A stretch of 39,713 bases of DNA from an uncultured Bacilli bacterium. Lineage in GTDB: Bacteria; Bacillota_I; Bacilli_A; RF39; UBA660. Position numbers and translations under genes: made by a program. Shown piece by piece: positions 1 to 39,713 of this stretch. The notes beneath the pieces are model-generated. The model saw only the letters and a program-made list of their open reading frames with translations. It searched no databases and was not told the DNA's origin. Within the stretch, counting starts at the first letter, position 1; every line of letters begins with the position of its first letter. The stretch covers positions 1-39,713 of the forward strand of contig CALVVO010000006.1 in assembly GCA_944363885.1 (NCBI GenBank), written 5' to 3'.

Positions 1-92
1 TTTAGCCAAACAGTATTATCTTGCAATTTAACTTCTATATTATCATTGCCATTTTTATCTTTATAAATAATTATATTACCATGTTCATCCAT
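1..92 (-). CDS. RhuM-family protein, N-terminal fragment cut by window edge
   Basis: Only the first 30 codons are inside the window. The reading begins MDEHGNIIIYKDKNG and continues through a stretch ending in DNTVWL, the usual N-terminus of RhuM-family proteins (a short beta-rich segment leading into the TVWL..A.LF DNA-binding-like region). An excellent ribosome binding site, GGGAGG, lies on the minus strand at 101-106, which fixes the ATG at 90-92. It closely resembles the N-terminus of the RhuM gene just upstream on the same strand (237-926), so the two form a tandem pair. RhuM proteins occur mostly in accessory islands and near restriction or phage genes; their molecular function is not established. 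Confidence 0.7.
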   Translation of the reverse strand, partial: MDEHGNIIIYKDKNGNDNIEVKLQDNTVWL

Positions 93-240
93 TGTTCTGC
101 CTCCCGTTTTTAATAATTGATACTATAATAGTAAAGTTGTCATCATTCTCTATACTTTTTAATTTATTTAGCATAATATGCTTGTTGTCAAACTTTCCTT
201 TAAAATAAGGCAATTTTATTATTTTTTCATTTCGTGTCAT
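85..240 (-). CDS. Small ORF between the two RhuM genes, 51 aa, unknown
   Basis: A 51-codon frame starts with an ATG that overlaps the TGA of the upstream RhuM gene (ATGA) and ends in a TGA inside the start of the next one, so it would be translationally coupled on both sides. The protein begins MTRNEKIIKLPYFKGKFDNK and is basic, with no recognised domain, signal or membrane segment. There is no separate ribosome binding site. It may be a real coupled mini-gene, or the remains of a longer gene left when the RhuM C-terminus was lost. I do not recognise it. Confidence 0.3.
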   Translation of the reverse strand: MTRNEKIIKLPYFKGKFDNKHIMLNKLKSIENDDNFTIIVSIIKNGRQNNG

Positions 241-926
241 TTGGTACAACTTAGCCAGTTTGTTAGTCCCATATTCTCCTTTTGACTATTAACTATATTG
301 TATATGATTTCTGCTGCAGTATTACCAGTAATAGCATAATGAAATTTATTTTGAATAGTTGAATAAAAATCTTTTACTATATCGCTGTTTTTATCATAAT
401 CAATAGAACACTCAGCAAATATGTCTGTAATTTTTTGATAAAACATTCTCTCACTAGTACGAATTAGACTTATTCTTTCAAGTAATCTTTTAAAATATTC
501 TTGATCAGATTTTCTTGCTTTCATAAATCTATCATCATCAAGTGCAAAACCTTGTATCATATAATCTTTAATTATCTCATTTGCCCAACTTCGAAATTTA
601 ATTGCTTTTTTAGAATTAACCCTAAATCCAATAGAAATAATCATATCTAGATTATAGTATTCTTTTTGTCTTTTAACACTTCGTGTTCCTTCAATTTGAA
701 CTTGTTTCATTTTGGAACAAGTTGATTCTTTACTTAATTCTTCATCATTATATATATTATTTATATGCTTTACAATAGCAGGTCTTTGTACGTTAAAAAG
801 AGTAGCTATTGCATTTACATTTAGCCAAACATTTTCATTTTGCAAGATTACTTCTACTTTAGTTTGTCCATTTTCATCACTATAAAATAAAATATTTTTT
901 TCACTCCCCATTGTTATATTACTCAT
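237..926 (-). CDS. RhuM-family protein, C-terminally truncated
   Basis: 229 residues with the RhuM family layout: a beta-rich N-terminus (NILFYSDENGQTKVEV), the helix-turn-helix-like stretch VWLNVNAIATLFNVQRPAIV, then EYYNLDMIISIGFRVNSKKA and FRSWANEIIKDYMIQGFALD, which are the family's most conserved blocks (around residues 90-130). Family members are usually about 320-340 residues; here the frame stops at GLTNWLSCTK, where homologs continue with a further C-terminal block of roughly 100 residues. It is therefore likely a truncated, possibly non-functional copy. A GAAAGGA ribosome binding site precedes the ATG. The nearest recognisable promoter reading this way is the LexA-like one at 1163-1191, beyond the uvrB fragment. 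Function of the family is unknown; it is typical of accessory regions. Confidence 0.75.
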   Translation of the reverse strand: MSNITMGSEKNILFYSDENGQTKVEVILQNENVWLNVNAIATLFNVQRPAIVKHINNIYNDEELSKESTCSKMKQVQIEGTRSVKRQKEYYNLDMIISIGFRVNSKKAIKFRSWANEIIKDYMIQGFALDDDRFMKARKSDQEYFKRLLERISLIRTSERMFYQKITDIFAECSIDYDKNSDIVKDFYSTIQNKFHYAITGNTAAEIIYNIVNSQKENMGLTNWLSCTK

Positions 927-992
927 TTATTTTGATCCTTTCACACATTAATTTTTTATTGAGATTAACTAATACAAATAAAAGCCACAAAT

Positions 993-1084
993 TTATTTTT
1001 TCCGTTTTTTTAATCCTTCTACAAATTTTTCCATTGCTTGGGGTTGTCGCCACTTGTTTTGTATTTTGATACTAGTTTAAACAT
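993..1084 (-). pseudogene. uvrB: 5' fragment of uvrB (excinuclease ABC subunit B), frameshifted
   Basis: On the minus strand GGAGTG is followed seven bases later by ATG (1082-1084), and the frame reads MFKLVSKYKTSGD; one base later the text continues in another frame as QPQAMEKFVEGLKKRKK and then a stop. Joined across a one-base deletion this is the UvrB N-terminus (family pattern F.L.S.Y.P.GDQP.AI..L..G). Homology ends at about 995; the LLGVTGSGKT Walker region and everything beyond are absent, replaced by unrelated sequence and the RhuM gene. This is a truncated, frameshifted pseudogene that keeps its own promoter and ribosome binding site. The break is either an insertion or recombination event or an assembly junction. 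Identification is by family knowledge, without a search. Confidence 0.8.
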
Positions 1085-1162
1085 TTTTTATCACTCCAAT
1101 TATTAGTTTTTATAAAAGATGTTTTTGTTTAATTTGTTTCTTTTAAGTCTTTTCAATATGTT

Positions 1163-1191
1163 ATTTTACTTTATAAACAAATGTTTGTCAA
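1163..1191 (-). promoter_or_regulatory. SigA-type promoter with LexA-like box, upstream of uvrB fragment
   Basis: On the minus strand TTGACA (1186-1191), a 17-base spacer and TAAAAT (1163-1168) form a near-consensus promoter. The spacer contains the palindrome AAACATTTGTTT (1175-1186), close to the Gram-positive LexA/DinR box GAACATATGTTC in both spacing and half-sites. uvrB is an SOS gene in Bacillus, and the uvrA promoter in this window carries a very similar box in the same position, so LexA control is a reasonable inference. Confidence 0.65.
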
Positions 1192-1200
1192 ATGTTATGT

Positions 1201-1229
1201 TTGACTTTATATTTTTATTATGTTAACAT
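1201..1229 (+). promoter_or_regulatory. serS promoter
   Basis: TTGACT (1201-1206), a 17-base spacer and TAACAT (1224-1229). It stands directly upstream of the T-box leader, divergent from the uvrB-fragment promoter about ten bases away. The same -10 variant, TAACAT, is used by the rpoB promoter here. Confidence 0.55.
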
Positions 1230-1239
1230 TTAATCATCA

Positions 1240-1430
1240 AATGCAGTGAAAAGGGTATGATTAATTATTTGTGTTTTGTAGAGAGTTAGTGGTTGGTGCA
1301 AACTAACAAACGCAATTTTTAGTTTCTTCCTTGAAGCAGAATAGTAAACTATTTCCGGGAGACCGTTATATGTGAATAAGTTAAAGATGGGATGGTACCG
1401 TGCTTTGCACTCCTTGTACCGTCTTTTTTT
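1240..1430 (+). ncRNA. T-box riboswitch leader of serS
   Basis: The 3' part is clear: GATGGTACCGTG at 1391-1402 matches the T-box core (the sequence that pairs with the uncharged tRNA acceptor end), and GATGGTAC pairs with GTACCGTC (1415-1422), followed by a run of T's, giving the alternative terminator. An inner GTGC/GCAC hairpin lies between. The 5' part has the AGAGAG and GGTTGGTG elements typical of Stem I at about 1279-1300. A GAAGCAG segment (1333-1339) could carry AGC (1335-1337) as the Ser specifier codon; that assignment is tentative. The leader should raise serS expression when tRNA-Ser is uncharged. Confidence 0.85.
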
Positions 1431-1478
1431 ATTTTATAAGGTTTTTGGAAAATAATATCTAAAGAAAGGGTGAATGAT

Positions 1479-2765
1479 ATGATAGATATTAATTTGATTA
1501 GGGAAAATAGAGAGTTAGTTAAGGAAAATATTAAAAAGAAGTTTCAAGATGAAAAACTTCCTTTGGTAGATGAAATTTATGAACTTGATGTTAGATTTAG
1601 AGAGGCTAAAAGTAATGCTGATAATTTAAGAAGTGAAAAAAATAAGTTGAGTGATAAAATTGGTGCTTTGATGCGCGAGGGTAAGAAGGATGATGCTGCT
1701 CAAGTTAGAATTGATATTTCTAAAATAGATGATGATATTGAAGAGTATGAGAAAATTGAAGTAGGACTTGAAGAGTTGATTAAAACTAAAATGTTAGATA
1801 TTCCTCAAATAATTGATGATAGTGTTCCAATTGGTAAAGATGATACTGAAAATGTTGAAATTGAAAAGTTTGGAGACCCTGTCGTTCCAAATTATGAAAT
1901 ACCTCATCACGCAGATATTTTTGAAAGTGTTAGTGGTCTAGATAAAGAAAGCGCTGGTAGGGTAAGTGGTAATGGTTTTTATTATTTGATGGGCGATATT
2001 GCAAGACTTCATTCTGCTTTGATTAGTTATGCTAGGGATTTTATGATTGATAAAGGTTTTATTTATTGTCTTCCTCCTTTTATGATTAGAAGTGATGTAG
2101 TAACAGGTGTTATGAGTTTTGAAGAAATGGATAATATGATGTATAAAATTGAAGATGAGGATTTGTATTTAATTGGTACGAGTGAACATTCTATGATTGG
2201 TAAGTTTAAGGGCCAAATTGTTAAAGAGGAAGAACTTCCAATTACTTTGACTTCTTATTCTCCATGTTTTAGAAAAGAAGTTGGATCGCATGGTATTGAG
2301 GAAAGGGGTATTTATAGGGTTCACCAGTTTGAAAAGGAGGAAATGGTTGTTCTTTGTAAGCCTGAAGATGCAATGGATTGGTATAATAAGATGTGGAAAT
2401 TTACTGTTGACTTTTTTAGAAGTTTAGACGTTCCTGTTCGTACTTTAGAATGCTGTAGTGGAGACCTTGCTAATTTGAAAGTTAAGTCTTGTGATATAGA
2501 AGCATGGAGTCCTAGACAACAAAAGTATTTTGAAGTTGGTTCTTGTTCTACTTTAGGTGAAGCTCAAGCGAGAAGGTTGAGTATTAGGATGAAAACTAAG
2601 GATGGTAATAAGTATGTCGCAACTCTTAATAATACTGTTCTTGCAACTCCTAGGGGATTAATTGCTGTGGTTGAAAATAATTATCAAAGTGATGGAAGTA
2701 TTACTGTTCCAGAAGTTTTGGTTCCTTACATGGGCGGAGTTAAAGTTATTAAACCTAAAAAATAA
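1479..2765 (+). CDS. serS: Seryl-tRNA synthetase
   Basis: Charges tRNA-Ser with serine in the cytoplasm. The first 100 residues form the long antiparallel coiled coil that grips the tRNA-Ser variable arm; the class II catalytic core follows, with motif 2 around FRKEVGSHGIEERGIYRVHQ and motif 3 around LNNTVLATPRGLIAVVENN. The length of 428 residues is normal. A GTG lies nine bases upstream at 1470, but the ATG at 1479 gives the standard family start (MIDINLIREN) and sits eight bases after AAGGG, so it is chosen. The gene stands alone behind a T-box. Codon third positions are T-rich with almost no C, unlike the genes after 4200. Confidence 0.97.
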   Translation: MIDINLIRENRELVKENIKKKFQDEKLPLVDEIYELDVRFREAKSNADNLRSEKNKLSDKIGALMREGKKDDAAQVRIDISKIDDDIEEYEKIEVGLEELIKTKMLDIPQIIDDSVPIGKDDTENVEIEKFGDPVVPNYEIPHHADIFESVSGLDKESAGRVSGNGFYYLMGDIARLHSALISYARDFMIDKGFIYCLPPFMIRSDVVTGVMSFEEMDNMMYKIEDEDLYLIGTSEHSMIGKFKGQIVKEEELPITLTSYSPCFRKEVGSHGIEERGIYRVHQFEKEEMVVLCKPEDAMDWYNKMWKFTVDFFRSLDVPVRTLECCSGDLANLKVKSCDIEAWSPRQQKYFEVGSCSTLGEAQARRLSIRMKTKDGNKYVATLNNTVLATPRGLIAVVENNYQSDGSITVPEVLVPYMGGVKVIKPKK

Positions 2766-2821
2766 AATAAAGTAAGTTTTAAAAATTAATAAAGCTCATA
2801 TATTTAAATGAGGTGTATCTA

Positions 2822-3637
2822 GTGAAAAAAACATTTGAATATATTGGCCTTTTAGTTTTAGTAATTTTTAGTTTCTATTACACTGATAAGGTTGTTAAAA
2901 TGGTTAATAAAAATGATCCTTTAATGGAACAAATAGTAAAGTATGCGTCTGTTAATAATTCTTCTTGCATAGAAGGCTATGTAACTGATGAAGGAGTTGT
3001 TCTAGGAGTAAGTGGTTTGGTTGTCGATGAAAACACAAGTTATTCAAACATGAAAGGTTTTGGTTATAATGAAGAGCTTTTCGTTTTTGAAAAGGATACT
3101 TGCTCCATTAATAAAAGAGAATATGTTGATAAATACATTATTAAAGGAAATGAAAGTAAAAATGCTGTTAGTTTGCTAGTACTAGTAGATGATATTAGTT
3201 TAATCAGTTCTGTAAATGATATTGCTTCAAATAAAGGAATTAATTTAAATTATATTGTGAATGGTGAGCTACTCCAGAATAATAAAAATTTGTTTTATGA
3301 TTTAGTTAGTAATGGTAATACTATTTTGTATGGAGGTAATAACAAAGAAGATTTTAATGCTTTTTATAAAATAATTGATGACTTTAAAACAGATACTTTT
3401 TGTGTTTATAACGATTATGATGTAATTGATATTTGTAAAGAAAAAGGAGTTAATTCAGTTAAAACTGATTTTGTTTATAATAAAAATTTTTTGTTAAATA
3501 TTAAAAATACATTAGAAAAAGGTAACATATATATTTTAAAAGGAAATAAATATATTACCAGTGAACTTAGTGGTATTGTAAGTCATATAAACGGTAAAGG
3601 TATTAAAATTTTGCCGTTATATGATTTATTAAATTAA
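2822..3637 (+). CDS. Membrane-anchored, degenerate polysaccharide-deacetylase-like protein
   Basis: 271 residues starting at GTG (2822) behind AGGTG; an upstream GTG at 2813 is inside the ribosome binding site. One membrane segment (about residues 8-23, IGLLVLVIFSFYYTDKVV) anchors the rest outside. The second half follows the NodB (polysaccharide deacetylase) fold in order: LLVLVDDIS where catalytic members have FTFDDG, YIVNGELL for FFVNG, LYGGN where the GHEIGNHS metal motif belongs, CVYNDYDVIDICKEKGV, then NIYILK and IVSHINGKGIKILPLYDLL at the end. The metal-binding His-x3-His and the final catalytic His are missing, so it is probably not an active deacetylase. A binding or scaffold role in the envelope is inference. 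T-rich codons match serS. Confidence 0.6.
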   Translation: MKKTFEYIGLLVLVIFSFYYTDKVVKMVNKNDPLMEQIVKYASVNNSSCIEGYVTDEGVVLGVSGLVVDENTSYSNMKGFGYNEELFVFEKDTCSINKREYVDKYIIKGNESKNAVSLLVLVDDISLISSVNDIASNKGINLNYIVNGELLQNNKNLFYDLVSNGNTILYGGNNKEDFNAFYKIIDDFKTDTFCVYNDYDVIDICKEKGVNSVKTDFVYNKNFLLNIKNTLEKGNIYILKGNKYITSELSGIVSHINGKGIKILPLYDLLN

Positions 3638-3721
3638 TTTTTTTGTAAACTAAATATATTTTTTCAAGTTGTATAGATGTATAGATAATAAAGTATCTGG
3701 AAAATAATACGACTTTTGATT

Positions 3722-3841
3722 TTATTTTGTCGTTAATAAATCTGCAAATTTGTCATCATAGGTATTTATTTCAATGTCAGATAATAAATGCAAAAATTCA
3801 TCTAAACTAATATTGATAATGCCATTTTGTATAAAAAAAAT
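3722..3841 (-). pseudogene. Possible C-terminal gene relic, unassigned
   Basis: A 39-codon open frame without a start codon or ribosome binding site runs on the minus strand and ends in TAA. Its translation, which includes SLDEFLHLLSDIEINTYDDK, looks like ordinary protein sequence rather than random AT-rich translation. I do not recognise the family. It lies beside the transposase relic in a stretch with no intact gene. Confidence 0.2.
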
Positions 3842-3884
3842 TTAATGATACAATTGACTAAATTACTATTGCGTTTTAGTCCTT

Positions 3885-4004
3885 TCAAACAAAGAGTCTG
3901 GTAAAACAATTAATATTCATAGACCTATTTCAAAAATAGGAAATAAATATACGAGAAAATTATTACAGAAAAAAGTAAAAAAGTCATTAATAATTGCAAC
4001 TTAA
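3885..4004 (+). pseudogene. Relic of an IS110-type transposase C-terminus
   Basis: 39 codons without a start, ending in TAA: SNKESGKTINIH followed by RPISKIGNKYTRKLL. This fits the C-terminal transposase_20 pattern of IS110-family elements (..PS..QSG......ISKRG..YLR..L). Upstream the match is lost after a probable frameshift. No ends, target duplication or other transposase domain are visible, so this is a decayed fragment. The assignment rests on pattern memory alone. The rest of 3638-4165 shows no other feature beyond an unassigned minus-strand relic and AT-rich sequence. Confidence 0.4.
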
Positions 4005-4165
4005 TTAAAACTATATTAAACTTCCAAATAAACATATTTATATCAAAATTTAAAGAAATTGATAATTTTGTCTCTTTTTATTTTGTTAATAGCGCATGTA
4101 ATTAATCTATAATTTTTTTCAAAGTATGTTACTTTGTTATATTATAAAAACACAGAATAATTAAT

Positions 4166-4194
4166 TTGACAAACACTCCAATATCCTGTATTAT
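4166..4194 (+). promoter_or_regulatory. Promoter of the DUF308-like membrane protein
   Basis: TTGACA (4166-4171), 17-base spacer, TATTAT (4189-4194), close to the SigA consensus, about 30 bases before the ATG and its AGGAGAG ribosome binding site. Confidence 0.7.
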
Positions 4195-4222
4195 GTATAT
4201 AGAATAAGAGGAGAGTTTAAAA

Positions 4223-4930
4223 ATGGTAAAAGAAGATAAGAAAAGAAATATTATAGAAATTATATTATATATTATACTCATAATAATGGGAATAATTGTA
4301 ATGTCATTTCCTGCTTTTGGTTTGATTAATCCAATATACTATTTAGGAGCGCTTTTTTATATATATGCATTTTTCACAGTTATTGCCTATTTTACATCTC
4401 GAAAAGAAGAAGAGTACGAATTACTGTTTAATTCACTAATAGACATAATTGTTGCTTCATTTTTAATAGCAGTACCAAATGAAAATGCACCGTTTATGTT
4501 AGGCACAGCTATGCTAATATACACATTACTAGTGATAGTTAACAGAGGATTTATAGTATACAAGTATAAAAAGAATGAAAATTACTTATGGATAATAAAA
4601 TTTATCATCACATTTTTAATCGCATTTTTGGGCATTTTAACAATTATAAATTTATATAACGAGCTATCCGTACAAACATTAATTATTGGCTATTATTTTA
4701 TAACATTAGGTGTAATGTTAGTAATTGAACCACTTTTCAAGCTTTTTATAAGTCCTCAAAAATTTAATAAAATTGTGGCAAAAATATTAGAAGAAGATGA
4801 GAAAAGTGAGTCAAAAAAACAAATGACTATAAAAAATAATACTCCAAATAAAGCTAAGAGAATAGTTAAAACAAAAGATATTGTTAAAAGAAAAAGTAGT
4901 GGAAGAAAAAAGACAAAAAGCACAAAATGA
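4223..4930 (+). CDS. Multi-pass membrane protein, DUF308/HdeD-like
   Basis: 235 residues. About six hydrophobic segments fill residues 9-175, arranged as in the HdeD/DUF308 family: paired helices with short loops and the IILIIMGIIVMSFPAF opening typical of that family. The last 55 residues form a highly basic cytoplasmic tail (KRIVKTKDIVKRKSSGRKK) that family members usually lack and that could touch nucleic acid or phospholipid (inference). HdeD-like proteins are tied to acid and general stress in enterobacteria; no function can be assigned here. Single-gene unit with its own promoter and terminator. Confidence 0.6.
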   Translation: MVKEDKKRNIIEIILYIILIIMGIIVMSFPAFGLINPIYYLGALFYIYAFFTVIAYFTSRKEEEYELLFNSLIDIIVASFLIAVPNENAPFMLGTAMLIYTLLVIVNRGFIVYKYKKNENYLWIIKFIITFLIAFLGILTIINLYNELSVQTLIIGYYFITLGVMLVIEPLFKLFISPQKFNKIVAKILEEDEKSESKKQMTIKNNTPNKAKRIVKTKDIVKRKSSGRKKTKSTK

Positions 4931-4940
4931 GTGCTTTTTT
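4915..4940 (+). terminator. Intrinsic terminator
   Basis: AAAAAGCAC pairs perfectly with GTGCTTTTT across a seven-base loop, followed by T's. The stem includes the last codons and the TGA stop lies in the loop of the hairpin. Confidence 0.8.
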
Positions 4941-4986
4941 ATATTATATTTACGATTAGTTACATATATTTAGTAGGAGGAAAAAA

Positions 4987-5250
4987 ATGAATGTAATGAA
5001 AGTAAGAAGCAAAAGCATACCACAAAAAGTAGCCGGAGCATTAGCTAATTTATTTAGAGATAATGAAACTGAAGTTGAAATACAAGTCGTTGGAGCTGGA
5101 GCATTAAACCAAGCAATTAAAGCCATAGCAATAGCGAGAGGGTACTTAGCCACGTCAGGTGTTAACTTAGTGTGTATTCCAGCATTTTCAGACATAAAAA
5201 TTGATGGTGAAGAAAGAACCGCAATAAAACTAATTGTTGAGGCAAAATAG
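4987..5250 (+). CDS. spoVS: Stage V sporulation protein S
   Basis: 87 residues, nearly the whole family length, with the conserved Alba-like SpoVS text: MNVMKVRSKSIPQKVAGALA, then VGAGALNQAIKAIAIARGYL and the ending IKLIVEA. Strong ribosome binding site TAGGAGG. In Bacillus, SpoVS lets sporulation proceed past septation and affects spore coat assembly; small SpoVS proteins bind nucleic acid through an Alba-like fold. SpoVS also occurs in non-sporulating bacteria, so its presence with a SigH-type factor and a SpoVD-like PBP suggests, but does not prove, sporulation. Monocistronic, with its own terminator. Confidence 0.93.
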   Translation: MNVMKVRSKSIPQKVAGALANLFRDNETEVEIQVVGAGALNQAIKAIAIARGYLATSGVNLVCIPAFSDIKIDGEERTAIKLIVEAK

Positions 5251-5259
5251 CCTCTTTTT
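5239..5259 (+). terminator. spoVS terminator
   Basis: GAGGC (5239-5243) pairs with GCCTC (5250-5254) followed by TTTTT. The stem contains the end of spoVS. Confidence 0.75.
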
Positions 5260-5303
5260 AATTATCTAAAAATGTGATATTCTATTAACAGAATAGGTGA
5301 GTT

Positions 5304-5675
5304 ATGAATAAAAAAGGTTTTACATTAATAGAAATAATGATAATTATAGGAATTGTTGCTGTTGTAAGTACTACTGGGACAATATTATTTACTCAAACAT
5401 TAAAACAACTAAACGAAAAAAAATTAGAAGACACAATTGAAGAAATAGAACTAGCGACAGATGTTTATTTTAACAAATATCCATATCTTATGGAAGAATT
5501 ATACCAGGGCTACACTGGTGAAAAAATTTGTACTAGAATTTATAAATTACAAAATGAAGGTTTAATTGACAAAGACATAAAAAATCCTTTAACAAACGAG
5601 CGAATTAGTGGAACACTATGTGTATATTCAACACTCGATGAAAATGGAAATATTAAGCACGAATTTAGTTTATAA
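5304..5675 (+). CDS. Orphan type IV prepilin-like protein
   Basis: 123 residues with a textbook class III prepilin signal: MNKKG^FTLIEIMIIIGIVA, with cleavage expected after Gly5 and Glu at mature position 5, then a 20-residue hydrophobic helix. The C-terminal part is globular, with two cysteines (KICTRI and TLCVYS) that could form a disulphide. It resembles ComGC/pseudopilin subunits in size. No prepilin peptidase, assembly ATPase or other com/pil gene is nearby, so its machinery must be elsewhere. AGGTGAG precedes the ATG; the gene starts 50 bases after the spoVS terminator hairpin. Confidence 0.8.
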   Translation: MNKKGFTLIEIMIIIGIVAVVSTTGTILFTQTLKQLNEKKLEDTIEEIELATDVYFNKYPYLMEELYQGYTGEKICTRIYKLQNEGLIDKDIKNPLTNERISGTLCVYSTLDENGNIKHEFSL

Positions 5676-5689
5676 AAAATAATAAGTTA

Positions 5690-5745
5690 TTGACAATGGC
5701 GAACATTTATTTTATACTTGTATTGTTGTTGTTTTTTTGTATAAT
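5690..5745 (+). promoter_or_regulatory. uvrA promoter region with LexA-like box
   Basis: TTGACA (5690-5695), 17-base spacer, TATACT (5713-5718). The spacer holds CGAACATTTATTT (5700-5712), whose left half is a perfect LexA/DinR half-site and which matches the box upstream of the uvrB fragment at most positions. A second possible promoter overlaps downstream: TTGTAT (5718-5723), 16 bases, TATAAT (5740-5745). Confidence 0.65.
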
Positions 5746-5786
5746 AGTTCCAGTACAAAGCAATATTAATAGTGAGAGGTAAAGTT

Positions 5787-8600
5787 ATGGATAGTATTAT
5801 TATTAGGGGAGCAAGAGAAAATAATTTAAAAAATATAGATATTGAAATACCAAAAAATAAATTAGTCGTAATGACTGGAGTAAGTGGAAGCGGAAAAAGT
5901 AGCTTAGCATTCGACACAATTTATGCAGAGGGCCAAAGAAGATATGTTGAAAGCCTAAGTGCATATGCACGTCAATTTTTAGGAAACATGGAAAAACCAG
6001 ATGTTGATTCAATCGAAGGACTAAGCCCAAGCATAAGTATTGACCAAAAAACTACAAATAAAAACCCAAGAAGTACAGTTGGAACAGTCACAGAAATATA
6101 TGATTATTTAAGATTACTATATGCAAGAATAGGTGTGCCTTATTGCCCTGTGCATAAAAAACCGATTAAAAGTCAAAGCATAGAAGAGATGACAAATAAA
6201 GTTTTATCTTTACCTGAAGACACAAAAATAGAACTTTTAGCGCCAGTAGTAAGGGGAGAAAAAGGCACTCATAAAGAACTATTAGAAGAATTAAAAAAAG
6301 AAGGATTTTCAAGAGCTAGAGTAAATGGTGAAACAATAAGTTTAAGTGAAGACATAAACTTAGAAAAAAACATTAAAGATAATATTGATGTAATAGTTGA
6401 CAGATTAAAAGTTAATGAAAAATCAAGATCTAGAATATTTGAAAGTATTGAAATCTGCACAAAATTAGCAAATGGCAAAGTTGTAATCAATGACATAGAA
6501 AAAAATGAAGAGATGCTAATGAGCGAAAATTATGCATGCCCTGAATGTAATTTTTCTATTGAAGAGCTTGAGCCAAGAATGTTTTCATTCAATTCGCCAT
6601 TTGGAGCGTGTTCTGAATGTAAAGGATTAGGTGTTAAATTAAAGATTGACGAAGACATACTAATTCCTGATAAAACAAAAAGCATAACGAACGGAGCAAT
6701 TAGTTCATTTCAAAGTGGAGACACATTAGCAATGTACTACAAAAAACTAGGTGCAGTTGCAAAATTTTATAATATAGATTTAAATAAACCAGTAAACGAA
6801 TTAACAAGAAGTGAACTCGATACAATACTATATGGATCAAAAGATAAAATAAAATTTTCGTATCAGTCAAAAAGTGGAAGCATACTAAAAAGCAATGATT
6901 ACTTTGAAGGAATAATAACAAACTTAGAGAGAAGATACATGGAAACTTCTTCAAATGCAATTAGAGAATGGATAGAAAGTTATATGACAGAACTTGAATG
7001 TCCAAAGTGCAAAGGCGCTAGACTTGACGAGAGAATTTTAAGCGTAAAAGTTGGAAATAAAAATATACATGAAATATGTGAGATGAGCGTCAAAGAACTA
7101 AAAAAATTTCTTTCAGAGTTAAAATTAACAAACGAACAAAAAGAAATAGCAAACTTAATACTGAAAGAAATCAATGATAGACTAAGCTTTTTGATAAACG
7201 TAGGTCTGGAATATTTAACTTTAAGTAGAAGTGCAGGTACATTATCAGGTGGTGAAAGTCAAAGAATTAGATTAGCAACACAAATTGGAAGCAGATTAAG
7301 TGGAGTATTATACGTATTAGATGAACCAAGTATTGGATTACATCAAAGAGATAATTCAAAATTGATAAACTCACTAAAAGAAATGAGAGACTTAGGTAAC
7401 ACATTAATAGTAGTAGAACACGACTCAGAAACAATGTTAAATGCTGATTATCTAATTGACATTGGACCAGAAGCCGGAGACAAAGGTGGATACGTTGTAG
7501 CAGCAGGGACACCAAAAGAAGTGATGGACAATAAAAATAGTATCACTGGCAAGTATTTAAAAGGTGAAATGAAAATAGATGTACCTAGCAAAAGACGAAA
7601 ACCAAAAAAATATATGACAATTAATGGAGCAAAAGAAAACAATTTAAAGAATATTAATGTAAAAATACCATTAGGAGTTATGACATGCGTAACAGGTGTA
7701 AGTGGAAGCGGAAAAAGCACATTGGTAAATGAGATTTTATATAAAACGCTAGCAAACAAACTTTATAAAAGCAAAGAAAAAGCAGGAAAGTGTAAAAATA
7801 TCAAAGGAATAGAAGAGGTAGACAAAGTAGTACATATATCGCAAGACCCCATTGGAAGAACTCCAAGGAGTAATCCAGCAACGTATGTAGGAGTTTTTGA
7901 TGCAATTAGAGACGTATTTACAGAAACAAAAGAAGCTAAAATTAGAGGCTACAATAAAAGTAGATTTTCATTCAATGTAAAAGGTGGAAGATGCGAAGCA
8001 TGTTGGGGTGACGGCGTAAAAAAAATAGAAATGCATTTTTTGCCAGACGTATACGTACCTTGTGATGTTTGCCATGGAAAGAGATACAATAACGAAACAT
8101 TAAATGTAAAGTTTAAAGGATTAAGCATTGCAGATGTATTAGAACTAAGAGTTGATGAGGCATTAGAAATATTCGAAAACATTCCAAAAGTGAAAAAAGG
8201 ATTAATAACGATGCATGATGTGGGCTTGGGCTATGTCAAACTAGGACAAAATGCAGTTACATTATCAGGTGGAGAAGCTGCAAGAGTTAAATTAGCTAAG
8301 GAACTACAAAAAAGGCCAACTGGTAAAAGCGTTTACATATTAGATGAACCGTCAACTGGTTTACACATACATGATATAAAAAAATTGCTAGAAATATTAC
8401 AGAGAATAGTTGACAATGGTGATACAGTTATCATAATCGAACATAATTTAGACATAATAAAAGTAGCAGATTACATTATAGATTTAGGTCCAGAAGGTGG
8501 GGACCAAGGTGGCACAGTAGTAGCTACTGGAACGCCAGAACAAGTTAGTGAAAACGACAATTCATACACTGGAATATATTTAAAACAAGTTCTAAAATAA
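5787..8600 (+). CDS. uvrA: Excinuclease ABC subunit A
   Basis: Damage-recognition ATPase of nucleotide excision repair; a UvrA dimer loads UvrB on damaged DNA. 937 residues, normal length. Two ABC modules are visible: Walker A GVSGSGKSS near residue 32 and GVSGSGKST near 637, with signatures LSGGESQRIRLA and LSGGEAARVKLA. The first zinc site is CPEC...CSEC, the second GGRCEACWGDG...CDVCHGKRY. GTG at 5772 would add five residues, but the ATG at 5787 lies six bases after GAGAGGT and gives the family start MDSIIIRGARENNLKN. uvrB, often directly upstream of uvrA, is not here; only a uvrB fragment exists at 993-1084. Confidence 0.98.
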   Translation: MDSIIIRGARENNLKNIDIEIPKNKLVVMTGVSGSGKSSLAFDTIYAEGQRRYVESLSAYARQFLGNMEKPDVDSIEGLSPSISIDQKTTNKNPRSTVGTVTEIYDYLRLLYARIGVPYCPVHKKPIKSQSIEEMTNKVLSLPEDTKIELLAPVVRGEKGTHKELLEELKKEGFSRARVNGETISLSEDINLEKNIKDNIDVIVDRLKVNEKSRSRIFESIEICTKLANGKVVINDIEKNEEMLMSENYACPECNFSIEELEPRMFSFNSPFGACSECKGLGVKLKIDEDILIPDKTKSITNGAISSFQSGDTLAMYYKKLGAVAKFYNIDLNKPVNELTRSELDTILYGSKDKIKFSYQSKSGSILKSNDYFEGIITNLERRYMETSSNAIREWIESYMTELECPKCKGARLDERILSVKVGNKNIHEICEMSVKELKKFLSELKLTNEQKEIANLILKEINDRLSFLINVGLEYLTLSRSAGTLSGGESQRIRLATQIGSRLSGVLYVLDEPSIGLHQRDNSKLINSLKEMRDLGNTLIVVEHDSETMLNADYLIDIGPEAGDKGGYVVAAGTPKEVMDNKNSITGKYLKGEMKIDVPSKRRKPKKYMTINGAKENNLKNINVKIPLGVMTCVTGVSGSGKSTLVNEILYKTLANKLYKSKEKAGKCKNIKGIEEVDKVVHISQDPIGRTPRSNPATYVGVFDAIRDVFTETKEAKIRGYNKSRFSFNVKGGRCEACWGDGVKKIEMHFLPDVYVPCDVCHGKRYNNETLNVKFKGLSIADVLELRVDEALEIFENIPKVKKGLITMHDVGLGYVKLGQNAVTLSGGEAARVKLAKELQKRPTGKSVYILDEPSTGLHIHDIKKLLEILQRIVDNGDTVIIIEHNLDIIKVADYIIDLGPEGGDQGGTVVATGTPEQVSENDNSYTGIYLKQVLK

Positions 8601-8613
8601 AAAACTTGTTTTT
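8582..8613 (+). terminator. uvrA terminator
   Basis: AAAACAAGTT (8582-8591) pairs with AACTTGTTTT (8603-8612) around the stop codon, running into T's. The 8614-8840 interval is AT-rich and otherwise holds only the promoter at 8733-8761. Confidence 0.7.
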
Positions 8614-8732
8614 ATTTGCATAATTAACCAAAAACATGTTATACATTCAAGTTATAAAACAAAATTAAATCATGTTCTAACAAATATTAAATAATAAAAA
8701 TAAATACAAAACAAATAATAAAAAATATACAT

Positions 8733-8761
8733 TTGATAAAATATATTACGTATGGTATATT
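8733..8761 (+). promoter_or_regulatory. Promoter of the yvlD-lgt-trxB unit
   Basis: TTGATA (8733-8738), 17-base spacer, TATATT (8756-8761). A further TATAAT at about 8803 may serve as a second -10. It precedes a run of closely packed genes. Confidence 0.45.
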
Positions 8762-8840
8762 CAAATTACTAACAAAATATTTCATAAATAAGTAAAATGA
8801 TATATAATAAATATATATAAAGTAAAAGGAGAAAATAAAG

Positions 8841-9239
8841 ATGATTGAAAAAGTATATGCATATAAAAGTAAAAGCCTAATATTAGAAATGATTTTAGAT
8901 ATAGTTTGTTATGCTTTAATCCTAATGATGGCCTCATCAGTTTTTAATAATATATATGTTGAAAATGTTTGGTACGCACTTTTAGCTAGTATTGTTATAA
9001 GCTTACTTAATTTAACCATAAAACCATTTTTAATCTACATTACACTTCCATTAACAATAATAACTTTAGGAATATTTTATCCTGTAGTTAACATCATAGT
9101 TTTAAAGCTAGCGAGCATACTATTGAGCAGCCATTTTGTTATAAAGGGTTGGTTTACACCATTCTTTATTGCAATATTTATTAGTATTATGAAAATATTA
9201 TTTGAAATTTTTATAATAAAACCAATAGTTGAAAGGTGA
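8841..9239 (+). CDS. YvlD-like membrane protein (phage holin superfamily IV)
   Basis: 132 residues, four hydrophobic segments. The central text TIKPFLIYITLPLTIITLGI is the hallmark of the YvlD/phage_holin_4_2 family (LT.P..I.TLG.F...IN). In Bacillus yvlD lies in a LiaRS/SigW-linked envelope-stress operon; no lytic role is shown for the chromosomal members. Here it is seven bases upstream of lgt and probably co-transcribed with it. Ribosome binding site AAAAGGAG. Function unknown, envelope-related by context. Confidence 0.7.
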   Translation: MIEKVYAYKSKSLILEMILDIVCYALILMMASSVFNNIYVENVWYALLASIVISLLNLTIKPFLIYITLPLTIITLGIFYPVVNIIVLKLASILLSSHFVIKGWFTPFFIAIFISIMKILFEIFIIKPIVER

Positions 9240-9246
9240 GTGAGAT

Positions 9247-10062
9247 ATGAATCCATATGTATTTAAAATAGGCGAATTTGGAATAAAATACTACAGTTTA
9301 TTTATAATGATAGGTGTTATTTTAGTAACATTATGTATGATAAAAGAAGCAAAAAAATTTGGAATAAAAAAAGACTTTATAATTAATCTAATATTTTGGG
9401 CATGCATATTTGGCTTCATTGGAGCTAGACTATATTTTGTAGCTTTTCAGTGGGATTATTACAGTGCTCATTTATCAGAAATATATAAAGTTTGGAATGG
9501 CGGATTGGCAATTCATGGAGGTATAATATTGGGAACAATGGTAATCATAATATATTGCAAGAAGTACAAGGTAAACCCATTATTAATGCTTGATATTGCG
9601 GTTCCATACCTTTTAATAGCGCAAGCATTAGGAAGATGGGGAAATTTCTTTAATGGAGAAGCTTATGGTCCAGCGACTACACTTGGCCACTTAAAAAATC
9701 TATTTATCCCAGATTTTGTAATCAACGGAATGCTAATTGATGGAGTTTATCACATACCTACATTTTATTATGAGTCAATTTGGTGTATTTTAGGAGCAAT
9801 TGTAATATTAATAGTTAGACGCTTAAAATACATTAAAATAGGGCAACAATGTGGATTATACTTAATGTGGTACAGTTTAGGAAGATTTTTTATAGAGAGT
9901 TTAAGAACTGATAGCTTGATGTTGGGCAACTTTAAAGTAGCACAAATAGTAAGTGTAGCTTTGTTTATAATTGGCTTTTTCATAATAATATTTCAAACGA
10001 GAAAGCCAAAGCTAGAAGGATTATATAATAATAAAGAAAAGGTAGAAGTAGTTAACTTTTAA
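9247..10062 (+). CDS. lgt: Prolipoprotein diacylglyceryl transferase
   Basis: Transfers diacylglycerol from phosphatidylglycerol to the lipobox cysteine of prelipoproteins, the first step of lipoprotein maturation. 271 residues with about seven membrane segments. Key motifs are present: GARLYFV (conserved Arg), the HGG motif in GGLAIHGGI, and the signature ALGRWGNFFNGEAYG. The likely substrates include the two lipoproteins at 30032 and 30641. It is in the same transcription unit as the YvlD-like gene and trxB, as lgt often is in Firmicutes. Confidence 0.96.
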   Translation: MNPYVFKIGEFGIKYYSLFIMIGVILVTLCMIKEAKKFGIKKDFIINLIFWACIFGFIGARLYFVAFQWDYYSAHLSEIYKVWNGGLAIHGGIILGTMVIIIYCKKYKVNPLLMLDIAVPYLLIAQALGRWGNFFNGEAYGPATTLGHLKNLFIPDFVINGMLIDGVYHIPTFYYESIWCILGAIVILIVRRLKYIKIGQQCGLYLMWYSLGRFFIESLRTDSLMLGNFKVAQIVSVALFIIGFFIIIFQTRKPKLEGLYNNKEKVEVVNF

Positions 10063-10078
10063 AGAAAGGGTGATATTG

Positions 10079-10987
10079 ATGTACGATGTAATTATTATAG
10101 GAATGGGCCCAGCGGGAATGAATGCCGCCTTGTATGCCAAAAGAAGTGGATTAAATGTTTTGATATTAGAAAAAAGTATCCCAGGAGGTTTAATAAATAT
10201 AACAAACAAAGTAGAAAATTATCTAGGTAATGGGACTTCCACTGGAAAAGAATTAGCTGAAAAAATGTTAGAACATATAAAAAACTTTGATATTGAATAT
10301 AGAAGAGAATCAGTAAGTGAAATAATAAACGAAGAAAAAATAAAAATAGTAAAAACTAATAAATCTGAATATAAAGCAAAAGCATTGATTTTAGCGTCAG
10401 GTAGGGTGCCTAAAAAAGGAAACAGTGAAAAAATAACGAAACTTGAAGGAAAAGGTATAAGCTATTGTGCAGTCTGCGATGCACCATTTTATAAAGATAA
10501 AGTAGTTGGAATAATAGGTGGTGGAAATTCAGCTTTTGACGAAGGGCTATATATATCAGATTTTGCTAAAAAATTATATATGTTTATAAGAAGCGATGAA
10601 ATAAAAGCTGATGAAATATTTGTTAACAAAGCAAAATCAAAAGAAAATATAGAAATACTTTTAAATTCAAATGTAACGGATTTAATAGAAAAAGATGGAA
10701 AACTAAGCGCTGTTGAAATAAATGGAAAAGAAAAAATAGATATAGATGGATTATTTTTATATATAGGATACTCACCAAGTACAAATTACTTTAAGGACTT
10801 AAACATAACAGATGAAACGGGATACATAATAGTGAATGAAAAAATGGAAACAAAAATACCGGGAATATTTGCCGCAGGAGATATAATAAAAAAAGATATT
10901 TATCAAATTATAACTGCTGCGAGTGATGGTAGTATAGCAGCATTAAGTGCAAAAAAATACATAAAAAATCTAGACAAAAATCAATAA
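10079..10987 (+). CDS. trxB: Thioredoxin reductase (or related FAD disulphide reductase)
   Basis: Reduces thioredoxin with NADPH via FAD. 302 residues. FAD-binding GMGPAG at residues 8-13, redox pair CAVC at 130-133, second nucleotide-binding motif GGGNSAFDEG, and the C-terminal FAAGDI FAD motif. AAGGGTG at 10066-10072 precedes the ATG at 10079; GTG at 10070 lies within the ribosome binding site and is rejected. Compared with classical TrxB the NADPH loop (RSDEIKADE) is diverged from the HRR.EFRA pattern, so NADH or another electron donor cannot be excluded. It follows lgt by 16 bases. Confidence 0.9.
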   Translation: MYDVIIIGMGPAGMNAALYAKRSGLNVLILEKSIPGGLINITNKVENYLGNGTSTGKELAEKMLEHIKNFDIEYRRESVSEIINEEKIKIVKTNKSEYKAKALILASGRVPKKGNSEKITKLEGKGISYCAVCDAPFYKDKVVGIIGGGNSAFDEGLYISDFAKKLYMFIRSDEIKADEIFVNKAKSKENIEILLNSNVTDLIEKDGKLSAVEINGKEKIDIDGLFLYIGYSPSTNYFKDLNITDETGYIIVNEKMETKIPGIFAAGDIIKKDIYQIITAASDGSIAALSAKKYIKNLDKNQ

Positions 10988-11022
10988 TTAGTTTATTATA
11001 CAGCAAAAACGGAGGCTATTTT

Positions 11023-11718
11023 ATGTTAGTATATGGGAAAAATGTTGCTAGAGAAGTTTTGAACAAAAGTGACATAGTAAAAAAGGTTTTTTTAAAAGAA
11101 GGCTTTAACAACGAGGAATTATTAAATTTAATTGAAGAAAACAACCATAAAGTAATTTATAAAACAAATGAAGAACTTGACAAATTAGTTAACGAGACAA
11201 CTCAAGGAATAGTAGTTGAAATTGAAGATTATCACTATAAATATTTTGAAGATTTAAAAAAAGATGATGATGCTAACTTTGTAGTTATTCTTGATCACAT
11301 AGAAGACCCAAGAAATTTTGGGGCAATAATAAGAACGTGTGAATGTGCTGGAGTTGATTACATAGTAATTCCTAATAAAAGAAGTGTAGAAATAACAGCC
11401 TCAGTTTTCAAATCATCAAGTGGTGCAGTAGTACATCAAAAGATATGTAAAGTTGCAAACCTACATAATACAATAGAAAAATTAAAGAAAAATGGTTTTT
11501 GGATTATAGGAACTGATGCAAATGGCGAAGACTATACGAGTATAGATTATACAGGCAAAACAGCACTTGTAATTGGCAGTGAAGGAAAAGGATTACAATC
11601 ATTATTAAGAAAATCATGTGATCAAATTGCTTCAATTCCCTTAAAAGGCAAAATTAATAGTTTAAATGCTTCAGTAGCAGCAGGCATAATGATTTATGAA
11701 ATAGCCAAGACCAAATAG
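11023..11718 (+). CDS. rlmB: 23S rRNA 2'-O-methyltransferase, SpoU/TrmH family
   Basis: 231 residues. An N-terminal substrate-binding domain (LVYGKNVAREVL) is followed by the SPOUT methyltransferase domain with motif 1 DHIEDPRNFGAIIRT, motif 2 ALVIGSEGKGL and motif 3 IPLKGKINSLNASVAAGI, the trefoil-knot SAM site. RlmB methylates the ribose of a guanosine in domain V of 23S rRNA (Gm2251 in E. coli). Its place just before sigH and secE-nusG is that of Bacillus yacO/rlmB. Ribosome binding site ACGGAGG. Confidence 0.92.
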   Translation: MLVYGKNVAREVLNKSDIVKKVFLKEGFNNEELLNLIEENNHKVIYKTNEELDKLVNETTQGIVVEIEDYHYKYFEDLKKDDDANFVVILDHIEDPRNFGAIIRTCECAGVDYIVIPNKRSVEITASVFKSSSGAVVHQKICKVANLHNTIEKLKKNGFWIIGTDANGEDYTSIDYTGKTALVIGSEGKGLQSLLRKSCDQIASIPLKGKINSLNASVAAGIMIYEIAKTK

Positions 11719-11728
11719 CAGGAGGAAA

Positions 11729-12349
11729 ATGGTGGAATATGATTTAAAAAAAATAAACGATTATGAGATGCTATTTTTAGTGAACGAAAAGAATGAAAAA
11801 GCTGAAGAAATACTTATTAACAAATACAAAAATCTTATTAATAAATATATTGAAGAGTATAAAAATATTGCAGTACAAAATGGATTAGAGGAATGCGATT
11901 TATATCAAGAAGGATTATTAGGATTAACAAATGCAATAAAAACATTTGATCAAAGCAAAGAAGCGTCATTCTTTACATATGCAAACATATGCATAAAAAC
12001 CAAAATACAAACAGCAATAAGAAATTCATCAAGTAAAAAAAACATAGCATTAAACCAATCAGTCTCTTTAGATAATTTAATTAATTCGGACACGACAAAT
12101 TATTATGACATAATGTGTGATAGTAAAAATGACATAAGTGACAAATTATTAAAACAAGAAGAACAACAACAATTATTTCAAAACATAGAAAAATGCCTTA
12201 CGCCATTTGAAAAGCAAGTGCTAAACTTAAAAGCTAACTCATATTCTAACGATGAAATAGCAAATATGTTGCAAAAAGACAAAAGAAGTATTGAAAACGC
12301 AATTAACAGAATAAGAAATAAATATAGAAATATTAAGAAAGAAGAATAA
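11729..12349 (+). CDS. sigH: RNA polymerase sigma factor, SigH type
   Basis: 206 residues. Region 2 is clear (DLYQEGLLGLTNAIKTFD, then FFTYANICIKTKIQTAI, the core-binding and -10 recognition part) and region 4 is a helix-turn-helix at the C-terminus (LTPFEKQVLNLKANSYSNDE). Region 3 is short, as in the SigH/Spo0H family. In Bacillus sigH sits between rlmB/yacP and rpmG-secE-nusG, the same place as here, and starts sporulation and competence gene expression. With spoVS and the orphan prepilin in the window, either role is plausible. GGAGG precedes the ATG ten bases after rlmB. Confidence 0.88.
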   Translation: MVEYDLKKINDYEMLFLVNEKNEKAEEILINKYKNLINKYIEEYKNIAVQNGLEECDLYQEGLLGLTNAIKTFDQSKEASFFTYANICIKTKIQTAIRNSSSKKNIALNQSVSLDNLINSDTTNYYDIMCDSKNDISDKLLKQEEQQQLFQNIEKCLTPFEKQVLNLKANSYSNDEIANMLQKDKRSIENAINRIRNKYRNIKKEE

Positions 12350-12353
12350 ATAC

Positions 12354-12407
12354 TTGAAAGTTCATATAAAATATGCTAATATGTATGTACACGCAAGTGT
12401 TTTTTTT
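12354..12407 (+). promoter_or_regulatory. secE-nusG promoter with short hairpin in its leader
   Basis: TTGAAA (12354-12359), 17-base spacer, TAATAT (12377-12382). Right after the expected start site, ACAC-gcaa-GTGT (12389-12400) is followed by a run of T's (12401-12407). The stem is only four pairs, so it is a weak candidate attenuator. Confidence 0.55.
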
Positions 12408-12419
12408 ATGGGAGGTAAA

Positions 12420-12599
12420 ATGAAAAAAATCAAGGCATTTTTTAGAGGCGTAAAAAAAGAAGCACAGAAAACTAAATGGTTAACAATGAAAGAGACAATA
12501 ACATACTCCGTTGTAGTTGTAGTAATGCTAGTATTCTTTGCTGCATTCTTTTATGGATTAGATGTACTATTTGCTTTTTTGAAAGGATTGATTAACTAA
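12420..12599 (+). CDS. secE: Preprotein translocase subunit SecE
   Basis: 59 residues, the usual size for Gram-positive SecE. A basic amphipathic helix (FFRGVKKEAQKTKWLTMKET) holds the conserved KE..K..W.....T pattern, followed by a single membrane span. Clamps SecY in the protein-conducting channel. GGGAGG precedes the ATG; longer in-frame starts upstream lie within the promoter and are rejected. The stop overlaps the nusG start (TAATG). rpmG, usual between sigH and secE in Bacillus, is absent. Confidence 0.95.
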   Translation: MKKIKAFFRGVKKEAQKTKWLTMKETITYSVVVVVMLVFFAAFFYGLDVLFAFLKGLIN

Positions 12600-13138
12600 T
12601 GGAAGAACAAAAATTATGGTATGTAGTAAATACATATTCAGGACATGAAAGTAAAGTAAGAGACAACTTACTTATGAGAGCACAGTCAATGGGAATGGAA
12701 AACAACATTTTTAGAGTAATTGTTCCAGAGCAAAAGGAAGTTGAAATAAAAGATGGAGTAAAAAAAGAAAAAATTAAAAAAATGTTTCCTGGATACGTAT
12801 TAGTAGAAATGATAATGAGCGATGAAGCTTGGTATGCAGTAAGAAATACTCCAGGCGTAACAGGATTTATTGGTTCAAGCGGAAAAGGCGCAAAACCTAT
12901 TCCATTATCACCACAAGAAATAGATAAGATTCTAATCAATGAAGGAATGAGTAGAGTAGACATAGAAGCAGACTTAAAAGAAGGAGACAGCGTTACAATT
13001 ATAGATGGACCATTTAAAGGAATGTACGGAAAAATAGAAAGCATAGATTTAGAAAACAACAAATTAACTGTATTAATAGACTTATTCGGGCAAGAAACAC
13101 CTGTTGAAGTTGAATTATTGCAAATAAGTAAAAATTAA
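12599..13138 (+). CDS. nusG: Transcription termination/antitermination protein NusG
   Basis: 179 residues: NGN domain at the N-terminus (WYVVNTYSGHESKVRDNL, then MFPGYVLVEM and TPGVTGFIG) and a C-terminal KOW domain (KEGDSVTIIDGPFKGMYGKI). Binds RNA polymerase and links it to ribosome S10 or Rho. Translationally coupled to secE by a one-base overlap. The promoter at 13139-13167 begins at its stop codon, so rplK can be transcribed separately. Confidence 0.97.
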   Translation: MEEQKLWYVVNTYSGHESKVRDNLLMRAQSMGMENNIFRVIVPEQKEVEIKDGVKKEKIKKMFPGYVLVEMIMSDEAWYAVRNTPGVTGFIGSSGKGAKPIPLSPQEIDKILINEGMSRVDIEADLKEGDSVTIIDGPFKGMYGKIESIDLENNKLTVLIDLFGQETPVEVELLQISKN

Positions 13139-13167
13139 TTGTAAAACCGAAAAAAATGTGTTAATAT
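13139..13167 (+). promoter_or_regulatory. rplK-rplA promoter
   Basis: TTGTAA (13139-13144), 17-base spacer, TAATAT (13162-13167), directly after nusG and about 110 bases before rplK, leaving room for a structured leader. Confidence 0.5.
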
Positions 13168-13203
13168 TAAAAACGAGTTATATATTTTAATATATATACT
13201 AAA

Positions 13204-13262
13204 AAAGTGGGAGATTTTTTGGGTTATCATTAAAACCACTCGCGAAAAAATAAACTGATAAA
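13204..13262 (+). promoter_or_regulatory. Candidate L1/L11 ribosomal-protein leader
   Basis: AGTGG (13206-13210) can pair with CCACT (13236-13240), enclosing GAGATTTTTTGGGTTATCA. A GTGGGAG...CCAC arrangement upstream of rplK recurs in Firmicutes and resembles the L1-binding helix of 23S rRNA, so autogenous control by L1 is possible. Pairing is short and this remains a candidate. Confidence 0.35.
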
Positions 13263-13277
13263 TAGGAGGTGTTTTTC

Positions 13278-13880
13278 GTGGCAAAAAAAGTTGAAAAAGT
13301 AATCAAATTACAACTACCTGCAGGTAAAGCAACACCAGCTCCACCAGTTGGTACAATGTTAGGACCTGTTGGAATAAACTTAAATGAATTCTGTACAAAA
13401 TACAACGATGCGACAAAAGACAAAATGGGAAGTATAGTTCCAGTTGAAATCAGCGTATATGAAGATAGATCATTTGACTTTATTTTAAAAACTCCACCAA
13501 CTCCAAGTTTATTACTTGAAGTGGCTGGAATACAAAAAGGTAGTGTTAAAGGAGCAAATGACATAGTTGCAACAATAACAAAAGACGATTTAAGAAAGAT
13601 AGCTGAAATAAAATTACCAGACTTAAATACAAATGATATTGAAGCAGCGATGAGAATAGTTGCAGGAACAGCAAGAAACATGGGAATTGCTGTTAAAGGA
13701 TTAAATGATGCGGAATTAGCAGAACAAGCTGAAGAAGCAAAAGAAGCTGAAGCAGAAATGGCTAAATTAGATGCAGAACTTGAACAGATGGAAGCACAAG
13801 CTAAAGCAATGGCTGATGCAGATATGCCAGAAGTAGAATCAACAGAACAAAAAGACGAAAATGAAACAAGCGAGGAATAA
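13278..13880 (+). CDS. rplK: 50S ribosomal protein L11 with acidic C-terminal tail
   Basis: Stalk-base protein that binds 23S rRNA and the translational GTPases. Starts at GTG 13278 ([18 protein letters not shown]), after TAGGAGGTG; the GTG at 13269 is inside the ribosome binding site. Residues 1-141 are an ordinary L11, with [20 protein letters not shown] and the RNA-binding C-domain ending [12 protein letters not shown]. Residues 142-200 are an added tail with 22 acidic and 4 basic residues, rich in Ala/Glu and likely helical. Such a tail is not part of normal L11. It is in frame with no sign of an error; rplA follows 35 bases later with its own ribosome binding site. Confidence 0.97.
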
Positions 13881-13915
13881 TAAATCCAAAATACACCACA
13901 TAAAGGAGGAAAAAA

Positions 13916-14611
13916 ATGAAAAAACATGGACGTATTTATGTGGAAGCTAAAGGAAACGTGGAAAAAGATAAAGAGTACACAGTATCTGAGGCGATAAAAT
14001 TAGTAAAATCATTGTCAAAGAGAAAATTTGATGAGACTGTAGAAGTAGCAGTTAATTTAAACATAGATACAACAAAAGGTGATCAACAAGTAAGAAGCTC
14101 ATTTGTTTTACCAAATGGTACTGGAAAAACAAAGAAAATTTTAGTTGTAACAAAGACTTCACAAGAAGATGCCAAAAGAGCTGGAGCTGATTATGTAGGT
14201 GACGTTGACATGATTGAAAAAATCGAAAAAGAAAATTGGTTTGATTTTGATGTAATTATAGCAACACCTGATATGATGGCAAGCTTAGGAAAATTAGGAA
14301 AGGTTTTAGGACCAAAAGGTTTAATGCCAAATCCTAAAACAGGAACAGTTACAACAAACGTAAAAGAAGCAATAGAAAATGTCAAAAAAGGTATGATTGA
14401 ATTCAAAGCTGACAGTTATGGAAATATTCATTCAATCATAGGCAAAGTATCATTTACAGAAAAAGCACTTGAAGAAAACTTAGTTGCATTTATACGTAAC
14501 TTAATAAAGATTAAACCAAGTGGAGTTAAAGGAACATTTATCAAAAATATTAGTATTTCGAGTACTATGGGTCCAGGAATAAAAATTGATAAAAATTCTT
14601 TTGACAATTAA
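13916..14611 (+). CDS. rplA: 50S ribosomal protein L1
   Basis: 231 residues, normal length. Conserved L1 text includes FDETVEVAVNLNIDTTKGDQ, GLMPNPKTGTVT and the ending ISSTMGPGIKID. Binds the L1 stalk of 23S rRNA (helices 76-78) and typically represses its own mRNA. Ribosome binding site AAAGGAGG. The rplJ promoter starts inside its last codons. Confidence 0.97.
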   Translation: MKKHGRIYVEAKGNVEKDKEYTVSEAIKLVKSLSKRKFDETVEVAVNLNIDTTKGDQQVRSSFVLPNGTGKTKKILVVTKTSQEDAKRAGADYVGDVDMIEKIEKENWFDFDVIIATPDMMASLGKLGKVLGPKGLMPNPKTGTVTTNVKEAIENVKKGMIEFKADSYGNIHSIIGKVSFTEKALEENLVAFIRNLIKIKPSGVKGTFIKNISISSTMGPGIKIDKNSFDN

Positions 14612-14629
14612 ATAAAAATATAATACAAT
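14601..14629 (+). promoter_or_regulatory. rplJ-rplL promoter, inside the end of rplA
   Basis: TTGACA (14601-14606) is formed by the last codons of rplA; 17-base spacer; TACAAT (14624-14629). It is close to consensus and immediately upstream of the L10 leader. Confidence 0.75.
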
Positions 14630-14631
14630 AT

Positions 14632-14720
14632 TGAAGAAGAACCGAAGACAGTAGGTCAAAAGTAAACCCTACCGAGGAACTTATCTTTTAAGTAAGCTCA
14701 CTCGTGTATGGTGAGCTTTA
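14632..14720 (+). ncRNA. L10 leader (autoregulatory mRNA element of rplJ-rplL)
   Basis: GAAGAACCGAAGACAGTAGG and the partner CCCTACCGAGG (14668-14678) match the L10 leader: GTAGG pairs with CCTAC and the flanking GA-rich bases form the kink-turn bound by L10(L12)4. Downstream, AGCTCAC pairs with GTGAGCT (14695-14717), the hairpin that would sense binding. Excess L10-L12 complex should reduce expression of rplJ-rplL. Confidence 0.85.
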
Positions 14721-14740
14721 ATAATTATAAGGAGGAAAAA

Positions 14741-15241
14741 ATGGCAAGCGAGAAAAATTTAAAAGCTAAAAAAGAAGTTGTTAATGAAATCATAGATAAA
14801 CTTAACAATTCTAGCACGTTTTTATTACTTGAAAACCAAGGACTATCAGTAGCAGATTTTTCTAAATTAAGAAACGAATTAAAAGCTGGTGGAAGTAGCA
14901 TCAAAGTATATAAAAACACATTAATGGATTTAGCTTTAAAAGACAAAAAAATAGAACTAAGTGAATTTATGGCTGGGCCAAACGTTTACGTTTTTTCTAA
15001 AGACATCATCGAACCAATAAAGACTATCAGTGAATTTGCTAAAGGAAATGAAAGTTTAAAAATAAAAGCAGGTTATATTGATGGCAATGTAGTCGGATTA
15101 GATGTAATAAAAGAATACGCAAGCATACCAAGCTATGAAGGATTACTTACAATGTTTGCAGGTGGACTTATTGAACACGTTAAAAATTTAAGTATAGCAT
15201 TAAATTTATATGCTGAAAAATTAGAAGGAGGAGAAAAATAA
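14741..15241 (+). CDS. rplJ: 50S ribosomal protein L10
   Basis: 166 residues starting MASEKNLKAKKEVVNEI; AAGGAGG stands just before the ATG at 14741, so upstream in-frame starts within the leader are rejected. The N-terminal globular domain (FLLLENQGLSVADFSKLRNE, then IKVYKNTLMDLAL) binds 23S rRNA; the C-terminal helix (IEHVKNLSIALNLYAEKLEG) carries the L7/L12 dimers. Its stop overlaps the rplL start by one base, so the pair is translationally coupled. Confidence 0.96.
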   Translation: MASEKNLKAKKEVVNEIIDKLNNSSTFLLLENQGLSVADFSKLRNELKAGGSSIKVYKNTLMDLALKDKKIELSEFMAGPNVYVFSKDIIEPIKTISEFAKGNESLKIKAGYIDGNVVGLDVIKEYASIPSYEGLLTMFAGGLIEHVKNLSIALNLYAEKLEGGEK

Positions 15242-15609
15242 TGGCAAAATTAACAAGTAGAGAAATCTTAGACGCAGTAAAAGAAATGACAGTTCTAGAA
15301 GTAAAAGAACTAGTAGATTTAATGAAAGAAGAATTAGGAGTTGACCCAAGTGCAGTTGCAGTAGCAGCAGCACCAGTTCAAGCAGCAGTAGAAGAAGACG
15401 GAGGAAACAAAACAGTAGTTTTAAAAGATGCGGGAGCAGCTAAATTACAAGTTATTAAAGTAATTAGAGAAATAACTGGTCTTGGATTAAAAGAAGCAAA
15501 AGATATAGCTGATGCTGGAGGAAATGTTAAAGAAAACGTTCCTGCTGAAGAAGCAAACGACATCAAAGCTAAATTAGAAGAAGCTGGCGCAACAGTAGAA
15601 TTAGCATAA
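15241..15609 (+). CDS. rplL: 50S ribosomal protein L7/L12
   Basis: 122 residues. N-terminal dimerisation domain (LTSREILDAVKEMTVLEVKE), an Ala-rich hinge (AVAVAAAPVQAAVE) and the C-terminal factor-binding domain (KLQVIKVIREITGLGLKEAK). Recruits elongation factors to the ribosome. GGAGG in the end of rplJ serves as ribosome binding site. A strong terminator follows. Confidence 0.98.
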   Translation: MAKLTSREILDAVKEMTVLEVKELVDLMKEELGVDPSAVAVAAAPVQAAVEEDGGNKTVVLKDAGAAKLQVIKVIREITGLGLKEAKDIADAGGNVKENVPAEEANDIKAKLEEAGATVELA

Positions 15610-15617
15610 ATTAAAAT

Positions 15618-15640
15618 AGCCTATTAAAATAGGCTTTTTT
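15618..15640 (+). terminator. rplJ-rplL terminator
   Basis: AGCCTATT pairs perfectly with AATAGGCT, followed by six T's; classical intrinsic terminator nine bases after the rplL stop. Confidence 0.85.
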
Positions 15641-15662
15641 GCGTTTATAAAAAGGGGATAAT

Positions 15663-16262
15663 ATGGAACACTATTTTACAAATAATGAAAATTTAAAAAG
15701 CAATTTAAGAAGTATTGAATACACAGTTAAAAATACTTCTTTTGTGTTCTATACTGACAACGGAGTATTTTCCAAATCTACAGTAGATTATGGAACAGAT
15801 TTATTAATAAAAGCATATTTAGATAACAGCGAAAAAACAGGAAACGTTCTCGATATAGGTTGCGGATACGGAGTTATAGGCATAGTAATAAACAAAATAA
15901 AAGGACAAGAAATTGAACAAGTTGACGTCAATAAACGTGCATTACATTTAACTGAAATGAATAATAAAGAAAATAAAACAAAGAGTAAAGTTTATGAAAG
16001 CAACATTTACGAAAAAATAACAAACAAATTTGACGTTATAATAACAAATCCACCTATACGAGCAGGTAAAAAAATATACATGACGATATTAAAAGAAGCA
16101 CATGAACACTTAAAACCTAATGGAGAACTTTGGTTTGTAGTTAGAAAAGATCAAGGTGCTAAAACAATAGAAAAAGAATTAAAAGAAAACTATAATATAA
16201 AATTAATAGAAAAACAAAGAGGATATTATATTTATAAAGCAGATTTTGCGTTGACAAATTGA
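15663..16262 (+). CDS. ybxB: Class I SAM-dependent methyltransferase, YbxB/RsmC-like
   Basis: 199 residues. The SAM site is LDIGCGYGVIGI (about residue 63) and the N6/N2-methyltransferase motif is NPPIRAGK (about 123-130), as in the RsmC/MTS group that methylates guanine N2 in 16S rRNA. RsmC of E. coli has two domains; this protein has only the catalytic half, like Bacillus YbxB, which occupies the same place between rplL and rpoB. The opening MEHYFTNNENLKSN is typical. The substrate is not proven. AAAGGGG precedes the ATG. Its last codons contain the rpoB promoter. Confidence 0.88.
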   Translation: MEHYFTNNENLKSNLRSIEYTVKNTSFVFYTDNGVFSKSTVDYGTDLLIKAYLDNSEKTGNVLDIGCGYGVIGIVINKIKGQEIEQVDVNKRALHLTEMNNKENKTKSKVYESNIYEKITNKFDVIITNPPIRAGKKIYMTILKEAHEHLKPNGELWFVVRKDQGAKTIEKELKENYNIKLIEKQRGYYIYKADFALTN

Positions 16263-16279
16263 AAAATGTTTGTTAACAT
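16251..16279 (+). promoter_or_regulatory. rpoB-rpoC promoter
   Basis: TTGACA (16251-16256) lies in the last codons of the methyltransferase gene; 17-base spacer; TAACAT (16274-16279). A 72-base leader without clear structure follows before rpoB. Confidence 0.7.
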
Positions 16280-16350
16280 TATAAATTGGCAACACATAAT
16301 TTTTTATAAAATTACATGTTCTTTTAAAACTATAGAATTGGGGTGAAAAA

Positions 16351-19300
16351 GTGGCTTACAAAGTAGAAAAATTTGGAGACCATAGAGAAAGAAGAAATTT
16401 CTCAAAACTAAAGAATAGACTAGAATTATCAAACTTATTGGAGATACAAAAAGACTCATATAAGAGATTTCTAGAGGAAGGAATAAAAGAGGTATTCGAC
16501 GATATTTTCCCAGTTGAAAGTTTCTCAGGAAGTTTATCACTTGAACTCGGAGAGTATTCATTTGATAAACCAAGATACACTGTTAAAGAAAGCAAAGAAA
16601 GAAGAGTTACATACGCAGCACCTTTAAAAGTGCAAGCAAGACTTTTCATAAATGAAACAGGAGAAGTTAAAGAACAAGAAGTATATTTAGGAGATATGCC
16701 ATTAATGACTGAAAATGGTAGTTTTATCATTAATGGAGTAGAAAGAGTTATCAACAGTCAATTAGTGCGTTCACCTAGTATATATTTTAAAAACGAAATA
16801 GATAAAAATGGAAGACATATAATATCTAGTGAAGTAATTCCTAGTAAAGGTACATGGCTTGAGTACGAATTAGATGCTCGAGGGGTTTTATATGTAAGAA
16901 TTGATAGAACAAGAAAAGTAACAATAACAACATTTTTAAGAGCATTAGGTCTTAATAATGAAGAAGACATATATAAAGTATTTGGAAAAGATGAATATTT
17001 AGAAAATACAATAGCAAAAGATAGCACTAAAAATACTGATGAAGCACTAATAGAAATATACGAAAAACTAAGACCAGGAGAGCCTGCAACTTTAGATTCA
17101 GCTAAAAACCAATTAATCGTAAGATTTTTTGATAGTTTTAGGTATGATTTAGCAAAAGTTGGCCGTTATAAATTCAATAAAAAACTTAATGTTGTAGATA
17201 GATTACTTAATAATAAAATTGCCCAAGACATAAAAGATGAAAAAGGCAATATTATAATTAGTAAAGGTACAGTAATAACTAAAGAATTATTAGAAACTTT
17301 AAAACCTATATTTGCAGCTGGATACGGATTAAAAGAAGTGAAAATAAATGAAGAACTTGACTCTTATAACAAAGTTCAAGAAGTTTTAGTATATGCAAAT
17401 GATGACTCAAAGAAAATAATAAAAGTTATTGGTAATGATCAAAGCATAGACGTCAAGAGACTTACAATAAGTGATATTTATGCATCAATCTCATATTACA
17501 TCAACTTGCATTATGGTGTAGGTAATACAGATGAAATTGACCATTTAGGAAACAGGCGTGTTAGACAAAGTGGTGAATTAATTCAAAATCAATTCAGAAT
17601 TGGAATAGTAAGAATGGAAAGAGTCATTAGAGAAAGAATGACTACACAAGAAATTGATGCAGTAACACCAAAAAGTTTAATAAATATAAGACCAGTTACA
17701 GCAGCATTGAAAGAATTCTTTGGAAGCAGCCAATTATCAAAGTTTATGGATCAAATCAATCCAATCGCAGAACTTAACGATAAGAGAAGATTAAGTGCTT
17801 TAGGGCCTGGTGGATTATCAAGAGATCGTGCTGGAATGGAAGTGCGTGACGTTAACCCAAGCCATTACGGAAGAATTTGTCCAATTGAAACACCAGAAGG
17901 ACAAAACATTGGCTTAATTACATCACTTGCAGGATACGCAAAAGTAAATGAGTATGGATTTATTATGACTCCATATAGAAAAGTAAAAAATGGTAAATTA
18001 ACAGACGAAATAGTATACATGACAGCTGACGAAGAAGAAGACTATTACATTGCTCCAGCAACAATAGATGTAAATGGAAGAAATGAAATAACAGAAGAAA
18101 GCGTACCAGTAAGATTTAAAGGCGATAACTTAATTATAAAGAAAGAACAAGTTGATTATACAGATGTAAGCCCATCACAAATCGTATCTGTTACTACAAG
18201 TATGATACCATTCTTGGAACACAACGATGCTAACCGTGCACTTATGGGTGCAAATATGCAACGTCAAGCAGTGCCACTATTAAAGCCTGAAGCACCTATC
18301 ATAGGTACAGGAGTAGAAGCGCAAGTTGCAAAAGATTCAGGAGCAGTTGTAGTTGCAAAAGAAGATGGTATAGTAGATTATGTAGATTCAAAGAAAATAA
18401 TAATTAAAAACTCTAAAGGAAAAACTGAATACGAATTAATAAATTATGAAAGAAGTAACGCAGAAACATGTTATAATCAAAGACCAATAGTTAAAAAAGG
18501 CGAAGAAATAAAAGCTGGAATGGTCATAGCTGATGGACCATCTACTGACATGGGAGAAATCGCATTAGGTAAAAACCTTTTAGTAGCATTTATGACATTT
18601 AATGGTTATAACTATGAAGATGCTGTAATATTAAATGAAAGAATAGTAAAAGATGACGTATTAACTTCAATTCACATCGAAATGAAAGAAGTAGAAATAC
18701 GTGATACGAAACTTGGACCAGAAGAATTCACAAGAGATATACCAAATGTCAGTGAAGAAGCAAGAAAAAATCTTGATGAAAACGGAATTGTACGTATTGG
18801 TACTGAAGTAAAAGAAAATGATATATTAGTTGGTAAAATAACTCCAAAAGGAATGCAAGAATTATCAAGTGAAGAAAAACTTTTACACGCAATATTTGGT
18901 GAAAAAACTAGAGAAGTTAGAGATACATCATTAAGAGTACCACATGGAAGTGCAGGAATTGTACATGATATTCAAGTATTTACAAAAGAAAATTCAGATG
19001 AATTACCAGCAGGAGTATTAAAAGTAATAAGAGTATACTTAATACAAAAGAGAAAAATGCAAGTTGGTGACAAAATGGCAGGAAGATATGGTAATAAAGG
19101 TGTTGTATCACTAGTATTACCAGAAGAAGATATGCCATACTTACCAGATGGAAGAACAGTCGACATAATGTTAAACCCATTAGGTGTTCCATCACGTATG
19201 AATTTAGGTCAAATTCTTGAAATCCATTTAGGAATGGCAGCTAAGACACTAGGTGTTCACGTTGCTACACCAGTATTTGACAGTGCAACTGAAGAAGATT

Positions 19301-19947
19301 TAAAAGCAATGACAAAAGAAGCTGGACTTGCTCCAGACTATAAAACAGATTTATATGATGGTAGAACAGGAGAAAAATTTGATAAAAGAGTTGCAGTTGG
19401 TGTAATGTACATGATTAAACTTAACCACATGGTAGATGATAAATTACACGCTAGAAGTACTGGACCATACAGTTTAGTAACTCAACAACCACTTGGAGGA
19501 AAAGCTCAATTTGGTGGACAAAGATTTGGAGAAATGGAAGTATGGGCACTATATGCATACGGTGCAGCACATATTTTACAAGAAGTACTTACTGTAAAAT
19601 CAGATGACGTATTAGGAAGAGTAAAAGTTTACGAACAATTAGTAAAAGGTAAAGTAGTTGACCAAGCAGGAGTTCCAGAATCATTTAGAGTATTAATAAA
19701 AGAATTCCAAGCATTAGGTTTAGATATCTCTATAATAACTAAAGATGGCGAAACAAAAGATTTAAGAGATCTAGAAAGAGAAGAAGATAAAGAAGACGTA
19801 CCAGTTACAATAGAAGAAATAGATGTAACAAAACTTGAAGAACCTGTGGAAGAGCCAACAATAGAAGAAGAGATTGAAGAAGAATTTGAGGAAAATTCAG
19901 GTTACGATGCCTTAGATGATTTAGAGTATGAGGGGAGTGAAGAATAA
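16351..19947 (+). CDS. rpoB: DNA-directed RNA polymerase subunit beta
   Basis: 1198 residues, GTG start after GGGGTG. All core beta motifs are present, including the rifampicin region ([20 protein letters not shown], then [19 protein letters not shown]), [17 protein letters not shown], and the C-terminal [20 protein letters not shown]. In the rifampicin pocket, E. coli Q513 is Lys (residue 464), N518 is Ile (469) and H526 is Asp (477); Q513K and H526D are known single-step resistance changes, while D516 and S531 are unchanged. A Glu-rich tail (about residues 1145-1198) closes the protein, as in several Firmicutes. Stop overlaps the rpoC start by one base. Confidence 0.99.
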
Positions 19948-22900
19948 TGATGGAAGTAAATAATTTTGAAGGAATCAAAATAGGAATTGCATCCCCAGAA
20001 AAAATAAGAGAATGGTCATATGGCGAAGTAAAAAAACCAGAAACAATTAACTACAGAACATTAAAGCCAGAAAGAGATGGACTATTCTGTGAAAAAATAT
20101 TTGGTCCAACAAAAGACTACGAATGTAGTTGTGGAAAATATAAAAGATTAAGATACAAAAACATAATTTGTGATAGATGTGGAGTAGAAGTAACTAGATC
20201 AAAAGTAAGACGTGAGAGAATGGGACACATTGAACTAGCTACTCCAGTTGCTCACATATGGTATACAAAAGGAGTACCACCAAAAATTGGATTAGTACTT
20301 GATATGTCTCCAAGAGACTTAGAAGAAGTAATATACTTTGTAAGTTATGTAGTAATAGACCCAGGAATTGCACCACTAGAAAAGAAACAAACATTATCCG
20401 ATAAAGAATACCGTGCATATTATGAAAAATACGGAAACGGATTTACTGTAGGAATGGGTGCTGAAGCAATTAAAAAATTACTAAGTGAAGTTAACTTAGA
20501 AGTAGAAGCAGAAAACTTAAAAAAAGAAATTGAAAAAAGCCAAGGGCAAAAGAAAATTAGACTTGTAAAAAGATTAGATTGCATTAATTCATTCATAGAA
20601 AGCGGAAATAGACCAGAATGGATGATACTTGAAGCATTACCAGTTATTCCGCCAGAACTAAGGCCTATGATACAATTACCTGGAGGCCGTTTTGCTACAA
20701 GTGACTTAAACGACTTATATAGAAGAATAATAAATAGAAATAATCGTTTAAAAAAGCTAATTGAATTAGGAGCTCCAACAATAATAGTCCAAAACGAAAA
20801 ACGTATGCTACAAGAAGCGGTAGATGCGTTAATAGATAATGGAAGAAGAGGAAGAAGTGTACAAGGTTCAGGTAATCGTGCTTTAAAATCATTAAGTAGT
20901 ATGCTTAAAGGTAAACAAGGAAGATTCCGTCAAAACTTACTTGGAAAACGTGTCGATTACTCTGGACGTAGTGTTATCGTAGTAGGACCAACACTAAAAA
21001 TGTATGAATGTGGAATACCAAAAGAAATGGCACTAGAACTATTCAAACCACATGTAATACACGAATTAGTAGAAAGAGAAATGGCACATAACATAAAAGG
21101 TGCAAAAAAATTAATTGAAGCACAAGACGAAAGAGTATGGGATATTGTTGAAGAAGTAATCAAAGAACATCCAGTACTATTAAACCGTGCTCCAACACTA
21201 CATAGACTAGGTATACAAGCTTTTGAACCAAAACTAGTAGGTGGAAAAGCATTAAGATTGCATCCACTAGTTTGTCCAGCATTTAACGCAGACTTCGATG
21301 GAGACCAAATGGCTGTTCACGTACCATTAAGTGAAGAAGCACAAGCAGAAGCTAGAATATTAATGTTAGGTGCAAATAACATACTTAATCCAAAAGATGG
21401 TAGTCCAATAGTAACACCATCACAAGATATGGTATTAGGTAATTACTATTTAACAATAGAAACACCAGGATTACCAAATGAAGGAAAAGCTTACAAAAAT
21501 TCAAACGAAGCGCTAATGGCATACGAAAGAGGTGACTTAACACTTCATACAAGAATATGTTTACCAGTAAAAAGTTTTAAATACAAAATGTTTACTGATG
21601 AACAAAAAGATAAATACTTAGTAACTACACCAGGTAAATTAATATTTAATGAAATACTACCAGATACATATCCATACATAAATGAAGGTAGTAAAGAAAA
21701 TATAGAAAAAATAACACCAAATAAGTTCTTTATAGAAAAAGGTGAAAATTTACCACAAAAAGTTGCAGAAATGCCAATAACAAAACCATTAATAAATAAA
21801 GACTTAGAAAAATTAATTTCTCAAATATTCAAAAGATACAAAACAACAGAAACATCAATAATGCTAGACAAACTAAAAAATCAAGGTTTCAAATACAGTA
21901 CAAAGTCAGGTATAACTTTCTCACTTAGTGACGTACCAGTAACTGATAAAAAAGAATCAATGATTGACGAAACTAACAAAATGATTGAACAAGTTACAAA
22001 ACAATATAAGAGGGGATTAATAACTAATGAAGAAAGACATGACAGAATAGTAAAATTATGGGCTGAAACAACAAATAATGTTCAAGGAGAAGTAATAAAA
22101 GAATTATCAAGTAATCCAGATAATCCATTAGATATGATATTCTCATCAGGTGCTCGTGGTAAGAAAAATCAATTAGGACAATTATCAGGAATGCGTGGAT
22201 GTTTAACTAAAACAGGAGGAGATGTTATTGAAATACCAATTACAGCCTCATTTAAAGATGGACTTGATGTGCAAGAATTCTTCTTGAGTACTCACGGTTC
22301 AAGAAAAACTACTGCCGACACAGCTTTAAAAACAGCCGATGCTGGATATTTAACACGTAGATTAGTAGATGTAGTACAAGATATAATTGTAAAAGAACAC
22401 GACTGTGGAACTATTCAAGGAGTTGAAGTAAGCGCATTTATTGATGAAAATAGTGGAGCAGTACTTGAAAGCTTAGAAGAAAGAATTATTGGAAGATACA
22501 CAAATCAAAAAATTATTAATCCTGAAACAAAAGAATTAATTATAGATAAAGGAGAATTAATAACAGAACCAATAGTTGACAAAATAGTAAAAGCAGGAAT
22601 TACTAAAGTAGAAATAAGAAGCGTACTAACATGTAAAACTGTAAATGGCGTATGTAAAAAATGTTATGGAAGAAATCTTGCAACAGGAAATATGGTTGAA
22701 GTTGGTGAAGCTGTGGGAATAATGGCAGCACAATCAATAGGTGAACCTGGTACTCAGTTAACAATGAGAACATTCCACACTGGTGGTGTTGCATCAGCAG
22801 CAGATATCACACAAGGTTTACCACGTGTAGAAGAGCTATTTGAAGCAAGAACACCAAAAGCAAAAGCAACTATAGCTGAAATAAGCGGTAAAATAACAAA

Positions 22901-23579
22901 AATTACTGAGGATAAAGGTAAATTTAAGATATATATAACAAATGATCTTGAAGTTAGAGAACATGTTACATTATATAATTCAAAACTAAAAGTAGAAAAA
23001 GGACAAATGGTAGAAGCCGGAGATGCATTAACTGAAGGCTCAATCGCACCAAAAGAACTACTTGCTGTAACAGATCCAATTACAGTACAACAGTATATAG
23101 TTAAAGAAATACAAAAAGTTTATAAATCACAAGGTGTTGACGTATCAGATAAACACGTAGAAATTGTAGTAAAACGTATGATATCTAAAATCAAAATAGT
23201 AGAATCTGGAGATACAAACCTAGTTGAAGGAACTTCAGTTTCATTAAGAGAATTTGGAGAAGTAAATAAACCAATAATCCTAGAAGGAAAAACTCCAGCG
23301 ACAGGAAAACCAATTTTACTTGGTATAACAAAAGCATCACTAGAAACAGATTCATTCTTATCTGCAGCATCATTCCAAGAAACTACAAGAATATTAACAG
23401 AAGCCGCAGTAAAAGGTAAAGTTGATATGTTAAATGGACTAAAAGAAAATGTAATTTTAGGTAAATTAATACCTGCTGGAACAGGTGCTAAAGAATATTC
23501 AGATATAAGCTTAATGCTAGAAAAAGAATTTTTAAGCGATGATGCTAGTGAAGTATTAGAAGAAACTTTTTGTGATTAA
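19947..23579 (+). CDS. rpoC: DNA-directed RNA polymerase subunit beta'
   Basis: 1210 residues. N-terminal zinc ribbon [20 protein letters not shown], the active-site motif [14 protein letters not shown] that binds catalytic magnesium, the trigger loop/bridge region ([17 protein letters not shown]) and the second zinc site (CGTIQ... with [13 protein letters not shown]). The ATG at 19947 overlaps the rpoB stop (TAATG); a second ATG directly follows, and either can be used. No insertions or missing segments seen. A terminator closes the operon. Confidence 0.99.
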
Positions 23580-23602
23580 AAACCCAATTAATGGGTTTTT
23601 TA
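23578..23602 (+). terminator. rpoBC terminator
   Basis: AAAAACCCA pairs with TGGGTTTTT across a five-base loop, continuing into T's; begins at the rpoC stop codon. Confidence 0.8.
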
Positions 23603-23603
23603 A

Positions 23604-23632
23604 TTTACTTTTTAAATACTATTATGTATAAT
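23604..23632 (+). promoter_or_regulatory. frr-argS promoter
   Basis: TTTACT (23604-23609), 17-base spacer, TATAAT (23627-23632), 18 bases before frr, between the rpoC terminator and the frr ribosome binding site. Confidence 0.6.
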
Positions 23633-23650
23633 TAAAGTGGAGAGTGAGTT

Positions 23651-24190
23651 ATGTTTAACGAAAACGAAGTTAAAACAAAAATGGACAAAGTTATAGAATC
23701 ATTAGAATCTAGACTTACAACTGTCAGGGCAGGAAGAGCTAACCCAAATATTTTAAATGGAATAATGGTAGAATATTATGGAGTACCCACACCAATACAA
23801 GGAATAGCAAATATAAGTATACCTGAAGCAAGACAACTAGTAATAAAACCATTTGATAAATCTGCTTTAAAAAATATAGAAAAAGCATTATTTGAAGCAA
23901 ATTTAGGTATGGCGCCTACAAATAACGGTGAAGTTTTAATATTAACTATTCCAGAACTAACAGAAGATAGTAGAAGAGCATTTGTTAAGCAAGTAAAAGA
24001 TATGGCAGAAGATGCAAGAATAGCTTTAAGAAATGTAAGACAAGACGCGAACAACGCAATAAAAAGACAAGAATTTAGCGAAAATGAAGAAAAAATATAT
24101 TTAGAAAGCGTTCAAAAACTAATAGATAAATATAACGATATAGTAGAAGAAAAATTTAAAGAAAAAGAAAAAGAACTTATGACAATCTAG
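23651..24190 (+). CDS. frr: Ribosome recycling factor
   Basis: 179 residues, near the usual 185. Conserved RRF text: LTTVRAGRANPNILNGIMVE, YYGVPTPIQGIANISIPEAR, and the long third helix with VRQDANNAIKR. With EF-G it splits post-termination ribosomes. Usually next to pyrH; here it is instead eight bases upstream of argS and probably shares its transcript. Ribosome binding site GGAGAGTGAG. Confidence 0.97.
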   Translation: MFNENEVKTKMDKVIESLESRLTTVRAGRANPNILNGIMVEYYGVPTPIQGIANISIPEARQLVIKPFDKSALKNIEKALFEANLGMAPTNNGEVLILTIPELTEDSRRAFVKQVKDMAEDARIALRNVRQDANNAIKRQEFSENEEKIYLESVQKLIDKYNDIVEEKFKEKEKELMTI

Positions 24191-24198
24191 GTGATTAT

Positions 24199-25872
24199 AT
24201 GATAAAAGATATAGAAGAGTTTATAAAGCCAATATTTGACTCTTTTAACTATGATTTTTATGTTAGCGAAAGCAATAAAAAAGAAATATGTGACTATCAA
24301 ATAAATAGTCTTTTTCGTATTGCTAAAGAATTAAAAGTAAACTTATTAGAAATAGGAACAACAATTATAAAAAAAATAAATGAACTAAAAAACTTTGATG
24401 AATATTTTAAAGAAGTATCATTTTTAAATGGATTTATAAACATAACTATTAGTGATAAATTTATAAACAAATGGATTAATAAATCACTTAACAATTTAGG
24501 AGTAAATAAAGTAGAAAGTGACGAATTGTATTTCTTAGATTATGGTGGCCCAAACATTGCAAAGCCATTACATATTGGACACTTAAGACCAGCAATTATA
24601 GGAGAAAGTCTAAAAAGAATAATAAACTACAAAGGATATAAAACAATTAGTGACGTTCATTTAGGCGATTATGGTTTGCAAATGGGTCAAGTAATATATG
24701 GGATAAAAAGAGATAAAATAAAATTAGAAGATATAAACATTAATTTTCTAAACAAATGTTATCCTGAAATAAGCGCGTTATGCAAAAGTGATGAAAAAGT
24801 ATACGAAGAATGTAAAAGCATTGTAAAAGAATTACAAAATGGTAATAAAGAATACAACGAATTATGGAACAAAATATATGAAGAGAGCTTAAAAGATATA
24901 AAAAGACTTTTTAAATATTTGGATATAAATTTCGATTTATGGCTAGGCGAAAGCGATTCAAAGCCTTATATTTCAAAATTAATTGATTTACTTTTACAAA
25001 AACAATTATTAGTAGAAGATGATGGAGCAAAAATAGTAAAATTACAAGAAGAAAACGACAATAAAGAAATGCCACCATTAATAGTTTTAAAAAGTGACGG
25101 GTCATTTATGTATGCTACAACTGACTTAGCTACAATTTATGAAAGAATAGAAAAGTACAATCCAAAATATATTTTATATGTAGTAGATGCTAGACAAAGT
25201 TTACATTTTGAACAAGTATTTAGAACATGTAAAAAAATAGGATGGAAAAACAACTTTGAACACATTTCATTTGGAACTATAAATGGTAGTGATGGCAAAC
25301 CATTTAAAACTAGAAGTGGAGAAACACTAAAATTAGATGAACTAATAAAAATGACTAAAGAAATATTTATACAAAAACGTGAAGAAAACGCGGATATGAG
25401 TGAAGAAGATTTAGATATAATAGTAAATGCAATAATAAAGTATGCAGATTTATCTAATAACAGAGAAAAGAATTATGTTTTTGATTTATCAAAGTTTAGT
25501 GATGTTAATGGTAAAACAGGACCTTATATACTTTATTCAGCATTAAGAATAAGGAAAATCTTAGAAAATAACACATTTGATGGTACAGTAAGTGACAATA
25601 TATATGATGATATAGATAGAAACTTAAGAATAAAATTACTTGATTTTGATAAATACATAACAAAAAGTATAGAAGAAAGATTACCAAGCATAATTGCAGA
25701 ATACGTATATGATATTGCGGATTTAACTAGTGCATTTTATCAAAAAAATAACATTTCTAACTTACAAGATAAAACTAAAAGAAATGATTGGCTTATTATT
25801 TTAAATTTTGCATATAATGTTATGAAAGAATGCTTAAACATGCTAAGTATAAAAATACCTAGTAAAATGTAA
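24199..25872 (+). CDS. argS: Arginyl-tRNA synthetase
   Basis: 557 residues, class I. N-terminal ArgRS-specific (Add-1) domain, then the HIGH motif in NIAKPLHIGHLRPAIIGESL (about residue 125), and in place of a canonical KMSKS loop the text GSDGKPFKTRSGETLKL, as in many bacterial ArgRS. The C-terminal DALR helical anticodon domain ends in LNMLSIKIPSKM, as usual. Charges tRNA-Arg and needs the tRNA for arginine activation. A tRNA-Arg(CCU) gene lies 0.6 kb downstream on the other strand. Start ATG follows AGGTGA. No T-box is visible upstream. Confidence 0.96.
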   Translation: MIKDIEEFIKPIFDSFNYDFYVSESNKKEICDYQINSLFRIAKELKVNLLEIGTTIIKKINELKNFDEYFKEVSFLNGFINITISDKFINKWINKSLNNLGVNKVESDELYFLDYGGPNIAKPLHIGHLRPAIIGESLKRIINYKGYKTISDVHLGDYGLQMGQVIYGIKRDKIKLEDININFLNKCYPEISALCKSDEKVYEECKSIVKELQNGNKEYNELWNKIYEESLKDIKRLFKYLDINFDLWLGESDSKPYISKLIDLLLQKQLLVEDDGAKIVKLQEENDNKEMPPLIVLKSDGSFMYATTDLATIYERIEKYNPKYILYVVDARQSLHFEQVFRTCKKIGWKNNFEHISFGTINGSDGKPFKTRSGETLKLDELIKMTKEIFIQKREENADMSEEDLDIIVNAIIKYADLSNNREKNYVFDLSKFSDVNGKTGPYILYSALRIRKILENNTFDGTVSDNIYDDIDRNLRIKLLDFDKYITKSIEERLPSIIAEYVYDIADLTSAFYQKNNISNLQDKTKRNDWLIILNFAYNVMKECLNMLSIKIPSKM

Positions 25873-25879
25873 AAAAATG

Positions 25880-25888
25880 TGCTATAAT
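25880..25888 (+). promoter_or_regulatory. Extended -10 promoter of the HD-domain gene
   Basis: TGCTATAAT is an extended -10 (TGn-TATAAT) with no good -35. Start of transcription would fall at about 25894-25896, giving a 5' leader of only a few bases if GTG 25899 is the start, or about 20 if ATG 25914 is used. Confidence 0.5.
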
Positions 25889-25898
25889 ATACTGGCTG

Positions 25899-26396
25899 GT
25901 GAAAAAAAAGAGAATGAAAAGAATTAATAAAGAATATGAGAATATATATAAAGAATTTGAAGAAAATTCAGAATTTAAAAAACTATCAGAAAATATACAT
26001 CACGGGTTAACTAGATTAGAACACGTAAATAGAGTTGCTCGTTGGAGTTTTATTGCATCTAAAGTATTAAAATTAGATACAAAATCTGTAACAAGAGGAG
26101 CATTGCTTCATGATTTCTTTACTAATGAAGACATAAATAGAGAAAACTACAATGAATTTTTAAAAGAACATCCTTTAATTGCTCTTGAGAATAGTAAAAA
26201 ACACTTTGAAATTAACGAAATAGAAGAAGACATAATAAGCAAACACATGTACCCGCTAACTAAAAAAAAGCCAAAATACAAAGAAAGTATATTAGTTAGT
26301 TTAATTGATAAAGTAGCAAGTTGCTATGAGGCTTTAAGATTTCAAACCGCAACAGCTGTTGGAATTACAATATTGTTTCTATACAATATAAGATAA
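25899..26396 (+). CDS. HD-domain protein, putative metal-dependent phosphohydrolase
   Basis: 165 residues from GTG 25899, or 160 from ATG 25914; neither has a strong ribosome binding site. HD-superfamily residues: HHGLTRLEHVNRVARWS (metal His), GALLHDFF (the HD pair, about residue 70) and SKHMYPLTKKKPK with LIDKVASCYEA (third and fourth metal ligands). This is the small stand-alone HD type found in many Bacilli next to housekeeping genes; nucleotide or phosphate-ester hydrolysis is the family function, substrate unknown. It lies behind argS and converges on the tRNA gene, with a bidirectional terminator between. Confidence 0.75.
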   Translation: MKKKRMKRINKEYENIYKEFEENSEFKKLSENIHHGLTRLEHVNRVARWSFIASKVLKLDTKSVTRGALLHDFFTNEDINRENYNEFLKEHPLIALENSKKHFEINEIEEDIISKHMYPLTKKKPKYKESILVSLIDKVASCYEALRFQTATAVGITILFLYNIR

Positions 26397-26425
26397 AAAA
26401 ATTAGTAATAACTACTAATTTTTTT
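26395..26425. terminator. Bidirectional terminator between HD gene and tRNA-Arg
   Basis: AAAAAATTAGTA pairs with TACTAATTTTTT across a five-base loop; T-tracts on both strands can stop the HD gene transcript and the minus-strand tRNA transcript. Confidence 0.8.
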
Positions 26426-26437
26426 ATTATACTAAAG

Positions 26438-26514
26438 TGGCGTCCTTGGGCAGATTCGAACTGCCGACTTACGACTTAGGAGGTCGTTACTCTATCCAGC
26501 TGAGTTACAAGGAC
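26438..26514 (-). tRNA. tRNA-Arg (anticodon CCU)
   Basis: On the minus strand the 77-base gene folds into a full cloverleaf: acceptor GTCCTTG/CAAGGAC with discriminator G and encoded CCA; D-arm with AACTCAGCTGGATAGAGT; anticodon stem ACGAC/GTCGT around the loop CTCCTAA, giving anticodon CCT (reads AGG); and T-arm with GTTCGAATC. An extended -10 (TGATATAAT, plus-strand 26530-26538) stands just upstream. AGG is a less used Arg codon than AGA in these genes. CCA is encoded. Confidence 0.95.
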
Positions 26515-26654
26515 ATATACAACACTGACATTATATCACAAATATATATTTTTTTCTAATAAAATAAAAGATATTATTTTCAACCCACTTATTAACTTGG
26601 TAAATAATTTAAATATAAATTACATTTTATTCATATACATTATTGGAGGTTATA

Positions 26655-27983
26655 ATGTTTGAAAATAAAAAAATATTTATATTAGGAATGGCAAGAAGCG
26701 GGTATGAGGTAGCAAAAGTTTTATCTGAACATAACAATCAAATAACAATAACGGATGAAAAAGACCAAAATCCAATACACGTAAAAGAACTATTAAAATT
26801 AGGCATTAATTTTATTAAAAGTGATAAACCCAGTGAATTAATTGATGACACATATGATTATCTAGTTAAAAATCCAGGTATAAATATTGAACACCCTGCA
26901 GTTAAAAAAGCAATTAGTTTAAACATACCTGTCACAAATGAGGTGGAAGTAGCATATAGTTACTTACCAAAAAATATTAAAATAATTGCAATCACTGGAT
27001 CAAATGGTAAAACAACTACAACTACCATGATATATGAAATTTTAAAAAAAGCATTATTGCCAGTTTTACTTGGCGGGAATATAGGTTACCCAGTGTGTTC
27101 ACTAGTTGGTAAGGCAAAAGAAAATGACATTTTAGTATTAGAAATCAGCTCACACCAATTACAAGATATGGAAAGTTTTAAGGCCGACATCAGCATAATG
27201 ACAAATTTGAATCCAGTACATTTAGATCATTTTGGCTCATACAAAAATTATAAAAAACAAAAATTCAAAATATTTAATAATCAGACCAAAAATGACTTAG
27301 CAATACTAAATAAAGAAAATAGCGATATAATGTCGGAGGAGAAACAAATTAAAGCGACAAAAATATTTTTTTCCAGCAAACAAAAAAGTAATTGTTATAT
27401 AAACAAAGGTACAATATATTATGAAGGCGAAGAAATTATAAAAACAAACGAAATTGCAGTTAAAGGCACACACAACTATGAAAATGCTATGTGTGCAATT
27501 ATAGTAGCTAAAACTTTAGGGGTATCAAACAAAATTATAAAGCAATTTTTTAAAGAATTTAAAGGAGTTGAACATAGAATAGAATTTGTGAGAGAACTAA
27601 ATGGAGTAAAATATTATAATGATTCCAAAGCGACAAATACAGAGTCAACAAGCATTGCACTATCATCGTTTAAAAATCCAACTATACTGCTACTAGGAGG
27701 ATTAGATAGAGGACACTCCTTTCAACCACTTTTACCATTTATGAAAAACGTTAAATTCATATTAGCGTATGGAAAAACAAAAGATAGAATAATTGAATTT
27801 GCAAAAGTTAATAACTTTAAAGTGGAAAAATATGATTCATTGCCAGAATGTGTAAAAAGAGCTTATGTCATTTCAAAGCCAGGGGATATTGTGCTACTTA
27901 GTCCAGCATGTGCTTCATGGGATCAATATGAAAACTTTGAAAAAAGAGGAGAAGAATTTAAAAAGAATGTATTTGAACTATGA
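26655..27983 (+). CDS. murD: UDP-N-acetylmuramoylalanine-D-glutamate ligase
   Basis: Adds D-Glu to UDP-MurNAc-L-Ala in cytoplasmic peptidoglycan precursor synthesis. 442 residues. N-terminal UDP-binding domain (KKIFILGMARSGYEVAKVL), ATP loop GSNGKTTTTTMIYEIL (about 116), catalytic LEISSHQLQ and NLNPVHLDHFGSYKNY, and the C-terminal ligase domain (GGLDRGHSF, LLSPACASWDQYENFEKRGE). ATG 26655 follows TGGAGGT; a TTG four codons upstream is rejected. It stands apart from other mur genes. Its presence with a class B PBP shows a walled cell. Confidence 0.96.
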   Translation: MFENKKIFILGMARSGYEVAKVLSEHNNQITITDEKDQNPIHVKELLKLGINFIKSDKPSELIDDTYDYLVKNPGINIEHPAVKKAISLNIPVTNEVEVAYSYLPKNIKIIAITGSNGKTTTTTMIYEILKKALLPVLLGGNIGYPVCSLVGKAKENDILVLEISSHQLQDMESFKADISIMTNLNPVHLDHFGSYKNYKKQKFKIFNNQTKNDLAILNKENSDIMSEEKQIKATKIFFSSKQKSNCYINKGTIYYEGEEIIKTNEIAVKGTHNYENAMCAIIVAKTLGVSNKIIKQFFKEFKGVEHRIEFVRELNGVKYYNDSKATNTESTSIALSSFKNPTILLLGGLDRGHSFQPLLPFMKNVKFILAYGKTKDRIIEFAKVNNFKVEKYDSLPECVKRAYVISKPGDIVLLSPACASWDQYENFEKRGEEFKKNVFEL

Positions 27984-27999
27984 ACTTTACATTCTTTTT
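27960..27999 (+). terminator. murD terminator
   Basis: AAAAAGAATGTA (27960-27971) pairs perfectly over 12 bases with TACATTCTTTTT (27988-27999). The upstream arm is inside the last codons of murD. Confidence 0.8.
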
Positions 28000-28009
28000 A
28001 CATGCACTA

Positions 28010-28038
28010 TTGAATTTTAATGTAAATAAATATATAAT
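28010..28038 (+). promoter_or_regulatory. Promoter of the repeat surface protein
   Basis: TTGAAT (28010-28015), 17-base spacer, TATAAT (28033-28038), 53 bases before the ATG; ribosome binding site GGGAGG. Confidence 0.7.
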
Positions 28039-28091
28039 GAATTCACTAAGTAGAGTATGACTACTAATATGAGAGATGGGAGGTTAAAAAT

Positions 28092-29894
28092 ATGGCGAAC
28101 GATGCCAAAAATGAAAAAAAACAAAAAATAGATAAAGACTTTATAGAAGAAGAAAATAATGGAAAATTTATACTAGTTATAATATTATCTATTTTAGTGG
28201 TTTTAGCATTAATAATTGGATCGGTATATTATTTTAATAAAGACACTGAAGAGCCAGAAAAAGAAAATAATAAACCAGTAGAAGTTATTGATGATCAAGA
28301 TCTAGAAGAAGATGAAAACGAAGAACCAGAAATTGAGGAGAAAGAAGAAAGCACCTCAGTGTTTGAAGAAATTATAGCTGATAATCAAACTACTGAAGAT
28401 ACTAATGAAGAAAATCCAAATGAAGGTGGAGAAGTTCCAGTTGAAATTACATACACGGTTAAATACTTAAATGCATCAAACGAACAAATAGGTGAGGATC
28501 AATTAGTAAAAGATTTGTCTGATGCGATTGAACCAGCGGTTCCAGAAAAAGAAGGTTATAAAGGAACTTGGACTGGAATGTGTGATAATGAAACAAACGT
28601 CTGCACATACACGCCAAAATATGAAAAAATAATAGTTACTATGTCAGAAGGTTCAACATATAACATAAATTTAAACGGTAATGTAATTGAAGCGACAGGA
28701 TTAGTAATTGAAAATGGTACACGTGATGAAAATGGAAATAGAAGTTATATTGAGATAAAATTTATTGCACCAGACGAAATTACTAAAGAAATGGTAGAAG
28801 AAATGAAACTAACAATAACTACTGAAGGCGTAGATGGTGGTATTACAGAAAATGGAATAACAATTCTAGATAGCACAAAAGAAGAGATAGAAGAAGAAAT
28901 ATTTTATTTCAATTATACAGTAGCAGTAGACAATACTGAAGACTTAGTTTTACCAGAAATTGCTATAGACTGGGGAAACGGAGTAGAATCAAAATACACA
29001 ATAGATATAAATGGAATAGAAATACAAAGCTATGCTGAATATATAGGAATAACTAAACCAACAGTAGATGATGCTAACAAAGAAGGCACTTTAACCGGTG
29101 CAGGAGATGTAACATATGATATCAACGCAGAATTAGATAGTAATGAAGGAAATGTTACAAAGATAATAGTTGAAGGTGAAGTAAATAACTATGAAAATAA
29201 AACTGGAATTATGGAAGTCGTAGGTTTAGACAAATATAATAACATACTTACAATCAAATTTACTGCACCAGAAAATATAACGGACTTTACAAACTTAAAA
29301 GTTATTACTGAACAAAATACGTATGAGGGCCCAGGTTTACTAGATGGAGAAAATTACTTCTTTATGTATCAAGCAGTAGATCCAGGCACAACAAGCAATC
29401 CAAGAATAATAATAGATTGGGATGGAGATAGTGGTGAATTAAAACCTGAAACATACGTAATTAATACAGACACAATTAAATTAACTCCAACTGAAGAGTT
29501 AAAAAATACGGTTTCTTCAACTGAAGAATCTACTTATAATCAAAATTTGATTCAAAATCACGAAGGAGAAAATATAATCGAAGTAACTGGGGAAATCAAA
29601 TATAACGAAGAAAATAAAGGGTATTTGATTGAAACAACATTTAAGCCTGTAGAAGGAACATTTGTAGTTGAAGACAAAATTACAGTAACAGACAAAGACG
29701 GAAAAAATATCTACGAAAAAGAAAACCTTATCATTGACAGTGAAGGACATTTTAGTTATTCCCACACTGAGCAAGTAGAAAATACTAATTCTTCACCGGG
29801 TATAACAATTGACTGGAACGGAGGAGAAACGCAAGGTGGAGAAATAACATATAACTATGATATTTCTAATGTCGAATTAGTTCCAACTACTTAA
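28092..29894 (+). CDS. Membrane-anchored extracellular protein with three tandem domains
   Basis: 600 residues. A 24-residue cytoplasmic N-terminus, one membrane segment (about 25-48, FILVIILSILVVLALIIGSV), then an acidic Glu/Pro-rich stalk (50-115), a small MucBP/InlB-like beta domain (117-178, YTVKYLNASNEQIGEDQLVK to CTYTPKY), and three diverged copies of a roughly 130-residue beta-rich domain (about 182-312, 330-466, 470-598). Each copy opens with TYNIN, TYDIN or TYNQN and ends with an IDW motif (AIDWGNG, IIDWDGD, TIDWNGG) followed by a Y.I....I.L. strand. There is no LPXTG motif, so it stays held by the uncleaved N-terminal anchor. Unknown function; adhesion or wall contact is inference. 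Own promoter and terminator. Confidence 0.8.
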   Translation: MANDAKNEKKQKIDKDFIEEENNGKFILVIILSILVVLALIIGSVYYFNKDTEEPEKENNKPVEVIDDQDLEEDENEEPEIEEKEESTSVFEEIIADNQTTEDTNEENPNEGGEVPVEITYTVKYLNASNEQIGEDQLVKDLSDAIEPAVPEKEGYKGTWTGMCDNETNVCTYTPKYEKIIVTMSEGSTYNINLNGNVIEATGLVIENGTRDENGNRSYIEIKFIAPDEITKEMVEEMKLTITTEGVDGGITENGITILDSTKEEIEEEIFYFNYTVAVDNTEDLVLPEIAIDWGNGVESKYTIDINGIEIQSYAEYIGITKPTVDDANKEGTLTGAGDVTYDINAELDSNEGNVTKIIVEGEVNNYENKTGIMEVVGLDKYNNILTIKFTAPENITDFTNLKVITEQNTYEGPGLLDGENYFFMYQAVDPGTTSNPRIIIDWDGDSGELKPETYVINTDTIKLTPTEELKNTVSSTEESTYNQNLIQNHEGENIIEVTGEIKYNEENKGYLIETTFKPVEGTFVVEDKITVTDKDGKNIYEKENLIIDSEGHFSYSHTEQVENTNSSPGITIDWNGGETQGGEITYNYDISNVELVPTT

Positions 29895-29902
29895 GATATT
29901 TA

Positions 29903-29930
29903 AAAACACTCATAAAAATGAGTGTTTTAA
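29903..29930 (+). terminator. Terminator of the repeat surface protein
   Basis: AAAACACTCAT pairs perfectly with ATGAGTGTTTT across a four-base loop. Confidence 0.85.
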
Positions 29931-29978
29931 TTTCTTGAATCAAAGATAAGGACATAAATAATTAAAAAAATAAAAATA

Positions 29979-30007
29979 TTTATTTTATTTAAAATATATG
30001 ATATTAT
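29979..30007 (+). promoter_or_regulatory. Promoter of first lipoprotein gene
   Basis: TTTATT (29979-29984), 17-base spacer, TATTAT (30002-30007), in very AT-rich sequence, so support is modest. AAAGGAG follows before the ATG. Confidence 0.4.
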
Positions 30008-30031
30008 ATAAATAATAAAAGGAGATATGAT

Positions 30032-30544
30032 ATGAAAAAAGTTGTAATTGGTTTAATATCAATATTATTATTAACCGGATGTGGTAAATTAACTGAGGAA
30101 GAAGCAAAAACAGCTGCTTTAGATTCTTTAGAAAATGCTTTCTTAGCATCTTATATTGCTGATGGAATTGGGTTGGCTGTATTCGCAGATCAAACAATTG
30201 AAGAAGGGGATATTACTTGGTACAAAGTGGCTGACAATTATAGTACAGTAGACGAACTTAAAGAAATTGTCGACAAAGGATATAAAGGAGACGTGGCTGA
30301 CGATTTAAAAGAAACTATTGATAGTAAGTATAAAGTTATTGATGGTACGTTGTATTCAACAGGGACTGGAGGTTGTGCGTTGCCTTACGAAATAGAAACG
30401 GTTAGAGAAGACTTAAGTGAAGACATATCTATTAAGGAAATAAAATCTAGTAAAATAACAATAACATTAAATGAAACAGAATACACATTATCTAAAAAAT
30501 CAGGCAACTGGTTAAGTGAAATACAAATATTTAAATGTAATTAG
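30032..30544 (+). CDS. Lipoprotein, 170 aa, unknown
   Basis: A lipoprotein signal peptide MKKVVIGLISILLLTGCGK with lipobox LTGC (Cys at residue 17) leads to a 150-residue exported domain. Two more cysteines (GTGGCALP, and the one near the C-terminus, IFKCN) could form a disulphide. The order of the parts (WYKVADNYSTVDELKEIVDK, then YKVIDGTLYSTGTGGC, then a basic beta-strand end) loosely recalls the IseA/YoeB inhibitors of cell-wall endopeptidases, but the match is too weak to name. Maturation would need Lgt, encoded at 9247. Has its own promoter and terminator. Confidence 0.75.
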   Translation: MKKVVIGLISILLLTGCGKLTEEEAKTAALDSLENAFLASYIADGIGLAVFADQTIEEGDITWYKVADNYSTVDELKEIVDKGYKGDVADDLKETIDSKYKVIDGTLYSTGTGGCALPYEIETVREDLSEDISIKEIKSSKITITLNETEYTLSKKSGNWLSEIQIFKCN

Positions 30545-30571
30545 TAAAGTTTAGAAGAACTTTACTTTTTT
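30543..30571 (+). terminator. Terminator of first lipoprotein gene
   Basis: AGTAAAGTT (30543-30551) pairs with AACTTTACT (30558-30566) followed by T's; it begins at the stop codon. Confidence 0.8.
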
Positions 30572-30584
30572 ACTTTACTTTTTT

Positions 30585-30615
30585 ATTGAAAAATATTTTT
30601 TCAATATGATATAAT
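30585..30615 (+). promoter_or_regulatory. Promoter of second lipoprotein gene with inverted repeat over the -35
   Basis: TTGAAA (30586-30591), 18-base spacer, TATAAT (30610-30615). The perfect inverted repeat ATTGAAAAA-tat-TTTTTCAAT (30585-30605) covers the -35 and half of the spacer. It could be an operator; AT-richness makes chance repeats common. Confidence 0.5.
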
Positions 30616-30640
30616 TTTACTGACTAAAATAGGAGGATAT

Positions 30641-31105
30641 ATGAAAACAAAATTGATAATTTTAATAGCTTGCATATTACTAATATTAACAGGATGTGGA
30701 GTTAAACATGTTGATGGAGAACTAGAAGACATTATGAATGAATTATATAATGGAATATCAGAAGAAAAGTTACCTATGATGTTACAAAATACTGAACTAA
30801 CAGAAGAAAACATAGAAAATTATATTGGCACTAAAGATATTAAATGGAGTGAAGCAATTGCCTCAGAATCTATGGTTGGATCTATCGCTCATTCTGTAGT
30901 ATTAATTAGAATGAGTGAGGACGCTAATGAAAAAGACATAGAAGAAGCTAAAGAGATTATTAAAGAAAATGCAAACCCTAACAAATGGATATGCGTTACT
31001 GCAGACAAAGTAGATGTTATATCAAATGGGGACTTAATATTACTAGTTATGTCAGATGATGAAAAAGTAACAACCATTTCAGAAAATTTTAGTAAATTAA
31101 ACTAG
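30641..31105 (+). CDS. Lipoprotein, 154 aa, unknown
   Basis: Lipoprotein signal MKTKLIILIACILLILTGCG, lipobox LTGC with Cys at residue 19. The mature part is acidic and helical (ELEDIMNELYNGISEEKLPM) with a C-terminal beta segment (KWICVTADKVDVISNGDLIL). A similar architecture is seen in small uncharacterised lipoproteins of gut Firmicutes that repeat the term V.S.G..ILLVM; function is unknown. It has its own promoter; its terminator starts at its stop codon and lies just 15 bases before the next gene. Confidence 0.75.
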   Translation: MKTKLIILIACILLILTGCGVKHVDGELEDIMNELYNGISEEKLPMMLQNTELTEENIENYIGTKDIKWSEAIASESMVGSIAHSVVLIRMSEDANEKDIEEAKEIIKENANPNKWICVTADKVDVISNGDLILLVMSDDEKVTTISENFSKLN

Positions 31106-31130
31106 ACTTTCAAGCAAAGAAAGTCTTTTT
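31104..31130 (+). terminator. Terminator between lipoprotein and MBOAT genes
   Basis: AGACTTTC (31104-31111) pairs with GAAAGTCT (31119-31126) followed by T's. The MBOAT ATG comes 14 bases later with its AAAAGGAG ribosome binding site, so no room remains for a promoter. Confidence 0.75.
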
Positions 31131-31144
31131 AAAAGGAGAACACT

Positions 31145-32518
31145 ATGGTTTTTTCAAGCATAACCTTTTTATATTACTTTTTACCAATAACACTCATATT
31201 TTATTTTCTTATGCCTCAAAAACTAAAGAATTTAATTTTACTTATAATGAGTTTATTTTTTTACTTTTATGGCGAACCAAAATACATAATAGTACTAATA
31301 TTTTCTTGCATATATAATTACTATTTTGGCAAACTTATAGAAAAAAGCAAACACAAAAAGATATATTTAATTATAAATCTAATAACAAATTTTGGAATAC
31401 TATTTTATTTCAAATATTTTAATTTCTTTTTAGAAAACATTAATAACTTCATTGGTACAAATTACAGCATATATATTATAATGCCCATTGGAATAAGTTT
31501 TTTTACATTCCAAGCTACAAGTTACATAATTGACATATACAAAGGAAAAATCAAAAGTGCAAAGAACATTCTCACTTTTGCAACGTATCTAACACTATTC
31601 CCACAACTAATAGCTGGACCAATTGTAAGATATGAGACAATAGAAAAAGAACTTAAAGAAAGAAAAGTGAATTTTGAAACGTTCGGAAATGGAGTTAGAA
31701 GATTTGTAATAGGTTTGTCAAAAAAAGTGTTACTAGCAAACGTATTAGGTGAACTATCGCAAAGTTTAAGTGTGATTACCACAAAAGCAATATTATCACA
31801 TTGGATAATAGCAATATCTGATACACTTCAAATATACTTTGACTTTTCAGGATATAGTGACATGGCTATTGGACTAGGACTAATGTTTGGGTTTGAATTT
31901 TTAGAAAACTTCAACTATCCATTAATAGCAAAAAGCGTAACTGATTTTTGGCATAGATGGCATATCTCATTATCAAGTTGGTTTAAAGATTACGTTTATA
32001 TACCACTAGGTGGCAGTAAAGTAAGCAATTTAAAGCGATACAGAAATATTTTAATTGTATGGATGATAACTGGTTTCTGGCATGGAGCAAGTTGGAATTT
32101 TATAGTTTGGGGTTTATATTTTGCAATATTTTTAATAATTGAAAAAGCGTTTTTATTAAAAATTCTAGAAAAGCATAAAATATTAAGCCATGTATACACA
32201 ATATTAATAGTTGTAATAAGTTTTGTTATTTTTAATAGAACAAATTTCAGCAATATACAGTTATTTCTTGAAAATATGTTTGGATTTGGAAACTTAACAT
32301 TTACAAATATAGAAACAAACTACTATTTAAAAAACTACACATTTATAATTTTAACTGCAATAATCTGTTCTATGTCTTATAAAAAAATATATATAAGAAT
32401 TAAAGATAACAAAGTTTTCAATTTTATCGAGCCAGTTATAATAATTGCATTATTCATACTTTGTACGGCATACATAGTAAACGAATCATTTAATCCATTT
32501 TTATATTTTAGGTTTTAA
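31145..32518 (+). CDS. MBOAT-family membrane O-acyltransferase (DltB/AlgI-like)
   Basis: 457 residues with about ten membrane segments. Family landmarks: the opening MVFSSITFLYYFLPITLIFY, WHRWHISLSSWFKDYVYIPLGGS, and GFWHGASWNFIVWGLYFA, which carries the catalytic His (H313). Such proteins move acyl groups across the membrane onto surface polymers. Followed 12 bases later by a DHHW-type protein, which is the standard pair for acetylating exported polysaccharide in Firmicutes. No dltA/C/D is present, so D-alanylation of teichoic acid is unlikely. Acetylation of exopolysaccharide or wall polymer is inferred. Polymer synthesis genes are not in this window. Confidence 0.9.
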   Translation: MVFSSITFLYYFLPITLIFYFLMPQKLKNLILLIMSLFFYFYGEPKYIIVLIFSCIYNYYFGKLIEKSKHKKIYLIINLITNFGILFYFKYFNFFLENINNFIGTNYSIYIIMPIGISFFTFQATSYIIDIYKGKIKSAKNILTFATYLTLFPQLIAGPIVRYETIEKELKERKVNFETFGNGVRRFVIGLSKKVLLANVLGELSQSLSVITTKAILSHWIIAISDTLQIYFDFSGYSDMAIGLGLMFGFEFLENFNYPLIAKSVTDFWHRWHISLSSWFKDYVYIPLGGSKVSNLKRYRNILIVWMITGFWHGASWNFIVWGLYFAIFLIIEKAFLLKILEKHKILSHVYTILIVVISFVIFNRTNFSNIQLFLENMFGFGNLTFTNIETNYYLKNYTFIILTAIICSMSYKKIYIRIKDNKVFNFIEPVIIIALFILCTAYIVNESFNPFLYFRF

Positions 32519-32530
32519 GGAGCAACAATT

Positions 32531-33613
32531 ATGAAAAATAAAATATTAAGTATATCATTCATCATCATAATATTTTCTTTATCAATAATAAGCATAATTT
32601 TACCAGACAAAGACATATCTGAAACAGAAAGAAGATACTTGATGCATTTTCCAACATTAAATATAAAAACAATATTTAATGGAGACTTTTTTGAAGAGTT
32701 TAACACATATACAGTTGAACAATTTCCATTTAGAGAAATATTTATAAAAATAAAAGGGCTAGCAACTAACAAACTATTTTTAAAAAAAGAAGAAAATGGA
32801 GTTTTTATAAAAGATGGAAATTTTTTTGAAATAAGTTCAAGTATAAATGACAAATCAATAGATTACTTCTTAGAACTAGTTACAAAAATAAAAAACAATT
32901 TTTCAAGTGAAAACATATACTATTCAATTATTCCAGACAAAAACTATTACACTAAAGAAGAAATACCAAAAATAAATTATAACGAATTAGTAGAAACAAT
33001 AAATCAAAATTTGCAAGACATAACATACATAAATATTTTTAACAAGTTATCATTAGATTCTTATTACAAAACTGATATACACTGGAAACAGGAAAAAATA
33101 GGTGAAGTAGTTAAAACAATAGCATTACACATGAATAACGAACCTATTGATATAAAATATAATAAATTAATATATGACAACTTTTATGGTGCACTTTATG
33201 GGAAAATACCTAATAACGAAAAGCCAGACACAATAACATATTTAATAGACGAAAACACAATAAATACAAAAGTTTTTGACTATGAAAAAAATCAGTATTA
33301 TAAAGTCTACGAAGAACAAAATTTAAAAAATATTGATTCCTATGATATATTTTTAGGAGGAGCTAAAGCATTATTAATAATGGAAAATAAAAACAGTAAA
33401 ACAGACAAAGAACTAGTTATATTTAGAGATTCATTTGGCAGTAGTTTAGCACCACTACTATTGCCATATTATAAAAGAATAACACTTGTAGATTTAAGAT
33501 ACATAAATAGTGACTATATAATAAATAATAATTTAATAGACTTTAATAATAACCAAGATATTTTATTCATATATGGAATTTCAATTATAAATAATAGTTT
33601 TACTTTAAAGTAA
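32531..33613 (+). CDS. DHHW/AlgX-N-like exported protein, partner of MBOAT
   Basis: 360 residues. N-terminal membrane anchor (about 5-23), then an SGNH-like fold of the AlgX/AlgJ (DHHW) group: ETERRYLMHFPTLN, the active-site segment YYKTDIHWKQE and the serine motif FRDSFGSSLAPLLLPYY. In most homologs the first motif reads TDHHW; here it is TDIHW, so the first His is Ile while the Asp and the second His remain. The nucleophile Ser is present. It is likely to complete acetyl transfer begun by the MBOAT protein, on the outside of the membrane. No terminator with a T-tract follows. Confidence 0.8.
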   Translation: MKNKILSISFIIIIFSLSIISIILPDKDISETERRYLMHFPTLNIKTIFNGDFFEEFNTYTVEQFPFREIFIKIKGLATNKLFLKKEENGVFIKDGNFFEISSSINDKSIDYFLELVTKIKNNFSSENIYYSIIPDKNYYTKEEIPKINYNELVETINQNLQDITYINIFNKLSLDSYYKTDIHWKQEKIGEVVKTIALHMNNEPIDIKYNKLIYDNFYGALYGKIPNNEKPDTITYLIDENTINTKVFDYEKNQYYKVYEEQNLKNIDSYDIFLGGAKALLIMENKNSKTDKELVIFRDSFGSSLAPLLLPYYKRITLVDLRYINSDYIINNNLIDFNNNQDILFIYGISIINNSFTLK

Positions 33614-33653
33614 AAAATTGATGTTAAAAAATGTAAAGTATTATACAAAAAAA

Positions 33654-33682
33654 TTTACCAAATTTTACATATGTAGTAAAAT
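33654..33682 (+). promoter_or_regulatory. FIST-operon promoter with central palindrome
   Basis: TTTACC (33654-33659), 17-base spacer, TAAAAT (33677-33682). The spacer carries the perfect palindrome TACATATGTA (33666-33675), inside a larger imperfect one (TTTAC...GTAAA). A repressor bound here would block the promoter; no regulator gene is adjacent. Confidence 0.55.
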
Positions 33683-33756
33683 GATATTTATAAGGTAAGA
33701 TAATAAGCACAACAGTAGGTCCAAAAAGTAAAACATTAAAAAAGGAGAGTGATAAA

Positions 33757-34929
33757 ATGTTAAAAACTAAAGTTGGATACAGTGAAAACACAGATGCCTT
33801 TGAATCAGGCGTTGAAACAGCAAGAATGGCAAATGTAATAGAAAACCCACAAGTTGGATTATTCTTTACAAGCGTAGTACAAGATCAAGAAAAATTAATG
33901 GAAGGAGCAAAAAGTGTACTTGGAGATACACCTATCATAGGATGCACTTCATCAGCAGCAATATGCACACATGACGGATATTTAAATAAAGAAACAGGAT
34001 ATTCTGGCATGATGCTATTTGGCGGAGATGTAGAAGTAGTTACTGCAGGAAGCAAAAAAACAGATGAAACACCACGTGAAATAGGAAAAAGAATAGCAAA
34101 AGAAGCAATAAGTAAATTGACAGATAAGAGCAAAAAACCTGACTATTTATTTATGACTGCAAGCCCAGCAAATGAAGAAGACTATTTAAAAGGAATTCAA
34201 GACGTTATTGGAGATGTTCCAGTATTTGGTGGTTCAGCAGCTGATAATACAGTTGAAGGCAAATGGAGTTTATTAAATAACGGAGAGATATTTGCAGACG
34301 GATGCGTAATAGCAATTTTCTATACAAACGGAGAAATTAGAAATTTATATACAGGAGCATACCAGGAAACAAATAATTCTGGAATAATATCAAAAGTAAA
34401 TGGAAAAAGAACTCTAGTAGAGATAGATAATGAACCAGCAGTTAAAAAATATGCTGAATGGACTGGAAAATCAGTTGAATCATTAATGGGTAGTAATTTA
34501 TTAACTGAAACAATATGTAATCCATTAGGTGTTAAAGATCCAATTGGAAATGTAATTGCAGTTCGTCACCCAATGTTTGCAAATGACGACTATTCAATGA
34601 ACATTGGTGCTGACTTAGCATTAAATACAGCAGTTATTCAATTAACTAACACACCAGAAGGAATATTAAATTCAAATGCTGAAACAGTAAATAAAGTAAA
34701 TACATTAATGAATTCAAATGTACAAAGTTATTTCCTAGTACATTGTGGTGGAAGAAGATTAGGTTTAGCATTAGCTAACATAGAAGACAAAATTTATCCT
34801 GAAATCAAAAAAGCAATACCTAACAAAGAATTTTTAATGGTATTTACATTTGGTGAATATGGTAGAAGCGAACACTCTGCAAATACAGTAGGTGGACTAT
34901 CACTATCATTTACAGCAATTGGCGAATAA
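33757..34929 (+). CDS. FIST-domain protein (FIST_N plus FIST_C)
   Basis: 390 residues without signal or membrane segment. FIST_N spans about 1-195 (GLFFTSVVQDQEKLMEGA, PIIGCTSSAAICTHDGY, VFGGSAADN), FIST_C about 210-385 (RTLVEIDNEPAVKKYAEW, FLVHCGGRRLGLALAN, TFGEYGRSEHSANTVGGLSL). FIST domains are predicted sensors of small molecules, commonly fused to signalling modules; this one stands alone, as the first gene of an operon with aldehyde and SDR dehydrogenases. A ligand-sensing or substrate-handling role for that pathway is inference. The ribosome binding site is AAAGGAGAG; the next ATG is 11 bases after the stop. Confidence 0.9.
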   Translation: MLKTKVGYSENTDAFESGVETARMANVIENPQVGLFFTSVVQDQEKLMEGAKSVLGDTPIIGCTSSAAICTHDGYLNKETGYSGMMLFGGDVEVVTAGSKKTDETPREIGKRIAKEAISKLTDKSKKPDYLFMTASPANEEDYLKGIQDVIGDVPVFGGSAADNTVEGKWSLLNNGEIFADGCVIAIFYTNGEIRNLYTGAYQETNNSGIISKVNGKRTLVEIDNEPAVKKYAEWTGKSVESLMGSNLLTETICNPLGVKDPIGNVIAVRHPMFANDDYSMNIGADLALNTAVIQLTNTPEGILNSNAETVNKVNTLMNSNVQSYFLVHCGGRRLGLALANIEDKIYPEIKKAIPNKEFLMVFTFGEYGRSEHSANTVGGLSLSFTAIGE

Positions 34930-34940
34930 GGAGATGAAAT

Positions 34941-36377
34941 ATGAAGAGTTTAATAGGTAGAGAATGGAGAGATTCTAGCGACGGAAAAGTAATAGAAGTT
35001 TACAATCCAGCTACGAATGAATTAATTGATACAGTACCAAGTTTAACAAAAGAAGATGTAGAACAAGCAATTGATTATGCAGATGCGCACCAAAAAGAAT
35101 GGGAAGCAAAATCTGTAATAGAAAGATGTGCAGTATTATCAAAATTTGCTGAGTTAGTTGAACAAAATAAAGACGAATTAGCTTTATTATTAAGTAAAGA
35201 AACTGGAAAGCCAATTAAAGAAGCATATAATGAAATTGCTAATATACAAATTGGAGTTCCTGGATACGTTGAAAAAGTAAAACACGAATATGGAGACATA
35301 ATATATAGAGGAACAGAGGCAGGACAAGAAAACACAATTCAATATACAATACAACAACCATTAGGTGTAGTTGTAGCCATAATTCCGTTTAATTTCCCAA
35401 GTGATATATTTATTAACAAAGTACCACCTGCATTATTAATGGGAAATGCAGTAATACTAAAACCTGCAAGTGTAAACCCATTAACATTAACTAGATATGT
35501 TGAATTATTAGTTGAAGCAGGAGTTCCAGCTGGAATAATATCAGTAGTGCACGGAAGCGGATCAGTAGTTGGTAAAACTTTAACATCTAGCAAAAAAGTT
35601 GACATGGTAAGCTTAACTGGATCAACTGCTGCTGGTATAGATGCTGCTAAAAATTGTGCTGAACATTGTGCACATAGTTCATTAGAATTAGGTGGAAATG
35701 ACGCCTTCATACTATGTGCAGATGGAGATATGGATTTAGCAATAGAAGAAACAGTTTGGGGAAGACTATATAATACTGGACAAGTTTGCTGTGCTTCAAA
35801 AAGATTTCTTATTGAAAATTCAGTAAAAGATGAATATATTAGAAGAATGGTAGAAAAAATAAATTCTTTAAAAGTTGGAAATCCACAAGATATGGGAACT
35901 GATATTGGATGTTTAGTAAGTGAAGAAGCAGCAATAGAAGTTGAGAGACAAGTAAACGAAACAATAGCTGCAGGAGCTAAACTCGTTATAGGTGGAAAAA
36001 GAAATGGTGCATTTTATGAACCAACAATTTTGGATAATGTAACACCAGATATGGAAGTTGCAAAAGACATGGAAATTTTTGGCCCAGTAATTTCAGTAAT
36101 AGGATTTGATAATTTAGAAGAAGCAATAAAGATTGCTAATACATCAATATATGGTTTATCAGGATCAATTATAACAAAAGATATAAGCAAAGCTATTAAA
36201 GTTAGCGAAAAAATGGAATGTGGTGGTTTTGTTATCAATGGAGCATCATTCTTCCGTTCATTCGAGCAACCATTTGGTGGATGGAAATATTCTGGAATTG
36301 GTAACGAAGGAATAATGACGACACTAAAAGAAATGTCTAGAATGAAAACAGTAATTTTAAAAAATGTAACAAAATAA
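34941..36377 (+). CDS. NAD(P)-dependent aldehyde dehydrogenase
   Basis: 478 residues, ALDH superfamily. Cofactor region IPFNFPSDIFINKVPPALLM and LKPASVNPLTL, GSTAAG, catalytic Glu in SLELGGNDAF (about 251), nucleophile in NTGQVCCASKRF (about 282-283), and EIFGPVISVIGF with GWKYSGIGNEG at the C-terminus. Oxidises an aldehyde to an acid; the sequence is of the succinate-semialdehyde/lactaldehyde/glyceraldehyde type (E..GPV, FGG.K.SG), but no specific substrate can be read. Begins 11 bases after the FIST gene and is 10 bases before the next SDR gene, so the three are co-transcribed. Confidence 0.93.
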   Translation: MKSLIGREWRDSSDGKVIEVYNPATNELIDTVPSLTKEDVEQAIDYADAHQKEWEAKSVIERCAVLSKFAELVEQNKDELALLLSKETGKPIKEAYNEIANIQIGVPGYVEKVKHEYGDIIYRGTEAGQENTIQYTIQQPLGVVVAIIPFNFPSDIFINKVPPALLMGNAVILKPASVNPLTLTRYVELLVEAGVPAGIISVVHGSGSVVGKTLTSSKKVDMVSLTGSTAAGIDAAKNCAEHCAHSSLELGGNDAFILCADGDMDLAIEETVWGRLYNTGQVCCASKRFLIENSVKDEYIRRMVEKINSLKVGNPQDMGTDIGCLVSEEAAIEVERQVNETIAAGAKLVIGGKRNGAFYEPTILDNVTPDMEVAKDMEIFGPVISVIGFDNLEEAIKIANTSIYGLSGSIITKDISKAIKVSEKMECGGFVINGASFFRSFEQPFGGWKYSGIGNEGIMTTLKEMSRMKTVILKNVTK

Positions 36378-36387
36378 AGGAGATAAA

Positions 36388-37146
36388 ATGTTTGATTATA
36401 AAGGTAAGGTAGTACTAGTTTCAGGTGCGTCATCTGGTTTAGGTGCACAAATGGCAAAAGGTTATGCAAAACAAGGAGCAACATTAATTATCACAGCTAG
36501 AAGAGTTGAAAAACTTGAACAAGTAGCAGAAGAGATAAGAGCAACTGGAGTAGAATGTTACCCAATAAAATGTGATGTAACCGACGTAGAAAGCATTAAA
36601 ACAATGGCGGAAGAAGTAAAATCCAAAACAGGTAAAGTTGATGTTTTAGTTAATTGTGCTGGGAGTGCCAAAAACGCTGGCGTACTAACTATGACAGATG
36701 AAGAATGGGATTTTACTATTAAAACTGATATGACAAGCTTATTTTACGTAACAAGAGAAATTGGAAAATTAATGAAAGAAAATAATTATGGGCGTATCAT
36801 TAATATTGCATCAATGTATGGAATGGTAGGAAATATGGCTATGGACACAGTGGCATATCATACAAGTAAAGGTGGAGTTATAAACTTTACAAGAGCAGTA
36901 GCAGCCGAACTTGCAAAATACAATATAACATGTAATGCAATTTGCCCTGGATATTTTGATACAGAACTCACTCATGAAACGCTTATAACAGACGAATTTA
37001 CAGCATATATGAAATCAACGGTTCCATTAGGCAGATATGGAAAAGAAGGAGAGCTAAATGCAGCAGCAATATTTCTTGGAAGTGAAGAAGCAAGTTATGT
37101 TACAGGGGCTATACTTCCTGTAGATGGTGGGTACACTGCAGTATAA
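36388..37146 (+). CDS. SDR-family oxidoreductase (gluconate 5-dehydrogenase-like)
   Basis: 252 residues, classical SDR. Cofactor motif GASSGLG (14-20), NCAG, catalytic Ser in IINIASMYGMVG, and YHTSK with catalytic Tyr and Lys, then AICPGYFDTELT. The ARR after the second strand (TARRVEKLEQV) favours NADP(H). SMYGMVGN and the PGYFDTEL end are those of the gluconate 5-dehydrogenase/2-deoxy-D-gluconate 3-dehydrogenase-like branch common in gut Firmicutes. The substrate is likely a polyol or sugar-acid keto form, by family only. Ribosome binding site AAAGGAG right after the ALDH stop. Confidence 0.88.
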   Translation: MFDYKGKVVLVSGASSGLGAQMAKGYAKQGATLIITARRVEKLEQVAEEIRATGVECYPIKCDVTDVESIKTMAEEVKSKTGKVDVLVNCAGSAKNAGVLTMTDEEWDFTIKTDMTSLFYVTREIGKLMKENNYGRIINIASMYGMVGNMAMDTVAYHTSKGGVINFTRAVAAELAKYNITCNAICPGYFDTELTHETLITDEFTAYMKSTVPLGRYGKEGELNAAAIFLGSEEASYVTGAILPVDGGYTAV

Positions 37147-37167
37147 AATAGATAGAAAGGAAAAAAT

Positions 37168-37908
37168 ATGTTAGAAGATAAAGTTGCAATAATTACAGGT
37201 GGAACAAGAGGAATAGGTTTTGCGACTGCAAAAAAATTTTTAGAAAATGGGGCTAAAGTTGTAATATTTGGAACTAAAGTCCAATCAGTTAATGAAGCAG
37301 TAGAAAAACTTAAAACTTTAAATAACAAATATGATGTAATAGGATTTTATCCAAATCTTACATGTGAAAGCGAAATAAAAAACATTTTTGAAGAAATAGA
37401 AAAAAAGTATGGTAAAATTGACATATTAGTAAATAACGCCGGAATTTCTTCTAAAACAAAAATAGAAGAATATACCGAAGAAGAATATGATCAAATATCC
37501 AATTTAAATATAAAAGCAGTATTTACTTGTTCCAAATTAGTAATACCATATTTGAAAAAAACCAAAGGCGTAATTTTAAATACAAGTTCAATGGTAAGTA
37601 TATACGGACAAACAGCAGGTGTTATGTATCCTGCAAGCAAATTTGCAGTTAATGGAATTACAAAATCTCTTTCAAGAGAATTAGCGCCTTATGGAATAAG
37701 AGTTAATGCAATTGCTCCAGGTATAATTGAAACAGATATGGTAAAAAATTTACCAAAAGAAATAATTGAGCCTTTAATTAAAACTATTCCACTTGGTAGA
37801 ATAGGAACACCTGAAGATATAGCAAATGGATTTTTATTTCTTGCTAGCGATTTGGCAAGTTATGTCACAGGTGAGATATTATCTATAGATGGAGCTGCAA
37901 GAAGTTAA
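37168..37908 (+). CDS. SDR-family oxidoreductase (FabG-like)
   Basis: 246 residues. GGTRGIG cofactor motif, NNAGIS, catalytic Ser in ILNTSSMVSIYG and YPASK, then NAIAPGIIETDM and the ending YVTGEILSIDGA. The overall form is that of FabG (3-oxoacyl-ACP reductase) and of many sugar and alcohol dehydrogenases; with no fatty-acid genes nearby and ALDH plus another SDR upstream, a role in the same catabolic path is more likely than fatty-acid synthesis (inference). TFGTKV after the second strand does not settle NAD versus NADP. A terminator follows, closing the operon. Confidence 0.88.
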   Translation: MLEDKVAIITGGTRGIGFATAKKFLENGAKVVIFGTKVQSVNEAVEKLKTLNNKYDVIGFYPNLTCESEIKNIFEEIEKKYGKIDILVNNAGISSKTKIEEYTEEEYDQISNLNIKAVFTCSKLVIPYLKKTKGVILNTSSMVSIYGQTAGVMYPASKFAVNGITKSLSRELAPYGIRVNAIAPGIIETDMVKNLPKEIIEPLIKTIPLGRIGTPEDIANGFLFLASDLASYVTGEILSIDGAARS

Positions 37909-37924
37909 TTCAAATATTTTTTGT

Positions 37925-37957
37925 ACCATTGTCAAAGTTATTTTGTCAATGGTTTTT
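37925..37957 (+). terminator. Terminator of the FIST-ALDH-SDR operon
   Basis: ACCATTG (37925-37931) pairs with CAATGGT (37947-37953), with TCAAA/TTTTG extending the stem inside, followed by TTTTT. 37958-38067 is AT-rich; a short AAAAAAACTTC/TTTTT patch is seen but no clear feature. Confidence 0.75.
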
Positions 37958-38067
37958 GTATAAGAAAACCCCCAGATTAGTGGATATTTATTATTTATTA
38001 AAAAAACTTCTATTAGTTTTTTAATATTTATCAAGTATAATGTTAAGCGGAAAAAGGAGAGATATAT

Positions 38068-38700
38068 ATGAAAGTATTTGACTGGACAACAAATATTGAT
38101 AAAAATGAATTAAATGAAGTTATTAAAATGATAAATAATGATGGGATAATAATATTTCCTACAGAAACTGTATATGGAATAGGTGTTAATGCAAAAAGCG
38201 AAAAAGCCATAAAAAAATTATATGAAACAAAATTACGTCCTAAAAATAAACCATTTAGTGTATTAGTTAAAGATAAAAAAATGATAAATAGTTTAGCTGA
38301 AATAAGTAATAATATTGAAAAATCTATAATAAAAAAATTTATGCCTGGTGAAATAACCTTAATTTTAAATAAAAGAAAATGTATGTCAAACTTATTAACA
38401 GCAAATAAAAAAACAATAGGAATAAGAATACCTAACAATAATATAGCTTTAACTATATTAAAAAAGTCTAAAATTCCCTTAGCCACTTCAAGTGCAAATT
38501 TATCTGGGGAAGAAATTTTAAACGATGTAAATTCATTAAAAAAAGTATTTGAAAATAAAGTAGACATAATTATTGTTTCAAATTGCAAATTTGGCTTACT
38601 GCCATCCACTATAGTACAGGTAAAAGATGATAAAATAAACATTATAAGAGAAGGAAGTATTACATTAGAACAAATAAAGAAAAAAATATTTATGAAGTAA
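38068..38700 (+). CDS. ywlC: Threonylcarbamoyl-AMP synthase (TsaC/YwlC/Sua5-like)
   Basis: Makes threonylcarbamoyl-AMP from Thr, bicarbonate and ATP, the first step of t6A37 in ANN-decoding tRNAs. 210 residues, the size of TsaC rather than of full Sua5 (about 340), so the C-terminal Sua5 domain is missing. YrdC-fold landmarks: GIIIFPTETVYGIGVNAKSE, KLRPKNKPFSVLV (the K.R...KP nucleotide-binding motif) and PLATSSANLSG. Strong AAAGGAGAG. It is followed at once by the PBP gene. Third-position use is more mixed than in the operons upstream. Confidence 0.93.
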   Translation: MKVFDWTTNIDKNELNEVIKMINNDGIIIFPTETVYGIGVNAKSEKAIKKLYETKLRPKNKPFSVLVKDKKMINSLAEISNNIEKSIIKKFMPGEITLILNKRKCMSNLLTANKKTIGIRIPNNNIALTILKKSKIPLATSSANLSGEEILNDVNSLKKVFENKVDIIIVSNCKFGLLPSTIVQVKDDKINIIREGSITLEQIKKKIFMK

Positions 38701-38757
38701 ATTTAAATACTGTTTATATATATCTTGATAAAAACATATACTTTTAAAGGTGATAAT

Positions 38758-39660
38758 ATGTTTCAATCTTTACAAAACAGTAGAATAAGACAGGTTTTAA
38801 TAATTATAGTTCTATTATTTATATTTGTAATTATAAGAGTTTTTTATGTACAAGTATTTGAATATGAAAAGTTAAATGAACTTGCAGAAAATTTGTGGAG
38901 TAGAAATTTACCTGTACAAGCAGACAGAGGATTAATACTTGATAGAAATGGCAAAGTTATTGCCGGAAATGTTACCACTTCATCGTTAGTATTAGTTCCA
39001 AACCAAATAAAAAACAAAGAAGAAGTGGCAGAAAAACTTGCAGACATATTAGGAGTTAGTTACGAAGAGATGTACAAACACGTTTCAAAGAAAACTTCAA
39101 TAGAAAGAGTTCATCCAGAGGGCAGAGGTTTAAGTTATGAAATAGCAGATGAAATAAATTCACTAAACTATGATGGAGTTTATTTATTAAAAGAAACTGA
39201 AAGATATTATAATTACCTAGATATTTTAAGCCACGTTATCGGATATGTTGGTATAGATAATCAAGGATTAAGTGGATTAGAACTTTTATATGATGATGTA
39301 TTAACAGGAGAAAACGGAAGCATAAAATACTTTTCAGATGGCAAAGGACAAAAATTAGAAATAGGTGAAGTTTACGAATCACCACAAAGTGGAATGAACA
39401 TAACACTTACAATAGATTTAAACATACAACTAGCATTATCAAATGAACTAGAAAATGCTATGACTAAATACAACGCAGAAGGTGCGATTGGAATAGTTAT
39501 GAATCCAAAAACAGGAGAAATATTAGCAATGGAAAGTAAGCCGAGTTTCAACCAATCAAACTATCAAGATTATAGTATAGAAACAATAAATCGTAATTTA
39601 GCAATATGGAGCAATTTTGAACCAGGTTCAACTTTTAAGCACGTACCTACCATACAGTGA
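38758..39660 (+). pseudogene. SpoVD/PBP2B-like class B penicillin-binding protein, cut after the active site
   Basis: 300 codons. Membrane anchor at about 11-30, PBP dimer domain (VQADRGLILDRNGKVIAGNV, ETERYYNYLDILSHVIGYVG), then the start of the transpeptidase domain: GAIGIVMNPKTGEILAMESK, and NFEPGSTFK, where S291 of STFK is the catalytic serine. Six residues later (HVPTIQ) the frame ends in TGA, whereas homologs continue for 250-350 residues with SxN and KTG motifs. It cannot be an active transpeptidase as read. No downstream frame resumes the homology within the remaining 53 bases. Start ATG 38758 follows AAAGGTG; the TTG at 38725 is rejected. SpoVD-type PBPs act in spore cortex synthesis; a PBP2B (septal) identity is possible. 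Confidence 0.8.
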
Positions 39661-39671
39661 CCATATAAAAC

Positions 39672-39703
39672 AAAGGAAAGAGAGCATTCTCTTTCCTTTA
39701 GTT
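39672..39703. terminator. Strong hairpin at window end
   Basis: AAAGGAAAGAGA pairs perfectly over 12 bases with TCTCTTTCCTTT across GCAT. Only AGTTTT follows on the plus strand; the minus strand has a weaker tract. It resembles a gene-end terminator but follows directly on the broken PBP. Confidence 0.6.
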
Positions 39704-39713
39704 TTCTTCATCT

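Follow-up and report, generated by a model that had tools for sequence, protein, structure and literature searches.

Across a short gene-poor gap near the left end of the contig studied here, the choice of synonymous codons changes abruptly while the direction of the genes does not, and the question is what such a step marks in the chromosome. The window, that is, the whole stretch of DNA analysed (39,713 nucleotides), is the entire contig C6 of the source assembly, which comprises 905,355 bases in 48 contigs and is 94% complete. A diverged repeat family (about 70-82% identical) lies at the end of contig C1 and at the starts of C2, C15, C18, C34 and C39, and these contig-end repeats are probably in part responsible for the fragmented assembly. 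The first-pass annotation, which recorded the step, offered an inversion, a replichore boundary or a chimeric contig as its meaning. The features of the window are as follows.

1..3784, no strand assigned: serS block, with the RhuM-like gene, serS and an ORF (from Pfam, congener neighbours and third positions)
237-926, minus strand: RhuM-like gene of the RhuM family PF13310, inside the serS block (from Pfam)
1470..2765, plus strand: serS, seryl-tRNA synthetase, with one full-length match in the source genome
2813-3637, plus strand: ORF in the serS block, with G/T-biased third positions
3785..4157, no strand assigned: species-specific join, without a long match in five congeners
3861..4001, plus strand: scrap of an IS110-family transposase (from its translation and PF02371, E 1.8e-4)
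4158..39713, plus strand: A/C-biased coding block (from Pfam, third positions and congener neighbours)
16351..23579, plus strand: rpoB and rpoC, A/C-biased here and G/T-biased on the other arm in the genus G018
26438-26514, minus strand: tRNA-Arg, within the window

The right-hand block encodes a DUF308-like protein, spoVS, an ORF with an N-methylation motif, uvrA, lgt, rplA, rpoB, rpoC, an argS-like gene, a Mur ligase and others. Related copies of the RhuM-family gene are found elsewhere in the congeners. The Rfam scan of the window found the tRNA and a ribosomal protein L10 leader (RF00557, 14624-14731, barely over the gathering score); what we take by eye to be a T-box-like leader upstream of serS (1290-1440) was below the gathering score in the same scan. 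The earlier statement that all genes lie on the plus strand needs correction, the RhuM-like gene and the tRNA-Arg being on the minus strand.

The composition break itself is real, as first observed. The hand counts of third positions in the first 50 codons were exact, with T 25, A 16, G 9 and C 0 for serS (counted from the ATG at 1479) and A 29, T 7, C 7 and G 7 for rpoB (from 16351). The reported switch of isoleucine codons from ATT to ATA was true for all seven genes tested, two on the left of the gap and five on the right; the ATT/ATA counts were 31/5 in serS and 19/5 in the ORF at 2813, and 14/22 in the ORF at 4223, 30/45 in uvrA, 31/53 in rpoB and 33/62 in rpoC. In the serS block, both serS and the ORF at 2813-3637 have a G/T bias of third positions on the coding (plus) strand. 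The maximum-likelihood change point, searched from 1470 to 8600, was position 3628, at the edge of the gap, where the G+T fraction falls from 0.68 to 0.37 (2dlnL 174.5). Among 310 same-direction junctions of two and three genes throughout the genome, the step of the window (-0.59) was the largest (sd 0.11; runner-up, -0.35). A scan for sign flips in the 27 contigs that are 12 kb or longer placed the window second (z 14.4) after C12 (z 21.3), and detected four weaker flips in C1, C15, C23 and C24, all close to contig ends. The transposase fragment with which the break was said to coincide does sit in the gap, as the IS110-family scrap; its PF02371 match lies above the Pfam cut-off.

Comparison with five congeners (G001 to G005) indicated what happened at the gap. 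In all five, serS adjoins sequence that matches the source contig C2 at about 18185 (on contigs C10, C35, C3, C22 and C57 of G001 to G005, respectively), and in G003 this place continues to the match of C2:18636 past serS and part of the source contig C39. On the left, no congener match to the window extends past 3784, and on the right the matches start at 4158-4161, leaving 373 bases between them (3785..4157), for which no second copy was found in the source genome. The sequence at 4158-9000 lies elsewhere in four of the five: from 4158 onward its left neighbour is source contig C38 in G003 and G004 and a different sequence in G005; in G002 the match breaks off at 4903, close to the end of a contig, and G001 has no long match to this part. 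The rearrangement suggested by the first-pass annotation is thus supported, and the break is most likely a recent, species-specific join of two chromosome halves. By this reading, the serS block, ancestrally among co-oriented G/T-biased genes, would have moved to abut the A/C-biased block. Both joined blocks share their direction, and therefore the direction of the genes is unbroken while the composition jumps. A second join peculiar to the source genome, with the same kind of composition flip, occurs in C12 (about 9847-9894), beside a gene whose C-terminus presumably, as read by eye, is that of AsnS. G003 has a paired exchange of its own between the same two composition classes (C2 at about 13.9 kb with C6 at about 12.34 kb), both junctions of which were seen.

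A chimera of two unlinked pieces made during assembly would account for the step as well. The genome is in 48 contigs, no congener carries the join, and C12 (about 9850-9890) shows the same kind of source-only join with the same kind of flip. However, the source contig C2 is unbroken across the ancestral serS place (C2:18185 to 18636) without serS, other sequence filling it, and serS, an essential gene, has a single full-length match in the genome, so that serS has to have changed place, barring a misjoin in C2 itself at this point. A move associated with a mobile element would also be expected to leave what the join shows, an unchanged gene direction and a transposase scrap. The absence of serS from its ancestral place in C2 makes a true move the likelier reading, and we regard a chimera as rather unlikely. 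An IS30-like identity of the filler (C2:18188-18636) was considered and dropped, since its Pfam matches were all below the cut-off, the best IS-related one being the IS1 DDE domain (E 0.031).

The rearrangement would explain where the two compositions meet, and the step is visible in the window because of a larger state of synonymous bias throughout the chromosome. In the source genome, G/T-biased genes add up to 386 kb and A/C-biased genes to 417 kb, two classes of similar extent, and the bias goes with the strand: of 110 adjacent gene pairs facing opposite directions, 97 share the sign of plus-strand polarity at third positions. It also follows the arm. We compared the source genome with G018, a second genus of the same family whose orthologues have a median identity of 48%, and tabulated the bias for 347 of 385 reciprocal best hits; the part of G018 that was read amounts to 889 kb of about 991 kb, 72 kb of it masked, with 100 kb unread and the contig joins unseen. 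Of 275 orthologues with the local-majority direction in both genomes, 104 carry opposite bias in the two, and among the 309 of 385 with a clear local orientation and at least 120 codons, 16 changed direction relative to their neighbours, the other 293 keeping their status; so most of the rearrangement consists of symmetric exchange between the arms. The strand bias is ongoing. With G004 as the outgroup and one region per class, T>C exceeded A>G in the A/C-coding region (121/842 against 95/1195, p 5e-6), and A>G exceeded T>C in the G/T-coding region (77/345 against 49/582, p 5e-9). In the serS block, where counts were small, no clear excess of either was found, and C>T and G>A substitutions were few and gave no consistent picture.

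These results bear on the reading that the change reflects gene-specific codon choice or expression, which the first-pass annotation had named as its refutation and for which the highly expressed genes on the right-hand side might speak. The rpoBC orthologues in G018 are on the other arm and G/T-biased, opposite-facing neighbours keep their polarity, and the polarised substitution bias reverses between the coding classes; strand and arm, not the gene, set the bias, and we give this reading almost no credence. The related suggestion that rpoBC could lie on a lagging-type strand holds for composition but not for cause, rpoBC being co-oriented with its block.

The bias was also examined at the origin and the terminus. 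The gene dnaA, whose position had been proposed as a check, lies at C4:18742-20136, away from the break. The best dif-like site (C1:42552) scored 29.0, against a maximum of 19.2 in 10 Markov genomes with weights taken from known dif sites, and falls in a 60-base gap between convergent genes. An origin, terminus or dif at the window break, as the idea of a replichore boundary would require, is rejected by these positions and by the absence of the break from all five congeners. Genes diverge at dnaA in the source C4 and in G018 C6, and converge at dif on the source C1. The synonymous bias does not follow them: there is no flip at dnaA in the source C4, G001 or G018, and none at dif in the source C1, where polarity is unchanged at 42.5 kb. 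The cumulative third-position walks climb through dnaA (source C4, G018) and descend through dif (source C1) without a break. The contigs of G018 divide by their bias in the coding direction: G/T on C1 (298 kb) and on the 120 of 221 kb read from C5, A/C on C6 (with dnaA), C3, C2 and C4. The source C4 bridges the end of G018 C6 and the beginning of G018 C1, so that about 458 kb around the G018 origin have one polarity. The best dif-like site of G018, found with the same weights, is at a contig end (C3:148), on a contig other than that of dnaA. At four-fold sites of outward genes, GC4 and TA4 were -0.17 and -0.18 on the left arm of G018 and +0.49 and +0.14 on the right; on the source C1 the corresponding GC/TA values were -0.20/-0.39 left of dif and +0.29/+0.24 right of it, and on the source C4 alone GC was null (+0.02, +0.03) and TA clear. 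As a control, the dif region of E. coli K-12 showed no clear skew flip at the 50-kb scale. One strand is G/T-rich through both dnaA/oriC and dif, for the stretches read.

For an origin that had moved, with the skew axis passing through the C12 and window breaks and rotated off the dnaA-dif axis, speaks the fit of the four boundary types of the source assembly (C4, C6, C1, C12) to a consistent circle. Both breaks are, however, absent from all five congeners, and G018 shows no flip within stretches of 298, 220 and 160 kb, the one flip found there being weak and within C5, 3 kb short of the contig end. Relocation of the origin to the breaks in C6 and C12 is accordingly disfavoured and, in our judgement, improbable.

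Raw GC skew behaves otherwise: it flips at both dnaA and dif, since first codon positions hold more G than C whichever way a gene points, and a standard raw GC-skew plot of the source genome would look ordinary. Between genes, GC skew has a positive sign in the direction of transcription whichever arm is taken, with somewhat lower values on the A/C arm, and intergenic TA skew changes sign between the arms. In a regression with a separate coding intercept, a two-fork term and a fixed-strand (unipolar) term, the unipolar logit for G:C was 0.55+-0.02 in the source and 0.63+-0.02 in G018 (T:A, 0.41 and 0.22), and the two-fork-type term was 0.18 and 0.19 (T:A, -0.08 and -0.07).

Judging from composition, one fork most likely copies most of the chromosome. 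The two arms joined in the window would differ since the synonymous-site bias does not reverse at dnaA/oriC or dif: if one dominant fork copied most of the circle, the second being missing, late or blocked, one strand would nearly always be the leading strand, and in a genome of less than 1 Mb a single fork might cost little time. The two-arm gene order, the opposite dif and the symmetric exchanges would then be an inherited framework, kept perhaps by inertia or by an FtsK/dif constraint. Such a fork would explain the fixed leading strand, the occurrence of both polarities and the lability of the state. The combined account, in which the window join is a rearrangement and the chromosome-wide bias comes from mainly unidirectional replication off the DnaA origin, is one we hold with slightly more confidence than doubt.

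The counterpoint is the dif-like site opposite dnaA, and the intact two-arm framework as a whole (opposite dif, rRNA and tRNAs without preference, symmetric exchanges) is unexplained by a single fork. No preference is evident among the tRNAs (16/15 in the source, 16/12 in G018), and the only 16S match, in G018, points outward on the A/C strand, where it would meet head-on a fork whose leading strand is G/T. Genes of the minority direction are equally frequent in both classes (46 and 41 in the source; 33 and 29 in G018). The outward direction of genes is thus kept as strictly on one arm as on the other, which gives no hint of selection for a single fork. The flip of raw GC skew at dnaA and dif, the intergenic GC skew and the small two-fork-type term likewise tell against a single fork, and so does the null four-fold GC result on the source C4. 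Ordinary two-fork replication, with the bias arising from another strand-fixed process such as fork-specific polymerase use, strand-biased repair or single-strand transfer, would accommodate the dif opposite dnaA, the equal outward bias, the symmetric exchanges and the outward rRNA, as well as the two-fork-type term that remains, in which G exceeds C and A exceeds T, as is usual for purines on Firmicutes leading strands. Against it, the two-fork term reaches about a third of the unipolar one, and apart from fork direction we know of no process that would mark a single strand all round a circular chromosome. This explanation seems to us unlikely but deserving of weight.

To see how the unipolar state is distributed, we fetched 80 named dnaA loci; the named relatives are MAGs of uncultured Bacilli, Bacillales, Tenericutes, Erysipelotrichaceae and, in one case, Clostridia. 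The dnaA-flank score was obtained for 69 of 83 loci, 14 with fewer than 500 codons on a side being dropped (among them L168 and L175); each locus shows at most 10 kb per side, so that an origin displaced farther is possible there, except within the read part of G018. One analysis of the fetched loci took 60 of the 80, 14 as family-like and 46 as controls; L179, grouped as family-like at first, fell outside the clade in the tree. In 54 control loci the outward genes of the two sides agreed on average (keto difference, mean -0.03, sd 0.07). The difference was +0.40 in the source, +0.47 in G001, +0.31 in G018 and +0.21 to +0.38 in four more relatives, and -0.21 and -0.39 in two others. The DnaA clade of the source genome (16 rows, 14 scored) includes seven loci unipolar in the source sense, two mirror and five conventional; these states are interspersed in the DnaA tree, several deep forks of which are weak. 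The unipolar state may thus have arisen in both directions among relatives. No oriC feature separating unipolar from conventional relatives was seen in DnaA-box layout or gap sizes. Two loci of Clostridia MAGs, L232 (keto -0.27; GC3 -0.82) and L229 (keto -0.14; GC3 -0.72), were kept in the control mean; they may represent a separate occurrence of the mirror state in a group other than Bacilli. That several small-genome Bacilli lineages replicate the main chromosome with essentially a single fork from the DnaA origin, set repeatedly in both senses while the two-arm order and the opposite dif persist, we think plausible, if slightly short of an even chance.

Replication of the main chromosome by two forks is treated as the rule in bacteria. 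If replication here is by a single fork, ordinary GC-skew plots miss the state, first codon positions mimicking the two-fork pattern, and a survey by raw GC skew would not have flagged the source genome. For AT-rich reduced genomes this is a warning that raw GC skew can mislead, as can growth-rate estimates built on two forks. A family with differing polarity would make it possible to separate the part that forks play in gene orientation, dif position and symmetric inversions from the part of other constraints.

A literature search, with preprints and most subscription journals outside its scope, gave no precedent for a unidirectional main chromosome. In the part of PMC7858055 available, 77 unidirectional replicons are predicted among 16,103 from raw GC skew, mainly secondary replicons, with the mode of chromids shown by read depth; in that of PMC13342612, every profiled chromosome is bidirectional by read depth. 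As far as the former text goes, the Pseudoalteromonas chromids resemble the present case in carrying skew of a single sign round a large replicon, here at synonymous sites, and in differing modes among related strains, but they are secondary replicons with a RepA-type initiator, dif near the origin and calls from raw GC skew. The source genome has a DnaA-type main chromosome with dif opposite dnaA, between convergent genes at C1:42552 (in G018, at C3:148) and not beside the origin; its third and four-fold positions show skew of one sign in the stretches read, and its raw GC skew flips at dnaA and dif. Vertebrate mitochondrial DNA, replicated by strand displacement, likewise has a fixed strand-composition bias that the accessible part of PMC3269012 attributes to asymmetric replication, although the replication system is another. 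With the conventional two-fork chromosome of Bacilli, the source genome shares an origin of the dnaA-dnaN type with DnaA boxes, outward genes on both arms that diverge at dnaA and converge at dif, and raw GC skew that flips at both points; it differs in its synonymous-site skew, which reverses at neither.
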